From NCBI RefSeq assembly GCF_001899075.1, contig NZ_MKVA01000001.1, positions 35,180 through 99,179 on the forward strand: 64,000 nucleotides of DNA, read 5' to 3'. Origin of the DNA: Devosia sp. 67-54 (GTDB lineage: Bacteria; Pseudomonadota; Alphaproteobacteria; Rhizobiales; Devosiaceae). The notes beneath the pieces were generated by a model. It saw only the letters and a program-made list of their open reading frames with translations. It made no database searches and had not been told where the DNA came from. Positions 1-64,000 of this stretch are shown here, one piece after another (the first letter of the stretch is position 1; each line of letters opens with the position of its first letter). The position numbers and the translations under genes were made by a program.

Positions 1-560
1 AAGGCGCCGCCCGGCGCCAGGATCTGGATGGCGAAATCGGCGGCGATCTCGACCAGATGCATGATGCGCAGATGGTCGGTAGCACGGTGCCCTGTCGTCG
101 GTGCCGCCATGTCGGACAGCACCAAATCGGCCTTGTGCCCGCCCAGCGCGTCGATCAGCAGCTGCGGGGCGTCGTCGTCGGTGAAATCCTTCTTGAGCAG
201 GATGACGCCCTCGATCGGGTCCATGTCGAGATAGTCGATGCCGACGACCAGCGGGTGGTCCGCGGTCGAGCCGACGATCGGCGCAGCGACCTGGCTCCAG
301 CCGCCGGGCGCGGCGCCGAGGTCGACCACGCGCATGCCCTTGTGCAGCAATTTATGCTTGTCGTTGATCTCGATCAGCTTGTAGGCGGCGCGCGAGCGCA
401 GGCCCTCGGCCTTCGCCCGCGCCACGTAGGGATCGTTGAGCTGGCGCTGCAGCCACAGGGTCGAGCCGATCTTGCGGCCCTTGGAGGTCTTCACCCGCAC
501 CTTGAGGTCGCGGTCGGAACGGCGGCCGGTGCCGCCGCCCATGTTGGTGGTCTTGACCAT
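1..560 (-). CDS. rlmE: 23S rRNA (uridine-2'-O)-methyltransferase RlmE (FtsJ), C-terminus outside window
   Basis: This gene makes the SAM-dependent enzyme that 2'-O-methylates U2552 in the A-loop of 23S rRNA during 50S maturation. About 186 residues are visible. After a basic N-terminus comes [19 protein letters not shown], then [11 protein letters not shown], the SAM-binding motif [14 protein letters not shown] (about residues 80-93) and [12 protein letters not shown], which carries the catalytic Asp region. All are FtsJ/RlmE signatures. The start ATG at 560 overlaps the stop of the upstream ppx/gppA gene by one base (TGATG), so the two are translationally coupled; this pairing is common in alphaproteobacteria from general knowledge. 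The reading frame runs off the left edge, so the C-terminus cannot be judged. Confidence 0.95.
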
Positions 561-1732
561 CAGCGTCGCCCCGGGTTCGGCCGCCGCGCGGCCCCGCGGT
601 CGGCGTCGATCAGCGAAATCAGGATGCCCTCGCGCAGGCCGCGATCGGCGACGCGCACGCGCTCGGTCGGCCATTCGCGGCGGATCGCCTCGAAGATGGC
701 GCAGCCGGGCAGCACCAGATCGGCGCGGTCGCGGCCGATGCACGGATGCGCCACGCGCCGCTCGAACGGCATCGCCAGCAGCGCCTTCATGGTCGCGTCG
801 ACCTCGGCGCGCGCCATCCACAGCCCGTCGACCTTCTGCCGCTCGTAGCGCTCGAGCCCCAGATGCAGGCCGGCCAGCGTCGTCACCGTGCCGGAGGTGC
901 CGATCAGGTGCACCGGATGGTCGGCGATCATCTGCCGCAGCTTGCCGCGCCCCTTGAACTCGCGCAGATGCCCGGCGACGTGCGCCACCATCGCCTCGAA
1001 GCTTTCTGGCGTGACGCTGACGCCGCCGAATTTCTCGGCGATCGACACCACCCCCACCGGCAGCGACTGCCAGGAGCGGATGGAAGCCGCCATGCGGCCC
1101 TGCCGGCGCGGCCGGCCGCCGCGGAAATCGAGCCAGGCCAGTTCCGACGAGCCGCCGCCGATGTCGAACATCAGCGCGCCGTCGCTCTCGGCCTCGATCA
1201 AATCGGCGCAGCCGGTCACCGCCAGCTCCGCTTCGGTCTGGCGGTCGACGATCTCGAGATCGAGCCCGGTCTCGGCCTTGATCCGGGCCACGAACTGGGC
1301 GCCGTTGCTGGCCTGGCGGCAGGCTTCGGTGGCGATCAGCCGCATGCGCGCCGGCTCGTGCTCGCGCAGCTTGTTGCGGCACTGCTTCAGCGCCTCGATG
1401 GTGCGGTCCATGGCGGCATCGCTCAACCGGCCGGTGACCGACAGCCCCTCGCCCAGCCGGACGATGCGGGTGAAGCCGTCGAGCACGCGGAAGCCGCCAT
1501 CGTGCGGGCGGGCGATCAGCAGCCGGCAATTGTTGGTGCCCAGGTCGAGCGCGGCATAGACCGGCCCGCGCGGGCGGCGCGCCGGATTGAGGGCGTTGTC
1601 CTTGCGCCGCTCCGCATCACCGCGACGGGCGGCTGGCCCGTTGGCGGCGTCAGGCCGACCGGGCCCCCGCCCTCCGGCATTCTCCGCGCCCGGGGGCGCG
1701 GTTGCGGCAGCGGACCGATCGTCGTCGGTCAC
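560..1732 (-). CDS. Ppx/GppA family phosphatase (exopolyphosphatase / pppGpp phosphohydrolase)
   Basis: A cytoplasmic phosphatase of the ASKHA superfamily that removes terminal phosphate from polyphosphate or pppGpp. The motifs are in family order: phosphate-binding loop [16 protein letters not shown] (about residue 60), the GEGL segment, [13 protein letters not shown] (about residue 190) and [17 protein letters not shown] (about residue 275). At 390 residues it matches the short alphaproteobacterial form without the C-terminal HD domain of E. coli Ppx. The first roughly 50 residues are rich in Ala, Gly and Pro and are probably disordered; the true start could lie nearer the [10 protein letters not shown] segment. 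It is the first gene of a two-gene unit with rlmE. Polyphosphate and pppGpp specificity cannot be separated from sequence. Confidence 0.9.
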
Positions 1733-1856
1733 TCGCCAACCTGTCGTCCTGCGCGGTCGCCGCTCGCCCTCCCCCGTCGTGCGGGGCCGGCGACGGCGCC
1801 CAAGGCGCAGCCTTGTTCATACGTCCCGGAAAGCTTAGGGCAAGGTCTTGCGACAT

Positions 1857-1892
1857 GTCAAAAGCAAAGCGCCCCGGCCGGGACCGGAGCGC
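1857..1892 (-). terminator. Rho-independent terminator downstream of the DUF2147 gene
   Basis: On the minus strand a GC-rich stem of nine pairs (GCGCTCCGG with CCGGGGCGC, one T-G wobble) around a six-base loop is followed by TTTGCTTTTG. It starts 24 bases after the stop codon of the DUF2147 gene, as expected for its intrinsic terminator. Confidence 0.75.
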
Positions 1893-1916
1893 CATCGCGA
1901 GGACCGCGAACCAGCC

Positions 1917-2309
1917 CTAGATGCGGGTGAATTCGTAGGTCTGGCAGAGGATGCCGGAGCACCCCTTGAGGGTCATGAAGTTCTTGCTGACGAGCTTCAT
2001 CGTGCCGGCATAGTTGTTGCCGTTGAAGGTCACCTTGCCGGTCCAGGTGCCGTTGCCGGCGGGCTGCGCGCCGCGGACGACATAGGTGTTGAGCAAAGCG
2101 AGGTTGTCGTCGCTGCGCGCATCGGAGCGCAGCCAGACGAGCTTGGCGCAAAGCTGGCCGTCACCGCAGGAGGTCACGGTATAGCGGGCCTCGCCGGTGG
2201 TCACCTGCCACTGGCCGACGGGAGACGTGGTGGCGGCCGTGGCAAAGCTCGGGCCGACGGAAAGGAGCGCAAGCGCAGCGGCAGCGATCCAACGGAGGGG
2301 TCGTGTCAT
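1917..2309 (-). CDS. DUF2147 domain-containing secreted protein
   Basis: A small exported protein of 130 residues. Residues 1-25 form a Sec signal peptide: basic MTRPLR, a hydrophobic stretch, then cleavage near ATA. The mature part starts with SPVGQWQVT and continues with a compact beta-rich domain of DUF2147 type (GxW opening, W-L-R and G-x-W-x-G-K segments). The Cys pairs (SCGDGQLCAKL; GCSGILCQTYEF) suggest two short-range disulfides, which fits the periplasm. Its function is unknown. It is a single-gene unit ending at a good intrinsic terminator. Confidence 0.8.
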   Translation of the reverse strand: MTRPLRWIAAAALALLSVGPSFATAATTSPVGQWQVTTGEARYTVTSCGDGQLCAKLVWLRSDARSDDNLALLNTYVVRGAQPAGNGTWTGKVTFNGNNYAGTMKLVSKNFMTLKGCSGILCQTYEFTRI

Positions 2310-2692
2310 CTTAGGTCCTGTTGGCCGGCCAAAACCGGCACGATCTGGGTTGTCGAAGGGGGCAACTCAAACGCGAAGACGCGGAAACTGCCCAATAACG
2401 GAGCATCGGCCCCGTTGGTTCACCGGCGCAGATGGGGGGCAATCTGGGCACCGGGAAGGCAAAAGCCCGCCAAGGGCCTGACACATTGTCGCGCCCGCCC
2501 GTCCGGCCCCGCATTCCGGCCGTTTCCCCGGGCGTTGACGATAACCCCAAAGCGCCTGCTTTTGCGCCGCCGCGGCAGTTGATCGGGCCTCCGAATATGC
2601 TACAAGCCCGCCCGAAACGAAAAAGCGGCTCGTCTCACCTGCGCCGCTCCGGGCTCCAAACCCCTCGCTTCACCACTTCGCCATCGGCGAAT
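2310..2692. other. Intergenic region between the DUF2147 gene and tRNA-Gln
   Basis: This 383-base gap must hold the promoter of the DUF2147 gene (leftward) and that of tRNA-Gln (rightward). I see no convincing reading frame, repeat or structured RNA. The tRNA-proximal part is somewhat richer in AT, but I cannot pick a clear -35/-10 pair. Confidence 0.4.
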
Positions 2693-2766
2693 TGGGGAAT
2701 AGTTCAATGGTAGAACAGCGGACTCTGACTCCGTTAATCTTGGTTCGAATCCAGGTTCCCCAGCCA
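2693..2766 (+). tRNA. tRNA-Gln (anticodon CTG)
   Basis: A complete cloverleaf can be drawn. The acceptor arm TGGGGAA pairs with TTCCCCA, followed by discriminator G and an encoded CCA. The D arm contains AATGGTAGAAC. The anticodon stem GCGGA/TCCGT encloses the loop CTCTGAC, giving anticodon CTG, which reads CAG. The T arm is GGTTCGAATCC. The sequence agrees with alphaproteobacterial tRNA-Gln as I know it. Confidence 0.95.
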
Positions 2767-2890
2767 ATCTTTTCAATGACTTAGCTGAAACCTTCACGTC
2801 GCGCGGCGATTTTCCACTCGCGTGGATTTTGGCCAGCCGCAACGCCGTCTCGGCGCAATGGAAACCCGCGTCGAGCGCAGGTGCCCAAAC

Positions 2891-3859
2891 TCACGCGGTC
2901 ATAGCGGAAGCGCGGACCTGGCCGGTGGCGATCAGGTGTCTCACCGATTCCTGGACCGCCTCGAGCGAGGCGTAGCGGGGGGAGTAGCCGAGGAGCGTGC
3001 GGCCTTTGAGGATCGAGCAGTTCGGCGAGCGGGCGATGTGGTTCCAGGTGGTTTCCGCGTCGGCGGCCTCCTGCCCTCTGGCCCATTCGTCGAACGGCAG
3101 GAAGGTCAGCTTCGGCTCGTGGCCGAACCACCGGTACATTCCCTCCGCAAAGCCCCGCATGGTGAGGGCGGCGTCGGAGACGGCATGGAAGCTCTGGCCG
3201 ATGGCGGCGGGGTTTGCCAGCGCGCGGACGATGATCTGCGCGACATCGTCGGCGTGAACGTGATGCACTGTCTCGAGGCCGAAATTGGCGAGCGTCAGCG
3301 TCTCGCCAGCGGCGATGGCGTCGTAGGTCTGGGGCCGGAAATTGCCGTGCGGATTGAGCGGCACCCAGCCTTCGCCGACGATATGGCCGGGATGGATGAT
3401 GGTGACGGGGAACCCCTCCATCCGGTGGCGGCGCAGCAGGTCCCGTTCGATCTCGGCTTTCTTCGTGCCATAGTCGCCGAAGGGAAATTTCACCACGTCC
3501 TCGGGCGTCGGCACGACACTGGCCGGCCCGTGCGTCCAGATCGTGCCGATATGGATGAGCTGCTCCACCCGGCCACGCAGCGCGTCGGCCAGGTGCGCGC
3601 TGCTCGGCGGATCGAAGCAGATCAGGTCGATGACGATGTCGGAATCGAGCGACGCGATCGATGCGCCGAACGCGCCGTCGCGTTCGGCGGCGCTCCGGTC
3701 CAGGGTGACCTGCCGGGCGAACCGCCAGGCCGGGTCGCGGCGATAGGGCGATGCCGCGCCGCGACTGACGGCAATCACCTCGTGCCCGTCGATGACGAGT
3801 CGCGGCACCAGATAGGTGCCGATGTGGCCGGTGGCGCCGATCACGGTTATCCTGCTCAT
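2891..3859 (-). CDS. NAD-dependent epimerase/dehydratase family protein
   Basis: An extended short-chain dehydrogenase of 322 residues. The Rossmann motif at the N-terminus is VIGATGHIGTYL (residues 5-16). A catalytic-type tyrosine sits in DYGTKKAEIERD, and VTIIHPGHIVGEGWVPLNP matches the substrate-loop region of sugar epimerases and reductases. The ATG at 3857-3859 is preferred because the open frame upstream is out-of-frame-like, Arg-rich sequence overlapping the VOC gene. It is the last gene of the leftward BMP-transporter operon, 43 bases after the VOC gene. Given a nucleoside- or sugar-type transporter upstream, a role in modifying the sugar part of the imported compound is a reasonable inference, but the substrate is unknown. 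Confidence 0.8.
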   Translation of the reverse strand: MSRITVIGATGHIGTYLVPRLVIDGHEVIAVSRGAASPYRRDPAWRFARQVTLDRSAAERDGAFGASIASLDSDIVIDLICFDPPSSAHLADALRGRVEQLIHIGTIWTHGPASVVPTPEDVVKFPFGDYGTKKAEIERDLLRRHRMEGFPVTIIHPGHIVGEGWVPLNPHGNFRPQTYDAIAAGETLTLANFGLETVHHVHADDVAQIIVRALANPAAIGQSFHAVSDAALTMRGFAEGMYRWFGHEPKLTFLPFDEWARGQEAADAETTWNHIARSPNCSILKGRTLLGYSPRYASLEAVQESVRHLIATGQVRASAMTA

Positions 3860-3902
3860 CTGCGTATCCTCATTGCGTTGCGGCGCCGGCGATGGCTGCC
3901 GC

Positions 3903-4352
3903 TCAATCGATGGAGAGTCCGTCGCGATAGGCGTAGAGCTCCCAGAACGTGCCGTCCGGATCGGCAAAATAGACACCCCTGGCGTTCCAGGGCAGATCAC
4001 GCGGCGGCGCGGTGAACTCGATGCCCGAGGCGCGCAGCGAACGGTAGCAATCTTCCAGCTCCGCATAGCCGCCGAGCTGCACGGCGACGAGAGCTCGTCC
4101 GCCCGCGGGCGTGCCGGGCGGCAGCGCCGCGATGTCGCGGAAGTGATCGACGCGCCAGAGCGCCAGGGTCACGCCGAGCCCGACGAAATCGGCAAAATGC
4201 GGATGCTTGCGGCGCAGCGCAAAGCCCATCCGGTCCATGTAGAACGCAACCGACCGGTCGATGTCTTCGACGAGCAGGCAGATGTCGGTGATCGGCGTCT
4301 GCCGGCCGAACGACTGGGCCGATGCGGAGGGCGCGGCGGGGGGTCGGGTCAT
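3903..4352 (-). CDS. VOC (glyoxalase/bleomycin resistance) family protein
   Basis: A 149-residue protein of the vicinal-oxygen-chelate fold. It has the N-terminal half TDICLLVEDIDRSVAFYMDRMGF and the C-terminal half ending in GVYFADPDGTFWELYAY, which supplies the usual DPDG-x-x-WEL metal-ligand Glu. Such proteins are metal-dependent isomerases, dioxygenases or lyases acting on small oxygenated substrates. The start ATG overlaps the stop of the upstream permease gene (ATGA), so it is translated with the transporter. The reaction cannot be named. Confidence 0.85.
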   Translation of the reverse strand: MTRPPAAPSASAQSFGRQTPITDICLLVEDIDRSVAFYMDRMGFALRRKHPHFADFVGLGVTLALWRVDHFRDIAALPPGTPAGGRALVAVQLGGYAELEDCYRSLRASGIEFTAPPRDLPWNARGVYFADPDGTFWELYAYRDGLSID

Positions 4353-5245
4353 GCGAGCTGCCTCTTGCGTTTTGCGAATGCCACCAGCGCCACGAGGGTG
4401 ATGACATAGGGAAGAATGGTCGCGATCTGGTTCGGCAATCCGAACGATTGCAGGCGAAGCCCCAGCGCATCGGTCAACCCGAACAGCAGGCAGGCGAGCG
4501 CGGCGCCGACCGGGTTGTCGCGCGCCAGCATGATCGCGACCAGTGCGATCCAGCCGCGGCCGGCGGTCATGTCCTCGGAGAACAGGGTGACCGCTCCCAG
4601 CGACAATTGCGCGCCGCCGAGCCCGACCAGCGCGCCGCTCACGACCACCGTCGCGAACTGCAATTTGTCGACATCGACGCCCAGCGCCACGGCGGCTTCG
4701 GGATTTTCGCCCGCACCGCGGATCCTGAGCCCGATGGGCGTGCGGAACAGCAGTATGGTGCAAAGCACCACGATCAGCCACGACACATAGGTCACGGCCG
4801 TCTGGTTGTTGAGCACGGCTCCCCACGGCCCGAGCGCCGCGAGGCCCGGCAGGCTCAGCCGCGGGATGAGCGGGATCGCCGGATTGGTGAAGGTGCCGCT
4901 GACGCCGAAGACCAGGCGCAGGAAATAGGCCGTCATGCCGGATGCCAGCAGGTTCATGCCGATGCACAGGACGACCGGATTGCCGCGAAACCAGGTGCTG
5001 CCCGCGGCGAGAATGACGGAGAACACCATGGTGCCCACCATCGCGGCGGCGATGCCCGCATAGGCATTGTGCGTGAAATAGCCGGCCGCCACCGCCACGA
5101 ACGCCCCGACCAGCATCTGGCCTTCGAGGGCCATGTTGAAGACGCCGACCCGCGAGCAGAACACGCCCGCCATCGCCGCCAGCAGCAGCGGCGTGGCCGC
5201 CTGGATCGCCGAGTAGATCAGGAACGGCGAGATCAGATCAATCAT
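4349..5245 (-). CDS. ABC transporter permease, BMP/nucleoside-type (second permease)
   Basis: An integral inner-membrane permease of 298 residues with about eight to ten hydrophobic segments. FNMALEGQMLVGAFVA (about residues 35-50) is the typical signature of the BPD_transp_2 family, which serves basic-membrane-protein (BMP) type importers for nucleosides, as well as sugars. It also carries IRGAGENPEAAVALGVDV, the cytoplasmic loop that contacts the ATPase. It overlaps the upstream permease gene by eight bases. Together with the ATPase and binding protein upstream it makes a complete importer. Confidence 0.9.
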   Translation of the reverse strand: MIDLISPFLIYSAIQAATPLLLAAMAGVFCSRVGVFNMALEGQMLVGAFVAVAAGYFTHNAYAGIAAAMVGTMVFSVILAAGSTWFRGNPVVLCIGMNLLASGMTAYFLRLVFGVSGTFTNPAIPLIPRLSLPGLAALGPWGAVLNNQTAVTYVSWLIVVLCTILLFRTPIGLRIRGAGENPEAAVALGVDVDKLQFATVVVSGALVGLGGAQLSLGAVTLFSEDMTAGRGWIALVAIMLARDNPVGAALACLLFGLTDALGLRLQSFGLPNQIATILPYVITLVALVAFAKRKRQLA

Positions 5246-6269
5246 GGCGCCCGCTCCGGCCGCCGAAGCGGAGGGTCAGCACGAGCACGATCACCGCCTG
5301 CATCATCGTGGTGAAGACCCGGGGCACGGAGGTTTCGCGCTGCATGGCGAAGCCGCCGGTCTGCAGGGCGGCAAAGAAGAAGCCTGCCAGCACCGAGGCG
5401 ATCGGCTCGCCGCGGCCGACGAGGGCCGCCATGAGACCCGACCAGGTATATCCGGGGCTCAGCAGCGCCCCGTCGATGAATCGATAGAAGGCCCCCAGCA
5501 CCAGGATCGCGCCGACGCTGCCGGCGATGGCGCCCGCAAAGCCCATCAGCCGCAGGGTCTGGAGGGGCGCGTTGATGCCGACATAGGAGGCGAACAGCCG
5601 GTTTTCGCCTCGCACCTGCGTCTCCAGCCCGAAGACGGTGCGCCGATCGATGAAGATCACCAGCACGCAGAGCAGGACGATGAGCACCACGCCGCCATTG
5701 ACGCCGGCCAGCAACGGCAGGCGGGCGTCGAGGGGCAGTTGCGCGGTCTGCGCCAGCCCCGATCCGAGATCGCCCAGCGGACCGCTGACGAGATAGGAGG
5801 CGACGCCGGCGGCGGGATAGCCGAGCAGCAGGCTCGAGATCAGCAGCGGCACGCCGAAGCGGGTTTCGCCCCACGCCGCCAGCAGCGCCAGCATGCTCCC
5901 GGCCATCGCCCCCGCCAGCAGCGCCAGCACCAGCGCCAGAGGTCCCGGGACAGGCAGGTAGATCGCGGTCAGCGCCGCCGCGAGCGCGCCCACCACCATC
6001 TGGCCGTCGCCGCCGAGGTTGATGATGCCGGCGCGCAGCGGCACGGCCGCGACCAGCGTCATGCCGACCAGCGGCACCGCCCAGTTCAGCGTGTCGGCGA
6101 TATTGGCGGGCGCCAGGCTGCCATAGACGAGCGCGCTCAAGGCGCGCAGCGGATCGACGCCCGAGAGCGCCAGCACCAGTACGGCGACGACGATGCCGAC
6201 CGCCCCGGTGATCGCGGGACGCCGCAGCGATATCCAGATTTGGGCTGGCCTGCCGGTCGCCATCGTCAT
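5238..6269 (-). CDS. ABC transporter permease, BMP/nucleoside-type (first permease)
   Basis: A membrane permease of 343 residues with around nine hydrophobic helices. INLGGDGQMVVGALAAALT matches the family signature corresponding to FNMALEGQ in its partner, and QVRGENRLFASYVGI is the coupling loop. The partners form the heterodimeric channel of a BMP-type importer (compare YufP/YufQ or NupPQ in Bacillus). The ATG at 6269 overlaps the TGA of the ATPase gene by one base; a second ATG lies at 6263. The longer frame upstream is a shadow of the ATPase gene. Confidence 0.9.
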   Translation of the reverse strand: MTMATGRPAQIWISLRRPAITGAVGIVVAVLVLALSGVDPLRALSALVYGSLAPANIADTLNWAVPLVGMTLVAAVPLRAGIINLGGDGQMVVGALAAALTAIYLPVPGPLALVLALLAGAMAGSMLALLAAWGETRFGVPLLISSLLLGYPAAGVASYLVSGPLGDLGSGLAQTAQLPLDARLPLLAGVNGGVVLIVLLCVLVIFIDRRTVFGLETQVRGENRLFASYVGINAPLQTLRLMGFAGAIAGSVGAILVLGAFYRFIDGALLSPGYTWSGLMAALVGRGEPIASVLAGFFFAALQTGGFAMQRETSVPRVFTTMMQAVIVLVLTLRFGGRSGRHD

Positions 6270-7777
6270 CAGGCGCCCTTTCCGCCGGCCATATAGAATC
6301 CGATTTCCTTTTCGTCGGTCTGCGACGCCGCCAGCTCGCGCACGATCCGGCCCTCGTAGAGCACCAGAATCCGGTCGCACAGCGCGAGCAGCTCCGGCAG
6401 CTCGGACGAGATCAGCAGCACCGCGCGGCCGGCCGAACGTTCGTCCACCAGCACGCGGTGGATATATTCGATGGCGCCGACATCGACGCCACGCGTCGGC
6501 TGCTCGACCAGAAGCACCGGCGCCTGATGGTCGAATTCGCGCGCCACGATCAGCTTCTGCAGGTTGCCGCCGGAGAGCGTCCCGACGCGGGTGTCCGGTC
6601 CCTGGATCGCCACCCCGAAGCGCTGGATCAGCGTTTCGGCATGCCGGCGCATGGCGGCGCGGTCGATCAGCCCGCGGCGCGACAGCGGCGGCGCACGATG
6701 CTTGCCCATGCTCATGTTGACATAGGCCGGCATGCCGGCGACCGAGCCGACGTCATGGCGATCCTCCGGCACGATGGCCATGCCCAACCCGCGCCGCTCG
6801 CGCAAGGACAGGTCGTTGGCCCGGGTGCCGGCGATGGTCAGGGTGCCGCCGTCGATGACGCGGCGGCCGGTGACGGCGTCGACCAGTTCGGCTTGCCCGT
6901 TGCCGGCCACGCCTGCGATACCGACGATCTCGCCGGCATGGACCGCGAACGATACTGCGTCGAGGGCGGGCTTTGCCGCATTGCCGACCATCAGCCGGTC
7001 GATTTCGAGCAGCGGCCGGCCACGCGCCGTCGCCGGCTTGACCACCTCGTGGCTGACCTCGCGTCCCGTCATCGCACGGATGATGGCGGCGGCGGTCGTG
7101 TCGGCCGTGACCATGCGGTCGGTCACCTCGCCGCGCCGCATGACCGTGACGCGGTCCGACACCGCCATGACTTCATTGAGCTTGTGGGTCACGAACAGCA
7201 GCGTCTTGCCGCTCGCGGCAAGCTCGCGCATGATCTTCAGCAGGCCGTCGCGCTCTGCCGGCGCCAGCACCGCGGTGGGCTCGTCGAGGATCAGGATCTC
7301 CGCGTCCCGGTACAGCGCCTTGAGGATTTCGACCCGCTGCTGCATGCCGATCGGCAGCTTGCCCACCACCGCATCCGGGTCGACATCGAGATGGTGGGTG
7401 CGCGCCAGCGCTGCGACCCGTTCGCGTGCCGCCTTGCGGTCGAGCAAGGCGCCCCTCACCGGCTCCGCCCCGAAGACGATGTTCTCCCACACCGTCAGGC
7501 TGGGGAAGAGCTTGAATGCCTGATGCACCATGCCGATCCTGGCCGAGATCGCATCGAGCGTCGAAGCGAACTGCACCGGCTTGCCGCGCAGCCGGACGGT
7601 CCCCGCGCTGGGCCGGATCATGCCGAACAGGATGGCCATCAGGGTTGACTTGCCGGCGCCGTTCTCGCCCATCACGGCATGGATTTCGCCCTGACGGACG
7701 GCGAGATTGACGTCCCGGTTCGCCACCAGGTCGCCGTAGCGTTTTTCGATGTTTTCGACTTCGAGAATATTGTCCAT
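6269..7777 (-). CDS. ABC transporter ATP-binding protein with two fused nucleotide-binding domains (BMP/nucleoside or sugar type)
   Basis: A 502-residue ATPase with two NBDs in tandem, the form used by CUT2 sugar and BMP nucleoside importers. NBD1 has Walker A GENGAGKST (about residues 34-42) and Walker B ILILDEPTAVL (about 155-165). NBD2 has the degenerate Walker A GVAGNGQAELV, the signature LSGGNLQKLIVAREF and VLLVEQPTRGVDVGA. NBD2's changed Walker A is normal for the family. It energises uptake of the ligand bound by the BMP protein encoded 60 bases upstream; that gap contains a strong hairpin. Confidence 0.93.
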   Translation of the reverse strand: MDNILEVENIEKRYGDLVANRDVNLAVRQGEIHAVMGENGAGKSTLMAILFGMIRPSAGTVRLRGKPVQFASTLDAISARIGMVHQAFKLFPSLTVWENIVFGAEPVRGALLDRKAARERVAALARTHHLDVDPDAVVGKLPIGMQQRVEILKALYRDAEILILDEPTAVLAPAERDGLLKIMRELAASGKTLLFVTHKLNEVMAVSDRVTVMRRGEVTDRMVTADTTAAAIIRAMTGREVSHEVVKPATARGRPLLEIDRLMVGNAAKPALDAVSFAVHAGEIVGIAGVAGNGQAELVDAVTGRRVIDGGTLTIAGTRANDLSLRERRGLGMAIVPEDRHDVGSVAGMPAYVNMSMGKHRAPPLSRRGLIDRAAMRRHAETLIQRFGVAIQGPDTRVGTLSGGNLQKLIVAREFDHQAPVLLVEQPTRGVDVGAIEYIHRVLVDERSAGRAVLLISSELPELLALCDRILVLYEGRIVRELAASQTDEKEIGFYMAGGKGA

Positions 7778-7808
7778 CGAACCTGTTACCCTCGAAGCCG
7801 GATGGGTG

Positions 7809-7833
7809 GCCGGCCCGCACGCGGCGGGCCGGC
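7809..7833 (-). repeat. Perfect 10-bp stem-loop between the binding-protein and ATPase genes
   Basis: The inverted repeat GCCGGCCCGC / GCGGGCCGGC with a five-base loop lies in the 60-base gap after the BMP gene. It lacks a T-run on the minus strand. It probably protects the 3' end of the binding-protein mRNA or terminates part of the transcripts, as in other binding-protein operons. Confidence 0.65.
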
Positions 7834-7837
7834 GATG

Positions 7838-8848
7838 TCACTGCCCCATGGGGTCCTTGACCTTGACCTTGCCATCGATGATGTCCTGGCGGAGGGCCTT
7901 CACCCGCGCCAGCACGTCGGCGTTCTTGGAGCCGAGGCATTGCGTCTCGTCCGCCGTGCCTTCGAAGGTCGAGAGCGTCACCGCGCCTTCCTTGAGACCG
8001 AGCGAGATCTGCCGCTCCAGATGTCCGGACAACAGGGCATCGACGGCGAACACGATTCCACGATCGGGCCGCTTTTCGACATTGTCGATCACCGAGCCGG
8101 GCGCCGTGGGACACTGGTTGGCGTCGGCGCCCACCACCGTCTTGCCGGGCATGCCCTGCGCCGCATTGATGACGCCGCCGCCCGAGGCGCCCGCGGCGAC
8201 AAGGATCGTATCGACATTGTCGAAGAACATGGCCGAGGCGACCTGCGAGGCGCGCGCCGGATCGGAGAAGGGATTGGCGCCGCCCACGAATTGCACGGTC
8301 CTGGTCTGCGCATCCGGGCTGGCGTATTTCACGCCATCGAGGAAGCCGTCCGTGTAGCGATGGATGAGCGGAATATCCACGCCGCCAATGGCCCCGAACG
8401 TGCCGCTGGGCTTCAGCCAGGCGGCCTCGGCACCGGCGAGGAAGCTCATCTCGTGCTCGCGGAAGAAGACGCAATAGAGATTGTCGGGCTGCTCGGCCGG
8501 ACAATAGTCGACGGCGATGAAGCTCGTCTTGGGATAGGCTTTGGCGACCTCGGTCACGAGGTCGGTGAACTCGAAGCCGAGCGAGACGACGATGCTCGCG
8601 CCGTCCTTGGCGGCAGCCTCGAGGTCCCGCTTGCGGGTGATGGGATCGACGCTCTCGAAGATCTTCGCCGTGCCGCCATGTGCCGCGGCGGCCTGCTGGG
8701 TACCGGCCGCGCCCAGCTTGAGGTAGTCGTTGACCCCGAGCGGGTTGGGCGACACCATCACGATCCGGGGCGCGTCCTGAGCCTGTGCCACGGCGCTGCC
8801 GCCCAGCAGCAGCGCGATTGCCAGAACCAGCCGTTTACGCATTGTCAT
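7838..8848 (-). CDS. BMP family ABC transporter substrate-binding protein
   Basis: A periplasmic type-I binding protein of 336 residues. Residues 1-23 form a Sec signal peptide (MTMRKR, hydrophobic core, AQAQ). There is no lipobox Cys, so the mature protein is soluble. The BMP/PnrA fold shows in PRIVMVSPNPLGVNDYLKLG, DGASIVVSLGFEFTDLV, SFLAGAEAAWLKPSG and GAIGGVDIPLIHRYTDGFLDGVKYA. BMP proteins bind purine nucleosides or related ribosides. A nucleoside hydrolase across the divergent promoter supports a riboside ligand here; that is inference. A RBS (AAGGAGGAAAAGG) precedes the start. Confidence 0.9.
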   Translation of the reverse strand: MTMRKRLVLAIALLLGGSAVAQAQDAPRIVMVSPNPLGVNDYLKLGAAGTQQAAAAHGGTAKIFESVDPITRKRDLEAAAKDGASIVVSLGFEFTDLVTEVAKAYPKTSFIAVDYCPAEQPDNLYCVFFREHEMSFLAGAEAAWLKPSGTFGAIGGVDIPLIHRYTDGFLDGVKYASPDAQTRTVQFVGGANPFSDPARASQVASAMFFDNVDTILVAAGASGGGVINAAQGMPGKTVVGADANQCPTAPGSVIDNVEKRPDRGIVFAVDALLSGHLERQISLGLKEGAVTLSTFEGTADETQCLGSKNADVLARVKALRQDIIDGKVKVKDPMGQ

Positions 8849-8909
8849 TGCCTTTTCCTCCTTGCCGGCCGGCGATTGAGCGTCCGGCCCCGCTTCCGCG
8901 ACTTCGCGC

Positions 8910-9293
8910 TCACCCCATCAGCAGATCGGGGTCGAAATAGCACCGCACCTCTTCGAACTTGCCCGCGCTCACCCGGATCACGTTGATGCCGTCGAGCGGG
9001 TAGCGCTTGCCGGCGGCGTCGGTGAATACGGCCCGCCATTCCAGCGCCGCCTCGTTGCCGCGGGAGATTTCGTGGACGATCTCCACTTCGAGCCCGACGA
9101 AGCGGCGGAACGATTCCTCGTAGAAGGTGCGGATCCGCTCATGGCCGACCAGCCGGTCGCCGCGCGGCGGCACAAAAACGGCGTTCTGGTGATAGTGGGC
9201 AAGGATCGCCGGGATGTCGTGGGCGCATTCGGCGCGCCAATACGATTCGGCGATCTCGCGCGGAGACGTCAGTTCACGCATTGTCCTGTCCAT
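8910..9293 (-). CDS. SnoaL-like / nuclear transport factor 2-fold protein
   Basis: A 127-residue protein with the NTF2-like cone fold. The pattern REIAESYWRAECAHDIPAI, HYHQNAVFVPPRGDRL and the closing KFEEVRCYFDPDLLMG is typical of SnoaL-type polyketide cyclases, isomerases and ligand-binding orphans. It begins at 9293, directly against the stop of the SDR gene, and is followed by the BMP gene. Its reaction is unknown; within the operon it could act on the imported compound or its oxidation product. Confidence 0.8.
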   Translation of the reverse strand: MDRTMRELTSPREIAESYWRAECAHDIPAILAHYHQNAVFVPPRGDRLVGHERIRTFYEESFRRFVGLEVEIVHEISRGNEAALEWRAVFTDAAGKRYPLDGINVIRVSAGKFEEVRCYFDPDLLMG

Positions 9294-10124
9294 TCATTGT
9301 GAAGCCGCGGTGCTGCCGACGACCACGCCCATATCCCCGAGCCCTTCAGGACCCATCGCCTGATAGCCGCCGTCCACGGGCAGGTCGGTTCCGGTGATGA
9401 AGGAGGCGTCGTCGCTAAGCAGGAAAAGAACCGGGCGCGCCACCTCGTCCACTTCGCCGCAGCGTCGCAGCATGTGATAGCTGCCCCAGATCGGAGCCCA
9501 TTTGTCGCGGCCGCCCGACTGCTCGGCGGCGCGCAAGACTTCCTGCGACCAGATCCAGCCGGGGCTGACGCTGTTGACCCGCACACCCCAGGACGCCAGA
9601 TCCAGCGCGGCGCAGCGCGTGAGCTGCAGCACTGCGCCCTTGCTCATATTGTAGGTCCAGCGCTCCTTCTGCGCGACGACGCCCGAAATGCTGCCGATGT
9701 TGACGATCGAGCCGCCGCCCGTCGAACGCATCGCGCGGGCGGAGTGCTGGATCATGCGGGCAAAGCCGACCGGACCGACTAACAGCGAGCGCTGCCAGTC
9801 CTCGGTGGTCGCATCCATGGCGCGCGCGACGAAGGCGAAGGCGTTGTTGACCAGATGATCGACGCGGCCGAAGGTCTCCAAGGCGCGGCGGACGAGCGTT
9901 TCGCAGAACGCCTCGTCGCCCATGTCGCCCTCGACGAACAGCACCTGGCGCCCCCTGGCGGCGTGCGCCGCGGCAACGTCGGCGCCCGACGCAGACAGAT
10001 CGCTGAAGACGACTGCGGCACCTTCCAGCAGCAATTGCTCGACAATGGCCGCGCCGATGCCGGCAGCGCCCCCGGTCACGATGGCCACCCTGCCCTTGAA
10101 CCGATCTGCGACATGCCGCGCCAT
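9294..10124 (-). CDS. Short-chain dehydrogenase/reductase (SDR)
   Basis: A classical SDR of 276 residues: cofactor motif VTGGAAGIGAA (about residues 14-24), NNAFAF, SIVNIGSISG with the catalytic Ser, and YNMSKGA with the catalytic Tyr and Lys (Y-x3-K). It ends with ITGTDLPVDGGYQAMG, the usual C-terminal NAD(P)-contact segment. The ATG at 10124 has GGGAGGG nine bases upstream and is preferred over the ATG at 10157. It opens the leftward operon, adjacent to the candidate operator. It probably oxidises or reduces a hydroxyl on the imported compound; the substrate is unknown. Confidence 0.88.
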   Translation of the reverse strand: MARHVADRFKGRVAIVTGGAAGIGAAIVEQLLLEGAAVVFSDLSASGADVAAAHAARGRQVLFVEGDMGDEAFCETLVRRALETFGRVDHLVNNAFAFVARAMDATTEDWQRSLLVGPVGFARMIQHSARAMRSTGGGSIVNIGSISGVVAQKERWTYNMSKGAVLQLTRCAALDLASWGVRVNSVSPGWIWSQEVLRAAEQSGGRDKWAPIWGSYHMLRRCGEVDEVARPVLFLLSDDASFITGTDLPVDGGYQAMGPEGLGDMGVVVGSTAASQ

Positions 10125-10190
10125 CGCGTGTCGCCCTCCCAAATTCGCGGCCGCCACCGGCCTTTGTCATTTCACCCCAAAATACACATT

Positions 10191-10213
10191 AGCCGGTTGT
10201 AGGGCAACCGGCT
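10191..10213. promoter_or_regulatory. Perfect inverted repeat, candidate operator for the FadR-like regulator
   Basis: The half-sites AGCCGGTTG and CAACCGGCT match exactly and are separated by TAGGG. The site lies in the divergent control region, 67 bases upstream of the SDR start and about 73-91 bases upstream of the regulator start. GntR-family dimers bind such symmetric sites, and the TTG...CAA core resembles GntR operators. Its assignment is inference from location. Confidence 0.7.
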
Positions 10214-10285
10214 TTCTTATATCACTGTCCTCACGCTTCGCGTTCGCGTGGAGCTCGACCGCCTGGAACACCAGGGAGACTTCGA

Positions 10286-11023
10286 TTGGCTGGGGAAGAC
10301 CGCATGTCCGGGGAAAAGCGCGGGTCTTTTGGATCGCTCGGTCGGGCCGAGCCGCTGCACCTGAAGGTGGCGGCCTTGATCCTGCGCGAAATCGAAGGCG
10401 GCCAGTTCAAGCCAGGCGACAGGCTGCCGACCGAACATGACCTCGCCACCGCCTTCGATGTCAGCCGCAACGTGATTCGCGAGGCGATCGCCTGCCTGCG
10501 GGCCGACGGCGTCATCGATTCGCGCCAGGGGCTGGGCGCCTTCGTGCTGCCGCCGGAAGATCGGCAGTCGATCCGCATCGACGCGACGGCGCTGCGCGAC
10601 ACGTCCAATGTCCGGGGGCTGTTCGAGCTGCGTTCGATCCTCGAAATCCAGTCGGCCGGCATGGCGGCGCTGCGGCGGACCGACAGCCAGTTGCGGGATA
10701 TCGCGGAGGCGCTCGAGAGCATGAGCGGCGCGGAAAAATGGTCCGCTGCCGGCATCGACGCCGATCTTGCCTTCCATCATCGCGTCGCCATGGCGACCGG
10801 CAACGACTACATCGTCACCTTTCTGCGCTTCATCGCGCAGACGATGCGGGAAACGATCCTCGAGGCGCGGCAGGCCAATGGCCTGCAGACGGTCGTCGAG
10901 GTCACGATCGCCGAGCACCGCCCGATCTACGATGCGATCGCCAGGCAGGACGAAGCGGGGGCGAAAGACGCCATGCGGCACCATATCGCCGGGGCCGCTG
11001 GGCGTCTGGGCATCGAGCTCTAG
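10286..11023 (+). CDS. FadR/GntR family transcriptional regulator
   Basis: A 245-residue regulator. The N-terminal winged helix contains PGDRLPTEHDLATAFDVSRNVIREAIACLRADGVI (about residues 43-77), the GntR signature. The C-terminal all-helical FCD-type effector domain has FHHRVAMATGN and EHRPIYDAIARQD, whose Asp and His residues often hold a metal or acid ligand. The frame opens at TTG 10286; an ATG at 10304 behind GGGGAAG is an equally good start (239 residues). It lies divergent to the BMP operon and just ahead of dld, with the palindrome between, so it probably controls both sides. Confidence 0.9.
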   Translation: MAGEDRMSGEKRGSFGSLGRAEPLHLKVAALILREIEGGQFKPGDRLPTEHDLATAFDVSRNVIREAIACLRADGVIDSRQGLGAFVLPPEDRQSIRIDATALRDTSNVRGLFELRSILEIQSAGMAALRRTDSQLRDIAEALESMSGAEKWSAAGIDADLAFHHRVAMATGNDYIVTFLRFIAQTMRETILEARQANGLQTVVEVTIAEHRPIYDAIARQDEAGAKDAMRHHIAGAAGRLGIEL

Positions 11024-11026
11024 CCG

Positions 11027-12757
11027 GTGCCCGGCCAGACCGTCATGCACGATTTGCCCGATGCCCTGCGACGCATCGCCGGCGCTCGCCACGTGCTCAC
11101 CGGCGACAGTGCGACGCGGCGCTTCCGCAAGGGCTACCGCTATGGCGACGGCCCGGTTCTTGCGGTGGTCCGGCCCGGCTCGCTGCTCGAACAATGGCGC
11201 TGCCTCAAGGCCTGCGTCGACGCCGGCGCCATCGTGATCTGCCAGGCCGCGAACACCGGCCTGACGGGAGGATCGACGCCGGACGGCGACGCCTACGACC
11301 GGCCCGTCGTCATCATCAATACATTGCGCATCAAGGCGATCGACCTCATCGCGGACGGACGCCAGGTCGTCTGCCGGCCCGGCGCGACGCTGGACCAGCT
11401 GGAAAAGGCGCTGCGCCCCGTCGGCCGCGAGCCGCATTCGGTCATCGGCTCGACCTGCATCGGCGCCTCGGTCACCGGCGGTGTCTGCAACAATTCCGGC
11501 GGCGCCCTGATCCGCCGCGGGCCGGCCTACACGCAATGCGCCCTCTTCGCCCGCGTCGATGCGGCGGGACGGCTGGAGCTGGTGAACCATCTGGGCATCG
11601 ACCTGGGGCGCGATCCCGAAGAAATCCTCGGACGGCTCGACCGCGGCGCCTACACGCCGCAGGATGTGCGCGATGTGGCCGGGCGCTGGGCGTCGGACCG
11701 GGAGTATGCCGAGCATGTGCGCGACATCGCCTCGCCCGTCCCGGCCCGCTTCAACGCCGACCCGCGGCGGCATTACGAAGCGTCGGGATCGGCCGGCAAG
11801 GTCGCGGTGTTTGCCGTCCGGCTGGATACCTTCCCCGCCGATCGCGATGTTACGGTGTTCTATATCGGCAGCAACGACCACCGCGAGCTCGAGGCCATCC
11901 GCCGCCACATCCTCGGCGACTTCCGGAACCTTCCCATCGCCGGCGAATACATGCACCGGTCGGCCTACGACGCCAGCCGCGACTACGGCAAGGACCTGTT
12001 CTGGTTCGTTCGCCACTTCGGCACCGACAACGTACCGCGCGCCTATGCGTGGAAAAGCCGGTTCGACGGTCTCACCGAACGGCTGGGCCTCGGTGGCGCC
12101 GTCAGCGACCGGCTGATCCAGGCCGCCACCCGCCTGCTGCCGCACCATCTGCCGGCACGGCTCGACGCCTACCGCGATCGATTCGCCCATCATCTGCTGC
12201 TGCGCATGGACGGCGCCGGCAGCGCGGAAGCGCGCGGCTATCTCACATCGATCTTTCCGTCATCGGCGGGGGATTTCTTCGAATGCACCGGGCCGGAAGG
12301 CGAGGCTGCGTTCCTGAACCGCTTTGCGGTCGGCGGCGCCATCGTGCGCTATCGCGCCGTGCATCCGCGCACGGTCGAGGACATCGTGGCGCTGGATGTG
12401 GCGCTGCCGCGCAACACGCTCGACTGGTTCGAGACGCTGCCCCCCGAGATCGACAGCAAGCTCGAATTCAAGATGTATTGCGGGCATTTCTTCTGCCACG
12501 TCCTGCATCAGGAATATCTCGTCAAGAAGGGCGAGAACTGCCTCGAGATCGAGCAGGCGATGTGCCGGCTCCTCGATCAGCGGGGGGCCGAATATCCGGC
12601 CGAACACAATGTCGGGCATCGCTACGTCGCCAAGCCGGCGCTGCGCGAGTTCTACCGCGCGCTCGATCCAACCAACAGCTTCAACCCCGGCATCGGCCAC
12701 ACCAGCAGGCGGCGCGACTGGCAGGACCAGTGCGATTGCGGGGCCGCCGCAAGGTGA
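11027..12757 (+). CDS. dld: Quinone-dependent D-lactate dehydrogenase (Dld)
   Basis: A peripheral membrane flavoprotein that oxidises D-lactate to pyruvate and passes electrons to quinone. The protein (576 residues from the GTG at 11027, 570 from the ATG at 11045) follows E. coli Dld along its length: PGSLLEQWRCLKAC, QAANTGLTGGSTP, REPHSVIGSTCIGASVTGG and CNNSGGALIRRGPAYTQ make up the FAD site. VFYIGSN, LPIAGEYMHR, HHLLLRMDGAG, YPAEHNVGHRY and DPTNSFNPGIG follow in order. It starts three bases after the regulator. A D-2-hydroxy acid other than lactate is possible, since it sits in a nucleoside-type locus. Confidence 0.92.
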   Translation: MPGQTVMHDLPDALRRIAGARHVLTGDSATRRFRKGYRYGDGPVLAVVRPGSLLEQWRCLKACVDAGAIVICQAANTGLTGGSTPDGDAYDRPVVIINTLRIKAIDLIADGRQVVCRPGATLDQLEKALRPVGREPHSVIGSTCIGASVTGGVCNNSGGALIRRGPAYTQCALFARVDAAGRLELVNHLGIDLGRDPEEILGRLDRGAYTPQDVRDVAGRWASDREYAEHVRDIASPVPARFNADPRRHYEASGSAGKVAVFAVRLDTFPADRDVTVFYIGSNDHRELEAIRRHILGDFRNLPIAGEYMHRSAYDASRDYGKDLFWFVRHFGTDNVPRAYAWKSRFDGLTERLGLGGAVSDRLIQAATRLLPHHLPARLDAYRDRFAHHLLLRMDGAGSAEARGYLTSIFPSSAGDFFECTGPEGEAAFLNRFAVGGAIVRYRAVHPRTVEDIVALDVALPRNTLDWFETLPPEIDSKLEFKMYCGHFFCHVLHQEYLVKKGENCLEIEQAMCRLLDQRGAEYPAEHNVGHRYVAKPALREFYRALDPTNSFNPGIGHTSRRRDWQDQCDCGAAAR

Positions 12758-12803
12758 AGCATGGCCGATCCGCCGGAGACGGCCGGCAGTTTGAGACGCG
12801 CGC

Positions 12804-12820
12804 CGCGAACGACGTTCGCG
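12804..12820 (+). repeat. Stem-loop between dld and the nucleoside hydrolase gene
   Basis: CGCGAACG and CGTTCGCG form a perfect 8-bp inverted repeat around a single A, extended by CG-rich flanks. It lies 22 bases upstream of the nucleoside hydrolase start, which is preceded by AGAGGGAG. It could be an mRNA processing or stability element, or a protein-binding palindrome. Confidence 0.5.
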
Positions 12821-12842
12821 CGCGCCCCAGAGGGAGATCACT

Positions 12843-13802
12843 ATGAAGAAAGTCCTGATCGACTCCGACACCGGGCTCGACGACGCCATGGCCTTCGTCC
12901 ACGGCCTGCTCTCGGACGAGATAGAGATCATCGGCGTCACCAGCGTCTTCGGCAATGGCGAGATGATCGACTGCGCCTATCACGCGATCGAAATCATCGA
13001 CCTGATGGGCAAGAGCGTGCCCGTGGTCAAAGGCATCAGCGAGCCCCTGATCGGCGGCTGCGGCCCTGCCCCGCAGGTGCACGGAAAATATTCGCGCGGA
13101 CCGCTCGGCAAGCTCGACCTCGAGGCGCGGATCACCCCCGGCTATGCGCCGATCTTCATCCTGGATCAGATCCGCAGCTATGGCGAAGAACTGGTGATCG
13201 TCGCCATGGGACGGCTGACCAATCTGGCGGTCGCAACCCGCCTCGATCCCGATCTCATGCGCAAGGTCGGCCAGATCTACTGGATCGGCGGGGCCATCTC
13301 GGTCTCGGGAAACACCAGCCCCGTCGCCGAGGCCAACGCCGACGGCGATCCCGAGGCGGCAAAGATCGTCTGCACCTCGAACCTGCCGCTGACCATCCTG
13401 ACCCTGGACGTGACCATGCACGCCCTCATCTCGCAGGACGACATCGACCGCCTGAAGCGCGTCCGGCATCCGGGTGTGCAGCACCTCGTCAAGATCATTC
13501 CCTATTATCTGGATTTCTACGAAAGCATCTTGGGCGAGCGCGTCTGCGCCGGCCATTGCGGCCTGCTGCTCGCGCTGGTGATCGATCCGACACTCATCAC
13601 CAAGACCCACCGGCTGAACGTCGACGTCGAGCTGAACGGCCGGCTGACCCGCTCCCAGCTCGTGGCCGACCGCCGAAAACTGCGCAAGCTGACCGAACCC
13701 GACACCTCCAAGGACGAGGGCGTCACCGTGATCATGCAGGCCGATGTGGCCCGCTACCACACGATGTTCATGGACGCACTTCTCGGCGCGGATCGCACAT
13801 AG
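12843..13802 (+). CDS. Nucleoside hydrolase (IunH/RihB-type inosine-uridine preferring family)
   Basis: A 319-residue enzyme that splits the N-glycosidic bond of ribonucleosides to base and ribose. The Ca-binding hallmark DSDTGLDDA lies at residues 7-15. The central strand VIVAMGRLTNLAVA corresponds to the substrate-binding AxGPxTNLA segment, followed by IYWIGGAISVSGN. Asp/His residues near the C-terminus (RYHTMFMDALL) fit the family. It follows dld by 85 bases containing a palindrome. With the BMP-type transporter it suggests nucleoside salvage. Base preference cannot be predicted. Confidence 0.9.
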   Translation: MKKVLIDSDTGLDDAMAFVHGLLSDEIEIIGVTSVFGNGEMIDCAYHAIEIIDLMGKSVPVVKGISEPLIGGCGPAPQVHGKYSRGPLGKLDLEARITPGYAPIFILDQIRSYGEELVIVAMGRLTNLAVATRLDPDLMRKVGQIYWIGGAISVSGNTSPVAEANADGDPEAAKIVCTSNLPLTILTLDVTMHALISQDDIDRLKRVRHPGVQHLVKIIPYYLDFYESILGERVCAGHCGLLLALVIDPTLITKTHRLNVDVELNGRLTRSQLVADRRKLRKLTEPDTSKDEGVTVIMQADVARYHTMFMDALLGADRT

Positions 13803-13808
13803 CGACGG

Positions 13809-13826
13809 ACTCCAACTCCTTGGAGT
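13809..13826. terminator. Stem-loop between convergent genes, possible weak bidirectional terminator
   Basis: ACTCCAA and TTGGAGT form a perfect 7-bp stem with loop CTCC, seven bases after the nucleoside hydrolase stop. A second short stem (CGGCTC/GAGCCG) follows near 13853. Neither has a T-run, so termination efficiency is doubtful. Confidence 0.4.
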
Positions 13827-13876
13827 GGCGCCGTTGCGCCATGACACAACGCGGCTCGCGGAGGAGCCGCCGGTCG

Positions 13877-14554
13877 CTACCCCTCCGGGGTTAGGAAGGG
13901 AATGCCTTCGTCCCGCACGGTGGTCAGCATCTCGATCAGAATGCGTTGCACCTTGGCGCCGTCGCGCGAACGCATGGCGTCGACGATGGCGCCGTGCCAT
14001 TTGAGAGAGCGCTCCGACGCTCCGCTGCGGTGCGCGACCAAATTGCGATAGCGCGCCGTGCGTCGCCAGAGATTGGAAGCTTCGCGGCCAGCCACTTCGT
14101 TGGATGTCCGTTCGTAGACATAGTGATGAAAATCGGAGATGCCGTCCCGAAAGGCCGTTATATTAGCTGCGGCGAACGAAGCTTGCATGCGCTCGATGAT
14201 GGCGCTGAGCGCATCATGATCGGCCGAGGTCGCGGTCTTGGCAAAATCGCTGAACACGTAGCCCTCGACCAGAATGCGGAAATCGTAGAGGTCGCGATAT
14301 TCCTTAAGCGAAAAGCCTGCGACAATCGGACTGCGCCGTGGGATGAGTTCGATAACCCCTTCGCTGGCGAGGCGTTGGATAGCTTCACGTAGAGGTGCCC
14401 GGCTCACTCCCAGTTCACGAGCGATCTTGGCCTCGACGAGCGGCTCGCCAGGCCCCAGCGCTCCTGTCAGAATGCGGCGCGACAGCCATTCGGCAATGGC
14501 CTTCGAGACAGAAGTTGTGGCAAGAAGCGGCGCGCTTTTATCCGGCGTGTCCAT
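13877..14554 (-). CDS. GntR family regulator with FCD domain
   Basis: A 225-residue regulator with an N-terminal winged helix (ILTGALGPGEPLVEAKIARELGVSRAPLREAIQRL, about residues 28-62) and a C-terminal FCD ligand domain showing the metal-site pattern FRDGISDFHHYV and LKWHGAIVDAM. It is the last gene of the polyamine-type ABC operon and overlaps the dipeptidase gene by 17 bases, so it is transcribed with its presumed targets. Two TYTGTCRACAGR sites upstream of the operon fit its expected binding pattern. Confidence 0.9.
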   Translation of the reverse strand: MDTPDKSAPLLATTSVSKAIAEWLSRRILTGALGPGEPLVEAKIARELGVSRAPLREAIQRLASEGVIELIPRRSPIVAGFSLKEYRDLYDFRILVEGYVFSDFAKTATSADHDALSAIIERMQASFAAANITAFRDGISDFHHYVYERTSNEVAGREASNLWRRTARYRNLVAHRSGASERSLKWHGAIVDAMRSRDGAKVQRILIEMLTTVRDEGIPFLTPEG

Positions 14555-15626
14555 TGTCTGCGCTGCCTCCCCGACGCGGCCTCAGGATTTCTGCCATAAC
14601 GCGTTCGGCATTGCCGCCAATGATTTTCTTGACATCACCCTCAGAAAACTGTCGGCGCAGCAGCGTCTCGGTAATGTTGGGCAGGTAGCGCGGCGACTGC
14701 AGGTCGCTGGGGTGGATCAGCTCGATCTTCATGTTTTCGTCCACCAGCGAATTCTCCGGAAAGTGCTTGTTGAACTCCCCGAGAAACGCCGCCGAATATT
14801 TGCGCTCATCGGCGATATCAGTGCCGATGCTGACATGGTCGGGGCCCACCAGCTCGCAGATGCGCACCACGTGGTCGACATAGTCGTCCAGCGTCGTACC
14901 TTTCTTGAGACCGTCGGCCTTGAGAAAACCGGACTTGCCAACCACGCCGATCAGCCCGCCCTTGGCCGCAATGGCCTTGATCTCGCGATCCGATTTGTTC
15001 CGGATATTGTCGTTGATCGACTTGGCGCCGACATGGGTAGCCAAGATCGGCGCGCTTGAAAACTCGACCATGTCGAGGGTCGTTGGTTCGCTCACATGCG
15101 ACACATCGAGACCGATACCCAACTCGTTGCAACGCTTGACGAGTTCGATTCCAAACAGGCTGAGGCCCGCCGGATGGCGCTCGCCGCAACCGTCGCCGGC
15201 GAGGCTCCGCCGCTGGTAGGTCGGCTGCAACACGCGCAAGCCAAGATCGTAGAACGCATTGATGAGGTCGATCCGGCCCTCGAGCGGGCCAATGTCCTGC
15301 CAGGCGATATACATCGCCACCTTGCCCCTGCGTTTCGCCTCGGCAGAATCGCCGGCTTTGAGTCCAAGCATGAACAGCCCCGACTCCTCGTAGAAGCGCC
15401 GCCACCGGATCATTCGCTCCATCGCCTCGGCCGCTCCGACGTCGTAGGCAAGCACGGTGTGAACTGAAGCGGTCATTCCGGAGTCGATGATCTTCTTCGC
15501 ATATTCGGCATCAGCGTGCTGGATCTGCGTAGTGTCGCAGATGTTCCAGACAATATTGTCCGCCTGCAATTGCGCAGTCAGCGTCTTCAGGTCTTGCTCG
15601 GCCGAAGCGTTGGCGAGGGTGGACAT
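14538..15626 (-). CDS. Membrane dipeptidase (peptidase M19/renal dipeptidase) family protein with altered metal site
   Basis: A TIM-barrel amidohydrolase of the renal dipeptidase family, 362 residues. Recognisable parts are INAFYDLGLRVLQPTYQR, LDVSHVSEPTTLDMVEFSSAPILATHVGAKSI and HVSIGTDI, with DVSH and ATH providing the two conserved metal-ligand His. The N-terminal DGHxD motif of the family is absent (ICDTTQIQ stands there) and the bridging Glu of the usual EGG motif is not evident (IAWQDIGP). It may therefore bind one metal or act on an atypical substrate. The ATG at 15626 follows AAGGAGAAC. The context is a spermidine/putrescine-type ABC operon. Confidence 0.8.
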   Translation of the reverse strand: MSTLANASAEQDLKTLTAQLQADNIVWNICDTTQIQHADAEYAKKIIDSGMTASVHTVLAYDVGAAEAMERMIRWRRFYEESGLFMLGLKAGDSAEAKRRGKVAMYIAWQDIGPLEGRIDLINAFYDLGLRVLQPTYQRRSLAGDGCGERHPAGLSLFGIELVKRCNELGIGLDVSHVSEPTTLDMVEFSSAPILATHVGAKSINDNIRNKSDREIKAIAAKGGLIGVVGKSGFLKADGLKKGTTLDDYVDHVVRICELVGPDHVSIGTDIADERKYSAAFLGEFNKHFPENSLVDENMKIELIHPSDLQSPRYLPNITETLLRRQFSEGDVKKIIGGNAERVMAEILRPRRGGSADNGHAG

Positions 15627-15652
15627 CAGGAGTTCTCCTTGGTTTGGCAATG

Positions 15653-16726
15653 TCAGACGGATTTGAGGAACCAGGCCTGGCCCCAGTCGATGGCCAGGCG
15701 GACCTGCGCCCCCGGGGCAACCAGGCTAATGCCGGGCACGCGGAAGTCGATATTCTGAGACATGCCTGCCGGGCGCGCGACGATGCGCGTATAGCCATGC
15801 TCGGCCGTGACCGAGATCACCTCGGCAGGCATTCCCTCCGCGCCGATCGCAACGGTCCACTGATCGAAACAAAGCTTGACCGGCGCGTTTGCGACAACGG
15901 CGGCGTCGCCAAGCGGCACCCCTACCTCGAGTCCGTTGCCGACGCGCACCCGTGCGACGGCATCGCCGATCGTTGCAACCGTGCCGTCCAGCACATTGTG
16001 CATCCCGAGAAAGCGCGCCGCATAGTCGGTGCCCGGATGATGGAACAGGGCAGCGGTCTCGCCCCGCTCAACAATGCGGCCGCCCGACATGACGATGGTG
16101 CGGTCGGCGACCGCCATGGCTTCGCTGTAGTCGTGCGTCACGTAGATCGCGGTAACACCAAGCCGCTGCTGCAACTCGCGGATCTGCCGCCGCACTTCAA
16201 CGCGAGTATTGAAGTCGAGGCTACTCATCGGTTCGTCGAGCAACAGGATGCTAGGATTGATGGCGAGAGCCCGCGCCAATGCCACTCGCTGCTGCTGCCC
16301 GCCGCTCAATTGCCGCGGCATACGCGCACTCAGCTCTTCGAGTCCCACCAGCGCCAGCGCGTCACGTGCGCGGCGCCCGCGTTCGGCGCTATCGATGCCG
16401 CGCATGCTGAGGCCGAACTCTACATTGCGCCGCACATTGAGATGGGGAAACAGGGCCCAGGTCTGAAACACGAAGCCAATGTCGCGCTTGTGGACCGGCA
16501 CCCGGCTCAGATCGTTGCCGCCCAGCCGGACCGAACCGCTGTCAGCCTCGAGCAGTCCGGCGATGATGCGCAGCAACGTGGTCTTGCCGCAGCCGCTCGG
16601 CCCGAGCAGGCAAAGTGCCGAGCCCTTCTGGACATCGAGATCGATGTCGAAAACCCCGACATCGGTGCCAAAACGTTTGTTGATCCCACGCACCGACAGA
16701 TAAGCGGCATCGTTATTGCCGGGCAT
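15653..16726 (-). CDS. ABC transporter ATP-binding protein, spermidine/putrescine (PotA) type
   Basis: The ATPase of a MOI-type importer, 357 residues. Walker A is GPSGCGKTT (about residues 38-46), signature LSGGQQQRVALARAL, Walker B ILLLDEPMSSLD and switch VTHDYSEAM. The C-terminal third is a TOBE-like regulatory domain. It overlaps the upstream permease gene by 14 bases. Gene order binding protein, permease, permease, ATPase and the protein types suggest import of a polyamine-like or other cationic organic-nitrogen compound; the exact ligand is unknown. Confidence 0.92.
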   Translation of the reverse strand: MPGNNDAAYLSVRGINKRFGTDVGVFDIDLDVQKGSALCLLGPSGCGKTTLLRIIAGLLEADSGSVRLGGNDLSRVPVHKRDIGFVFQTWALFPHLNVRRNVEFGLSMRGIDSAERGRRARDALALVGLEELSARMPRQLSGGQQQRVALARALAINPSILLLDEPMSSLDFNTRVEVRRQIRELQQRLGVTAIYVTHDYSEAMAVADRTIVMSGGRIVERGETAALFHHPGTDYAARFLGMHNVLDGTVATIGDAVARVRVGNGLEVGVPLGDAAVVANAPVKLCFDQWTVAIGAEGMPAEVISVTAEHGYTRIVARPAGMSQNIDFRVPGISLVAPGAQVRLAIDWGQAWFLKSV

Positions 16727-17516
16727 TCACCACTCCATCGAATAGCTTGAAGCGGCCAAGGACTGCCATCAGGATAGCACCGGCCAGGATGAGCACCGAA
16801 GAGATGCTGGAGAGCGAGGGGTCGTTCGTCGTGTTTGCCAACTCGAACATGCGTACCGGCAAGGTGACGTGTCCGGGCACCGACAGGAATAGTGAGATGG
16901 CCACGTTGTCGAACGAGAAGATGAAGCTGAAGAGCGCCGCTGCCGCGATGCTGGGCAACATCGCCGGGATGGCAATGAGCCAGAAGGCGCGGGCGGGCGT
17001 AGCGCCCAGCGTAATACCGGCCTCTTCGAGTTCGGGTCCGAGATCCCCCATCGCACTGGAGATGAGCTGCAGGCTGAAGGGAAAGATCACGAGCAGATGG
17101 CCGACGGTGAGTGTCCAGATGGACGGCCGGATGTGCAGCCCGTTCTGCATGTAAAGCAGCAGCGCCAATGCCAGCAGCACCTCCGGCAGCACGAGCGGGC
17201 TGAGCGCCAGCGCCCGGAGCATGTTCCTTCCCCGAAATCTGTGGCGAACCAGAAGCACAGCCGTTGGCAGTGCGATCAGGAGCGCGAGAACCGTCGCAAT
17301 GCCGGCGATCTGCAGACTGAACAACAAGGACTCGCGGATCTGCGTGTCCTCGACAAGCTGCTCGTACCAGCGCAACGACCAACCGCGTGGCGGAAAGGCG
17401 ATGAAGCTCGTCGAACTGAATGAGAGGATCACCACCACCACCAGCGGAGACAGCAGGAAGAGGACCATCAGGCAGGCATACAGCCGACCCACGCCTCGCA
17501 TGATCATGGCGCTCAC
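16713..17516 (-). CDS. ABC transporter permease, PotC type
   Basis: An inner-membrane permease of about 267 residues with six hydrophobic segments and the EAA-loop sequence LEEAGITLGATPARAFWLIAIPAMLPSI (about residues 180-207) that contacts the ATPase. The GTG at 17516 overlaps the TGA of the preceding permease (GTGA) and has GGGAGAG seven bases upstream; an ATG at 17507 is the alternative. It pairs with the PotB-type permease just upstream. Confidence 0.9.
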   Translation of the reverse strand: MSAMIMRGVGRLYACLMVLFLLSPLVVVVILSFSSTSFIAFPPRGWSLRWYEQLVEDTQIRESLLFSLQIAGIATVLALLIALPTAVLLVRHRFRGRNMLRALALSPLVLPEVLLALALLLYMQNGLHIRPSIWTLTVGHLLVIFPFSLQLISSAMGDLGPELEEAGITLGATPARAFWLIAIPAMLPSIAAAALFSFIFSFDNVAISLFLSVPGHVTLPVRMFELANTTNDPSLSSISSVLILAGAILMAVLGRFKLFDGVVNARQ

Positions 17517-18379
17517 GCGATGTCTCTCCCTCGGGTGGACAACGCCGATAGAGGCAGCAGCAGCACCAACAGCACGACCGCCAGCGCAGCAGCCGCGGGA
17601 AAATTCAACGCCGTCGCTTGCTGATAGATCAGCATGGGGAAGGTGTTGACGCGACCTGCCCCCATCACCGCGGGCACGATAAACGAGGTCGCCGATAGAG
17701 CAAATACGAGCACCGTTCCAGTGGCGATACCTCGTGCAGACAGCGGCAGAACAACCTTGAGAAAGACCTGCCAGGGATTGGCGCCCAGCGTTTGCGCGGC
17801 TTCCGTTACCCCCGGACCTATCGACTGCATCGAGTTGAAGATTGCGATGCAGGCATAAGGCAGCAGGGTGTGGATCATGGTGATGACCACACCGCTCCAT
17901 GAGCCGATGAACATCATCCGAGCCTCATCGCCAAAGACCAGCGCGATTAGATTGTTGACCGGCCCGCTCTCCGACAGCAGCAACTGCCACCCATAGAGAC
18001 GCACCACGACGCTGATCACCAGCGGCCCGATCAGCGAGCCGATGATGACCATGCGCCAACGCGGCTGCCGCAACATGACGTAGGCGAGCGGCAGCGCCAG
18101 GGCCAGACTGCCCAGCGCAGTCAACAATGCGATGAACAGGGTGACGCCGAGCGACCCCAGATAGTAGGGGTCGCTCAGGACCTCGCCGAAGCGATCGAAC
18201 GTGAAGCCATCAAGCCCGATCCGGCCGCCGCCGACGCTGATGCGGATCATCAGCAGGAGCGGCGCTACCAGACACGGGAGAAGCAGTGCCAACACCGGCA
18301 GGGCCAACACTGGAACGAGCAGTCGCTTTTCCGCCCGCGATGTCGGCACGTCGGCGATTGCGGCAGCGGCCGTCGTCAT
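17513..18379 (-). CDS. ABC transporter permease, PotB type
   Basis: A 288-residue permease with about six membrane helices and the EAA loop VTEAAQTLGANPWQVFLKVVLPLSARGI. The N-terminal cytoplasmic tail is followed by LLPCLVAPLLLMIRISVG. The ATG at 18379 lies two bases after the stop of the binding-protein gene; the frame upstream of it is a shadow. It is the first membrane subunit of the polyamine-type importer. Confidence 0.9.
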   Translation of the reverse strand: MTTAAAAIADVPTSRAEKRLLVPVLALPVLALLLPCLVAPLLLMIRISVGGGRIGLDGFTFDRFGEVLSDPYYLGSLGVTLFIALLTALGSLALALPLAYVMLRQPRWRMVIIGSLIGPLVISVVVRLYGWQLLLSESGPVNNLIALVFGDEARMMFIGSWSGVVITMIHTLLPYACIAIFNSMQSIGPGVTEAAQTLGANPWQVFLKVVLPLSARGIATGTVLVFALSATSFIVPAVMGAGRVNTFPMLIYQQATALNFPAAAALAVVLLVLLLPLSALSTRGRDIA

Positions 18380-18381
18380 CG

Positions 18382-19449
18382 TCAACCGCTGATCTCGCGC
18401 AGCCAGCGATCGGACCATTTCGGCAGATTGGTGCCGGCATGGAGGAAATCGATCGGGAACAGCTTGTCTGCTACGTCGGCATTTTCGATCAGGCCATTTT
18501 GCACGTCAGGCGGAAGCACAACCGTGGTTGAAGGCGCTACTTGCGCCTCCTTGGCCCACTCGATTTGATTTGCGTCCTGCAGCATGAAGTCGATGAATTT
18601 TAGGGCGCTCTCGCGGTTTTCCGCCCCTTTGGGGATGCAGAACGCATCGCCCGCCCAGGTGCATCCCTCAGCCGGGATGGTGGCGACGATATTTTCCGAA
18701 GCCAGTGGCAGGCCGAGATCGAGCGTATTCACGCTAACCCAGGTGTCGCCGGCGACCAGCGAGGTGATTGCAGCCGAGGTGAGCGGGTAGAATTCACGAA
18801 TATTGGGCTTGAGCGCTTTCATCGCCGCCCAGCCCGGCTCCATGTCGTCGTCTTTCTGGCTGCCGCCATGCACGATATTGGCGGCGATCAGCATCAGGGC
18901 TGCGCCCAATGTCGGCATTTTCTGCACACTGATGCGGTTCGCCAGTTCGGGACGCCACAGATCCTTCCACGACGTGATCTCGAACGGGACCTTGTCCTTG
19001 CGCCACAGAATACCGATCGCCTTCCAATGCGTGGGGATACCGCCGATCAGGCCATTTTCGAGCAACAGCGGTGCTTGGATTTTCGACTGCACCTTCGAGA
19101 GCGACGGCACATCACTCATCTTGAGCGGCTCGATCAACTCGCGCTGCAGACCGCGCAGCACGGCATCGAAGCTTATGGCGACGGCATTGTACGAGGGCTG
19201 TCCCGCAGAGGCCTCGAGCTTGGCCAGCATCGGCTCCGACGAGGCAACATCCGTGACCAGTTCGATGCCGGTCTTCTGCTGAAATCTGGCGCCCAAGTTC
19301 TTGTAGGCCTTGTCGAAGACGCCACCGATTTCGCCATAGATTAAGCGGTTCGGGTTGCTCTGTGCCCAAGCTGCCCGCGGCAGTTGCAACGACGCTGCTG
19401 CACCCAGCGCCACACCACCAGCCAAGAAAGATCGCCGATCCATTCCCAT
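18382..19449 (-). CDS. ABC transporter substrate-binding protein, PotD/PotF type, Tat-exported
   Basis: A periplasmic binding protein of 355 residues. The N-terminus MGMDRRSFLAGGVALGAAAS is a twin-arginine signal peptide (RRSFL) with cleavage after AWA. The mature protein is a type-II binding protein of the spermidine/putrescine cluster: LIYGEIGGVFDKAYKNLG, YNAVAISFDAVLRGLQ, LLENGLIGGIPTHWKAIGIL, GDAFCIPKGAENRESALKFIDFML. It is first in a six-gene leftward operon ending with the FCD regulator. The start is followed upstream by a 146-base region with two symmetric sites. Confidence 0.9.
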   Translation of the reverse strand: MGMDRRSFLAGGVALGAAASLQLPRAAWAQSNPNRLIYGEIGGVFDKAYKNLGARFQQKTGIELVTDVASSEPMLAKLEASAGQPSYNAVAISFDAVLRGLQRELIEPLKMSDVPSLSKVQSKIQAPLLLENGLIGGIPTHWKAIGILWRKDKVPFEITSWKDLWRPELANRISVQKMPTLGAALMLIAANIVHGGSQKDDDMEPGWAAMKALKPNIREFYPLTSAAITSLVAGDTWVSVNTLDLGLPLASENIVATIPAEGCTWAGDAFCIPKGAENRESALKFIDFMLQDANQIEWAKEAQVAPSTTVVLPPDVQNGLIENADVADKLFPIDFLHAGTNLPKWSDRWLREISG

Positions 19450-19470
19450 CCATTCCTCCCCTTCATGCCG

Positions 19471-19482
19471 TCTGTCGACAGG
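19471..19482. promoter_or_regulatory. Candidate FCD-GntR operator, promoter-proximal site
   Basis: TCTGTCGACAGG contains the perfect palindrome CTGTCGACAG. It lies 21 bases upstream of the binding-protein start and shares the pattern TYTGTCRACAGR with a second site at 19515-19526. Symmetric TGTC-ACA cores are familiar for FCD GntR regulators. Confidence 0.65.
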
Positions 19483-19514
19483 CGACAGTATGCATGGAAG
19501 TTTTTCCGAAAGGA

Positions 19515-19526
19515 TTTGTCAACAGA
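19515..19526. promoter_or_regulatory. Candidate FCD-GntR operator, distal site
   Basis: TTTGTCAACAGA differs from the proximal site at only a few positions. The two centres are 44 bases apart, close to four helical turns, which would allow cooperative binding on one DNA face. Confidence 0.6.
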
Positions 19527-19595
19527 CTTTTGGCGATGCGAGGAAAATCGTGGACCGATCCGGCGTTGTCGCGTTCGATCACGAAAGGGCGGCGC

Positions 19596-20558
19596 CTAGC
19601 GCCGATGCTTGAAAGCGGCGCCCCTGGCCTCGGATTTGATCCATGCGGCTATCGTTGCAAAGGCCGCGCTGACTTGCGGCACCGCATCGGGCGCTGCCAG
19701 AAATCCATGATTGGCCCCGGTCATCCGGTGGCGGGTCACAGCTACGCCCCGCGCCCCCAAGAGGTGGGCAAAGGCTTCACCGTCGCTGCGCAGCACGTCG
19801 AATTCTGCCGTCAGCACCAGCGTGGGCGGCAGGCGCATGCCGGGCGGAAGCAGCAGCGGCGAGCAGCGCCAGTCGCCTCGGCTGATCGGGTGGGGAGCGT
19901 AGAGACCGGAGTTCCAGAGCATGTCATCGGTGGACAGCCCGGCCCGGCCGTCGCCGAACAGCCGATAGCTTTCGCTCTCGCCGATCCGCGACAGATCGGT
20001 GACCGGATAGAGCAGAACAAGCCCGGCGAGTTCGGGGACGCCCGCTGCCGCCGCAGCGGCCAGCGCACCGCCGGCACTGTCGCCGCCGACCAGGATGGCG
20101 CCCGCACCCAGCGCCTCAGCCGCCTCCAGCGCATAGACTGTCGCCGCCCGGGCATCATCCACGGCGGCAGGAAACGGATGCTCGGGCGCCAGCCGGTAGT
20201 CTACCGACAGGATGAGGATGCATGCCTCCCGCGCCAGCCGCCGCAGGATCGTGTCGTGCGTGTCGAGATCGCCGGCCACGAAGCCGCCGCCGTGGAGATA
20301 GACCAGCAGCGGCAGCGGCCGTTCCGCAGAGGGCCGATAAAGGCGCAGCGGCAGCGTCCCGCCCGGCCCCGCGATCTGCAGCGCCTCGACGGCAAGCAGA
20401 TCGATGGGCGGCGTCGCGCCATCCGGCAAATTGCGGCGGCGGTTCAGGGCGCGGGCCTCGGCGATGCCGACATCCTGGTAGCGCGGCTGGCTGCGCCGTG
20501 CTGCAACGCCCGCCGCCAGCAGCGGATGCAGGCCTGGCGGACTCTCAGGTGAGGGCAT
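19596..20558 (-). CDS. Alpha/beta hydrolase, hormone-sensitive lipase (HSL/GDXG) family
   Basis: A serine esterase of about 320 residues. The oxyanion-hole motif HGGGFVAGDLDTHD (about residue 85) and nucleophile motif GDSAGGALAAAA (about residue 155) define the HSL family. The acid and His are expected in VLTAEFDVLRSDGEAF and TGANHGFL. The ATG at 20558 overlaps the end of the upstream dehydratase gene by 14 bases. It is the last gene of the IclR-controlled region and probably cleaves an ester or amide bond of the imported compound or a by-product. Substrate unknown. Confidence 0.88.
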   Translation of the reverse strand: MPSPESPPGLHPLLAAGVAARRSQPRYQDVGIAEARALNRRRNLPDGATPPIDLLAVEALQIAGPGGTLPLRLYRPSAERPLPLLVYLHGGGFVAGDLDTHDTILRRLAREACILILSVDYRLAPEHPFPAAVDDARAATVYALEAAEALGAGAILVGGDSAGGALAAAAAAGVPELAGLVLLYPVTDLSRIGESESYRLFGDGRAGLSTDDMLWNSGLYAPHPISRGDWRCSPLLLPPGMRLPPTLVLTAEFDVLRSDGEAFAHLLGARGVAVTRHRMTGANHGFLAAPDAVPQVSAAFATIAAWIKSEARGAAFKHRR

Positions 20559-21489
20559 CGGGCCCGGCGCCACAGACAATGGCGCACACCGTCTCGCCAT
20601 CGGCCGGCCGCACCCGCCCTTCCCGCAATGCCGCCAGCGCCGCAGCGCCGCTGAGGTCGGCGGCGAGCCCCATCTCGAACCATAGCCATTCTGCGGCGGC
20701 GCGCATCTCGTCGTCGCTCACCAACACGATCTCGTCGACCCGCTCGCGCACCACCTCGTAGATGCGTTCGTCCGAGCGTGCGCAGGCCATGGTGGCGACG
20801 GCCGTCGTCACCCGCTCGAGCGCGATGTTATGGCCCGCCTCGAGCGACCGCAGCAACACCGGCGAGCCGTCGGCCTCGATGCCGACGATCCGCACATCCG
20901 GTCGCAGCGCCTTGATGGCGGTGGCGACGCCACTCACCAGCCCGCCGCCGCCCATCGCGACCAGCACCGTCGTGACGTCCGGCATATCCTCGAGAATCTC
21001 CAGCCCAACCGTCCCCTGCCCCGCGACCACGTCGGGATCCGCGAAGGGATGGAAATACGCCGCCCCGGTTTCCGCTTGGAACGCCAGCGCCGCAGCGTTG
21101 GATTCGTGCCAGGCGGACCCCACGATGCGGACATCCGCGCCCCAGGCGCGCAGCTTCTCGATCTTGGCGGGCGCCGCATTGGTGGGCAGGAACACCGTCG
21201 TCGGCACCCCCGCCATGTAGCCAGCGCGCGCCGTGGCAAGACCGTGATTGCCGCCCGAGGCGGTGACGATGCCGCGCGCCAGTGCCGGCTGGTCGAGCCC
21301 GAGGAGCCGGTTGGTCGCCCCGCGCGCCTTGAACGAGCCAGTGACCTGCAGCAATTCGAGCTTGAGCAGCAGCCGATAGCCGCCGGGCAGCGGAGATTTG
21401 AGCCCGGTCGCGGCGATCGCCGGCGTGCGGCGCACATTGCCGGCAATCCGGCTCGCAGCCCGGTGGATGTCGTCAAGCTCGACGATCAC
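20545..21489 (-). CDS. PLP-dependent threonine/serine dehydratase family protein (EutB-like)
   Basis: A fold-type II PLP enzyme of 314 residues. The Schiff-base Lys is in GSFKARGATNRLL (about residue 54), SGGNHGLATA (about residue 80) binds the cofactor phosphate side, and MGGGGLVSGVATA is the glycine loop. Such enzymes remove water and ammonia from hydroxy-amino acids by way of enamine intermediates. It starts with GTG overlapping the stop of the DoeB-like gene (GTGA). In ectoine loci the equivalent gene, eutB, is thought to act on hydroxyectoine-derived compounds; here the substrate may differ. A RidA-family protein in the same locus would suit an enamine-forming enzyme. Confidence 0.88.
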   Translation of the reverse strand: MIVELDDIHRAASRIAGNVRRTPAIAATGLKSPLPGGYRLLLKLELLQVTGSFKARGATNRLLGLDQPALARGIVTASGGNHGLATARAGYMAGVPTTVFLPTNAAPAKIEKLRAWGADVRIVGSAWHESNAAALAFQAETGAAYFHPFADPDVVAGQGTVGLEILEDMPDVTTVLVAMGGGGLVSGVATAIKALRPDVRIVGIEADGSPVLLRSLEAGHNIALERVTTAVATMACARSDERIYEVVRERVDEIVLVSDDEMRAAAEWLWFEMGLAADLSGAAALAALREGRVRPADGETVCAIVCGAGPDALT

Positions 21490-22493
21490 GCAATGTCTCC
21501 CTCATAGGGTACCGCTACCGTGACGCAGCAATTGCCCGGCACCACGCGGCCCGGCTGCCGGCGCCCGTAAACGATGCCGTCGGCCGAATAATAGACGATT
21601 TCGGGTGGGCGCGACGGATCGGTGAGCTTGTGGATGCGTCCGGCCGGCTGGCCGGCCGACACCTGTGTGCCGAGCGCATGGAACGGTTCGAACACCCCGT
21701 CGGTCGTCGCCAGCACGAAGCCCTCGGGTCCCGGAATGCGCAGGATCATCTCCGGCCGCGACTTCGGCGTCGCACCGGTCGGCGGCAGCACCCCCAGATG
21801 CGCCAGCACGTTACGCACGCCCCGCCGGCAGATGCCGAGCGCATCGAGCGACACCGTGCCCGCACCGGCCATCTCCGTGCCCACCGCCACGAGGCCGTGG
21901 CGAACCGCGGTGGCCATGGCCGTGCGCGTGTCGCCCAGATTGTCGATCACCACCGTCACCGGCGCGTCGAACGCCAGCACCGCCGCGATGTTCTTCTTGC
22001 GCAGCACCGGGTCGGGCGTCGGCTCGATCGCTGCGCTCGGCATGATGTTCAGCGACGAGCCCCCTGAGTGCAGATCGAGGAAGGCATCGCCCATCGGCAG
22101 GATCACCTCGTCCATGTAGGCGGCAATCTGCTGCGTAATCGTGCCCAGCGGGTCGCCTGGAAAGCTGCGGTTGATATTGAGCCCATCGACCGGCGAGGTG
22201 CGCTGCCCTGCCCCGACCGCGGGCGTATTGAGCGCCGGCAGAATGATCAGCCGGCCGCTCACCTCGGCCGGGTCGAGCTCGCGGATCATCTCGCCCAGCG
22301 TGATCGGCCCCTCATACTCGTCGCCGTGATTGCCACCTTCGAGGATCACCGTCGGTCCCGTGCCATTCTTGATCACCGCCAGTGGGATGCGCGTCGCCCC
22401 CCACGCGTCCTCGTGCGGGGAGTGGGCAATATCGATGAAGCCGATCTGCTTGCCGTGGCGATCGAAGTCGATGGTCGTGCGCGCGCTGGACAT
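21486..22493 (-). CDS. Succinylglutamate desuccinylase/aspartoacylase family deacylase (DoeB/EutE-like)
   Basis: A zinc carboxypeptidase-fold deacylase of 335 residues. Zinc-site motifs are GGNHGDEYEGP (His and Glu, about residue 54) and LDLHSGG (His, about residue 150). GRLIILPALNTPA, NINRSFPGD and the opening TTIDFDRHGKQIGF resemble DoeB, the N-acetyl-diaminobutyrate deacetylase of ectoine breakdown. The ATG at 22493 is used; the longer frame is a shadow. It sits between the transporter genes and the EutB-like gene, as deacylases do in ectoine clusters. An N-acyl amino acid is the likely substrate type. Confidence 0.88.
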   Translation of the reverse strand: MSSARTTIDFDRHGKQIGFIDIAHSPHEDAWGATRIPLAVIKNGTGPTVILEGGNHGDEYEGPITLGEMIRELDPAEVSGRLIILPALNTPAVGAGQRTSPVDGLNINRSFPGDPLGTITQQIAAYMDEVILPMGDAFLDLHSGGSSLNIMPSAAIEPTPDPVLRKKNIAAVLAFDAPVTVVIDNLGDTRTAMATAVRHGLVAVGTEMAGAGTVSLDALGICRRGVRNVLAHLGVLPPTGATPKSRPEMILRIPGPEGFVLATTDGVFEPFHALGTQVSAGQPAGRIHKLTDPSRPPEIVYYSADGIVYGRRQPGRVVPGNCCVTVAVPYEGDIA

Positions 22494-22564
22494 GGAACGC
22501 TTTTCTGTTGGGAGGGCGCCGGAAGACGACGGAGAGGCACCGCCTCCCCGTCGCGGGGAATCGC

Positions 22565-23353
22565 TCAGATCGGGGGGAGCGAGGTGATGTTGGTGCCGAG
22601 CCATTTCTGCGACAGCGCCGACAGCGAGCCGTCATGCCAGCCCAGATGCACATAGGTGTTCAGCCAGTGCAGCAGCTCCGGCTCGCCCTGCGGCAGGCCG
22701 ATATAGCAGGGCGATTCGCTCATGATGAATTTGGGATGCAGCACCGCCCCCTTGTTCTTGCTCATGATGTCCTGCGCCACGATGTCGGCCGTGGCCAGCA
22801 ATTGCGCCTGCCCCGACAGGAACGCCGCCGCCGAGCTGGCATCGTCATCGTAGCGCTGGATCTTGGCGTTGGGCGCCAGCGCGGTGAGCAGCAGGTCCTG
22901 CGTCGTGCCCTTGGTGAGCGCGATCGTGTAATCGCCGAGCTGGTCGGCGCTGCTGACGTTGATATTGTCGGGGCCGAACACACCCTCCGACAGCGCCGCG
23001 TAAGGCGAGGTGAAGTCGATCTGCAGCGCCCGCTGTGGCGTCGCGCCCATCGCCGCGATGACGATATCCAGCTTGTCCGTCATCAGGTATGGAATGCGGT
23101 TGGCGCCGGTGATCGGCGTCAGCTCGGCGGTGACGCCCAGCGCCTTGGCAATGGCGTTGGCCATATCCACGTCGAGCCCCACCGGCTGGTTGCTGGCGTC
23201 CATGGAGCCGAACGGCGCCACATCGACCGGCACGCCGATACGAATTTTGCCTGACGCGATGATCTGCTGCAGGTCGGCGGCCATGGCGGGCACGACCGAG
23301 ACGGCGCCGGCCAGGAGCACGGCTGAGACGATCCTGGAGAGATGCTTCAACAT
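22565..23353 (-). CDS. Polar amino-acid-type ABC transporter substrate-binding protein (EhuB-like)
   Basis: A periplasmic protein of 262 residues with a signal peptide (residues 1-25, cleavage after AMA). The mature sequence is a family 3 solute-binding protein: IASGKIRIGVPVDVAPFGSMD, PVGLDVDMANAIAKALG, VIAAMGATPQRALQIDFTSPYA and GQAQLLATADIVAQDIM. It binds an amino acid or amino-acid-like zwitterion such as ectoine. It is transcribed after the two permease and ATPase genes and ahead of the deacylase; a small hairpin (CCCCG TCG CGGGG) follows it near 22550. Confidence 0.9.
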   Translation of the reverse strand: MLKHLSRIVSAVLLAGAVSVVPAMAADLQQIIASGKIRIGVPVDVAPFGSMDASNQPVGLDVDMANAIAKALGVTAELTPITGANRIPYLMTDKLDIVIAAMGATPQRALQIDFTSPYAALSEGVFGPDNINVSSADQLGDYTIALTKGTTQDLLLTALAPNAKIQRYDDDASSAAAFLSGQAQLLATADIVAQDIMSKNKGAVLHPKFIMSESPCYIGLPQGEPELLHWLNTYVHLGWHDGSLSALSQKWLGTNITSLPPI

Positions 23354-23392
23354 GGTAGTTCCCCCTCTGGGTCTTGGAGTGGTCGGTTTCGG

Positions 23393-24124
23393 TTAGTGCA
23401 GAACCGCGCTCAGGAAGCTCCTGAGCTCCGCGGTACGGGGCTCGACCAGGGTCTGACGTGCCGGGCCATCCTCGTGGATGCGGCCCTCATGCATGAAGAT
23501 CACCCGGTCGGCGACGTTCTTGGCAAAGTTCATTTCGTGCGTGACGAGCATCATGGTCATGCCATCCTTGGCCACGCCTTCGAGCACGCGCAGCACCTCC
23601 CCCACGAGCTCGGGATCGAGCGCCGAGGTGATTTCGTCGAACAGCATCAGCGTCGGCTGCATGGCGAGCGAACGGGCGATGGCCACCCGCTGCTGCTGGC
23701 CGCCCGACAATTCGTCGGGATAGGCGCCCAGCTTGTCGGCGAGCCCGACCCGCGCCACCATTTCCTTGGCGATCTCGCGCGCCGCCGGCAGCTTCATCTT
23801 GCGCACCAGCGTCAGGGCGAGCGTGATGTTGCGTTCCACCGACAGATGCGGAAACAGATTGTAGCTCTGGAACACCATCCCGGCCTGCTGGCGCAGCCGG
23901 TTGAGGTCGGCGTCCGGCGAAGTGACCTCGGTGCCGGCGACGACGATCCGCCCCGCCTGCACCTTTTCGAGGCCGTTGAGGCAGCGCAGCATCGTCGACT
24001 TGCCCGAGCCGGAGCGGCCGATGACGGCGACGATCTCACCCTTGTCCACCGTCAACGAGATGCCCTTCAGCACCTCGACCACGCCGAAGCTCTTATGGAT
24101 GTCGCTGACCTCAACGAGCGGCAT
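23393..24124 (-). CDS. Amino-acid ABC transporter ATP-binding protein (GlnQ/EhuA-like)
   Basis: A 243-residue ATPase with Walker A GRSGSGKST (about residues 35-43), Q-loop FQSYNLFPHLSVERNI, signature LSGGQQQRVAIARSLAMQP, Walker B LMLFDEITSALDPE and switch VTHEMNFAKNVADRVIFM. These match the polar amino-acid transporter family. The start overlaps the end of the upstream permease gene by 14 bases. It powers the importer formed with the two permeases and the binding protein. Confidence 0.93.
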   Translation of the reverse strand: MPLVEVSDIHKSFGVVEVLKGISLTVDKGEIVAVIGRSGSGKSTMLRCLNGLEKVQAGRIVVAGTEVTSPDADLNRLRQQAGMVFQSYNLFPHLSVERNITLALTLVRKMKLPAAREIAKEMVARVGLADKLGAYPDELSGGQQQRVAIARSLAMQPTLMLFDEITSALDPELVGEVLRVLEGVAKDGMTMMLVTHEMNFAKNVADRVIFMHEGRIHEDGPARQTLVEPRTAELRSFLSAVLH

Positions 24125-24761
24125 GAGGCGTCCTTTCGAGCCGCTGACTCAGGCGCGTCAGGGCAAAGCAGATGACGAAATAGATGAGTGCGGCGACGCC
24201 GTAGACCTGCAGCGGCGCATAGGTCGAGTTGGAGAGGATCTGGCTTTCGCGCGTCAGTTCGACAAAGCCGATCAGCGCCGTCAGCGACGTGTCCTTGACC
24301 AGTTGCACCAGGAAGCCGACCGTCGGTGGAACAGCGATGCGGATCGCCTGCGGCAGGATCACATGCAGCAGGCGCTGGTGGTAGGGCAGGCCCAGCGATG
24401 CCCCCGCCTCCCATTGCCGCGGCGACACCGATTGCAGGCTGCCGCGCCAGATTTCGCCGAGGAAGGCCGAGGCGTAGATCGACAGTGACAGCGCCGCGGC
24501 GACCCACGGATCGACCACCACATGAAAGAGCGGCAAGCCGAAGAAGAAGACGAAGAGCTGCCCGAGCAGCGGCGTACCCTGGATCAGATTGATGAACCCG
24601 ATGGCGAGCCAGTTGGCCGGCTTGAACGGCACGATGCGCAGCACCGCGACGATGACGCCGAGGATACCCCCGCCAACCGCCGCGATCAGGGCGAGCGCTA
24701 CCGTCCAGCGCGCCGCCTCGAGCAGATAGACGATGTCGTTCGGCCCGAATTCACGGATCAT
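24111..24761 (-). CDS. Amino-acid ABC transporter permease (EhuC/D-like, second)
   Basis: A 216-residue HisM/HisQ-type permease with about five membrane helices. GTPLLGQLFVFFFGLP and the coupling loop EAGASLGLPYHQRLLHVILPQAIRIAVPP (about residues 118-146) are diagnostic. The ATG overlaps the stop of the first permease gene (ATGA). It probably forms a heterodimer with that permease. Confidence 0.92.
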   Translation of the reverse strand: MIREFGPNDIVYLLEAARWTVALALIAAVGGGILGVIVAVLRIVPFKPANWLAIGFINLIQGTPLLGQLFVFFFGLPLFHVVVDPWVAAALSLSIYASAFLGEIWRGSLQSVSPRQWEAGASLGLPYHQRLLHVILPQAIRIAVPPTVGFLVQLVKDTSLTALIGFVELTRESQILSNSTYAPLQVYGVAALIYFVICFALTRLSQRLERTPHAAR

Positions 24762-25432
24762 CTGCTGCGGCTCCGCCGGACGAAGACGAGCTGCCAGACG
24801 ACGGCGAAGAGCGCGCGGAACGTCAGTGTCAGCACCAGATAGGCCGCGGTGATCAGCGAATAGGTCTCGAACGAGCGGTAGGTGCGCGAGTCGATGAAGG
24901 ACGCTTCGCTGAACAGCTCCGTCGCGCCGATCGCGGAGACGACGCTGGTGGCCAGCAGCAGCAGCACGAACTGGCTGGTCAGCGCCGGATAGACGGCCTT
25001 GACGGCCTGGAACAGCACCACGTGCCGAAAGGTCTGCCCGGCCGTGAGCCCGAGCGAGCGCCCCGCCTCCACCTGGCTGGTGCGGATCGATTGCAGTCCG
25101 GCACGAAGGATTTCGCCGCAATAGGCGCCGAGGTTGATCGAAAGCGCCACCACCGCCGCCGTATTGGCGTCGAACCTGATTCCCAGATGCGGCAAGCCGA
25201 AGAACACGATCAGCAATTGCACCAGCAGCGGCGTGTTGCGGATGGCTTCCACATAGGTCGTGGCCGCGCCGCGCAGCACCGGGATCGAGCCGGTTCGCGC
25301 CAGCGCCACGAATAGGCCGATGACCAACCCGATGCTCATCGTGATGACCGACAATTGCAGGGTCAGCACCACGCCCCGGACGATCTCGTCCGTGTAGGGC
25401 AACAGCGCGCTGAACCGGAAATTGTAACTCAC
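24758..25432 (-). CDS. Amino-acid ABC transporter permease (EhuC/D-like, first)
   Basis: A 224-residue HisM/HisQ-type permease. RNTPLLVQLLIVFFGLPHLG and the coupling loop EAGRSLGLTAGQTFRHVVLFQAVKAVYP are typical. It opens the transporter transcript and is preceded by a 130-base gap that carries a copy of the direct-repeat element also found in front of the iclR gene. This suggests its own regulated promoter rather than read-through from the M24 gene. Confidence 0.92.
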   Translation of the reverse strand: MSYNFRFSALLPYTDEIVRGVVLTLQLSVITMSIGLVIGLFVALARTGSIPVLRGAATTYVEAIRNTPLLVQLLIVFFGLPHLGIRFDANTAAVVALSINLGAYCGEILRAGLQSIRTSQVEAGRSLGLTAGQTFRHVVLFQAVKAVYPALTSQFVLLLLATSVVSAIGATELFSEASFIDSRTYRSFETYSLITAAYLVLTLTFRALFAVVWQLVFVRRSRSR

Positions 25433-25475
25433 TGGTCAGATCCCGTTCGCAGTCAGGGCAAGGCTATGATCGAGT

Positions 25476-25504
25476 CATATATGAAGTCAAGTACCATACA
25501 TGAA
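25476..25504. promoter_or_regulatory. Direct-repeat element, candidate IclR operator upstream of the transporter genes
   Basis: CATATATGAA and CATACATGAA are repeated with a 19-bp period and the spacer begins GTCAAG. The core TATATGAAGTCAAG (25478-25491) is identical to 14 bases in front of the iclR gene. The element starts 44 bases upstream of the first permease. Two matching copies in one locus argue for a regulator site. Confidence 0.75.
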
Positions 25505-25562
25505 ACAGCGCACGCTCGATGCGAGAACCGTGCGAGAACCGTGCAAGAGCCCTGCAAGAGTC

Positions 25563-26720
25563 CTACGAGACGACCATCAGTTCCCTGCGATATTGTGCGA
25601 GAGTCGCATGGCCGGTGGCGGTCACCAGAACATTGTCGATGAGCCGCGCGCCAAGCCCTTCCTCGCCCACGAACACCGGCGGCTCGACGGTCACCACCAT
25701 CCCGGCCTGCAGCGTGTAAGAACTCCGATCCAGAAAGTGGAGCGGCTCCGCCCAGGTCGGCGGGAACCCGGGGCCGAGTCCATATCCCGACAGATGTACG
25801 CGGTGCCGGTCGAGCCCGGCATCGGCGATGACCCGGCGCGCCGCCTCGTGCACGGCCGTTGCGGCCACCCCATCGGCGATGCTGGCCAGCATGGCATCGG
25901 AAGCTAGGCGCACCACGTCATACAGCTCGACCATCCGCCGGCTGGGCTCGCCCAGCACGAACTGCCGTCCGAGCGTCGCCGTGTAGCGCCGGCAGGTCGC
26001 GCCGAATTCGACATTGCCGAAATCGCCGCGGCGCATTACCCGCGTCGTCGGCGCTCCGTGGCTGAAGGCCGAACGCGGCCCCGAGACGAGATTGATCGGG
26101 CTCGCCGCGATGCCGCTGCCCCGCGACAATAGCGTCTCGTAGATGCGGCCGGCGAGCTGTAGCTCGGTCTTGCCGGCCGCCAACTCGTCGTGGAAAGCGG
26201 CCATCGCGTCATCTGCCATTCGGGCGGCCTGCCGGACATAGTCCAGCTCGGTCGCCGATTTGACCAGCTTGAGGTCGGCGATCAGGGAGGTCGCATCGAC
26301 CAGCCGATCGGGACCGAGCAGATCGCGCAGGCCGAGATAGTGATAGGGGTGCAGATAGGCGCCCTGCACTTCGAGCCCCACGCGCCGCCCGATCAGCCCG
26401 AGGTCGTGGGCAAGGGAGGCGAAGGCGTCGAGCGGGTTTTCGCTGACGCCACCGCCCCAGCCCACCACGCGGTCCGCAATGGACTCCGCTTCCAGCTCGT
26501 TGACTTCGCCGGCGCGCACGAGAACCGTCAGCGGCTCGTCATTCGCCCCGACGAACAGGCACTGGAACTCCTGATAGCTCTTAGCCTCGCTGCCGGTGAG
26601 CCAGAGGATCGACACCGGATGCACCGCGACCAGCCAGTCGAGGTTCCGCGCCGCCATCGCTCGGCGAACCCGGCCGAGCCGCTCGCTGAACTCGGCGACC
26701 GGGAAGTCGTCCTTCGACAT
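25563..26720 (-). CDS. M24 (creatinase/aminopeptidase P fold) hydrolase lacking the usual metal ligands, DoeA/EutD-like
   Basis: A 385-residue pita-bread-fold protein with an N-terminal creatinase domain (LDWLVAVHPVSILWLTGSEA) and a C-terminal M24 domain. The usual ligands appear changed: the first Asp position reads VEFGA, the second falls in TATLG, and the His motif HGxG reads SGYGLGPGFPP. This is the pattern of metal-independent members such as creatinase and ectoine hydrolase DoeA. It would then hydrolyse a ring or amidine C-N bond rather than a peptide. It shares one base with the upstream RidA gene stop. Substrate unknown; an ectoine-like cyclic compound is a working guess. Confidence 0.82.
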   Translation of the reverse strand: MSKDDFPVAEFSERLGRVRRAMAARNLDWLVAVHPVSILWLTGSEAKSYQEFQCLFVGANDEPLTVLVRAGEVNELEAESIADRVVGWGGGVSENPLDAFASLAHDLGLIGRRVGLEVQGAYLHPYHYLGLRDLLGPDRLVDATSLIADLKLVKSATELDYVRQAARMADDAMAAFHDELAAGKTELQLAGRIYETLLSRGSGIAASPINLVSGPRSAFSHGAPTTRVMRRGDFGNVEFGATCRRYTATLGRQFVLGEPSRRMVELYDVVRLASDAMLASIADGVAATAVHEAARRVIADAGLDRHRVHLSGYGLGPGFPPTWAEPLHFLDRSSYTLQAGMVVTVEPPVFVGEEGLGARLIDNVLVTATGHATLAQYRRELMVVS

Positions 26721-27907
26721 CAGTCCGGTCTCACGCCGAACGCCTCGATTTCAACAAGCAGGTTTTCGTAGGCGAAGCCGGCCACGCGCACGGCCGTCAC
26801 CACCGGGCCGGGGTCGGGATAGAATTCGCGCTGCACTCTGGCGATCACCGCGCGCGTGTCCTCGATCTGCCGCCAGTCGCCTTCGGCATGGAAATAGATA
26901 TAGAGCTTGGAGATATTGGCCTCCGTGTAGCCGCCTTCCGCCAGCGTGCTGCGGATGAATTGAAAGACGTTGCGCGCCTGGGTCTCCATGTCGTCACCCA
27001 CGGCCCGGCCGTGATTGTCCGCTGAAATCTGACCGCCGATGAAGATCAGCGGGCCCTTCACCCATCCCTGGGTGTACTGCATGCCGGGCACGCTCCAGTC
27101 CCAATGATTGGCCGGCTGCAACCGCAGGCGCTCGTCGCCCAGAACGGCGATCCCCTCGACCTGGATCAGTTCCTCGAGCCGGGGCATGCCTTGCACACGG
27201 AGGCCGGCGCCGGCCGCCGAGGGCACCGACATATAGCGCCGTCGTACCGCGTTCATCTTCTCCCAATAGCTCGTGACCTCACGGCCCTGGCCGTAGAACA
27301 GGAAGTAGGTGTTCTGGCGCATCAGGCTGTGGCGATCACCGCCGCCGGCGCGCAGCATGGTGTCGAGGTTACGGAAGGATTCGTCGGTCTGTACTTCGAT
27401 ATCGTCCTGCCCAAGCACCTGCCCATTGGCATCGAGCGCGCGCTGCGCGCCGATGAACAGCATGTCGTCGACCTTCCAGCCATGCACGAACGGCAGATCG
27501 TCCGCCCATCGCCAGTGCCCGTCCGGCGGTGCGATCACCTCGCGCTTGCCGCCGATGACCACCCACACATCGAGCATCAACAGCGCGCCCTCGCGGTCGA
27601 GCCCGCAGCGAATCTCGGTGGTCGCCGGACCGGGCGCGCTGAAATAGCTGCTCCGCACGGCATTGACCTGCGCCATGAAGGCGTCGATGGCCTCCTGCTC
27701 GGGCGGGCAATTGAAGTAGATGCTGTGCTTGACCACGTCGGCAAGGCTCGCGCCGATGCCAGCCAGCGCCTCACGCAAGCTGTCGAAGACCATTTTGGTC
27801 TGCACTGTCACGTCCGGCGGCGCCATGCGGTCCTCGGCATCAATCGCCAAGATGCCGCCCACGAACACCAGAGCGCCGCACCGGATCACCCTCGGCACAC
27901 TCCTCAC
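26720..27907 (-). CDS. Triple RidA-domain (YjgF/YER057c/UK114) protein
   Basis: A 395-residue protein consisting of three complete RidA-like domains in tandem (roughly residues 1-118, 125-250 and 260-395). Each has a strand corresponding to LVFVGG, LFIGAQ or IFIGGQ, a helix region, and a closing edge (EIRCGL, GLRVQG, AVRVAG). RidA family members deaminate reactive enamine/imine intermediates from PLP dehydratases; the catalytic PAR arginine is not present in any of the three, as in Rid4-7 subfamilies. The GTG at 27907 with AAGGGAGG upstream is preferred over the ATG at 27970. It heads a unit with the M24 gene. Confidence 0.85.
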   Translation of the reverse strand: MRSVPRVIRCGALVFVGGILAIDAEDRMAPPDVTVQTKMVFDSLREALAGIGASLADVVKHSIYFNCPPEQEAIDAFMAQVNAVRSSYFSAPGPATTEIRCGLDREGALLMLDVWVVIGGKREVIAPPDGHWRWADDLPFVHGWKVDDMLFIGAQRALDANGQVLGQDDIEVQTDESFRNLDTMLRAGGGDRHSLMRQNTYFLFYGQGREVTSYWEKMNAVRRRYMSVPSAAGAGLRVQGMPRLEELIQVEGIAVLGDERLRLQPANHWDWSVPGMQYTQGWVKGPLIFIGGQISADNHGRAVGDDMETQARNVFQFIRSTLAEGGYTEANISKLYIYFHAEGDWRQIEDTRAVIARVQREFYPDPGPVVTAVRVAGFAYENLLVEIEAFGVRPD

Positions 27908-28030
27908 TCGCGCCTCCCTTTCGTTTGCCTCGGGCGAGCCGGTGGACCAATTTCGCTTCGGGCGCGCCATGCGATAAAAGCACGCTCATCCGACCGGTTC
28001 AGGGTCGCCACTAGCAACAGGGCATTGTTT

Positions 28031-28059
28031 TGTATATGAAGTCAAGAATTGTATATAAA
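28031..28059. promoter_or_regulatory. Direct-repeat element, candidate IclR operator in the iclR-ridA control region
   Basis: TGTATATGAA and TGTATATAAA recur with a 19-bp period, the same as at 25476-25504, and the spacer begins GTCAAG. It ends 17 bases before the iclR start, and lies 123 bases upstream of the RidA gene start on the other strand, a position suited to autorepression and control of the divergent unit. Confidence 0.75.
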
Positions 28060-28076
28060 TCGACAAGAGGGCTGAG

Positions 28077-28847
28077 GTGACTGAAGCGCCGGTGGAAGAG
28101 CGCGCCGGATATTCCGCTCCGGCGCTGGAGAAAGGCCTCGACATCCTTGAGCTCCTCGCGACGGAAGCCGAGCCGATGACCACCCGGCAGATCAGCGAGC
28201 GACTCGGGCGATCCAAGAGCGAGATTTTCCGCATGGTCTATGTCCTGGTCGAGCGCGGCTATCTCCGTCGCGATCCTGCTACTGACCAGCTCTCGCTGAG
28301 CAACCGGCTGTTCGAGTTGGGGATGAAGACGCCGCGCTCACGTACGCTGGTCGAAGTGGCGCTGCCGGCGATGGAGCGGCTGACGGCCATGGTGGGCCAT
28401 GCCAGCCACCTCGTGGTGATCAGCCGCGGCGAGACAGTGGTGATCGCCCACGCCGCGGCCCGCACGGACTTCAACTTTACCCTGCGGCTCGGCTATGGCA
28501 ATCCGACCACCGAGGCTGTGTCCGGGCGAACTATCATCGCATTCCAGTCGGCCGAAAGGCGTGCTGCCATGATCCGTGACAGCTTCGCGCTGCTCGAAAC
28601 CCCACCGCCGCTCGACAAGCTGATCGAGCAACTCGACCGCATCGCCGCGGCAGGTTCGGTGGTCGCGGCGAGTCACCGGCTTGTCGGCGTCACCGATATC
28701 TGTGCGCCGATCCTCGACCGCTCCGGCTGGGCGATCGCCGGCATAACAATACCCTGCCTGCAGCGCGTCGGCACGGAGTGGGCATTCGAGGACATTCGCG
28801 ATCAACTGGTAAAAGTCTGTCACGAGATTTCCGACGCCTTGCTATGA
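28077..28847 (+). CDS. IclR family transcriptional regulator
   Basis: A 256-residue regulator. The N-terminal winged helix is KGLDILELLATEAEPMTTRQISERLGRSKSEIFRMVYVL (about residues 18-56). The C-terminal GAF-like effector domain has HLVVISRGETVVIAHA, GRTIIAFQS and a closing GWAIAGITIPCLQR. The GTG at 28077 follows AAGAGG. It is divergent from the RidA-M24 unit and probably controls it and the transporter/deacylase unit through the two direct-repeat elements. Its effector may be the imported compound or an intermediate. Confidence 0.92.
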   Translation: MTEAPVEERAGYSAPALEKGLDILELLATEAEPMTTRQISERLGRSKSEIFRMVYVLVERGYLRRDPATDQLSLSNRLFELGMKTPRSRTLVEVALPAMERLTAMVGHASHLVVISRGETVVIAHAAARTDFNFTLRLGYGNPTTEAVSGRTIIAFQSAERRAAMIRDSFALLETPPPLDKLIEQLDRIAAAGSVVAASHRLVGVTDICAPILDRSGWAIAGITIPCLQRVGTEWAFEDIRDQLVKVCHEISDALL

Positions 28848-28881
28848 CGGTTAGCAGATGGGGTCGTTTCCCTGAGCGAGG

Positions 28882-29394
28882 CTAAGCCGCTGCTCGCGGG
28901 CTCTCGGCTTGCAGCAGGGCCAGGTAGGCGAGCGTGGCGAAGGGCATCACGTCCGGCACGCGGGCGAGGCGGTCGGGGGTGTAGTGGCCGGCGTCGTGCA
29001 GCAGGTTGAAGGCGCCGATGGTGCGGCCGCCGGCGACGATGGGCAAATTGGCGATGGATTCGCAGCCGAGCGAGCGGATCAGCTCCCAGTCGAAGAAATC
29101 CTCGGCGATCGCCTCGATGCTGAGCGCCGTATAGATCTGCTGCCGGCCGATCAGCGTGTCGGTCCATCTGTTGGCCGGGATCGGCTTGTAGCCGCCGACC
29201 GCATAGGCGGCGGCATTTTCGGTGTAGACGCGCCGCAGCCGCCCCGCCGGCACGTCGAACAGCGTCGCCGTGGTGAGCTTGCTGCCGATCGCCTCGCCAA
29301 TCAGCCCGGCGACGAAGCCGAACATCGGCTCGATGGCGTCCGGCTGCCGCACCAGCTCGAGGAACGCCGGCCAGCGGGACTCCAACGCCGCCAT
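28882..29394 (-). CDS. GAF domain-containing protein
   Basis: A 170-residue protein that is essentially one GAF domain: AIGSKLTTATLFDVPAGRLRRVYT, IYTALSIEAIAEDFFDWELIRSLGCESIANLPIVAGGRTIGAFNLLH. GAF domains bind small ligands; with no output domain it is a stand-alone sensor or an enzyme like free methionine-R-sulfoxide reductase. The Cys after SLG (residue about 110) could be catalytic, but the fRMsr cysteine set is not complete. It starts directly after the TAG of the DUF885-like gene, so the two are cotranscribed. Confidence 0.75.
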   Translation of the reverse strand: MAALESRWPAFLELVRQPDAIEPMFGFVAGLIGEAIGSKLTTATLFDVPAGRLRRVYTENAAAYAVGGYKPIPANRWTDTLIGRQQIYTALSIEAIAEDFFDWELIRSLGCESIANLPIVAGGRTIGAFNLLHDAGHYTPDRLARVPDVMPFATLAYLALLQAESPRAAA

Positions 29395-30561
29395 CTACGC
29401 CACCCAGAAATCGCGCAGCGTCGACGGCGTATGCATGTTGCCGTAGAGGTACTGCCAGAATTCCTTGTGGCGCTCCCTGGGCACCTTCTCCCACACGGCA
29501 TGCAGCGACGTGTCGCCGCACCAATAGCCATAGACGAAGGGCGCTCGCAGCCCGTGCCGCAGGAACGCGATGCGGCCCGCCGCCGTCGCCACGTCCTGAT
29601 AGCCCGCCGCGGCGATGACCGGCGCCACCTCTTCGGGCGAACGGCCTTCCACATGCAGCATCCAGGCGGCGTTGCAGCGCAGCGCGGCGCGCAGCCGCTC
29701 CAGCGTCATGCCGACCACGTCTTCCGGCGTGTTGATCCAGTCGAGGAAGAACCAGCCATTGTCGGCGATGCCTTCGAACATCGCGCTCGAGGCCGAGCTC
29801 GTCACCACCTGTGCCCCGTCGAGCGGCATCTTGCCCTCCGCGACATAGCGCTGACGCAGCGCCAGGTGCACCAGATGGCCCGGGAACGCCTCGTGGCAGG
29901 CGAGATGCTTGATGCTGGAGCGGGTGAACGGAAACGCCAGATTCAGCCGCATCTTGCGCTCGGGATAGTCGCAATAGGCGGTGAACGGCACGTCGTCGAG
30001 CCGCACCGGCTCGATCCATTCGTCGTTCATCAGATACATCGTCTCGGAGGTGCGGCGCCGCGCCTCGCGCGTGTACTCGGCCATGGTGTCGAGCACCTTG
30101 TCGGCCGGCACGACGCTGTCGCGCTCGAAGCGCGCCACGTCCTCGGCCAGCGAGCCGCCGCGATAGCCGAGCTCGTCGAGGTTGCCGCGGATGGTGGCGC
30201 GATATCCATCGAGAATCTCGTCGCTCACCATCTGCGTGTCGACGCGCATCTGCCGGCGCAGCCGCTCGGCATACGAGATCTGGCGGTTCTCGAAGGTGTC
30301 GAGCAGCGCCAGCAGCGAGTCGACCATTTCGAGCAAATACGCCTGGCGCAGCGCGGTCGGCGCGTCGGTGGGAATGCGCGATTGCAGCGATTCGAGCCGG
30401 TCGCGCGCCTCGCAATAATCCTTGAGCAGATACGGCTCGACCTGCGCCACCGCCACCGGGATCAGCCCCTCGCGATCGAGGAAGCTGCCGGTGCGCGGCA
30501 CCTCGCGATAGAGCTTGTCGAGGCCGGCGGTGAGCCGGGCGAGTTCGAGTCCGAGTTGCAT
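29395..30561 (-). CDS. DUF885-like HExxxGH metallopeptidase
   Basis: A largely helical protein of 388 residues with the zinc motif HEAFPGHLVHLAL (about residue 212), which matches the HExxPGH motif of DUF885 peptidases, and a downstream Glu in SSAMFEGIADNGWFFLDW that would be the third ligand. DUF885 members are thermolysin-clan zinc peptidases; some are lipoproteins, but this one has no signal peptide, so it is cytoplasmic. The ATG at 30561 follows GGAGAGCC. It is divergent from the peptide-transporter operon and could degrade imported peptides. Divergence from the family leaves some doubt. Confidence 0.75.
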   Translation of the reverse strand: MQLGLELARLTAGLDKLYREVPRTGSFLDREGLIPVAVAQVEPYLLKDYCEARDRLESLQSRIPTDAPTALRQAYLLEMVDSLLALLDTFENRQISYAERLRRQMRVDTQMVSDEILDGYRATIRGNLDELGYRGGSLAEDVARFERDSVVPADKVLDTMAEYTREARRRTSETMYLMNDEWIEPVRLDDVPFTAYCDYPERKMRLNLAFPFTRSSIKHLACHEAFPGHLVHLALRQRYVAEGKMPLDGAQVVTSSASSAMFEGIADNGWFFLDWINTPEDVVGMTLERLRAALRCNAAWMLHVEGRSPEEVAPVIAAAGYQDVATAAGRIAFLRHGLRAPFVYGYWCGDTSLHAVWEKVPRERHKEFWQYLYGNMHTPSTLRDFWVA

Positions 30562-30823
30562 CCTGGCTCTCCGAGAAATCCACCTTCCGCCCAACTGACC
30601 TAGTGTCGCAGTACACCGGCCATTGGGTCGGGCACGCCCATCGCGGCGAGGCCGTCTCTGCGGCAAGCCGGCCGCAAACCGCCATATCCTCGCACGTTTC
30701 GGGTGCCCACGGCTATTCCTTGCACGCGGATCGGGGTGTTGCCAAGTCCTGCTTCAACAGTGCGCGGCACCCCATTGCCATTGCCGTACGGGCCGGCTAC
30801 GGTCCACGTGTATCGAGGAACTA

Positions 30824-30835
30824 GAACACGTGTTC
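30824..30835. promoter_or_regulatory. Palindrome over the start codon of the GntR-type regulator gene, candidate autoregulatory site
   Basis: GAACACGTGTTC is a perfect 12-bp palindrome that includes the proposed GTG start. Its CACGTGT core recurs at 30805-30811, 22 bases upstream, about two helical turns away. Position and repetition suggest a regulator site, though E-box-like CACGTG also occurs by chance in GC-rich DNA. Confidence 0.45.
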
Positions 30836-31870
30836 CCCATCGACGCCAACAGCATCGACAAGTCGCTGCCCGTGCCGGTCGGCTCGCAGCTCTATGGGCT
30901 GTTGAGCTACGCGCTGTCGTTCGGCGGCATCCCGCACGGTACCAAGCTGCAATCGGTGCGCCAGCTCGCCTCCGAGCTCGGCATCGCGCCGATGACCGTG
31001 GCACAGGTCTATCAGCGCCTGCGCGACGCCGGCCTCATCGAAATGAAGCACGGGCTGGGTGCCTTCGCCGTCAGCGACCCGGAAAAGCTGGGCCGCGACC
31101 AGCTTCCGGCGTCGGCGCTTCGCGCCGATATCGAGGTGCTGATCGGCAAGGCCGAAAAGCTCGGCGTCTCCACCCTGACGCTGACCTCGATGATCAGCGC
31201 CCAGGCGCTGCTACGCCGCCCTACCGCCGGGCTCAGGATCGTCTTCATCGCCATCTTCGAGGGCCCCGGACGCGACTACATCGCGCAGATCAAATCCGTG
31301 CTCGCCGCCACCGACCAGGTGCAGCTGCTGACACTCGACGCCCTGCGGGTGTCCGAGGAAGCGCGGCAAGTGTCGAGCGAAGCCGACATCGTGCTCACCT
31401 TCCTCCACCGCGAGGTCGAGGTGAAGGCGCTGATCCCCGAGGCGCGCGTGCTCGGCCTGCGCTTCATTCCCTCCGAGCGCACGCGCCAGGCACTGGCCGG
31501 GCTCGACCCCCGCATGCGGGTCGCCGCCGTGACCTATTTCCAGGAATACATCGCCATCATGCGCCCCAGCGTGCGCGAATTCGCCCCGCACATCGCCGAC
31601 ATCAAGGTCACCTGGTCCTCCTCGCCGGACCTGCCCGGCCTGGTGCGCGAATGCGACGCGGTGATCTTCGCCTCGGGCGCCGACCATGTGGCCGACCTCG
31701 TGCCGCCCGGCGTGCCCTGCTTCGAGTACCGGCACGCGCCCGATCCGGGTGCGCTCGAGACCGTGCTCGTGCCGCATCTGGCCGAGCTGCGCCGCGACAA
31801 GCTGGCCGGCAACCAGACCGACCAGCCGGCATCTGCAAAACGCCCAGCACGGAGAGCCGCCAACATCTGA
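30830..31870 (+). CDS. GntR family regulator with periplasmic-binding-protein-like effector domain
   Basis: A 346-residue regulator. The N-terminal winged helix is SYALSFGGIPHGTKLQSVRQLASELGIAPMTVAQVYQRLRDAGLIE (about residues 24-69). The remaining 230 residues look like a type-I periplasmic-binding fold: LRIVFIAIFEGPGRDYIAQIKSVLA, ADIVLTFLHREVEVKALIP, DAVIFASGADHVADLVPPG. The GTG at 30830 is chosen because upstream translation looks non-coding; AGGA lies ten bases before it. It precedes the peptide-type transporter operon by 54 bases and probably controls it and itself. Confidence 0.8.
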   Translation: MFPIDANSIDKSLPVPVGSQLYGLLSYALSFGGIPHGTKLQSVRQLASELGIAPMTVAQVYQRLRDAGLIEMKHGLGAFAVSDPEKLGRDQLPASALRADIEVLIGKAEKLGVSTLTLTSMISAQALLRRPTAGLRIVFIAIFEGPGRDYIAQIKSVLAATDQVQLLTLDALRVSEEARQVSSEADIVLTFLHREVEVKALIPEARVLGLRFIPSERTRQALAGLDPRMRVAAVTYFQEYIAIMRPSVREFAPHIADIKVTWSSSPDLPGLVRECDAVIFASGADHVADLVPPGVPCFEYRHAPDPGALETVLVPHLAELRRDKLAGNQTDQPASAKRPARRAANI

Positions 31871-31924
31871 ACCAATCGCGGGCGGGCGGCCACACCACTT
31901 CTAGCCATCACAAGGGGACCGGAA

Positions 31925-33460
31925 ATGAAAAGCCTATTGTTGTTAGCCACCGCCCTCGGCGGGCTGGCGCTGCTGTCGCCCCAGGCGGCATTGGCCCAGG
32001 ATACCAAGATCACCATCGGCACCGACGTCGACGCCGGCACGCTCGATCCGCGCCTGACCACCGACACCACCGCCTATCGCACGGTGGACCTGATCTATGC
32101 CGGCCTCGTCACCCTGACGCCGAGCCTCGAGGCCAAGCCCGACCTCGCCGAAAGCTGGGAGTCGCCCGATCCGACGACCTACATCTTCCATCTGCGCAAG
32201 GGCCTCAAATTCTCCGACGGCTCGCCGCTCACCGCCGACGACGTGGTCTATACCTTCACCACCATCACCGATCCCAAGTTCAACGCCCCCGACCGCGGGC
32301 TCTACAGCCCGATCACCAAGGTCGAGGCCGTCGATCCCGACACGGTGAAGTTCACCCTCAACGCGCCCTACGCGCCGCTGCTCAGCTATCTCGACAAGGG
32401 CATCGTCTCCAAGGCGGCGGCCGAAAGCGGCCGCGACCTCGCCACCAACCCGCTGGGCGAAGGCCCGATGACCCTCAAGAACTGGACCCGCGGCGACAAT
32501 ATCGAGCTCGTCGCCAATCCGAACTACTGGGCCGGTTCGCCCAAGGTCACCGACGTGGTGGTCAAGATCGTGGGCGACAACTCCGCCCGCGCCCAGGCCT
32601 TCGAGGCCGGCGACCTCGACGTCATCCAGTCGCCGCTGTCGCCCAACGACATCAAGCGGCTCGAGGCCGATACCCGCTTCGGCAACGTCATCGAGGCGGG
32701 GCTGGGCGTCACCTACATCAACTTCAACACCAAGGACCCGCTGCTCGCCGACGCCGGCATGCGCCAGGCCTTCTCGATGCTGATCGACCAGAATTCGATC
32801 GTCAACGACATCTACCAGGGCGTCGACAAGGTCGCGACCTCGATCATCCTGCCCTCGTCCTGGGCCTTCTCGCCCGACATCAAGCAGCCGACCTTCGACG
32901 TCGCCGGCGCGGTCGCCAAGTTCAACGAGCTCGGCTGGAAGGACACCGATGGCGACGGCATCCTCGACAAGGACGGCAAGAAGCTGACGGTGACCATCGC
33001 CACCCACAGCGAAGACCCCAACCGCGTCCAGGCGGTCGAGCTCGAGCAGGCGATCTTCCAGTCGGCCGGCGTCGACGCCAAGGTGCAGATCAGCGACTGG
33101 CCGTCCTTCTCCACCAACTACGTGATGAAGAGCGAGCACCAGATCGCGCTGCTCGGCTGGCTCAACATCGTCGACCCCGACCGGTTGCTGTTCAACCAGC
33201 TCTCGACCGGCGGCGCCACCAATTGGGGCGGCTACTCGAACCCCGAGGTCGACAAGCTGCTGCAGCTCGGCCGATCGAGCCTCGACCAGGCCGCCCGCAA
33301 GGACGCCTACCAGAAGGCGGCCAAGATCCTCGCCAGCGACCTGCCCTACTACATCATCTCCGACCAGGGCTACCAGCTGTTCTACAAGAAGCCCTTCCCG
33401 GTGGATGTGGACGTCACGCCGCGCGGCAATTTCCGCGGCCTGATCGGCATGCCGAAGTAA
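31925..33460 (+). CDS. ABC transporter substrate-binding protein, dipeptide/oligopeptide (family 5) type
   Basis: A periplasmic protein of 511 residues with a signal peptide (residues 1-24, cleavage after ALA). It has family 5 features: ITIGTDVDAGTLDPRLTTDTTAYRTVDLIYAGLV, LAESWESPDPTTYIFHLRKGLKFSDGSPLTADDVVYTF, and LLSYLDKGIVSKAAAE. Such proteins bind peptides, opines, nickel complexes or glutathione. The RBS is AAGGGGACC. It is followed by an interrupted M24 gene and dppBC-like permeases, so a peptide or amide-linked amino-acid derivative is likely. Confidence 0.93.
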   Translation: MKSLLLLATALGGLALLSPQAALAQDTKITIGTDVDAGTLDPRLTTDTTAYRTVDLIYAGLVTLTPSLEAKPDLAESWESPDPTTYIFHLRKGLKFSDGSPLTADDVVYTFTTITDPKFNAPDRGLYSPITKVEAVDPDTVKFTLNAPYAPLLSYLDKGIVSKAAAESGRDLATNPLGEGPMTLKNWTRGDNIELVANPNYWAGSPKVTDVVVKIVGDNSARAQAFEAGDLDVIQSPLSPNDIKRLEADTRFGNVIEAGLGVTYINFNTKDPLLADAGMRQAFSMLIDQNSIVNDIYQGVDKVATSIILPSSWAFSPDIKQPTFDVAGAVAKFNELGWKDTDGDGILDKDGKKLTVTIATHSEDPNRVQAVELEQAIFQSAGVDAKVQISDWPSFSTNYVMKSEHQIALLGWLNIVDPDRLLFNQLSTGGATNWGGYSNPEVDKLLQLGRSSLDQAARKDAYQKAAKILASDLPYYIISDQGYQLFYKKPFPVDVDVTPRGNFRGLIGMPK

Positions 33461-33528
33461 GACTCTCCTCCCTGCCGGTCGGCGCGCCCTGGCGCCGGCC
33501 GGTTCCTGTTTTGCAAAAGGACGACAAA

Positions 33529-34701
33529 GTGGCCTTCTCGCAGCGGCTCGGTTCCGACTTCTACGCTCGCGTGCATCGCGACATCCGCGCCGGCATGGCC
33601 GAGGCCGGCATCGATTTGCTGCTGCTCGATTCCAACGACGACGTCATCTACACCACCGGCTTTTCGCACTACACGACCGAGCGTCCGGTGGTCTTCGCCA
33701 TCACGCAGGCCGGCGCCTGGCTGCTGCTGCCGCGGCTCGAACAGGGCCACGCGGCGCACCAGCAGATCGCCGCGGAGCCGATCGTCTATTTCGAATTCCC
33801 CGGCGTCGACCGTCCCTTCGACGTGCTCGCCCGCGCGCTGCCTGCCATCACCGGCACCATCGGCCACAGCCCCGGCATCGCCTTCGCCCGCGTCGGCCAG
33901 ATCGCTGCCGCTTTCCCCAACGCCCGCGTCGTGCCGTCGCCGATCGTGCAGCAGATGCGGCTACGCAAATATCCCGAGGAAATCGCCCTGCATCGCGAGG
34001 CCGCCCGCATCTCCGACGAGATGGTGAAATCGGGCGTCGCCCTGATCTCCGAGGCGCTGCGCCGCAATGGCGCGCTGCCCAGCGAGATCGAGATCGAGTC
34101 GCACGTCTCGCGGCACGCCATGAACATCATGTACAGCGAGCACGAGGACCTGATGCTCGTCCAGGGCCTCGCTTCGGGCCTCGTCTATTCCGGCATCCGC
34201 TCGTCCTTCCCGCACGGCATGCCCACCGGCAACCCGGTCAAGCGCGGCGAAAGCCTGATCCTGTCGCTCGGCTGCCGCGTCGGCGGCCGTGCCGCCGAAA
34301 GCGAGCGCACCTTCTTCATCGGCGAGCCGAGCGCCGAACAGCGGCGCCACTATTCGGTGGCCTACGAGGCGCAGCGGATCGCAACCGCCGCCCTCATCGC
34401 GGGCCATACCTGCGCCTCGGCCGACATCGTCGCGCAGGACTACATCGAAACGTAGGGCATGAAGGAGAACGCGCTGCACCGCGTCGGCCACGGCATGGGC
34501 ATCATGTTCCATGAATCGCCGTGGATCGAAGCCGGCGACCAGACCCTGCTGGCGCCGGGCATGATCGCCTCGAGCGAGCCGTCGATCACCATTCCGGACT
34601 TCGCCGGCTACCGCATCGCCGACACGGTGCTGGTGACCGCCGCCGGCCCCGACAGCCTCACCCACTATCCCCGCAAGCTCGACGAGATCGTCATTGCCTG
34701 A
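33529..34701 (+). pseudogene. M24 family aminopeptidase/creatinase-like gene interrupted by an in-frame amber codon
   Basis: One continuous reading frame encodes an N-terminal creatinase domain (AGIDLLLLDSNDDVIYTTGFSHYT) and the M24 domain, but TAG at 34453-34455 cuts it after DIVAQDYIET. The same frame resumes with GMKENALHRVGHGMGIMFHE and runs to the expected C-terminus at 34701. Relatives have Gln in a comparable place (DYI..QG), so a CAG to TAG change is the simplest cause. The M24 metal positions also look atypical (LSLGCRVGG, ESERTF, GYRIADTV), as in non-peptidase relatives. The start is GTG at 33529 behind AAAAGG. It lies in a transporter operon. Sequencing error or suppression are alternatives to true inactivation. 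Confidence 0.8.
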
Positions 34702-34731
34702 AACTCTATCGCACCGACCGGGCAATTCGCC

Positions 34732-35712
34732 GTGCTAGCCTACGCCATCAGGCGGCTGTTGCTGCTGGTGCCGATGGCGGCGGGCATGGTGATCGTCACC
34801 TTCGCCCTGCTGCTTATGGTGCCGGGCGATCCCGCGCACGTGCTGCTCGGACCCGAGGCGACGCCGGACATGATCGCCAATCTGCGCGCCTCGCTCGGCC
34901 TCGACAATCCCTGGTACGTGCGGCTGTGGGACTATTTCGCCCATCTGCTGCAGGGCGACATGGGCCGCTCGATCTTCCAGAACGCGCCGGTCTCGCAGAT
35001 CATCGCCGGGCGCCTCGGCGCCACCATCGAGCTCGCCGTCGTGGCGTTGCTGCTCGCCACACTCATCGGCATGACGCTGGGCGTCATCGCCGCCATGCGC
35101 CAGGGCTCGCTCATCGACACGGCGACCATGCTGCTCGCCCAATTGGGCGTCTCCATGCCGGTCTACTGGATGGGCCTGCTGCTGATGCTGGGCTTTTCCG
35201 TGCAGCTCAACTGGCTGCCCGCCATCGGCCGCGGCGCGCCGCTGCTCGACGCCTTCGGCGCCGCCCTCACCGGCCGGCCGCAGGTGCTCGCCGATTCCCT
35301 CATGCACATCCTGCTGCCGGCGCTGGCGCTGGCCGCCTATTCGGCGGCGGTGATCTCCCGGCTGGTGCGCACCTCGATGCTCGAAGTGCTGCGCGAAGAT
35401 TTCATCCGCACGGCCTATGCCAAGGGGCTGCGCCGGCCGCGCGTCGTCATCCGCCATGCCTTGCGCAACGCCCTCTTGCCGGTGCTCAGCGTCATCGGCA
35501 TGCAGTTCGGCATCCTGCTCGGCGGCGCCGTGCTGGTCGAACAGATCTTCGCCTGGCCCGGCCTCGGCCAGCTCACCATCGGCGCCATCTCGCAGCGCGA
35601 CCTGCCGCTGGTGCAGGGCATCACCCTCACCTTCGCGCTCACCTTCGCCATCATCAACCTCATCGTCGACCTGCTCTATGCCGTGGTCGATCCGCGCGTG
35701 AGGCTCGGATGA
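34732..35712 (+). CDS. Dipeptide-type ABC transporter permease (DppB-like)
   Basis: A 326-residue permease with an N-terminal helix (RRLLLLVPMAAGMVIVTFALLLMVPGDPA) and about five further helices. MLEVLREDFIRTAYAKGLRRPRVVIRHALRNALLPVLSVIG is the coupling loop. It starts at GTG 34732, 30 bases after the M24 gene. It pairs with the DppC-like permease. Confidence 0.92.
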   Translation: MLAYAIRRLLLLVPMAAGMVIVTFALLLMVPGDPAHVLLGPEATPDMIANLRASLGLDNPWYVRLWDYFAHLLQGDMGRSIFQNAPVSQIIAGRLGATIELAVVALLLATLIGMTLGVIAAMRQGSLIDTATMLLAQLGVSMPVYWMGLLLMLGFSVQLNWLPAIGRGAPLLDAFGAALTGRPQVLADSLMHILLPALALAAYSAAVISRLVRTSMLEVLREDFIRTAYAKGLRRPRVVIRHALRNALLPVLSVIGMQFGILLGGAVLVEQIFAWPGLGQLTIGAISQRDLPLVQGITLTFALTFAIINLIVDLLYAVVDPRVRLG

Positions 35713-36560
35713 CCCGCCGGCGCCTGCCCAAGCCCCTGCGCAATCCCTCGCTGGTGATCGGCGGGCTGATCATCCTCATCCTCATCGTGCTGGCGGTGTT
35801 CGCGCCGTGGCTGGCGCGCTATGGCGTCGATACGCCCGACATGCGCAACCGCTTCTCCTACCCGTCGCTGCAGCACTGGCTGGGCACCGACAATCTCGGG
35901 CGCGATTTGTGGGCGCGGCTGATCTTCGGCGCCCGCGTGTCGCTGTCGATCGGCATCATCTCGGTCACCGTCGCCGCCCTCATCGGCACCGTGGTCGGCC
36001 TTGCCGCCGGCTATTTCGGCGGCTGGATCGACATGCTGCTGATGCGCATCACCGACGTGTTCCTCGGCTTTCCCGCGGTGGTCCTCACCCTCGCCATCGT
36101 CGCCGTGCTCGGGCCGGGCATCCTCAACATCTCGGCCGCCATCATCGCCGTGACCTGGACGCAATATGCCCGCGTGGTGCGCGCCACCACGCTCGTCTTG
36201 CGCGAGCAGAACTACGTGCAGGCGGCGCGCGCGCTCGGCGCCAGCTCCCCGCGCATCCTGTTCACCGAAATCCTGCCCAACACGCTCGGCCCGATCGTCG
36301 TGCTCGCCTCGCTCGGCCTCGGCACCGCGGTGATCATCGAATCGGCCATGAGCTTCCTCGGCTTCGGGCTGCCGCCGCCGACCCCCACCTGGGGCTGGAC
36401 GCTGGCCTACGGCACCCGCTTCATCCGCGACGAGCCGTGGCTGTCGATCATCTCGGGCGCCACGATCATGATCACCGTGCTCGGCTTCAACCTCTTGGGC
36501 GACGGGCTGAGGGACGTCCTCGACCCGCGCCAGCTCAGCCGCTCCGGCGGCAACAAATAG
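35709..36560 (+). CDS. Dipeptide-type ABC transporter permease (DppC-like)
   Basis: A 283-residue permease of the OppC family, with an N-terminal cytoplasmic leader, HWLGTDNLGRDLWARLIFGARVSLSIG, and the coupling loop NYVQAARALGASSPRILFTEILPNTLGPI. The ATG at 35709 overlaps the TGA of the DppB-like gene (ATGA), so the two are translationally coupled. Confidence 0.92.
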   Translation: MTRRRLPKPLRNPSLVIGGLIILILIVLAVFAPWLARYGVDTPDMRNRFSYPSLQHWLGTDNLGRDLWARLIFGARVSLSIGIISVTVAALIGTVVGLAAGYFGGWIDMLLMRITDVFLGFPAVVLTLAIVAVLGPGILNISAAIIAVTWTQYARVVRATTLVLREQNYVQAARALGASSPRILFTEILPNTLGPIVVLASLGLGTAVIIESAMSFLGFGLPPPTPTWGWTLAYGTRFIRDEPWLSIISGATIMITVLGFNLLGDGLRDVLDPRQLSRSGGNK

Positions 36561-36584
36561 TCAGACGACAAGAAGGAAATCTCC

Positions 36585-37532
36585 ATGGTCAAATCCATCA
36601 ACAAGCTGCGGCCGAAATTTTCGACCCACGCCGACGGCTCCGACGCCGTGCTCTTCATCCATGAGCTGGTGGGCGAAACCGACGGGCCGACCGTGGGCAT
36701 CTCCGGCTCCATCCACGGCAACGAGAACACCGGCTCGCAGGCCATCCTCGAGCTCTACCGCCAGCTCAAGGACATGCCGCTCAAGGGCCGCATCCTGCTG
36801 CTGCCGGTCGCCAACCCGCGCTCCTTCGCGGTCAACCACCGGCACAATCCGCTCGACCAGCTCAACCTCAACCGCGAATTCCCCGGCGACGACCGCGGCA
36901 CCTACAGCCAGCAGCTCGCCTTTGCCCTGACGCGCGACTATTTCGACAAGCTCGATGCCAATATCGACCTGCATTCGGGCACCGACCGCCCCACCGTGGA
37001 CTACGTCTACATCTGGAGCGACGAGGGCCTGTCGCGCGCCTTCGGCAGCAAGATCCTCTACCGCCCGACCACCGGCAAGGCCGGCACGCTCTACGACGGC
37101 ACCAGCAAGACGGTGACCATCGACCGGCGGCCCGAGATGAAGGTGGTGACCATCGAGCTCGGCGGCGGCATCGTCGACCAGACGCCCTATGTGCAGCGCA
37201 CCGTCGAGGGCATGCTCAACCAGCTCCGCTATCTCGGCAGCATCGAGGGCGCCCCCAAGGCGCCGCCGAAGCAGGTCGTCGTGCGCGAGCTCGTCGGCAT
37301 CCGGCCCAAGCATGGCGGCTGGCTCGAGCCGCTGTCGCCGCCCAATGGCGAGATCATCAAGGGCGGCCAGCTGCTCGGCCGCGTCGTCAGCCCCTACGAT
37401 TTCTCCGTCATCGAGGAAATCCCGACGCCCTTCGCCAACGGCATCATGGTGATGCAGCATCTGACCCGCAACCTGGTGGAAGCCGGCGACTACGGCTTCA
37501 TGGTCGGCAACCTCGACGGCGCGGAGCAATAG
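36585..37532 (+). CDS. Succinylglutamate desuccinylase/aspartoacylase family deacylase
   Basis: A 315-residue zinc-dependent deacylase. SGSIHGNENTG (His, Glu, about residue 47) and NIDLHSGTDRP (His, about residue 127) are the zinc-ligand motifs, with LNLNREFPGDDRG between them. The enzyme would release an amino acid from an N-acyl or amide conjugate in the cytoplasm. It sits between permease and ATPase genes of the peptide-type transporter, so it probably acts on the imported ligand. It is a distant paralogue of the DoeB-like protein encoded at 21486-22493. Confidence 0.88.
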   Translation: MVKSINKLRPKFSTHADGSDAVLFIHELVGETDGPTVGISGSIHGNENTGSQAILELYRQLKDMPLKGRILLLPVANPRSFAVNHRHNPLDQLNLNREFPGDDRGTYSQQLAFALTRDYFDKLDANIDLHSGTDRPTVDYVYIWSDEGLSRAFGSKILYRPTTGKAGTLYDGTSKTVTIDRRPEMKVVTIELGGGIVDQTPYVQRTVEGMLNQLRYLGSIEGAPKAPPKQVVVRELVGIRPKHGGWLEPLSPPNGEIIKGGQLLGRVVSPYDFSVIEEIPTPFANGIMVMQHLTRNLVEAGDYGFMVGNLDGAEQ

Positions 37533-37538
37533 CCGCCG

Positions 37539-38540
37539 ATGGCAGCTGAGCAGCACAGCGACAGCCCGCCGGTGATCGCGGTCAGCGATCTGACCGTCGA
37601 GATCCGCTCCGACCGCGGCTCCTACCCCGTCGTCGCCGACATGGCGCTGGCGGTGCGGCCGGGGGAGACGCTGTGCATCGTCGGCGAGTCCGGATGCGGC
37701 AAGTCGATGACCGCGCTGTCGCTGCTGCGCCTCTTGCCCGAGGCCGCGCGCGTCACCAGGGGCGAGATCCTGATCGACGGCGAGGACCTGCTCGCCATGA
37801 ATGAGCATCGCGTCGAGGATCTGCGCGGCGAGCGCATCGCCATGATCTTCCAGGAGCCGCTCACCGCCCTCAACCCGGTGCTGACCATCGGCGAGCAGAT
37901 CGCCGAATCCGTGCGCCAGCATCGCAAGGTCGGCCATCGTGCCGCGATGCAGCGCACCCTCGAGACGCTGCAATTGGTGCAGATGCCCGACGCCGCGCGC
38001 CGCGCCAGACAGTTCCCGCACGAGCTGTCGGGCGGCATGCGCCAGCGCGCCATGATCGCCCTGGCGCTGGCCTGCGATCCGCGCATCCTCGTCGCCGACG
38101 AGCCCACTACGGCGCTCGACGTCACCATCCAGGCGCAGATCCTCGGCCTCATCGAAGACCTGCAGCAGCGGCTCGGCACGGCGCTGATCCTCATCACCCA
38201 CGATCTCGGCGTCGTCGCCGAGGTCGCCGACCGGGTGGTGGTGATGTATGCCGGCCGCCGCGTCGAAGAGGCCAGCGTCTACGAGCTCTTCGACCACCCG
38301 ATCCATCCCTACACGCTCGGCCTCATGGGCGCGATCCCGCGCTCGGTTCCCGGCCGCTCCGCGGCCGAGCGGCTGACCGACATAGCGGGCACCGTGCCGC
38401 CGCCCTGGGACCTGCCGGTGGGCTGCGCCTTCGCGCCACGCTGCCCCGGCGCGTCGGCCCGCTGCTTCGCCGAGCGTCCGCCATTCGAGGAAAAGCGCCC
38501 CGGCCACTTCGCCGCGTGCTGGGAGCACGTCCATGACTGA
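37539..38540 (+). CDS. Dipeptide-type ABC transporter ATP-binding protein (DppD-like)
   Basis: A 333-residue ATPase with Walker A GESGCGKSM (about residues 51-59), signature LSGGMRQRAMIALALACDP, Walker B ILVADEPTTALD, and the C-terminal oligopeptide-transporter domain ending with a Cys-rich segment CAFAPRCPGASARC that resembles the Fe-S-binding C-terminus of DppD. It follows the deacylase gene by six bases. Confidence 0.92.
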   Translation: MAAEQHSDSPPVIAVSDLTVEIRSDRGSYPVVADMALAVRPGETLCIVGESGCGKSMTALSLLRLLPEAARVTRGEILIDGEDLLAMNEHRVEDLRGERIAMIFQEPLTALNPVLTIGEQIAESVRQHRKVGHRAAMQRTLETLQLVQMPDAARRARQFPHELSGGMRQRAMIALALACDPRILVADEPTTALDVTIQAQILGLIEDLQQRLGTALILITHDLGVVAEVADRVVVMYAGRRVEEASVYELFDHPIHPYTLGLMGAIPRSVPGRSAAERLTDIAGTVPPPWDLPVGCAFAPRCPGASARCFAERPPFEEKRPGHFAACWEHVHD

Positions 38541-39513
38541 GGCAGCCGCTGCCGCTCCGCTGCTCGCGGTCGAAGACCTGAAGGTGCACTTCCCGGTCCG
38601 CAGCGGCGTGTTCCAGAACCGCGTCGGCGCCGTGAAGGCGGTCGACGGCGTGAGCTTTGAAATCGCCCGCGGCGAGACGCTGAGCCTCGTCGGCGAATCC
38701 GGCTGCGGCAAGTCCACCACCGGCCTCGCGCTGATGGGCCTCGTCAAGCCGACCGGCGGCCGCGTCAGCTTCGACGGCCAGGAGATCCGCAGCTTCGACC
38801 ATCGTGCGCTCAAGCGCTATCGCCGGCGCATGCAGATCGTCTTCCAGGACCCGTTCTCGTCCCTCAATCCGCGTCGCCGGGTGCGCGACGCCATCCGCGT
38901 GGCGCTCGACATCCACGGCGTTGGCAACGCCCGTGAGCGGGACGCGGAGGTCGCCGCCCTGATGCAGCGCGTCGGCCTCAGGCCCGACCAGGCCGACAAT
39001 TTTCCGCACCAGTTCTCCGGCGGCCAGCGCCAGCGCATCGGCATCGCCCGTGCCCTGGCGCTCAAGCCCGACATCATCGTCTGCGACGAGCCGGTGTCGG
39101 CGCTCGACGTCTCGGTGCAGGCGCAGATCCTCAATCTGCTCGCCGATCTGCAGCGCGACCTCGGCGTCGCCTACCTCTTCATCTCGCACGACCTCGGCGT
39201 GGTCGAGCATATCTCCAACCGCGTCGCGGTGATGTATCTGGGCAAGATCGTCGAGATCGCCGCCAAGGCCGCGATCTTCGCCGCCCCGACCCATCCCTAT
39301 ACCGAAAAGCTGATGCGCTCGGCGCCGACCCTCGATCCGCGCCAGCGCCACAGCTTCAGCGCCACCACCGACGAACTGCCAAGCGCCATCAACAAGCCGA
39401 CGGGCTGCCCGTTCCACACCCGCTGCCCGCTCGCGACCGATATCTGCACCGCCGTCGAGCCGCCGCTCAGTCCCCGCGCCGACGGCCGGCTCGTCGCCTG
39501 CCACCACCGCTAG
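38533..39513 (+). CDS. Dipeptide-type ABC transporter ATP-binding protein (DppF-like)
   Basis: A 326-residue ATPase with Walker A GESGCGKST (about residues 55-63), MQIVFQDPFSSLNPRRRVRD, signature FSGGQRQRIGIARALALKP, Walker B IIVCDEPVSALDVSVQ, and the C-terminal Cys motif CPFHTRCPLATDIC. It overlaps the DppD-like gene by eight bases and forms the second NBD of the importer. Confidence 0.92.
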   Translation: MTEAAAAAPLLAVEDLKVHFPVRSGVFQNRVGAVKAVDGVSFEIARGETLSLVGESGCGKSTTGLALMGLVKPTGGRVSFDGQEIRSFDHRALKRYRRRMQIVFQDPFSSLNPRRRVRDAIRVALDIHGVGNARERDAEVAALMQRVGLRPDQADNFPHQFSGGQRQRIGIARALALKPDIIVCDEPVSALDVSVQAQILNLLADLQRDLGVAYLFISHDLGVVEHISNRVAVMYLGKIVEIAAKAAIFAAPTHPYTEKLMRSAPTLDPRQRHSFSATTDELPSAINKPTGCPFHTRCPLATDICTAVEPPLSPRADGRLVACHHR

Positions 39514-39526
39514 GAGCCCTGCCCCG

Positions 39527-40759
39527 ATGTCCGCGCCGATCCTCTTCATCAACGGCAACGTCCTCGATCCCGAGGCCGGCGCCCTGCGCCAGGGACTCGG
39601 CGTCCTCGTCCGCGACGGCCGCATCGCGGAGGTGGCAAGCGGCATCGCCGCGCCCGACGGCACCCGCATCGTCGACCTCGGCGGCCGCACGCTGATGCCG
39701 GGGCTGATCGACTGCCACGTGCACGTCACCGCCGAGAGCCTCCATTTGTGGTCCAACATCATCGCACCCTCCTCGCTCGCCGGCCTGCGCGCCGCACGGG
39801 TGATGTCCGAGATGCTGCAGCGCGGCTTCACCACCGTGCGCGACCTCGGCGGCGCCGACCACGGCCTCGTCCGCGGCGTCGAGGAGGGGCTGATCGCGGG
39901 CCCGCGCATCGTCATCTGCGGCAAGGGCCTCACCACCACCGGCGGCCATGCCGATCTGCGCAAGCGCACCGACGACCGCCCCGGCATGATGTCGGACCGG
40001 CTGGGCTCGATGGGCTACATCGCCGACGGCGTCGACGAGGTCCGCTTCGCCTGCCGCAAGATGATCAAGGAGGGGGCGAGCTTCATCAAGGTGATGGCCA
40101 ATGGCGGCGTGTCGTCGCCCAACGATCCCATCCACTCCATCCAGTTCTCGCGCGACGAGATCGCCGCGATGGTCGAGGAGGCAGAGAACGCCGGCCTCTA
40201 CGTCGCCGCCCACGTCTATACCGACAAGGCGATCCGCCGCTGCGTCGAGCTCGGCGTGCATTCGCTCGAGCACTGCAACCTGATCGAACCCGAGACCGCA
40301 AAGCTCGCCGCCGAAAAAGGCTGCATCGCCGTTCCCACGCTCGTCGCCTATGACGCGCTCTGGCTCGAGGGCAAGGCGCTCGGCCTCGGCCCGGTGGAAT
40401 TCGAAAAGATCGACATCGTGCGCGCGGGCGGCCTCAGATCGCTCGAGATCATGCGCGACGCCGGCCTGCCGATGGCCTTCGGCTCCGACCTGCTCGGCGG
40501 CCTGCGCAAATACCACTGCATGGAGTTCGAGCTCTTGGCGAAGGTCCTCACCCCCGCCGAGATCATCCGCTCCGCCACGCTTATGGGTGCGAGGCTCTGC
40601 GGCATGCCCGACGCGCTCGGCCGCATCGCCTCCGGCGCCCACGCCGACCTCCTCGTCGTCGACGGCGACCCGCTCTCCGACCTGTCGCTGCTGCAGGCGG
40701 ACGGCCAGCATCTGTCGCTGATCATGCGCGGCGGCGAAATCTTCAAGGATCGGCAGTAA
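39527..40759 (+). CDS. Metal-dependent amidohydrolase (imidazolonepropionase/prolidase-like)
   Basis: A 410-residue amidohydrolase-superfamily enzyme. Metal ligands are visible in order: PGLIDCHVHV (HxH, about residue 62), FIKVMANGG (carbamylated Lys, about residue 189), VAAHVYTD (His), GVHSLEHC (His) and MAFGSDLLGG (Asp). This is the binuclear-zinc subtype that includes Xaa-Arg/Lys dipeptidases and related prolidases. It ends the peptide-transporter operon and could finish hydrolysis of the imported ligand. The exact substrate cannot be called. Confidence 0.88.
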   Translation: MSAPILFINGNVLDPEAGALRQGLGVLVRDGRIAEVASGIAAPDGTRIVDLGGRTLMPGLIDCHVHVTAESLHLWSNIIAPSSLAGLRAARVMSEMLQRGFTTVRDLGGADHGLVRGVEEGLIAGPRIVICGKGLTTTGGHADLRKRTDDRPGMMSDRLGSMGYIADGVDEVRFACRKMIKEGASFIKVMANGGVSSPNDPIHSIQFSRDEIAAMVEEAENAGLYVAAHVYTDKAIRRCVELGVHSLEHCNLIEPETAKLAAEKGCIAVPTLVAYDALWLEGKALGLGPVEFEKIDIVRAGGLRSLEIMRDAGLPMAFGSDLLGGLRKYHCMEFELLAKVLTPAEIIRSATLMGARLCGMPDALGRIASGAHADLLVVDGDPLSDLSLLQADGQHLSLIMRGGEIFKDRQ

Positions 40760-40939
40760 GCCAGCGCTGCGCCACTCTGCGTATTTGTTAGGCACATTTT
40801 ATTTCCGCCTATATTGTAGTCAATTTGCCTGGCCGATGCCTGAACGAGCGGCATCCGGCGCGGCGGCAATGGCCGGCGCCTTTCGCCACGGTGCGAGAAC
40901 TCGCTGGAATAACATATAGTTAGAGCGGCGCTCGCCGTC

Positions 40940-40955
40940 TGGCACGTCGCTTGCT
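40940..40955 (+). promoter_or_regulatory. Sigma-54 (RpoN) promoter of the urt operon
   Basis: TGGCACGTCGCTTGCT matches the -24/-12 consensus TGGCAC-N5-TTGCW exactly. It lies 39 bases upstream of the urtA start, so transcription would begin near 40966. This implies nitrogen control by RpoN with an NtrC-type activator, as is known for urt operons. I found no equally clear NtrC site upstream. Confidence 0.85.
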
Positions 40956-40994
40956 CCGCTTTGCCTGCGAACAACAAATCTGTCGGAGGCAAAC

Positions 40995-42296
40995 GTGACA
41001 GGAGTAGACCGCATCGCCGCAGGGCTCGTCCTCGGCGCCATCGTGTCGGTGGGCGCCTTGGCGCCCGCCGTCGCCGCGGACGACACCATCAAGGTGGGCG
41101 TGCTGCATTCCCTCTCGGGAACCATGGCGATCTCGGAGACGACGCTCAAGGACACGATGCTCTTTCTCATCGATGAGCAGAACAAGAAGGGCGGCCTGCT
41201 CGGCAAGAAGCTCGAGCCCGTGGTCGTCGACCCGGCGTCCGACTGGCCAACCTTTGCCGAGAAGGCGCGCGAGCTGATCAGCCAGGATCATGTCGCCGCG
41301 GTGTTCGGCTGCTGGACGTCGTCGTCGCGCAAATCCGTGCTGCCGGTGTTCAAGGAGCTCAACTCGATCCTGTTCTACCCCGTGCAGTACGAGGGCGAAG
41401 AGTCCGAAAAGAACGTGATCTACACCGGCGCCGCGCCGAACCAGCAGGCGATTCCGGCGGTCGACTATTTGATGAGCGAAGACGGTGGCAGCGTGAAGCG
41501 CTGGGTGCTCGAGGCGACCGACTACGTCTATCCGCGCACGACTAACAAGATCCTCGAGCAGTACCTGCTCGATCACGGCGTCGCCAAGGAAGACATCAGG
41601 ATCAACTACACGCCGTTCGGCTTCTCCGACTGGCAGACCGAAGTCGCCGCGATCAAGGAGTTCGGTTCGGCCGGCAAGAAGACGGCGGTGGTCTCGACCA
41701 TCAACGGCGACGCCAATGTGCCGTTCTACAAGGAGCTCGCCAACCAGGGCATCAAGGCCGAGGACATTCCGGTCGTCGCCTTCTCGGTGGGCGAAGAGGA
41801 GCTCTCGGGCATGGACACGACGAACCTCGTGGGCCATCTCGCCGCCTGGAACTACTTCGAATCCGTCGATACGCCCGAGAACAAGGCGTTCATCGATGGC
41901 TGGCACAAGTTCATCGGCAACGACAAGCGCACCACGAACGACCCGATGGAAGCCGCCTATATCGGCTTCAACCTGTGGGTGAAGGCGGTCGAGAAGGCCG
42001 GCACCACCGATACCGACGCGGTGCTCAAGGCGATCGTGGGCCTGTCGGTTCCCAACCTCACCGGCGGTACCGCGACGCTGCTGCCCAACCACCATCTGAC
42101 CAAGCCAGTGCTGATCGGCGAAGTGCAGGCGGACGGCCAGTTCGACGTGGTGTGGCAGACCAAGGACGTGGTGCCGGGCGACGCCTGGTCCGACGTACTG
42201 CCCGAAGACAAGGGCATCGAGGCCGACTGGACCGACCCGATCAAGGGCTGCGGCCACTACGACACGGCCAAGCAGGCCTGCACCACCGCGCCCTGA
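40995..42296 (+). CDS. urtA: Urea ABC transporter substrate-binding protein UrtA
   Basis: A periplasmic receptor of the branched-chain amino-acid transporter superfamily specific for urea, 433 residues with a signal peptide (residues 1-28). Urea-type hallmarks are VGVLHSLSGTMAISE, FGCWTSSSRKSVLPV, ILFYPVQYEGEE, YVYPRTTNKI and AAYIGFNLWVKAV. It leads the urtABCDE operon. No urease genes are present in the window. The start GTG follows GGAGGCAAAC. Confidence 0.95.
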   Translation: MTGVDRIAAGLVLGAIVSVGALAPAVAADDTIKVGVLHSLSGTMAISETTLKDTMLFLIDEQNKKGGLLGKKLEPVVVDPASDWPTFAEKARELISQDHVAAVFGCWTSSSRKSVLPVFKELNSILFYPVQYEGEESEKNVIYTGAAPNQQAIPAVDYLMSEDGGSVKRWVLEATDYVYPRTTNKILEQYLLDHGVAKEDIRINYTPFGFSDWQTEVAAIKEFGSAGKKTAVVSTINGDANVPFYKELANQGIKAEDIPVVAFSVGEEELSGMDTTNLVGHLAAWNYFESVDTPENKAFIDGWHKFIGNDKRTTNDPMEAAYIGFNLWVKAVEKAGTTDTDAVLKAIVGLSVPNLTGGTATLLPNHHLTKPVLIGEVQADGQFDVVWQTKDVVPGDAWSDVLPEDKGIEADWTDPIKGCGHYDTAKQACTTAP

Positions 42297-42363
42297 CCGG
42301 CGCCGGAACAGCGTGCGAGGGCGGCCTCCGCCCTCGCTTCTCCCCGGGGGAACAGCGCATACG

Positions 42364-43983
42364 ATGGCCACCCGCCTGTTGAGACTGATTGGCGTCCTGC
42401 TCGCCTGCCTCGTGCTCGCGGCGACCCCTGCCCTGGCGCAGTCGCAGGCCAATGCGGCCATGGTCGACGCGCTCGGCCAGGGCGGCTTCCCGCAGCGCGA
42501 AGCGGCAATCGCGACGCTCGTCGCCACCGGCGACGCCCGCGTCGTGCCGATCCTGCAGGCGCTGTCGGACGGCAACCTCTACACGCGCATTTCCGACGGC
42601 AAGGTGGTGATCGCCGCCAAGGCCGGCAGCGCCTTCGCGCTGAAGGGGCCCCTCGACGGCAGCGAATTGGGCACCGCTGCCGCGGGCGATCTCGACAAGA
42701 TCAAGATCAACAACGGCCTGCGCGGCAAGATCCGCACCGCCATCGGCCAGATGACGCTGCTCTCGACCGATCGCGCCACGCGCCTCTCCGCTGCGCAGTC
42801 GATTTTGAAGACCGCCGACCCCACGACGTTCGAACTGCTGCAGACGGCGCTCGCGGCCGAGACCGATCCCCAGATCAAGAGCGTGATGGAGCTGGCCGAA
42901 GCGGTCATCGTGCTCAAGACCGACGCGACGCTCGAACAGAAGCGCGCCGCCATCCAGACCGTCGCCGGCCATGGCGACCGCGATGCGCTGACGGTGCTGA
43001 CGGCGGCGCTCACCACGGTACCCGACGCGCTCAAACCGGACGTGCAGGCGGGGATCGACGCCATCAACCGGCAGTTGCAGCTCTGGAGCGTCGCGCAGAA
43101 CCTCGCCTATGGCGTCTCGCTTGGCTCGGTGCTGCTGCTCGCCGCCATCGGCCTCGCCATCACCTTCGGGGTGATGGGCGTCATCAACATGGCGCATGGC
43201 GAGATGGTGATGCTGGGCGCCTACGTCACATTCGTGGTGCAGCAATTGCTGCAAAGCTACGCGCCGGGCGCCATGGAATGGTCGCTGGTGATCGCCGTGC
43301 CCGCCGCCTTCCTGTTCACCGGCCTGGTCGGCATCGCCATCGAGCGCGGCATCATCCGCTGGCTCTATGGCCGGCCGCTCGAAACCCTGCTGGCCACCTG
43401 GGGCCTGTCGCTCATCCTGCAGCAGGCGGTGCGCTCGATCTTCGGGCCCACCAACCGGCCGGTGCTCATCCCGCAATGGATGACCGGCCAGGTGTCGCTG
43501 GGCGGCCTCGACATCACCTGGAACCGGCTCTGGATCCTGGTGTTCGCGATCCTGGTGTTCGCTGCCCTGCAATTGGTGCTCAACCGCACGCCGCTGGGCC
43601 TGCAGATGCGCGCGGTGACGCAGAACCGCCGCATGGCCTCGGCCATGGGCATCAGAACGCCGTTCGTCGACGCCATGACCTTCGGCCTCGGCTCGGGCGT
43701 CGCCGGGCTCGCCGGCGTGGCCCTGACGCAGATCGACAACGTCTCGCCCAATCTCGGCCAGGGCTACATCATCGACAGCTTCATGGTGGTGGTGTTCGGC
43801 GGCGTCGGCAATCTGTGGGGCACGCTGATCGGCGCCCTCTCGATCGGCGTCGCCAACAAATTCATGGAGCCGTATTTTGGCGCGGTGCTCGGCAAGATCA
43901 TCATCCTGGTGCTGATCATCCTGTTCATCCAGCGCCGCCCGCGCGGCCTGTTCGCCCTCAAGGGCCGGGCGGTCGAGCCATGA
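42364..43983 (+). CDS. urtB: Urea ABC transporter permease UrtB
   Basis: A 539-residue permease. A cleavable-looking N-terminus (residues 1-26, TPALAQ) and a roughly 200-residue helical, HEAT-like extracytoplasmic domain precede the LivH-type membrane domain (from YGVSLGSVLLLAAIGLAITFGVMGVINMAHGEMVMLGAY). The extra N-terminal domain is typical of UrtB. The ATG at 42364 is preferred. It forms the channel with UrtC. Confidence 0.93.
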   Translation: MATRLLRLIGVLLACLVLAATPALAQSQANAAMVDALGQGGFPQREAAIATLVATGDARVVPILQALSDGNLYTRISDGKVVIAAKAGSAFALKGPLDGSELGTAAAGDLDKIKINNGLRGKIRTAIGQMTLLSTDRATRLSAAQSILKTADPTTFELLQTALAAETDPQIKSVMELAEAVIVLKTDATLEQKRAAIQTVAGHGDRDALTVLTAALTTVPDALKPDVQAGIDAINRQLQLWSVAQNLAYGVSLGSVLLLAAIGLAITFGVMGVINMAHGEMVMLGAYVTFVVQQLLQSYAPGAMEWSLVIAVPAAFLFTGLVGIAIERGIIRWLYGRPLETLLATWGLSLILQQAVRSIFGPTNRPVLIPQWMTGQVSLGGLDITWNRLWILVFAILVFAALQLVLNRTPLGLQMRAVTQNRRMASAMGIRTPFVDAMTFGLGSGVAGLAGVALTQIDNVSPNLGQGYIIDSFMVVVFGGVGNLWGTLIGALSIGVANKFMEPYFGAVLGKIIILVLIILFIQRRPRGLFALKGRAVEP

Positions 43984-45149
43984 TCTCGGCGATGCTCCTG
44001 CGCGCGCTCGATCGGCGCGCCGTCTGGCTCGTCTGCGCCCTGCTGCTCGTGGCGCTGGCGATCCCGTTCGCGAACCTGGTGCTGCCCGAGGGCCATCCGC
44101 TGCACCTGCCCAACTATCTGGTGCCGCTGCTCGGCAAGTACATGAGCTACGCGATGCTGGCGCTCGCCCTCGATCTGGTCTGGGGCTATTGCGGCATCCT
44201 CTCGCTCGGCCACGGCGCGTTCTTCGCCCTCGGCGGCTACGCCATGGGCATGTACCTGATGCGCCAGATCGGCACGCGCGGCGTCTACGGCAACCCGATC
44301 CTGCCCGACTTCATGGTGTTCCTGAACTACAAGACGCTGCCCTGGTTCTGGTACGGCTTCGACAATTTCTGGTTCGCCTGCCTGATGGTGGTGCTGGTGC
44401 CGGGCGTGCTGGCCTTCGTCTTCGGCTTCCTGGCGTTCCGCAGCCGTGTCACCGGCGTCTATCTGTCGATCATCACGCAGGCGCTGACCTATGCGCTGAT
44501 GCTTGCCTTCTTCCGCAACGATTTCGGCTTCGGCGGCAATAACGGCCTCACCGACTACAAGGACATCCTCGGCTTCAACGTGCTGTCGGCGACGACCCGC
44601 GGCGCGCTCTTCGCCGCGACCTGCATCGCACTCGCCGTCGCGGTGCTGGTGTGCTCCGCGATCGTCAATTCCAAGCTGGGCAAGGTGATGGTCGCCATCC
44701 GCGATGCCGAAAGCCGCACGCGCTTCCTGGGCTATCGGGTCGACAACGTGAAGCTGTTCGCCTTCGTGGTGTCGGCTGTCATCGCCGGCGTCGCCGGCGC
44801 GCTTTACGTGCCGCAGGTCGGCATCATCAACCCGAGCGAATTCGAGCCGGGCAATTCGATCGAGATCGTCATCTGGACCGCCGTGGGCGGCCGCGGCACC
44901 CTGGTCGGTCCGATCGTCGGCGGCCTGCTGCTCAATTTCGGCAAGACCGTCTTCACCAGCCTCTGGCCCGACTATTGGCTGTTCGCGCTGGGCGGGCTGT
45001 TCGTGCTCGTCACCCTGTTCCTGCCCAAGGGGATCGTCGGCACGATCCGCGACCTCCTGGCCCGCAAGGCGCCGCCGCGCCGCGACAATACCCAGCCCGA
45101 AGCGACCGGCGCCGAGGACGCGCCGCTCGTCACCGAACCCGCGGAGTAG
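43980..45149 (+). CDS. urtC: Urea ABC transporter permease UrtC
   Basis: A 389-residue LivM-type permease with about ten membrane segments. LDLVWGYCGILSLGHGAFFALGGYAMGMYLM is the conserved N-terminal signature, and NPSEFEPGNSIEIVIWTAVGGRGTLVG the conserved late region. The ATG overlaps the urtB stop (ATGA). The C-terminal tail is hydrophilic. Confidence 0.94.
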   Translation: MISAMLLRALDRRAVWLVCALLLVALAIPFANLVLPEGHPLHLPNYLVPLLGKYMSYAMLALALDLVWGYCGILSLGHGAFFALGGYAMGMYLMRQIGTRGVYGNPILPDFMVFLNYKTLPWFWYGFDNFWFACLMVVLVPGVLAFVFGFLAFRSRVTGVYLSIITQALTYALMLAFFRNDFGFGGNNGLTDYKDILGFNVLSATTRGALFAATCIALAVAVLVCSAIVNSKLGKVMVAIRDAESRTRFLGYRVDNVKLFAFVVSAVIAGVAGALYVPQVGIINPSEFEPGNSIEIVIWTAVGGRGTLVGPIVGGLLLNFGKTVFTSLWPDYWLFALGGLFVLVTLFLPKGIVGTIRDLLARKAPPRRDNTQPEATGAEDAPLVTEPAE

Positions 45150-45151
45150 CC

Positions 45152-45910
45152 ATGAGCGAAGCCAGCGACCGCTTCAAGACGATGCTCTACCTCAATGGCG
45201 TGAGCGTGAGCTTCGATGGCTTCAAGGCGCTGAACAATTTGTCGATCATCGTCCATCCCAACGAGATGCTGGCGATCATCGGCCCGAACGGCGCGGGCAA
45301 GACGACCATGATGGACATCATCACCGGCAAGACCCGTCCGGACGACGGCGAGGTGTTCTTCGACGGCAATATCGACCTGACGCGGCTCGACGAGGCGGCG
45401 ATCGCCAATCTCGGCGTCGGCCGCAAGTTCCAGAAGCCCACCGTGTTCGAGAGCCACACCGTGTGGGACAATCTGCAACTGGCGCTGAAGACGCCGCGCG
45501 GCGTGTTCTCCACCCTGGCCTATGTCGCCGCCAACGACGACGTCGCCCGCATCGACGCCATTCTCGACACCATCCGGCTCAGCGGCCGCAAGGGCGAGCT
45601 CGCCGCCGGACTGAGCCACGGCCAGAAGCAGTGGCTCGAGATCGGCATGCTCCTGGCGCAGGACCCGAAGCTCCTGCTCGTGGACGAGCCGGTGGCCGGC
45701 ATGACCGATGCCGAGACCGTCGAGACGGCGAAGCTGCTCAAGGATATCGCCCGGACCCGCTCGGTCGTCGTGGTCGAGCACGACATGAGCTTCGTGCGCG
45801 AGCTCGGCGTGCGGGTGTCGTGCCTGGCGGAGGGATCGGTGCTGGCCGAAGGCACGCTCGACCAGGTGAGCGCCAATCCGGTGGTGATCGAGAGGTACCT
45901 GGGACGATGA
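45152..45910 (+). CDS. urtD: Urea ABC transporter ATP-binding protein UrtD
   Basis: A 252-residue LivG-type ATPase with Walker A GPNGAGKTT (about residues 44-52), VGRKFQKPTVFESHTVWDNL, signature LSHGQKQWLEIGMLLAQDP, the urea-type Walker B LLLVDEPVAGMTDAET and VVVEHDMSFV. The signature LSHGQKQWLEIGM is characteristic of UrtD. It follows urtC by two bases. Confidence 0.95.
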   Translation: MSEASDRFKTMLYLNGVSVSFDGFKALNNLSIIVHPNEMLAIIGPNGAGKTTMMDIITGKTRPDDGEVFFDGNIDLTRLDEAAIANLGVGRKFQKPTVFESHTVWDNLQLALKTPRGVFSTLAYVAANDDVARIDAILDTIRLSGRKGELAAGLSHGQKQWLEIGMLLAQDPKLLLVDEPVAGMTDAETVETAKLLKDIARTRSVVVVEHDMSFVRELGVRVSCLAEGSVLAEGTLDQVSANPVVIERYLGR

Positions 45911-46611
45911 GCTCGAGCCTCTCGATCCGGTCCGCCGACCTCTATTACGGCGCGGCGCAGGCGCTCTACGGCGTCACCATCGACTGCAAGCCGGGGCGGA
46001 TCACCGCGGTGCTGGGACGGAACGGCGTCGGCAAGAGCTCGACCCTGCGCGCCGTCACCGGCATCAACCAGGTGGCGGCCGGCGAGATCGTCTTCGACGG
46101 CGAGATTCTCAGGAAGGCGCCGCCCTACAAGCGCGCCCGCCTCGGCATCGGCTATGTGCCGCAGGGCCGCGAGATCTTTCCGCTGCTGACGGTCAGGGAA
46201 AACCTCGAGACCGGCTATGCCGGGCTCGGCGGCAGGGACAAATCGATTCCGGACGACGTCTTCACCCTCTTCCCCGTGCTGAAGTCGATGCTCGGCCGGC
46301 GCGGCGGTGACCTCTCGGGTGGCCAGCAGCAGCAGCTCGCAATCGGGCGTGCGCTGGTCACCCGACCCAGGGTGCTGGTGCTGGACGAGCCGACCGAGGG
46401 CATCCAGCCCTCGATCATCAAGGACATCGGCCGCGCCTTGCGGTTCCTGCGCGACGAAAAGGGCATGACCATCCTGCTGGTCGAGCAATATCTGGATTTC
46501 TGCTGCGAGATCGCCGACGACATCTACATCATGGACCGCGGCCAGATCATGCACAGCGGCCCCGCCAGCGACCTCGACCGCCCCGATGTGCGCCGGCATT
46601 TGATGGTGTGA
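45907..46611 (+). CDS. urtE: Urea ABC transporter ATP-binding protein UrtE
   Basis: A 234-residue LivF-type ATPase with Walker A GRNGVGKSS (about residues 37-45), GYVPQGREIFPLLTVRENLETGY, signature LSGGQQQQLAIGRAL and Walker B VLVLDEPTEGIQPSIIKDIG, the last being typical of UrtE. The ATG overlaps the urtD stop. It ends the urt operon, seven bases from a convergent gene, with no intrinsic terminator visible. Confidence 0.95.
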   Translation: MSSSLSIRSADLYYGAAQALYGVTIDCKPGRITAVLGRNGVGKSSTLRAVTGINQVAAGEIVFDGEILRKAPPYKRARLGIGYVPQGREIFPLLTVRENLETGYAGLGGRDKSIPDDVFTLFPVLKSMLGRRGGDLSGGQQQQLAIGRALVTRPRVLVLDEPTEGIQPSIIKDIGRALRFLRDEKGMTILLVEQYLDFCCEIADDIYIMDRGQIMHSGPASDLDRPDVRRHLMV

Positions 46612-46618
46612 GCGTCGG

Positions 46619-47908
46619 CTATGCCTCGAAGCTGTAGCGACGGAACTTGTCCTGGCCCTTCCCCAGCGCGGGAGTCATCGCGAAGCGGACGCGGAGGCCC
46701 GGATCCAGGTACTGCGCGATGGCCTGGCTGAACACCGCCTCGTCGAACCGGCGACCGGCGGCGGGAATATAGCGGATCTCGACGGTCGCCTCGTCGACCT
46801 GCGCAACCTGCCACAGCGCGGCGCCGGCGCTTTCGCCGATCGACTCCGGAATGCTCGGCGCCAGCACGCGCCCGTCGCGCAAACGGAACAGGTCCGTCGT
46901 GCGGCCGGCGAGGCGCTCGAGCACCGGCAATGCGGTGTGCGCCGCCTCCGCCGTACCGACGACCCCGAGATCGCCCTGGTCGTAGCGGATCAGCGGCTGG
47001 GCGAAGTTGAACAGCGGCGTCACCACGATGCGCCCGACCTCGCCCGGCGGCACCGGCCGGCCGCGGGCGTCGACCACCTCCACCAGCACCGTATCGGCGT
47101 TGATGTGGCGCTTGCCGCAGGTGGCGCAATCGTAGGCCAGCAGCCCCGCCTCCTTGGAGGCATAGCCGCCGATCATCTCGGCGCCGAAGGCCGCCCGGCA
47201 GGCCTCACGCGCATCGCCGGTCGTTTCGGCGCCGAAGGTGAGCAGGCCGCGCAGCGGCAGCGTCTCGCCGCGCCGCAGCGTTTCGGCGGCGAGCTCCTGC
47301 AGCGTCCGCGGACGCCCCATGAGATAGCTCACCCGCAGGCGGCGCGCCGCGTCGATCACTTCGGCCGCCGGCGTCGCCCGGGCGATCGAAAACAGGCTGC
47401 CGGTACTGCCCGGACGCCAGGGCGGCCCCCAGGGGCCGCGACGATGCACGCCGGGCTCGGCTTCGGGACCGCTGTCGCCGAACCAGGTGAGGACATCGCC
47501 GGACCAGTCGAGGTGGTTCCACATCTGGCCGCGGAACAGGCAGCACTGCGACACCACATTGGCGAACCGCGACACGCGGACCGTCACCGGCTCGCCGGTG
47601 GTGCCGGAGGTGCTGAAATCGTGCGTATCCCCGTGCCCGGGCGGCAACGCCGAGGGACGCATGGCGCCGGCATGTCGCGCCAGATCCTGCCGCGTCAGGA
47701 TCGGGAGATCGGCCCACGCGTCCCAGGCGATGCTGCCATCGCCGCGGAACAGCGGCGCCAGGCGGCTCCTGTAGAACGGAATTTCGGCATGGGCGAAGCC
47801 GACGATCGCGCCGAGCCGGCGACGCTGCTCGGCCGCGAAGGCAGCCTGGCTCCAGCCCTGGCTGTCGAGCAGGCCATCAAGAAGCCGCCGTGCGACGCTC
47901 GCATCCAT
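46619..47908 (-). CDS. Phenylacetate-CoA ligase-like AMP-binding enzyme (PaaK family)
   Basis: A 429-residue ANL-superfamily adenylating enzyme of the PaaK/CapK group. The phosphate loop is STSGTTGEPVTV (about residues 98-109), with TFGAETTGDAREACRAAFG and the late AMP-site segment. The Cys pair in YDCATCGKRHI is a zinc-finger-like feature seen in this group. It would activate a carboxylic acid as an adenylate, for CoA or amide transfer. The ATG at 47908 follows a terminator belonging to the upstream autotransporter gene, so it has its own promoter or depends on read-through. No phenylacetate genes are nearby. The substrate is unknown. Confidence 0.82.
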   Translation of the reverse strand: MDASVARRLLDGLLDSQGWSQAAFAAEQRRRLGAIVGFAHAEIPFYRSRLAPLFRGDGSIAWDAWADLPILTRQDLARHAGAMRPSALPPGHGDTHDFSTSGTTGEPVTVRVSRFANVVSQCCLFRGQMWNHLDWSGDVLTWFGDSGPEAEPGVHRRGPWGPPWRPGSTGSLFSIARATPAAEVIDAARRLRVSYLMGRPRTLQELAAETLRRGETLPLRGLLTFGAETTGDAREACRAAFGAEMIGGYASKEAGLLAYDCATCGKRHINADTVLVEVVDARGRPVPPGEVGRIVVTPLFNFAQPLIRYDQGDLGVVGTAEAAHTALPVLERLAGRTTDLFRLRDGRVLAPSIPESIGESAGAALWQVAQVDEATVEIRYIPAAGRRFDEAVFSQAIAQYLDPGLRVRFAMTPALGKGQDKFRRYSFEA

Positions 47909-47920
47909 TCCGCTTCCAGC

Positions 47921-47946
47921 AAAAAGGCCGGCCATTGCGGCCGGCC
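47921..47946 (-). terminator. Rho-independent terminator of the autotransporter gene
   Basis: A perfect 8-bp stem GGCCGGCC/GGCCGGCC with a five-base loop is followed on the minus strand by TTTTT. It lies 24 bases after the autotransporter stop codon. Confidence 0.85.
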
Positions 47947-47970
47947 TCGATTGGCATATCGGCAGTGCCG

Positions 47971-50900
47971 TCAGAACGTCTTGCGGATGCCGCCCTTGAT
48001 GCTCGCATTGTTGAACGAGCCGTTGAACTTGTCGGCCACGGTGACGAAGCCCGACATCGACTTGTCGAGATTGTACACGGTCGCGGAGGCGGAAATTTCG
48101 CCGAACAGCCCGCTGATATTGTCGCTGAAGCTCGTGCTGTTGCCGAAGCCGTCCGTAATCGTGATCTTGTTGGCCGGCCCGAGCTCGTCCCACAGCTTGC
48201 CCTGCAGCGCCAGCTCGGCGGACATTTCGTCGTTGACCTGCACCGTGGTGCCGACCTTGGCGCCGGCGCCCAGCCTGAAGCTCTGGCCGTTGCTGAAGCT
48301 GACGGTGGCCCCGCTCAGGCCCAGGTTCTGGATGGTCGTGTTGACATAGGAGGCGGACACCACGGGCTCGATGAAGGCGTCGCCCATCTGCATGCGGTAG
48401 CCCGCATTGGCGAGGATGCCGGCGCTGGTCGACCAGGCGTTGGCCGTCAACCCGCCGCCGGAATAGGTCATGTTGAGGGCATCGATCTTGGCCTCGGCAT
48501 CGACGTAGAAGCCGTTCCTGGTGTAGGCCGCATAGCCGCCGATCGTGCCGCCCTGGTAGGTCGCCGTGGCGCCGTACGAGCTGAAGCTCAGGCTCGACCC
48601 CACGACACCGGCGAACGCACCGGCACGGATGCCGTCGCCATCGCCGTTCGGCTGGAAGTCGGCGCCGCCAAGCAGCGAGAAGGTGTCCTGCACCAGGCTG
48701 GTGTTGATCGAGCTGGTGACGCCGCCCAGCGTTTCGGTGACGGCGGTGGTGCGGTTGAAATGGTCGCCGCTGAACTTGCCCCAGATGGAGACCGCCGGCT
48801 TGGCGGCCGGCACCGTCGGCGGCGCCACGCCGACCGGCAAATCGGCGCCGCCGCCGCCCTCGCCGGCCTGCGGGAAGTGATTGCCGTAGATATGATCGGC
48901 AACGACGCCCGAGGTATCGTACCAGATGTTCTGCGCGCCGGTGACCAGCCCGGGGATCTGCACGTCGGCCGGCGACCAGTCGCTGACCACGATGTAGTCG
49001 GGATCGGGCGCAGTGCCCACCGCGTGCAGGAACCAGGCATAAGCCCCGTCCTGCACGGCGCCCACGCCGCCCACCTCGACATAGCCCTTGGATTGCGGCG
49101 CGATGTAGAACGTGTCTCCGGCCTTGCAGGTGTCGGTAGCGCAGCCCGGATCGGCGCCGTCTTCGGAACCGTCGACGTAGTTGGCATGCGCCAGGATGAC
49201 AGTGTCACCGATCAGATTGGTCGAGGTGGTGTTGACCTTGTTGATGATGAGCCCGGTCGAGCCGCTGACATTGCCCGCCGCGAAGCGGTCGGACCGCCAC
49301 GCCGACGGATCGCTCCAGTCGTCGGTCATCGGATCTTCGACCGTGCCCGGGGCGAGATTGGCATCGAGGCCGATGAAGCTGGTCAGCGCTCCGCCGGTCG
49401 AGCCGTGGAAGCGGCCACCGTTGTGGAGGTAGCTCCCGAAGCCATCCTCGCTCGGGCCGTTGAGAATATAGATGCCGTCGCCGACCCCGCCATCGATGGC
49501 GCTGAGCAGACCGGGCGACGCAACCGGGCCATCCTGCTCCTCCGACCAATAGGCACCGTTTCTAAAGCCGCTCGGCACGATGAAGTGCGCGGCCTCCTGC
49601 GTCGATGGGGCGAACGCCGTCTGCACGAGGCCCGCATTGTCGATGCCGGCGTATCCGTCTTCGGAATAAAGACCGGCCGCATAGCCGAAGCCGTAGTAGG
49701 TTTCGGCCTGATCCTGCGTGTACCAGGTGCCGAAATTCTGCAGCGAGGCGCCGTCTTCGTTGCTAACCCCCATTTCCACCCGGCCGATCAGAATGCCGGA
49801 CGTTTTGTTGGTAACATTGGCGCTGCCACCAGGCGTGAGACCATCCTCCGTGTCTCCGGAAGCCTGGACGGCCAGCGCCTGCGCCGCCATTCCGTAGTCG
49901 GCAAGTGACGTGCCGTTGCGCGTCAGCGAGCCGGTTTGCCCGCCTGTCCACGCAAACGTCCCGAACTGGCTCACATCCGCCGCGATGGCGGAAGTATCGA
50001 GGGTATAGCCGGCGTCCACGACGGCGCCGTTGTCATCACTGAGCGTAAAGTCGTGCGTCCAGTTGAAATGCGGGAGCGCACGATCGGAATCGCTGGTCGC
50101 GATCAGGCCGTAATTGTTGACCCCAGCTCCATACCACGAATGCAGTTCGACGATCGGGGTGGACCCATAGCCATCTTCGTTTCCTTCATAGCCGCTGCCA
50201 AGAATGGCGCCGCCGGGGCCGTTGCCGACGAACACCTGCCTCGCGGCAAGCATGATGCCCTGATACTGCCCGATGACGTGCCCACCGCCGGTCGGGGTGC
50301 TGTCGCCAAGCTGGGCCCAGTTGTAGACGTTGGCCTGCGAGATTCCGCCGATTCCTTCGGGATTACCGACATGGATACCGGCATTGCCGTCGCCGATGAT
50401 GCTGCCGGCTGTATTGTTGACGGTGACGCCGTCTTCTCCACCAGCATCGGCGATGTAGACGCCGGCTCCACTGCCGAAGATGACACCGCCAGTGTTGCTG
50501 ACGCTGACCCCGTCGGTGACGTCGGCGACGTAGACGCCATCCCCCCCGAAACCCGCGATCACGCCGCTCCCATTGTTGTTGATGTGCGTATATTGCACGC
50601 CGTGCACAAAGATACCCGTTAACAGGCCGGTTCCCTCGCTGACTACCGAGCCATCATTGTCGAGATCGAAAGCCAGGCCGCCGTCCTCGCCATAGACTTC
50701 GATGCCGTAGTTTTGAGTCCCCAGCACATGCCCGGAATTGGTGAGGTGCACATAGCCGTCCTCACCCGTCACGAGGATGCCGGTGGTCCCGGTGATCGAC
50801 GCCGCGGCGCTCCCGCCAGACGCGCCGTCGATAGTCGCCTCCACATCCTCGCCGGGATTCTTAATCGCCAGGCCGATGCCGGTTTCGCCGTCGGCAAAGC

Positions 50901-51285
50901 CGATCGACGACCCGGCATACATATGGATGCCGTCTCCATGGGTGCTGTAGCCATCGGCATCGATGGTGAAAGCCGTGGTGTTGCTCCTGACCTCCTGCAC
51001 AAAGGGAAGTTCAGGGTCGGGGCCGATGAGAACCGAAAACGGCCCGTCCTCCGGGATCAGCGATTCCGCCGACGGGATGGTTGAACCGGTGCCGTTGCAG
51101 ATGAAATCGCTGATACCCGTGCACACCGGCGATGCCACCGCCACCGCTGGCAGCGCCACGCCGCCGGCGATCATTCCGGCAGCGACGATGGCGGTGGAGG
51201 CGAGCAGTTGCGAGGGGCGCAAGCGCCCCGCATCTCCAAAGAAACGACTGACAGAGGCACGGCGGGAGACTCGCTGACGGCGCAT
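47971..51285 (-). CDS. Autotransporter (type Va secretion) outer-membrane protein
   Basis: A 1104-residue surface protein. The N-terminus is an extended signal peptide of about 42 residues (basic MRRQRVSRR, then a hydrophobic run ending AVAVA). The passenger (about residues 43-820) is rich in Gly, Asn, Asp and Ser and is built from short beta-helix-like turns. The last 280 residues, from SIWGKFSGDHF, form the autotransporter beta-barrel: alternating amphipathic strands, FSLLGGADFQPNGDGDGIRAGAFAGV, and terminal aromatic GGIRKTF. The acidic motif EDG recurs about ten times in the passenger. The ATG at 51285 follows AAAAGGGGG. Likely roles are adhesion or shielding; no protease motif is visible. 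Confidence 0.88.
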   Translation of the reverse strand: MRRQRVSRRASVSRFFGDAGRLRPSQLLASTAIVAAGMIAGGVALPAVAVASPVCTGISDFICNGTGSTIPSAESLIPEDGPFSVLIGPDPELPFVQEVRSNTTAFTIDADGYSTHGDGIHMYAGSSIGFADGETGIGLAIKNPGEDVEATIDGASGGSAAASITGTTGILVTGEDGYVHLTNSGHVLGTQNYGIEVYGEDGGLAFDLDNDGSVVSEGTGLLTGIFVHGVQYTHINNNGSGVIAGFGGDGVYVADVTDGVSVSNTGGVIFGSGAGVYIADAGGEDGVTVNNTAGSIIGDGNAGIHVGNPEGIGGISQANVYNWAQLGDSTPTGGGHVIGQYQGIMLAARQVFVGNGPGGAILGSGYEGNEDGYGSTPIVELHSWYGAGVNNYGLIATSDSDRALPHFNWTHDFTLSDDNGAVVDAGYTLDTSAIAADVSQFGTFAWTGGQTGSLTRNGTSLADYGMAAQALAVQASGDTEDGLTPGGSANVTNKTSGILIGRVEMGVSNEDGASLQNFGTWYTQDQAETYYGFGYAAGLYSEDGYAGIDNAGLVQTAFAPSTQEAAHFIVPSGFRNGAYWSEEQDGPVASPGLLSAIDGGVGDGIYILNGPSEDGFGSYLHNGGRFHGSTGGALTSFIGLDANLAPGTVEDPMTDDWSDPSAWRSDRFAAGNVSGSTGLIINKVNTTSTNLIGDTVILAHANYVDGSEDGADPGCATDTCKAGDTFYIAPQSKGYVEVGGVGAVQDGAYAWFLHAVGTAPDPDYIVVSDWSPADVQIPGLVTGAQNIWYDTSGVVADHIYGNHFPQAGEGGGGADLPVGVAPPTVPAAKPAVSIWGKFSGDHFNRTTAVTETLGGVTSSINTSLVQDTFSLLGGADFQPNGDGDGIRAGAFAGVVGSSLSFSSYGATATYQGGTIGGYAAYTRNGFYVDAEAKIDALNMTYSGGGLTANAWSTSAGILANAGYRMQMGDAFIEPVVSASYVNTTIQNLGLSGATVSFSNGQSFRLGAGAKVGTTVQVNDEMSAELALQGKLWDELGPANKITITDGFGNSTSFSDNISGLFGEISASATVYNLDKSMSGFVTVADKFNGSFNNASIKGGIRKTF

Positions 51286-51561
51286 ACCAACCCCCTTTTG
51301 GACGGCCACGGACGGCACTATCCTTGGTCGGCGGAAACTATCTGCCGCCTTTTACTGACGCAAGAACGGCTCGATGAATCCACCGAAGAACAACTTCAGT
51401 GTTGCTGACTCGACACAAAAACTAGATGACTTTCCCGGACTCTATTTCGGAGTCACGAGCAAGACCTCATGACTCATCCGTGGCCGACAACCTGCTCCCG
51501 ATTTCACGCGGCCAAGTTGTTTCCGGCCGTCGACTCTGAGCGATCCCGATCGTCGCGGCGG

Positions 51562-52407
51562 ATGCAAGTAATCGCTCTTATCTCCATGATGCTGCTGCTG
51601 TTCCTGCCTGCCGCCTCGCCCGCGGCGGAGGCGGCGCCGGCGCAGCGGCTCACCATCCCGATGGCGGCGGTCCGCGGCGGCATGCCGGCCGATCTCTACC
51701 TTCCCGCCGGCAAAGGGCCGTTCCGCCTCGCGCTCATCGCGCACGGCTCGGACGAGGCGGCGTCGCTGCGGCGGAAGATGGCGTTCCCGCGCTTTCCGGC
51801 GCTGACGGCGTGGCTGCTGGCGCGGGGCTTCGCCGTCGCCATCCCGGAGCGGCCGGGGCATGGCGCGGCCGGCGGGCCCTATCTCGAGAGCCAGGGGCCG
51901 TGCCTGCTGCCCGACTACGGCAAGGCGGGGCTCGGCACCGCGGCGAGCCTTATTGCCGCGCTCGACTACCTGCGCACGCTGCCGTCGATCCGGCGCGACG
52001 GCGTGGTGGTGATCGGCAATTCGGCCGGCGGCTGGGGGGCGCTGGCGCTCGCCAGCCAGAACCCGCCGGGCGTCGCCGGCATCGTCAATTTCGCCGGCGG
52101 CCGCGGCGGCCGCAACCACAATCTGCCGGGCAACACTTGCGCGCCCGACCGGCTGGTCGCGGCGGCCGGGCAGTTCGGCGCCACGGCGCGCCTCGCCACG
52201 CTGTGGCTCTATGCGCGCAACGACACGTATTTTGCACCGGAGCTGGCGCAGGCCATGGCCACGGCCTTCACCACGGCCGGTGGTGCGGCGCAGCTCGTGC
52301 TGCTGCCGCCGGTCCGGGGCGACGGCCATGCGCTGATCAATACCAAGGGCGCCGAGGCGAGCTGGGCCGCGCCGCTCGGCAAATTCCTCGACAGGCTGCG
52401 GCGCTAG
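51562..52407 (+). CDS. Exported alpha/beta hydrolase (dienelactone hydrolase-like)
   Basis: A serine hydrolase of about 281 residues from the ATG at 51562 (the frame opens at 51469). The proposed start gives a clean signal peptide, MQVIALISMMLLLFLPAASP, so it works in the periplasm. The nucleophile motif is VVIGNSAGGWGALAL (GxSxG, mature half), the oxyanion region LALIAHGSDE, the acid in LYARNDTYF and the His in GDGHALINT. An ester or lactone is the likely substrate. It overlaps the convergent IalB-family gene by four bases. Confidence 0.85.
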   Translation: MQVIALISMMLLLFLPAASPAAEAAPAQRLTIPMAAVRGGMPADLYLPAGKGPFRLALIAHGSDEAASLRRKMAFPRFPALTAWLLARGFAVAIPERPGHGAAGGPYLESQGPCLLPDYGKAGLGTAASLIAALDYLRTLPSIRRDGVVVIGNSAGGWGALALASQNPPGVAGIVNFAGGRGGRNHNLPGNTCAPDRLVAAAGQFGATARLATLWLYARNDTYFAPELAQAMATAFTTAGGAAQLVLLPPVRGDGHALINTKGAEASWAAPLGKFLDRLRR

Positions 52408-53012
52408 AGCTTCGCCAGCGCGTCCGCGAGGCCGGCGGCGCTGAGACCGAGCACCAGCGGCTGCGGCCGCGACGGCACCACCACCGCGACGACGATGCGG
52501 CTCGCACCTTGCAACAGTTGCAGGTAATCGCTGGCGAGCACCGCCCGCGCCTCGCAGGTCTGCTGCCCGCAGGAGGCGAACGGCACGCCCCTGGGCCGGC
52601 CGTCGCCGAGATCGAGCACCAATCCCTTGCCCCGGTCGACGTCGGCGGGGACCATGAAGCTGGTGCGATAGGCGCCGCTGCCGTCCTTGCGGATGGTCCA
52701 GACCAGCACGATCTGGTTGCTGTCGCGCGAGCGCAGCGTCTGCTGCAGCACGCAACCGGCGACGTCGGCCTGCGGCGGGTCGCACAGCACCAGCCAGTCG
52801 CCGATGCGGGTCGCCGACACTGCCGGCGCCGGCTGCCGGCTGCTCGCGGCGGCGGCGGCCGGCCAAGCGCCGGTCGCGTCGGGAACGGCCGGCGGCACCA
52901 GCTTCTGCCAGGCAAAATACGCCGCGCCCGCCGCCAGCACCGCGGCGGCCACGATGAAGGCCAGCGTCAGCTTGCGGACGATGCCGGGTCTTGGCGCCTG
53001 TTCGAGCGACAT
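52404..53012 (-). CDS. Invasion-associated locus B (IalB) family protein
   Basis: A 202-residue protein anchored by one N-terminal membrane helix (LTLAFIVAAAVLAAGAAYFAW), with a Pro/Ala-rich linker and the IalB domain: ATRIGDWLVLCDP, GCVLQQTLRSRDSNQIVLVW and FASCGQQTCEARAVL. Four Cys residues can pair in the periplasm. IalB proteins, first linked to erythrocyte invasion by Bartonella, are widespread in free-living alphaproteobacteria, where the role is unknown. The ATG at 53012 is preferred over 53054. Confidence 0.82.
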   Translation of the reverse strand: MSLEQAPRPGIVRKLTLAFIVAAAVLAAGAAYFAWQKLVPPAVPDATGAWPAAAAASSRQPAPAVSATRIGDWLVLCDPPQADVAGCVLQQTLRSRDSNQIVLVWTIRKDGSGAYRTSFMVPADVDRGKGLVLDLGDGRPRGVPFASCGQQTCEARAVLASDYLQLLQGASRIVVAVVVPSRPQPLVLGLSAAGLADALAKL

Positions 53013-53248
53013 GGGCGCGTCAGCTCGCGAGCCCGACGACCGGCCCAACCGCATCTGCCCTCATCTGCATCGCTGCCTCCCAAAAACCCTCGGGCAAGTC
53101 TATAGCACGGACTTGCTGGTCAAATTCAGGCCGATCCTGCCTCAATGCTTCGTCCTCGCCGGTTTCCTGCATCTGCGCCGGCCCTTTACTGGCGGGCCGA
53201 AGTCATGCGACGACCACGGGACGCGCTGTTCAACTTCCCGGATCGGGC

Positions 53249-54292
53249 ATGAACGACCAGGCTGCACGCGACGACACGACGACATCCGCGCAGGCGGCGG
53301 CGCCCGATCCACGGCGCCGTCCACCCGCGCCGCCGATCACGCGGCACCTGGTGCTGGTCAACCAGCCGGGGTGGCAGTCGGTCGACGACCTGTTCCAGAT
53401 CGCGAGGAAAGTCCGGTGGCTCGACCCGAGCATCGCCGTGTTCGTGGTGACGGCCGAGGTCAACGACATCCTGGCCAGCGAGAAGGCGGCCGAGCGGCCG
53501 AGCCTCGTGGTGTCGTTCGGCCCACTCGGCAATTTCGCGCCGCGGCGCGGCAAGGTCTATGCCGGGCACCAGATCGCCAAGCTCGAGCAGCTGCGGCGCC
53601 TGGCGGCGGCGGGCGTGCCCGTGCCGCGCACCGCCTATCTCACGGCGCAGACGCCGCTCGATCCCGCGCTGTGGGGCGAATTCGTCATCCTCAAGCCTAG
53701 CGACATCGCCACCTCGTCGCACGGCCTCGGCTTCCAGCTCATGCGGACCTCCCGGGTGCGCTACCGCCCGCCCGAGGACTATCCCGAGGACCACCCGGCC
53801 CGACGCGGGCCGATGATCGTCCAGCAATTCGTCGACACCGGCGAGCATGTGGAGTCGTTCCGCGTGCTGCTGCTGTTTGGAGAGCCGCTCTACTGCTATC
53901 GCATAGTTGCCAGGCCGCCCCGTGTGGCGCTCGACGCACCGGATGACGTTCTGGAAGCAGCAATCGTGCAAATCCAGGCCGTGCCAGTCGAGGACCGCGT
54001 GCGCACCTACGTGTTCGACGCCGACGTCATCATGACGGCTCGCCGTGCTGCTCAGGTCGTTCCGCATCCGCCGCTGCTAGGCTGCGACGTCGTTCGAGAT
54101 CACCGCAATGGGCGTGTCTACGTGCTCGAGCTCAATCCCGGCGGCAACACTTGGCATTTTTCTTCGCAGCACGCGGCTGCGTCGCGCGCGGCAGAACCGC
54201 CTCAGCTGACGGCACAGCGCCGGGAGCAATTCGACGCCATGAACCTCGCCGCCCATGTCCTGGTGCAGCGCACGCGGGCAGAGGCCGAGTAG
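53249..54292 (+). CDS. ATP-grasp domain-containing protein
   Basis: A 347-residue cytoplasmic ligase-type protein. An N-terminal domain (LVLVNQPGWQSVDDLFQIARKVRWLDPSI) precedes an ATP-grasp core: KLEQLRRLAAAGVPVPRT, EFVILKPSDIATSSHGLGFQLM with the ATP-binding Lys, PMIVQQFVDTGEHVESFRVLLLFGEPLYCYRI and RVYVLELNPGGNTWHF with metal-binding Glu and Asn. Such enzymes join a carboxylate to an amine or thiol through an acyl phosphate. It borders the polysaccharide genes, but its substrates are unknown. The MNDQ start has only a weak RBS. Confidence 0.85.
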   Translation: MNDQAARDDTTTSAQAAAPDPRRRPPAPPITRHLVLVNQPGWQSVDDLFQIARKVRWLDPSIAVFVVTAEVNDILASEKAAERPSLVVSFGPLGNFAPRRGKVYAGHQIAKLEQLRRLAAAGVPVPRTAYLTAQTPLDPALWGEFVILKPSDIATSSHGLGFQLMRTSRVRYRPPEDYPEDHPARRGPMIVQQFVDTGEHVESFRVLLLFGEPLYCYRIVARPPRVALDAPDDVLEAAIVQIQAVPVEDRVRTYVFDADVIMTARRAAQVVPHPPLLGCDVVRDHRNGRVYVLELNPGGNTWHFSSQHAAASRAAEPPQLTAQRREQFDAMNLAAHVLVQRTRAEAE

Positions 54293-54310
54293 GCGGCGAC
54301 ACCGCCTCGG

Positions 54311-55447
54311 TCACCCCATCAGCGGCGAGCCGCCGACCCAGAGCAGCGAGAACACCAGGCCCAGCGCGCCGCCAATGCAGGCGGAGAGCCAGAACGACCA
54401 GCGATTTCGGCCGCAGAGATCGGCTGCGGCGATCGTCACCGGCGACAGGCCGGCGGTGAAGCGCAGGATTGACTGCATGCCCGTCAGCAGCGAGAGCACC
54501 AGCGACAGGGCGACGAACAGGCCCATGCCCACGCGCCGGCTCAGCATCAGGAACAGCGCGGCGCCGAGCCCCAGCAAGGCGAAGATCGCCATGGTCAGCC
54601 GATAGCCGGCATGGTGGCCCTCCTGCGCCTTGAGCAGCAGACCGTCGATGATGTTTGTAACGGGGTTCGTGAGTCCGCGTCCCCAGGCGGTCTGCACGTG
54701 CATGAAGGCGAGCGCATCCCCCACATGCAGGTGGAGATACAGCATGTATGCGAGCAGCCCCACGGGCGCGGCCGCGAGGCTGGCCAGCGCCGCGCCGACG
54801 GACGCTCTCGTCCAGCCGCCTTGTCCCGTCCGCCTGAACGAGGCCGCCAGGGCCAGGGCGATCGGCACGACGATGAACAGTCCGGTGACCCGCGTGGTGG
54901 CGAGCAGCAGCGCCGCCAGCGCGACCAGCATGTAGCGCTGCTGCCGCAGGCCGACGAACACCGCGATCGACAGCCCGAAGAACAGCGGCTCGCTCATGCC
55001 CAGCCCATAGGCATAGGCAAACGGGCCGATGAGCACGAACACGCAGAACAGGCGATAGGTCCGCTCGCCGTCGAACAGCGGCCGCGCGAACAGGCAGGCC
55101 GCAGCGATCGTAATCTCGCCGATCACCACGCCGCACAATTGCCAGGACCAGCCGCTGAGCGCGTGCAGCGCGGCGAGCAGCAGCGGCGTCAGTGGGAAGT
55201 AGGCCCAGTTGGCCGTGCCGTCGGGCCGCCGCACGAGATCGTAGCCCTGCGCGGCGAGCTGCGTGTACCAGTTGCAATCCCAGGTGCAGAGCGCGCCCAA
55301 ATAGCGGTTCGGATCGGCGTCGCCATTGAGGAGCGCGAAGGCGAGATAGCGCGTCAGCACGCCCGCCAGCGCAAGCGCCACGACGAGCCACGCATCGGTG
55401 CGCGACACGGTCCGCCGCACCGCCGCCGGCGCAAATGCCTCGGTCAT
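54311..55447 (-). CDS. Polytopic membrane glycosyltransferase, PIG-V/GPI-mannosyltransferase-like
   Basis: A 378-residue membrane protein with about nine to ten helices. The segment CTWDCNWYTQLAAQGYD near residue 55 places a Asp/Trp/Tyr-rich loop after the first helix, as in PIG-V-like GT-C enzymes that use polyprenyl-phosphate sugars on the periplasmic side. RYMLVALAALLLATTRVTGLFIVVP is a later conserved-type helix. The ATG overlaps the stop of the GT4 gene upstream (ATGA). It probably adds a sugar to a lipid-linked or surface glycan. Confidence 0.8.
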   Translation of the reverse strand: MTEAFAPAAVRRTVSRTDAWLVVALALAGVLTRYLAFALLNGDADPNRYLGALCTWDCNWYTQLAAQGYDLVRRPDGTANWAYFPLTPLLLAALHALSGWSWQLCGVVIGEITIAAACLFARPLFDGERTYRLFCVFVLIGPFAYAYGLGMSEPLFFGLSIAVFVGLRQQRYMLVALAALLLATTRVTGLFIVVPIALALAASFRRTGQGGWTRASVGAALASLAAAPVGLLAYMLYLHLHVGDALAFMHVQTAWGRGLTNPVTNIIDGLLLKAQEGHHAGYRLTMAIFALLGLGAALFLMLSRRVGMGLFVALSLVLSLLTGMQSILRFTAGLSPVTIAAADLCGRNRWSFWLSACIGGALGLVFSLLWVGGSPLMG

Positions 55448-56547
55448 GCTGCGGCCTCCGGCGCCAGCTCGCGGTAGAGCGCCATGTAGGCCTCGCCCAT
55501 CGCCGCGGCGGTGAAGTGCTGCTCGTATCGCTGCCGGGCGCGCGCCGCCATCGCGTCGCGCCGGCCGATGTCGGCGGCGAGGCGGCGCATCGCCTGGTCG
55601 AGGGCGCCGGCGTCGTCGGGCGCGATCACGAGGCCGGTGTCGCCGTCGAGATTGACGTAGCTGGTGCCGGTGCCGATCTCGCACGAGATCATCGCGCGTC
55701 CCGCCCGCGCCGCCTCCAGCAGGGCGACGCCGAAGGCCTCGGACCGCAGATGCGAGGGAAACACGAAGGTGCCGCAGAGCTGCAGCAGCGCCCATTTGTC
55801 GTCGTCGCTGACCGGCCCCAGATAGGTGACGTTGGGCAGGCTGGCCGCGCGGATCAGCTCCTCGCCCTCGCCCTTGCCCGCAACCACCACCGGCAGGCCG
55901 TTGGCGCGCGCTGCCTCGACGAGCACCGGCAGCCCTTTGTAGTAGCGCAGGGCGCCGACGAAGAGGAAGAAGCCCTCCCCCACCCGCTCGCGATACTGGG
56001 CCAGCCGCTGCGGATCGACCGGCGGCTGCTCGCTGAGACCGATGGGGATGACCGACAGTTTTGTAGAATAGCGCTTCAGCACGTCGCTGCTCTGCACGTA
56101 GTTGGGCGAGGTCGCCACCACGCGGTCCGCCGAGCGCAGGAAGCGGTGCATCAGCGGCCGGTAGAGGCGCAGCAGGGTCCTCTGCCGCACGATGTCGGAA
56201 TGGTAGGTGACGACCGACGGCTTGTGCGGCGGCGTCAGCAGCTGCAGCAGATCCATCATCGGCCATGGGAAATGATAGTGGACGATGTCGGCGGTGGCGG
56301 CCCGCCGCCGGAATTCGCGGAACAGCGCCAACGACAGGCCGGTCGAAGCGACATAGAGGTCCTGCCGCGCCCGCACCGACACATGATGCGCCACCGGCAC
56401 CTCGCCGGGCTCGGCGTTGCGGCTGACCGACAGCACTTCGGTCTCGACCCCGAACTGCCGCGTGTTCTCGGCAATTTCCCAGATGACCCGCTCGATGCCG
56501 GTGAAGGAGTCCGGCAGATAGGTCTTGAAGACGTGGAGAATTTTCAT
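55444..56547 (-). CDS. Glycosyltransferase family 4 protein
   Basis: A GT-B-fold retaining transferase of 367 residues. The N-terminal domain starts ILHVFKTYLPDSFTGIERVIWEIAEN. The C-terminal GT4 domain has FLFVGALRYYKGLPVLVEAA and the E-x7-E motif in SEAFGVALLEAARAG (about residue 275). It transfers a nucleotide-activated sugar, probably for surface polysaccharide. It is cotranscribed with the membrane glycosyltransferase. Its start codon is only three bases from the start of a divergent GT2 gene. Confidence 0.9.
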   Translation of the reverse strand: MKILHVFKTYLPDSFTGIERVIWEIAENTRQFGVETEVLSVSRNAEPGEVPVAHHVSVRARQDLYVASTGLSLALFREFRRRAATADIVHYHFPWPMMDLLQLLTPPHKPSVVTYHSDIVRQRTLLRLYRPLMHRFLRSADRVVATSPNYVQSSDVLKRYSTKLSVIPIGLSEQPPVDPQRLAQYRERVGEGFFLFVGALRYYKGLPVLVEAARANGLPVVVAGKGEGEELIRAASLPNVTYLGPVSDDDKWALLQLCGTFVFPSHLRSEAFGVALLEAARAGRAMISCEIGTGTSYVNLDGDTGLVIAPDDAGALDQAMRRLAADIGRRDAMAARARQRYEQHFTAAAMGEAYMALYRELAPEAAA

Positions 56548-56550
56548 GCG

Positions 56551-57585
56551 ATGGCTTCGCAGGCCGCGGGGATTTCTTTATGCCCATCGACAGCGTATCT
56601 GCCAAGCGGACGGACAATCGGAGCCCGAGAGCAACTGACGCCTTCGCATACGAGCCCCGACGGAGCCCGCGTCCTCGTCCTGCTCGCCACCTACAATGGC
56701 GGCCGGTTCCTCGAGGACCAGCTCGCCTCGATCGCGGCGCAGTCGATCGCGCATGTCGACATGCTGGTCAGCGACGACGGGTCGTCCGACGACACGCTGG
56801 CGCAGCTCGAGGCGTGGCGCGCGAGATGGACGCGCGGCACCTTCACCGTGCTTTCCGGGCCGAAACAGGGCTTTGCCGAGAACTTCCGCAGCCTGATCGT
56901 GCGGGCGGCGCCGGCGGGGCCGACCTTCGTCGCCTTCAGCGACCAGGACGATGTGTGGGACAGAGACAAGCTGGCCGCCGCCGTCGCGGTGCTTGCGGCG
57001 CGACCGGCCGGCGAGCCGGCGCTCTATGGCAGCCGCTCGCGGCTGGTCGATGAGGACGGGCGGCCGTTCGGGCACTCGCCGCTGTTCCCCCGCCGCCCGA
57101 GCTTCCGCAACGCCATCGTGCAGAGCCTGGCGGGCGGCAACACCATGGTCTTCAACGGCGCCGGCTTCGCGCTGCTGCAGGAGTCGGCGCGCCGCACCGG
57201 CTTTCTGATGCACGATTGGTGGAGCTACCTGATCGTCTCGGGCGCCGGCGGCGTCGTCCATTACGACCGCACGCCGCATATCGGCTACCGGCAGCACCGC
57301 GGCAACGCCATCGGCGGCGGCATCGGGCTCCTCGACCGGCCGAAGCGGATGATGGAGCTGCTGGATGGCAAATTCTCGCGCTGGAGCGACGAAAACGTCG
57401 CCTCGCTCCACGCCTGCCGCGACCTGCTCAATGCCGAGTCGCGCGAGGTGCTGGCGCAATTCGAGCAATTGCGCGCAACACACGCCCTTGCCGTTCCCGG
57501 GAAATTGTTGCAGTCAGGCATCTATCGACAGACGGTAAAAGGCAATGTGGCGCTCGGGCTTGCGGCACTGCTGCATCGCCTCTAG
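56551..57585 (+). CDS. Glycosyltransferase family 2 protein (rhamnosyltransferase-like)
   Basis: A GT-A-fold inverting transferase of about 344 residues. VLVLLATYNGGRFLEDQLASIAAQ, SDDGSSDDT, VAFSDQDDVWDRDKL (DxD metal motif) and the acceptor-side segment HDWWSYLIVSGAGG are typical of the group that includes O-antigen rhamnosyltransferases. The ATG at 56551 is the only in-frame ATG, but the protein could start later at a non-ATG codon because the first 35 residues do not match the family. The downstream dTDP-sugar genes are consistent with a dTDP-linked donor. Confidence 0.85.
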   Translation: MASQAAGISLCPSTAYLPSGRTIGAREQLTPSHTSPDGARVLVLLATYNGGRFLEDQLASIAAQSIAHVDMLVSDDGSSDDTLAQLEAWRARWTRGTFTVLSGPKQGFAENFRSLIVRAAPAGPTFVAFSDQDDVWDRDKLAAAVAVLAARPAGEPALYGSRSRLVDEDGRPFGHSPLFPRRPSFRNAIVQSLAGGNTMVFNGAGFALLQESARRTGFLMHDWWSYLIVSGAGGVVHYDRTPHIGYRQHRGNAIGGGIGLLDRPKRMMELLDGKFSRWSDENVASLHACRDLLNAESREVLAQFEQLRATHALAVPGKLLQSGIYRQTVKGNVALGLAALLHRL

Positions 57586-57642
57586 CGACTATCTGTCGAA
57601 TAGTGTCGCGACCCTGGTCGCGTTTGTTGCGGATATTTGCAG

Positions 57643-58725
57643 ATGACAATTCTGGTCACCGGCGGCTGTGGATTTATCGGGTCCAATTTCATCCTCGACT
57701 GGATGGCGGCGACCAGCGAGCCCGTGGTCAACCTCGACAAGCTGACCTATGCCGGCAACCCGGCCAACCTCGCGCCGCTGGTGGGCAGCAACCGCTACAG
57801 CTTCGTGCAGGCGGGCATCGAGGATTACGACACCGTGGCGGCGCTGCTGGCCCGGCACGACATCCGCGCGGTGGTGAATTTCGCCGCCGAGAGCCATGTC
57901 GACCGCTCCATCCACGGGCCCGAGGCCTTCATCCAGACCAATGTGGTGGGCACGCTCCGGCTGCTCGAGGCGGTGCGCGGCCATTGGGCGGGGCTGAGCC
58001 CCGACGCCCGCGCCGGCTTCCGCTTTCTCCACGTCTCGACCGACGAGGTCTACGGCACGCTCGGGCCGGACGATCCGCCGTTCACCGAGGCGACGCCGTT
58101 TCAGCCCAACAGCCCCTACGCCGCGAGCAAGGCGAGCTCGGACCATCTGGTGCGCGCCTGGCACGAGACCTACGGCCTGCCCACCCTCACCACCAATTGC
58201 TCGAACAATTACGGGCCGCTGCACTTCCCCGAAAAGCTGATCCCGCTGATCATCCACAATGCGCTGGGCGGCAAGGATCTGCCGATCTATGGCGACGGCC
58301 GGCAGGTGCGCGACTGGCTCTATGTCGGGGACCATTGCAGCGCCATCCGCCGCGTGCTCGAGGCGGGCGCGCCCGGCGCCACCTACAATGTCGGCGGCAA
58401 CAACGAGAAGCCCAACATCGAGGTGGTGCGCGCTATCTGCGGCCTTCTCGATGTGGAACGGCCGCGGCCCGACGGCGTTTCCTATGCCAGCCAGATCGCC
58501 TTCGTGAAGGACCGCCCCGGCCATGACCGCCGCTATGCGATCGACGCCTCCAAGATCCGCCGCGAGCTTGGCTGGAGCCCGGCCGAGACGTTCGAGACCG
58601 GCATCGCCAAGACCGTGCGCTGGTACCTCGACAATCCCGGCTGGGTCGCCAGCGTGACCTCGGGCGCCTATCGCGACTGGATTGCCGCGCAGTACGCGGC
58701 CGCCCCCGCCGAGGCCGGCGCATGA
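57643..58725 (+). CDS. rfbB: dTDP-glucose 4,6-dehydratase RfbB
   Basis: A 360-residue extended SDR that converts dTDP-glucose to dTDP-4-keto-6-deoxyglucose, the entry to dTDP-rhamnose and other deoxysugars. It shows [16 protein letters not shown] (NAD site), [52 protein letters not shown] (Y-x3-K) and [19 protein letters not shown]. The ATG at 57643 is used rather than an upstream TTG. rfbA follows with a four-base overlap; rfbC and rfbD are not in the window. Confidence 0.95.
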
Positions 58726-59648
58726 GCCGCAAGGGCATCATCCTCGCCGGCGGCGCCGGCACGCGGCTGCACCCGGCAACGCTGGTGGTGAGCAAGCAAT
58801 TGCTGCCGGTCTACGACAAGCCGATGATCTACTATCCGCTGTGCACGCTGATGCAGGGCGGCATCCGCGACATCCTCATCATCTCCACCCCCGACGACAC
58901 GCCGCGCTTCCGCCAGCTCCTCGGCGACGGCAGCCAGTGGGGGATCAGCCTCAGCTATGCCGTGCAGCCCAGCCCCGACGGCCTGGCGCAGGCGTTCCTG
59001 ATCGGCGCCGGCTTCATCGGCAGCGATCCCAGCGCGCTGATCCTGGGCGACAACATCTTTTACGGCCACTCGATCACCGAGTTGTTGGCGCGCGCCGATG
59101 CCCGCGCCGCCGGCGCCACGGTGTTCGCCTATCACGTCAACGACCCCGAGCGGTACGGCGTGGCCGAGTTCGACGCCGACGGCACGGTGGTCGGCCTCGA
59201 GGAAAAGCCGGCCGCGCCCAAATCCAGCTACGCCGTCACCGGGCTCTACTATTACGACAGCGACGTGGTGGAGCTGGCGCGCGGGCTGAAGCCGTCGCCG
59301 CGCGGCGAGCTCGAGATCACCGACCTCAACCGGCTGTACCTGACGCGCGGCACGCTGAAGGTCGAGCTGATGGGCCGCGGCTACGCCTGGCTCGACACCG
59401 GCACGCACGACTCCCTGCTGGAGGCGAGTCAGTTTATTGCGACTCTGGAGCACCGGCAGGGGTTCAAGGTCGCCTGCCCCGAAGAGGTGGCCTGGCGCAT
59501 GGGCTGGGTGAGCGACGAGCAGCTGCTCAAGCTGGCCGAGCCGATGGCGAAGAGCGGGTATGGAAAATATCTGATCAGCATGCAAATAGAGACCCGCAAA
59601 TTAAGCGACGCACTCAAGGACTCTGGACAATCTAATTGCCTTCACTAA
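58722..59648 (+). CDS. rfbA: Glucose-1-phosphate thymidylyltransferase RfbA
   Basis: A 308-residue nucleotidyltransferase that makes dTDP-glucose. The signature is [13 protein letters not shown] followed by [18 protein letters not shown]; later come [42 protein letters not shown] and [15 protein letters not shown]. After GYGKYL the last roughly 24 residues (starting [10 protein letters not shown]) are not typical of RfbA and are coded by AT-richer DNA, marking the edge of the low-GC cassette. It overlaps the next gene's reading frame by 13 bases. Confidence 0.95.
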
Positions 59649-62029
59649 CCTTTGTTAAATTATTTCTCCCGACCGCCGTGCGACGACCGCTTGGCAAGCT
59701 GTGGAGATTGCGGCAGCGTTGTGGAAGCTGGTCCGCTACTGCAGCCAATATTATTGGCCGCATAAGAGAAAGCGGCGTTGCCACCGTGCTGAAAGCTAGC
59801 ATGCGGCAACCATTGGTCTCCAACCAGCCTTCCGAGGAGGGCCCCCAGGAACTCAGGGTTGCGGTGAAGATGCGCCTTACAGGAGATATGGCGCCGGTAG
59901 ACGTGAAAACAACGGACAGGACGTTCTCGATCCTCATGCCCGTGTATCGACCCCGCATTGACGAGTTACGAGCAGCTATTGACTCGGTGCTTCGGCAAAC
60001 AGCGCCATGGTGGGAATTGTGTATCGTAGTCGACGGCGGCGCAACTTCTTCACTGTCAAATCTTCTCAACGCCAGCGCAGCTAAAGACAGCCGAGTTCGC
60101 TATTTGATAAGCGACGCAAATGAGGGAATTTCCGCCGCCACAAATCGTGCGTTCAGGATGTCGACGGGATCATTTGTCCTGCTTATGGATCAAGACGACC
60201 TACTAAGCGCTGACGCCATCGAAATAATAAACGACACGATACAGGCGCATCCCGATGCCGATTTTCTATATTCCGACGAAGTTATCATTGACTCCAACGA
60301 TGATCCCATTAAGTTTTTCCTTAAACCCGACTGGTCTCCGTGCTTCTTACTTTCAAGTATGTACACCGGTCATCTAAGTTGTTATCGTAGAAGCTTTGTA
60401 GAAAATATAGGCTCATTCAGAAGTGAATATGACCTATCGCAGGACTACGATCTTGCACTGCGTGCTTCTGAAAGTACCGAAAATATATTTCATATTCCGC
60501 AGATACTTTACGGGTGGCGAGCATCTGAAGGCTCGGCTTCGGTTGGTGGCAAGCCTCAAGCAAGAGATAGCAATAAGGCCGCACTTCAAGCAGCCTTGAG
60601 CCGTCGAGGAATAACAGGAACTATCGTTGAGGATGGATATGTAAATAGAATTCAATTTGAACCCAAGCCCGGAGATCTGGTATCTATTATCATTCCATCT
60701 GATAACTACAATCATATATCAAATACCATCAACGCGTTGCTTGGCTTTCATAATGACACATCGACAGAGATAATCGTTGTCACAAATTCTTCTCTCTGCA
60801 AGAAGCTGCCCCCTCGCTATGATAGCGTACGTTTTATTCCATTTGACGCGAAATTCAATTTTTCAGCAAAATGTAATCTAGGCGCCAAACATGCTAATGG
60901 CAATATTCTTCTATTTTTGAACGACGATGTAAGCCCAAATCGTAATAACTGGCTTGATGCATTTGTTGGAACTTTGGCAATACCTAACGTCGGTGCTGTG
61001 TCGCCCCGTTTGATATATTCTGACGAAAGACTCCAGTTTGCAGGAATGGTTACGGGCGTGCGTAGCCTAGTTGGCAGTGCTTTGCACGGGCTTCCAGTTG
61101 CGACCTCGCTAAACTTGGACATGGCCCAGCATATGCGCGAAGTCTCTATTTTGTCTGGCGCATGCTTAGCGATCTACAAGTCAATCTATGATAGGTTGGG
61201 GGGGTTCGACGAAACGCACTTCCCTATTGCCCATTCCGACATCGATCTTTCATTCAAGGTAAGAGCGGCCGGCCTTAGGTGTGTGTACAACCCTGCGTCC
61301 ACTCTGACACACATAGGTCACGCTTCCTTTGAAACGGGAGGCTTCGTACCAAGCGGAGTGAAAGACCCAGCGGATGCGTTAATGATCGCTCGTTGGCCTG
61401 GGTACACTTCATATGATCCCTACTTTACCCCGGCGATGGCGAAGGTCCTATACACTGACTCGCCTGAGCCTTTCGAGATCTTTCCGGGGAAATTCGAATC
61501 GGGCTTTCCCAAGGAAACGCTAATGGCGATAGTGAGTGATCTCGAGCGCACCTCACACAACGGGGCTATAGCTCGCTACCTAGCCGAGAAAGCGCGAACC
61601 GGAAGTCTTGTGGTACTTGCCTCCCCAGTTGATGGGCCAATGCGAGCTGAGATGCTTTGCAACGGCTTGTCCGTCATTGTGGATCAAATGGCTTTGGTTG
61701 ATTACCGCTTAACCGCTGAATTTGTTCAGGCATTTGAAACTGTGCTGTTTGGGACGCTGCGGGCTGCTCAGTTGCTTTGCCGGACCAGTTCCTTCATTCG
61801 CTCTGAACTTTGGGTACCCCAAGATGAGCTGGATGGAATCCCTTTGGGTACCTATCACGGCGCTTATCAAGCTCTAGGCTGCGCAACGGTAGTCAAAGCT
61901 CCAACGCTCGGGCTACAAAAGTTCTTGGCAGCGTTCAGCGGCCAAGTTGGCCTTCAACCTTTCGCCGAAGATCAGCTTGCTGGTGGTCGGTCACCATTCT
62001 TGGCAAGCACTGCTCCCTCGTCTCTTTGA
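59636..62029 (+). CDS. Two-domain glycosyltransferase family 2 protein
   Basis: A protein of up to 797 residues with two GT2 domains. The first (about residues 95-330) has [33 protein letters not shown] and [13 protein letters not shown]. The second (about 350-600) has [39 protein letters not shown] and [21 protein letters not shown]. Such proteins build repeating units of surface polysaccharides. The start is uncertain: TTG 59636 keeps the whole frame, while ATG 59801 would drop 55 residues. The DNA is near 40% GC in parts, far below its surroundings, so it is probably acquired. Its 3' end overlaps the convergent GT2 gene by 58 bases. Confidence 0.85.
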
Positions 62030-62871
62030 TAGTCTTGGAGCTTTGTAATCCGCGTGTCATCGCAGTGGCGGTAGTAAGCAGCCAACACGTTTATCGCGGC
62101 CGCTGGCTCAGTCCGCGTGTACCGTAGCACCAACTCCCAGTCCTCAAGCGACTTTAGCGATTCATCCCAACCGCCGGCGGCATCAACCAGGGAGCGTCGA
62201 TGGACCATAACATTCGTGTCGATATAATTCCCGGTTTCCAGTAGGGCTCTGTCGAAGTTCTTCCACAAAATTCGCTCCTGATGAAAATTGTGAATGTCCG
62301 TGACCAAAGCCCCATAGGCTAAGCTAATCTCAGGCCGCGTTGCGAGCACATCTACGGCTTTCTTTAGAAAATCTGGATACCAGACGTTATCATCGTCAAG
62401 ATAGGCGATGAATGAACCGCGACTGGCGCGTATGCCTGCATTCCTCGCCGCAGACGCCCCGCGGTTGCTCTGGTGCAAATACCTTATCCGCGGATCGACC
62501 AAGAACCTTGCGACGACGGAACGGGTGTCGTCCTCACTACCGTCGTCAACGACCAACAATTCCCAGTCGCGAAAGCTCTGGGCCAACACACTCTCAATTG
62601 CTTCGCCCACGTATCGCGCTCGATTGTGCGTTGGCATTACTACGGAGACGGCCGGAGATTCCAAAGTGGCTACCGCAGCGCTGGCCCCCGGGGGGCGCTC
62701 AGGCGCGGACTGAAGTAGCTGCTCCAGTCGATATATTCGACTCTGGAGCGTGTCCATCTGGGCTCGTATTGCATATTCTGAACCCCATAGCCGCCTTTTG
62801 ATCCAGCGCAATGGAGGGGCAAGTCGTGATCTGCGAAGGCGACGGCTTAAATTGCGAAGATTGACCATCAA
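61972..62871 (-). CDS. Glycosyltransferase family 2 protein (paralogue A)
   Basis: A 299-residue GT2 enzyme. Residues 1-60 are basic and then coiled-coil-like (MDTLQSRIYRLEQLLQS). The catalytic domain shows VSVVMPTHNRARYVGEAI, LLVVDDGSEDDTRSVV, AARNAGIRASRGSFIAYLDDDNVWYPDFL and NYIDTNVMVHRR. It is closely similar in layout and motifs to the protein encoded just upstream at 62897-63763, from which it is separated by 25 bases, so the pair looks like a tandem duplication. It is last in the leftward unit headed by the Wzt-type ATPase gene. Confidence 0.88.
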   Translation of the reverse strand: MMVNLRNLSRRLRRSRLAPPLRWIKRRLWGSEYAIRAQMDTLQSRIYRLEQLLQSAPERPPGASAAVATLESPAVSVVMPTHNRARYVGEAIESVLAQSFRDWELLVVDDGSEDDTRSVVARFLVDPRIRYLHQSNRGASAARNAGIRASRGSFIAYLDDDNVWYPDFLKKAVDVLATRPEISLAYGALVTDIHNFHQERILWKNFDRALLETGNYIDTNVMVHRRSLVDAAGGWDESLKSLEDWELVLRYTRTEPAAAINVLAAYYRHCDDTRITKLQDYQRDEGAVLAKNGDRPPAS

Positions 62872-62896
62872 CTACTCGCTAAACGTTATCGGCGAC

Positions 62897-63763
62897 TCAT
62901 TCTACATTCAAGAATCGCCTAGATAGTCGATGCTCGTCACATTGGCGATAGTAAGCACCGAGTACATCAAGGGGATACCCATCCTTGTCTCGTGTCATAC
63001 GCAAAGCCAAGTCCCAATCAGACGCGGCCACATTTGGATCCTCCCGCCAATATCCATATTTTTCAAATAGCTCTCGTCGATGAACAATCACATTCGTATC
63101 GATAAAATTCGCGACCGTGAGAGCTTGGCGATTGAACGGCTCCCACATAATGCGCCTCCCATGCTCGAATAAATCGCTAACCAGCGCGGCGTAGGCAAAG
63201 TCGACTTCTGGAGAGACAGCAAAAAGGTCGGTCGCCCTTAGAAGGAAGTCGGGATACCAGAGGTTGTCATCATCCAAATATGCCAGTAGCGGCGCTCTCG
63301 TGGCCGCTACACCAACATTGCGTGCGGCGCCCGCACCCGCGTTTTCTTGCCAGACATATCGGATACGAGGATCTGCGAGATAGGGCGCTACTGCCGTTCT
63401 AGTGTCATCAACGCTACCGTCGTCCACGACGACCAGTTCCCAGTCAGTGAAACGTTGTTCAATAACGCTCCGAATAGCTTCGCCTACGAACGATGCGCGG
63501 TTATGAGTAGGCATGACCACCGATACTACTGGACTGCCTAAGGCCTCAACGGCTTTCGCCGCCCCCGGTAGCCTCGCTGCAGCTGTTCCAGTGAGCAACT
63601 TTTCAAGCCGCAACGCGCGTTCAACGAGACGTTGCTCGGCTTGATCTAGTAGCAAAAGCCTACCTTCAACCTCCAACAAGCGGCTGGAAAGCGGAGCAAG
63701 TATCTTGTCTTGCAATGATTTGAGCCGCGCCACTAGCCGTAAGTAAATTGATGCTGGTCTCAT
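62897..63763 (-). CDS. Glycosyltransferase family 2 protein (paralogue B)
   Basis: A 288-residue GT2 enzyme with an N-terminal coiled coil (LLEVEGRLLLLDQAEQRLV) and catalytic motifs VSVVMPTHNRASFVGEAI, ELVVVDDGSVDDTRTAV, AARNVGVAATRAPLLAYLDDDNLWYPDFL and NFIDTNVIVHRR. The ATG at 63763 overlaps the stop of the Wzt-type gene (ATGA), so the transferase is coupled to the exporter. With paralogue A it shares the coiled-coil plus GT2 plan, which could support pairing with each other or with the exporter. Confidence 0.88.
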   Translation of the reverse strand: MRPASIYLRLVARLKSLQDKILAPLSSRLLEVEGRLLLLDQAEQRLVERALRLEKLLTGTAAARLPGAAKAVEALGSPVVSVVMPTHNRASFVGEAIRSVIEQRFTDWELVVVDDGSVDDTRTAVAPYLADPRIRYVWQENAGAGAARNVGVAATRAPLLAYLDDDNLWYPDFLLRATDLFAVSPEVDFAYAALVSDLFEHGRRIMWEPFNRQALTVANFIDTNVIVHRRELFEKYGYWREDPNVAASDWDLALRMTRDKDGYPLDVLGAYYRQCDEHRLSRRFLNVE

Positions 63764-64000
63764 GCAGGTCCGTTCATGGTCTCTGGTTCCGGTATCAACG
63801 GCAGATCTGCTATTGGTCTGCCTTGCTCCATTTGCACCTTGCGATTGCAAAATCGTCCAATCAGCGCATCTGAATGGCTCGCCAGCAGCACGATGGATGA
63901 GCGGGCGAACAGCCCCTCGATGCGCTTTTGCGCCTTCTCCTGGAAGGCGGCGTCGCCGGCGCCGATGCCTTCGTCGATGAGCAGGATATCGTGCTGCAGG
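63760..64000 (-). CDS. Polysaccharide export ABC transporter ATP-binding protein (Wzt/KpsT-type), C-terminal end only
   Basis: Reading leftward from the window edge the frame gives ILLIDEGIGAGDAAFQEKA, a Walker B plus D-loop typical of O-antigen or capsule exporters (DExxxxGDxxFQ), then SSIVLLASHSDALIGRFCN, the switch-His region, and it stops at 63760. Only 80 codons are visible. The family exports undecaprenol-linked polysaccharide across the inner membrane with a Wzm/KpsM-type permease, expected just outside the window. The last roughly 30 residues are coded by AT-richer DNA, like the adjoining transferases. Confidence 0.85.
   Translation of the reverse strand, partial: LQHDILLIDEGIGAGDAAFQEKAQKRIEGLFARSSIVLLASHSDALIGRFCNRKVQMEQGRPIADLPLIPEPETMNGPA

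Follow-up and report, generated by a model that had tools for sequence, protein, structure and literature searches.

A putative IclR-regulated cassette for an N-blocked amino acid in Devosia sp. 67-54 resembles ectoine clusters in its enzyme types

The closest described systems are the gene clusters for ectoine degradation, ehu/ueh-eutABCDE and doeAB, whose regulators are EnuR and AsnC. These clusters combine a metal-free M24 hydrolase, an AstE-fold deacetylase, a threonine-dehydratase-type PLP enzyme and an amino-acid-type ABC importer, and the same combination is found in the Devosia sp. 67-54 locus described here (Table 1). The locus lies in a stretch of 64,000 nucleotides of contig NZ_MKVA01000001.1, hereafter the window. 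Each gene named in a first-pass annotation was recovered as an open reading frame, and Pfam confirmed the families above cut-off for the seven proteins of the locus that were scanned. NCBIfam models were run on nine proteins, all except permease 2. The M24 and ridA3 reading frames overlap by one base. The gene set and its conservation, the clades, the active-site residues and a unique repeated element were established by computation.

Table 1. Features of the locus, in window positions
Feature	Position	Strand	Remark
HSL-type esterase	19596..20558	-	PF07859
PLP fold-type II dehydratase/ammonia-lyase	20545..21489	-	PF00291
AstE/AspA-type deacylase	21486..22493	-	PF24827
Periplasmic binding protein	22565..23353	-	SBP_bac_3, PF00497
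ABC ATPase (GlnQ-like)	23393..24124	-	best NCBIfam match GlnQ, under cut-off
Polar amino-acid ABC permease 2	24111..24761	-	open frame and homologues in three full cassettes
Polar amino-acid ABC permease 1	24758..25432	-	best NCBIfam match cystine permease, under cut-off
Putative IclR operator, copy B	25474..25491		M24-permease gap; TATATGAAGTCAAG at 25478-25491 within GTCATATATGAAGTCAAG
M24 (pita-bread fold) hydrolase	25563..26720	-	PF00557 + PF01321
Triple Rid-domain protein (3x-Rid, ridA3)	26720..27970	-	three PF01042 stretches
Putative IclR operator, copy A	28029..28046		IclR-ridA3 gap; TATATGAAGTCAAG at 28033-28046
IclR-family regulator, divergent from ridA3	28077..28847	+	HTH_IclR + IclR_C (PF09339 + PF01614)

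A search of other genomes, which the annotation had proposed, recovered the set ridA3-M24-ABC(4)-deacylase-dehydratase with iclR on two Mesorhizobium plasmids and in one Devosia MAG; the full cassette is present in four replicons (the window, L014, L015 and L031). The shared proteins are 64-86% identical across the three other replicons, which have the same gene order (permease 1, 71-75%; permease 2, 76-79%; ATPase, 81-86%), and the IclR proteins are 46-52% identical to that of the window, with iclR placed between M24 and the first permease. This repeated gene order makes the locus more than a chance arrangement, and the earlier reading of one coherent catabolic locus holds, as the whole set is kept elsewhere. 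The HSL esterase, which that reading had included, does sit in the gene row here but falls outside the conserved set: no homologue was found in 84 loci (E <= 1e-10, 35% coverage), and it is a lineage-specific rider. The proteins of the two Mesorhizobium records carry generic annotations (Xaa-Pro peptidase, succinylglutamate desuccinylase/aspartoacylase, RidA, threonine/serine dehydratase).

A smaller core, consisting of importer, deacylase, dehydratase and often IclR, is more widespread than the full set. The deacylase clade comprises 35 loci including the window, namely 31 cassette loci and four Pantoea-type loci. A dehydratase homologue lies on the same strand within 600 bases of the deacylase in 23 of the 31 cassette loci and all four Pantoea-type loci, but in none of the 21 DoeB loci and none of the 34 other loci. 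Likewise, an ATPase and a permease of the importer type are near the deacylase in 14/31 and 4/4 loci, compared with 3/21 and 1/34 in the comparison sets. The M24 gene was found within 8 kb in just five cassette loci and no Pantoea-type locus, which makes the M24 step optional. In eight of the 31 cassette loci, some of which are cut by contig ends, no dehydratase was found next to the deacylase, and the dehydratases of L052 and L053 are only 29-30% identical; the deacylation product therefore need not always pass through a dehydratase.

We compared the enzymes with the ectoine families and found that none of the nine scanned proteins reached an ectoine-family cut-off in NCBIfam. The best match of the M24 protein was DoeA_2 (149.5 bits; cut-off 575), and EutD gave 126.3 bits (cut-off 613). 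At the prolidase metal-ligand positions it reads E/T/Y/E/I, only one of five being identical, and the claim that this hydrolase lacks metal ligands was thus borne out. Like DoeA, it carries a Glu where the first metal Asp would stand, a Tyr at the position of the metal His, and a PPxW loop, but these features are not specific to DoeA because L151 has them too. Its identity to two DoeA rows is about 25%, whereas those rows are 72% identical to each other. In a quick tree of 54 rows that carried long-branch warnings, the window clade with its 15 rows and the 21 rows of DoeA each fell on one side of a branch, both with support of 100.

The deacylase belongs to the AstE/AspA superfamily, with a catalytic domain scoring 117.8 bits against a cut-off of 25, and its residues H56, E59, H142 and E207, which we take to be the metal/catalytic positions, are invariant in five sequences. 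Its sole NCBIfam match at E <= 1e-5 was DoeB (291.9 bits; cut-off 402.7). A quick tree of 93 rows, in which the DoeB rows are the proteins adjoining DoeA, placed the 21 DoeB rows on one side of a branch (support 100) and the window apart from them in a set of 35 (98). The DoeB/EutE-like and DoeA/EutD-like assignments are right as to the best-matching models, but the scores are far under cut-off and the clades separate. The EutB-like dehydratase is a PLP enzyme of the family named, but the label is loose: the curated EutB models (242.4 against 413 and 230.6 against 413.35 bits) score below the serine/threonine dehydratase model PRK08246, itself under cut-off, and the active-site motif TASGGNHGLA...CGAG has SGGNHGL where EutB has STGNHGR. 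Because no ectoine cut-off is reached and both DoeB and DoeA fall in other clades than the deacylase and M24 protein of the window, the data do not support placing these proteins in the ectoine family, and an ectoine label for them is unlikely. The pathway looks like one separate from the ectoine route, though similar in enzyme types.

The importer is of the polar amino-acid type, but "Ehu-like" describes it loosely: EhuB, EhuA, EhuD and EhuC scored 43.3, 267.9, 135 and 133.4 bits against cut-offs of 190.9, 345.4, 205.2 and 196.95, and other NCBIfam models scored better, namely cystine permease for permease 1 (152.6; cut-off 300), GlnQ for the ATPase (300.9; cut-off 379) and, also under cut-off, the Lys/Arg/Orn subfamily for the binding protein. 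This binding protein, like EhuB, retains the Arg for the carboxylate and is without the Asp for a free alpha-ammonium group. All 16 binding proteins aligned (14 from cassette loci, one of Pantoea type and a second one of L039) retain the Arg and have A or N in place of the Asp; three EhuB-annotated rows also lack the Asp (P, P, A), and two PDB controls retain it. These residues favour an N-blocked amino acid as the predicted substrate and so narrow the substrate class. As a point against this, in the binding proteins of the window, L014, L015 and L031 the residue that follows the lost Asp is itself an Asp and might still contact an amino group.

Pfam confirmed the family of the IclR protein, and its proposed role as regulator is supported by the shared 14-bp element and by the presence of IclR near 20 of the 31 cassette loci. 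Its best NCBIfam match was BhcR (86 bits; cut-off 350). With at most one mismatch allowed, TATATGAAGTCAAG has exactly two copies in the 4.2-Mb genome, both in this locus. As the element sits in the IclR-ridA3 and M24-permease gaps and nowhere else, IclR probably controls both units, and we infer that it binds the element. A related palindrome precedes iclR in part of the relatives. Against this control, a search of the 400 bases around the start of IclR did not find the palindrome in 8 of the 21 cassette loci that have an IclR, L031 among them, nor was it found in the M24 loci L141 and L143. Such a private two-site element offers a simple reporter for finding the inducer.

The triple Rid protein had been proposed to dispose of enamines from the dehydratase. 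HMM analysis also placed three Rid domains in one chain, as in the 3x-RidA class, presumably making one covalent trimer. The column of Arg105 of RidA-type imine deaminases reads T, G and V in domains 1-3, and the arginine is missing from 11 of the 12 domains of the four orthologues, the exception being domain 1 of L031. According to an excerpt of PMC4433059, an Arg to Ala change nearly abolishes RidA activity, Rid subfamilies without this arginine probably do not act as imine hydrolases, and the functions of Rid4-Rid7 are "completely unknown". Since the arginine needed for imine hydrolysis is absent in all three domains, the enamine role is weak for this protein. Rid genes do accompany the pair of deacylase and dehydratase, in three arrangements (a 3x-Rid in four loci, a single Rid in the four Pantoea-type loci and, in L020, a single Rid some 8 kb farther on in the gene row), and a single Rid retaining the arginine accompanies the dehydratase in some other lineages. 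However, 25 of the 31 cassette loci have no Rid gene on the available stretch, and Rid domains elsewhere in the genome, where five of the six aligned out of seven retain the arginine, could substitute. Hydrolysis of dehydratase enamines by the triple Rid, as RidA performs for threonine dehydratase, is accordingly improbable. Related arginine-less triple Rid proteins adjoin polysaccharide-deacetylase-fold, M24 and amidase enzymes, which are ring- or amide-opening; this Rid branch might thus serve N-heterocycle breakdown generally as an accessory.

We lean towards reading the locus as a horizontally moving, IclR-regulated cassette for uptake and degradation of an amino acid with a blocked alpha-nitrogen, either N-acylated or held in a ring. 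We infer the horizontal transfer, the substrate class and the following order of steps. The ABC importer would take up an N-acyl or cyclic amino acid, and the metal-free M24 enzyme, perhaps assisted by the 3x-Rid encoded in the same ridA3-M24 unit, would cut a C-N bond, either in the starting compound itself or in a broader range of derivatives. Next, the zinc deacylase of AstE/DoeB type would strip the acyl group to leave a beta-substituted amino acid (Ser/Thr/hydroxy-/amino-type), and the PLP enzyme would eliminate water or an amine to give a 2-amino-enoate, which would yield a 2-oxo acid and ammonia. IclR on its two private element copies would control iclR, ridA3-M24 and ABC-deacylase-dehydratase(-HSL). 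Counted against this reading, ridA3-M24 adjoins a TetR gene, not IclR, in Mesorhizobium and Devosia. Of the earlier suggestion of a variant pathway for an ectoine-like or N-acyl compound, the N-blocked substrate is favoured and the ectoine family is not. A bolder proposal, which we hold to be less likely than not, is that a ring-locked or N-capped amino acid is degraded by an undescribed pathway, with the first cleavage made by metal-free M24 enzymes of a new clade and with the arginine-less covalent Rid trimer performing a new reaction or shielding an intermediate.

We also weighed a divergent ectoine/5-hydroxyectoine route, in which M24 opens the ring, the deacylase releases acetate and 3-hydroxy-diaminobutyrate goes straight to the dehydratase, with no need for EutA and EutC. 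The claim that both are absent was verified, as Rhizobium phaseoli queries gave no tblastn match in the window (E <= 1e-8, 40% coverage). The same queries matched none of the 35 clade loci, whereas in 21 DoeB loci they matched EutC in 18 and EutA in 13; the best EutA score genome-wide (168.2 bits; cut-off 318) was on another contig. This absence decides little, because some true ectoine consumers are without eutA and eutBC, as an excerpt of PMC13188858 states, and L041 has a gene of the ornithine-cyclodeaminase family, to which EutC belongs, right after the dehydratase, together with a weak Asp/Glu-racemase match under cut-off. The three shared enzyme types, the ectoine models as best matches of M24 and deacylase, the Glu, Tyr and PPxW features and the EhuB-like loss of the ammonium Asp also speak for this route. 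Against it stand the low identity to DoeA, the separate clades, every ectoine-family score being far below cut-off, and the presence of M24 near only 5 of the 35 clade loci, so that the core cannot depend on ectoine-ring opening by this enzyme. Moreover, deletion of eutBC in H. elongata leaves growth on ectoine intact according to part of PMC3187862, and the dehydratase is thus no requirement for ectoine use there. We regard this route as very unlikely.

A creatinine- or hydantoin-like cyclic ureide or guanidino acid was considered as well, with a creatinase-like M24 replacing or following the creatininase-family hydrolase of sister loci. L141 has M24 with the same importer and IclR and without the deacylase, in the row IclR-ABC-creatininase-binding protein-M24, and L039 has M24, a creatininase (63% identical), deacylase and dehydratase together, the creatininase between importer and deacylase and M24 on the other strand. 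These co-occurrences point to a single imported compound, or a single class of compounds, as the probable target of the hydrolases. Creatininase-family genes also occur in L020, L040, L047, L048 and L051, and an amidohydrolase precedes the deacylase in L042 and L044. However, the window has no creatininase-family match (E <= 1e-10), such matches also occur outside the clade (L070 and L090), and the M24 profile gives creatinase 1chm 49.8 bits, while DoeA reaches 111.6 and the best dipeptidase 144.3. A creatinine route, moreover, would have no use for the N-deacylase and the dehydratase. We consider such a substrate unlikely.

Compared with the ectoine clusters, the window has its own M24 and deacylase clades, no EutA/EutC match, IclR as the adjacent regulator where those clusters have EnuR/AsnC, a 3x-Rid protein and an optional M24. 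The beta-hydroxyaspartate pathway (BhcB/BhcR) likewise pairs a PLP dehydratase with an IclR-family regulator, but the BhcB model scores 204.6 bits here, far below its cut-off of 550. Creatininase/creatinase pairs resemble L141 and L039 in joining a creatininase-family and an M24 hydrolase, whereas in the window no creatininase-family match is present and deacylase and dehydratase follow. Among solved structures, the best sequence match of the deacylase is 3cdx, presumably from Cereibacter/Rhodobacter and deposited as succinylglutamate desuccinylase/aspartoacylase. A relative of 3cdx, L023 on a Cereibacter plasmid, belongs to a different clade of the tree, and its neighbourhood, unlike the window, holds an ABC set with two ATPases and SDR, enolase-superfamily and M81 genes. 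The window Rid protein shares three Rid domains per chain with known 3x-RidA proteins such as EF_0115 and the missing arginine with Rid4-7, whose column is Trp in Rid4/Rid7 and variable in Rid5/Rid6 in the portion of Niehaus 2015 (PMC4433059) concerned, compared with T/G/V here. Unlike the known 3x-RidA proteins, it would belong to a cassette for N-blocked amino acids, and the locus thus provides a test case for the role of Rid proteins without the catalytic arginine.

All genes named in the first-pass annotation were present, and all except the IclR gene lay on a single strand. The ridA3 gene, encoding a triple Rid (3x-Rid) protein, and the M24 hydrolase gene overlapped by 1 base. A 130-base gap followed, and after it came a tightly spaced row of two permeases, an ATPase, a binding protein, a deacylase, a dehydratase and an HSL esterase. 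For the seven locus proteins that were scanned, Pfam confirmed the family assignment. We collected NCBIfam scores for nine proteins of the locus, leaving out the second permease. Ectoine-family models were still the top matches for the M24 protein and the deacylase, at scores of 149.5 bits against DoeA_2 (cut-off 575) and 126.3 bits against EutD (cut-off 613) for the former, and 291.9 bits against DoeB (cut-off 402.7) for the latter. The dehydratase reached 242.4 bits against EutB (cut-off 413) and the binding protein 43.3 bits against EhuB (cut-off 190.9); these two proteins, permease 1 and the ATPase obtained higher scores from families other than the ectoine ones.

Coordinates of the features discussed
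Feature	Sequence	Position	Remark
M19 dipeptidase gene	window	14538-15626	with downstream ABC set
Downstream ABC set	window	14538-19449	spermidine/putrescine type by reading
Binding protein of downstream ABC set	window	18382-19449	
Locus	window	19596-28847	
TATATGAAGTCAAG, M24-permease gap	window	25478-25491	
TATATGAAGTCAAG, IclR-ridA3 gap	window	28033-28046	
Second gene row	window	30623-40759	directly upstream of locus
M24 match of second row	window	about 33556-34680	crosses one in-frame TAG
AstE-type deacylase of second row	window	36585-37532	27% identity to first deacylase
Segment of lower G+C	window	60001-64000	51.5% vs 62-70% elsewhere in window
Third TTCATATATGAA match	window	60711	
AstE-type deacylase and Rid gene	own genome, contig C11	513790-516960	about 2 kb apart
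Two deacylases	own genome, contig C6	8163-11179	about 1 kb apart
Ornithine-cyclodeaminase-family gene	compared locus L041	11037-12005	PF02423
TACTTAC...GTAAGTA repeats	Devosia MAG locus L031	2790-2844	
TACTTAC...GTAAGTA repeats	Mesorhizobium plasmid locus L014	near 13900-13974	

The whole set, comprising ridA3, M24, the four ABC genes, deacylase, dehydratase and IclR, was found elsewhere too: on two Mesorhizobium plasmids (sp. B2-1-8 and sp. B2-1-1) and in a MAG, Devosia sp. 66-22 (L031), so the conserved set that the first-pass annotation had suggested searching for does recur. Compared with the window, ridA3 was 68-71% and M24 64-67% identical; the permeases and ATPase reached 71-86%, the binding protein 70-77%, the deacylase 76-78%, the dehydratase 74-77% and IclR 46-52%. 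Because the gene order is repeated in other replicons, we rejected a chance neighbourhood. The HSL esterase was rejected as a pathway member, since it had no homologue among the 84 compared loci (the 80 listed by a collection scan, plus L014, L015, L020 and L021). Among the same loci, no homologue was found of the binding protein or the M19 dipeptidase of the downstream ABC set. The literature searched, with partial coverage, yielded no description of the ridA3-M24-ABC-deacylase-dehydratase-IclR set. At E <= 1e-30, the 3x-Rid protein was detected only in the window's genome in an order sample of 297 genomes, and in that genome and four distant relatives in a class sample of 385. This rarity, and the fact that two copies lie on plasmids, suggest that the locus spread by horizontal transfer. 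A repABC plasmid was rejected as the carrier, with no RepA over the cut-off in the genome; a plasmid of another type may still be the carrier.

The collection scan, run with an alignment of five deacylases against 84,980 species genomes, returned at least 80 loci, so that all counts are lower bounds; some compared loci end at contig ends. We distinguished 31 cassette loci (the window, three loci on plasmids and 27 of the 80 matches listed, those at >=55% identity) and a more distant Pantoea type of four loci, with a single Rid gene before the importer (three among the matches listed and one on a plasmid). In a deacylase tree of 93 rows built by a quick method, these 35 loci formed one group (SH-aLRT 98), inside which the Pantoea type is nested, and 21 DoeB proteins adjoining DoeA formed a separate group (100). 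Among the matches listed, a dehydratase homologue within 600 bases on the same strand was found in 23 of the 31 cassette loci and all four Pantoea-type loci, and in none of the 21 DoeB or 34 other loci; identity was just 29-30% in L052 and L053, and among the 34 other loci a dehydratase lay on the opposite strand, some kilobases off, in L077 (51% identity) and L084 (42%). The importer (ATPase and permease) was present in 14/31 cassette and 4/4 Pantoea-type loci, IclR in 20/31 and 0/4, and M24 in 5/31 and 0/4, again among the matches listed. From the dehydratase, importer and M24 counts, the importer, deacylase and dehydratase look like an older core, and ridA3-M24 like something added in the window's branch.

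Other C-N hydrolases were found beside this core. In L039, the importer, a creatininase-family gene, the deacylase and the dehydratase are faced on the other strand by IclR, M24 and a second binding protein. L141 carries IclR, the importer (permeases and ATPase 59-67% identical), a creatininase-family gene, a second binding protein and M24, followed by DHDPS-family and MFS genes, with no deacylase or dehydratase match in the 11,427 bases covered. In five loci (L020, L040, L047, L048 and L051) a creatininase-family gene lies some way beyond IclR, deacylase and dehydratase, and in L042 and L044 an amidohydrolase and a DUF4432 gene precede the deacylase and dehydratase. Creatininase-family matches also occurred outside the clade, in L070 and L090. 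The varied creatininase-family, M24 and amidohydrolase neighbours therefore suggest that exchangeable C-N hydrolases supply one deacylase-dehydratase pair.

The first-pass annotation had suggested a possible variant pathway for an ectoine-like cyclic amidine, with an N-acyl amino acid as the alternative substrate. The literature describes ectoine degradation by DoeA and DoeB, with EutABC for hydroxyectoine and EnuR and AsnC as common regulators (PMC5924519, PMC3187862, PMC13188858), and part of the ectoine consumers have neither eutA nor eutBC (PMC13188858), so a missing EutA and EutC is weak evidence alone. Their absence, noted in the annotation, was borne out: neither had a match in the window or the rest of the 35 clade loci, and of the 21 DoeB loci, 18 gave a match with the EutC query and 13 with the EutA query (both among the matches listed). 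L041 speaks against this absence: there an ornithine-cyclodeaminase-family gene directly follows the dehydratase and could possibly provide an NAD(P)-dependent next step; EutC belongs to the same family. A weak Asp/Glu-racemase match in L041 fell under the cut-off.

Aligned with the solved P. furiosus prolidase segment, the window M24 protein has E, T, Y, E and I at the five metal-ligand positions and DoeA has E, P, Y, M and T; a metal-type control (L018b) keeps all five. Leaving out the deviating L147, 14 window-clade M24 rows and two DoeA rows share E238, H221, R245, Y246, R252, Y313, P321 and W323. The window protein is 25% identical to the two DoeA rows and 29% to the prolidase segment, and in the M24 tree, which gave several long-branch warnings, the 15 window-clade rows and the 21 DoeA rows form separate groups, both at 100. 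Judging by ligand positions, shared residues, identity and tree, this protein probably works without metal like DoeA, yet is not DoeA; it may also be a pseudoenzyme. Its predicted structure (mean pLDDT 64.7, with low confidence near the active site) was too poor to draw conclusions. The M24 and deacylase clades lie apart from DoeA and DoeB, and the dehydratase, with its catalytic lysine motif, SGGNHG and CGAG, differs from EutB, which has STGNHGR in place of SGGNHG. With these differences, the sub-cut-off NCBIfam scores and no DoeA, DoeB or EutA over the cut-off anywhere in the genome, we rejected ectoine-family membership.

The binding protein, deacylase and dehydratase residues make the N-acyl amino acid the better alternative. 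We aligned 16 binding proteins (14 cassette, one Pantoea-type and the second one of L039) with three proteins annotated as EhuB and two amino-acid binders of solved structure. The carboxylate-binding arginine was kept in every row. At the column of the aspartate that holds the alpha-ammonium group, 16/16 have A or N, the EhuB rows show P, P and A, and both controls keep D, with the caveat that the window, L014, L015 and L031 proteins have an Asp one position later. The retained arginine and replaced aspartate favour a ligand whose carboxylate is free and whose nitrogen is blocked. In the deacylase, the zinc and catalytic positions of the superfamily are conserved. N-acyl serine, threonine, diaminopropionate and hydroxyaspartate are guesses at the substrate. 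As a general reading, we consider it somewhat more probable than the contrary that the locus is an amino-acid-derivative uptake and hydrolysis operon outside the ectoine family.

A shared element points to its regulation. The sequence TATATGAAGTCAAG is common to the IclR-ridA3 and M24-permease gaps; with up to one mismatch, these were its two matches in the window (expected 0.01), and the whole 4.2-Mb genome gave the same two sites (control zero). None of 2000 mononucleotide shuffles produced 14 shared bases between the gaps. The related palindrome TTCATATATGAA, with up to two mismatches, matched the two gap sites and one further window site (expected 0.37). Directly before iclR it was exact in L035, L036, L037, L038 and L041, had one mismatch in L039 and two in L014, L015, L020, L040, L042, L046 and the window. 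It was not within 400 bases of the IclR start in 8 of 21 IclR-bearing cassette loci (among the matches listed), nor in L141 and L143. Fifty-two control loci (813,222 bases) contained two matches at up to one mismatch and five at up to two. In the Mesorhizobium and Devosia full sets, M24 and the permease flank iclR, and ridA3 is preceded by a TetR gene; inverted repeats of the type TACTTAC...GTAAGTA, seen there before ridA3 in L031 and L014, may be a TetR operator. The window's ridA3 has no adjoining TetR gene, and the window appears to have relocated iclR to the front, bringing ridA3-M24 under the same element.

The second, different row upstream, with genes named from reading translations only, contains a regulator-like protein, oligopeptide-type ABC genes, another M24, an AstE-type deacylase and an amidohydrolase-like protein. 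Because of the in-frame TAG, this M24 copy may be broken or a base miscalled. Further deacylases were seen on contigs C11 and C6 of the genome.

One source describes triple Rid proteins ('3x-RidA', e.g. EF_0115) as presumed covalent trimers and an arginine as essential to imine hydrolysis, which Rid4-Rid7 lack (PMC4433059); judged by titles and matches in partially covered literature, we found no other papers about triple Rid proteins. The arginine column reads T, G and V in the three window domains, and one of 12 domains in four 3x-Rid orthologues (L031 domain 1) has the arginine. The annotation had tentatively assigned the dehydratase's enamines to RidA, but with the arginine missing from all three domains, enamine removal by the window protein seems unlikely. 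Its predicted structure (mean pLDDT 41.5) was too poor to draw conclusions. The genome has ten Rid matches, three within ridA3; five of six other aligned domains keep the arginine, and one further match was left unaligned. The single Rid proteins of L020, L021, L058, L062 and L082 also keep it. A dehydratase-Rid link is real in some lineages; among the matches listed, 25/31 cassette loci had no Rid gene on the examined stretch. Triple Rid proteins that are more distant and also lack the arginine have as neighbours polysaccharide-deacetylase-fold hydrolases (L027, L028, L029), diiron monooxygenases (L027, L029), M24 (L028) and an amidase (L030, with two triple Rid genes). The arginine-less Rid branch is possibly used to break down nitrogen-containing rings. 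In the Rid family, the 2-aminomuconate deaminase AmnE acts on a ring-cleavage product and is reported to retain the arginine, as Arg117 (PMC6742747).
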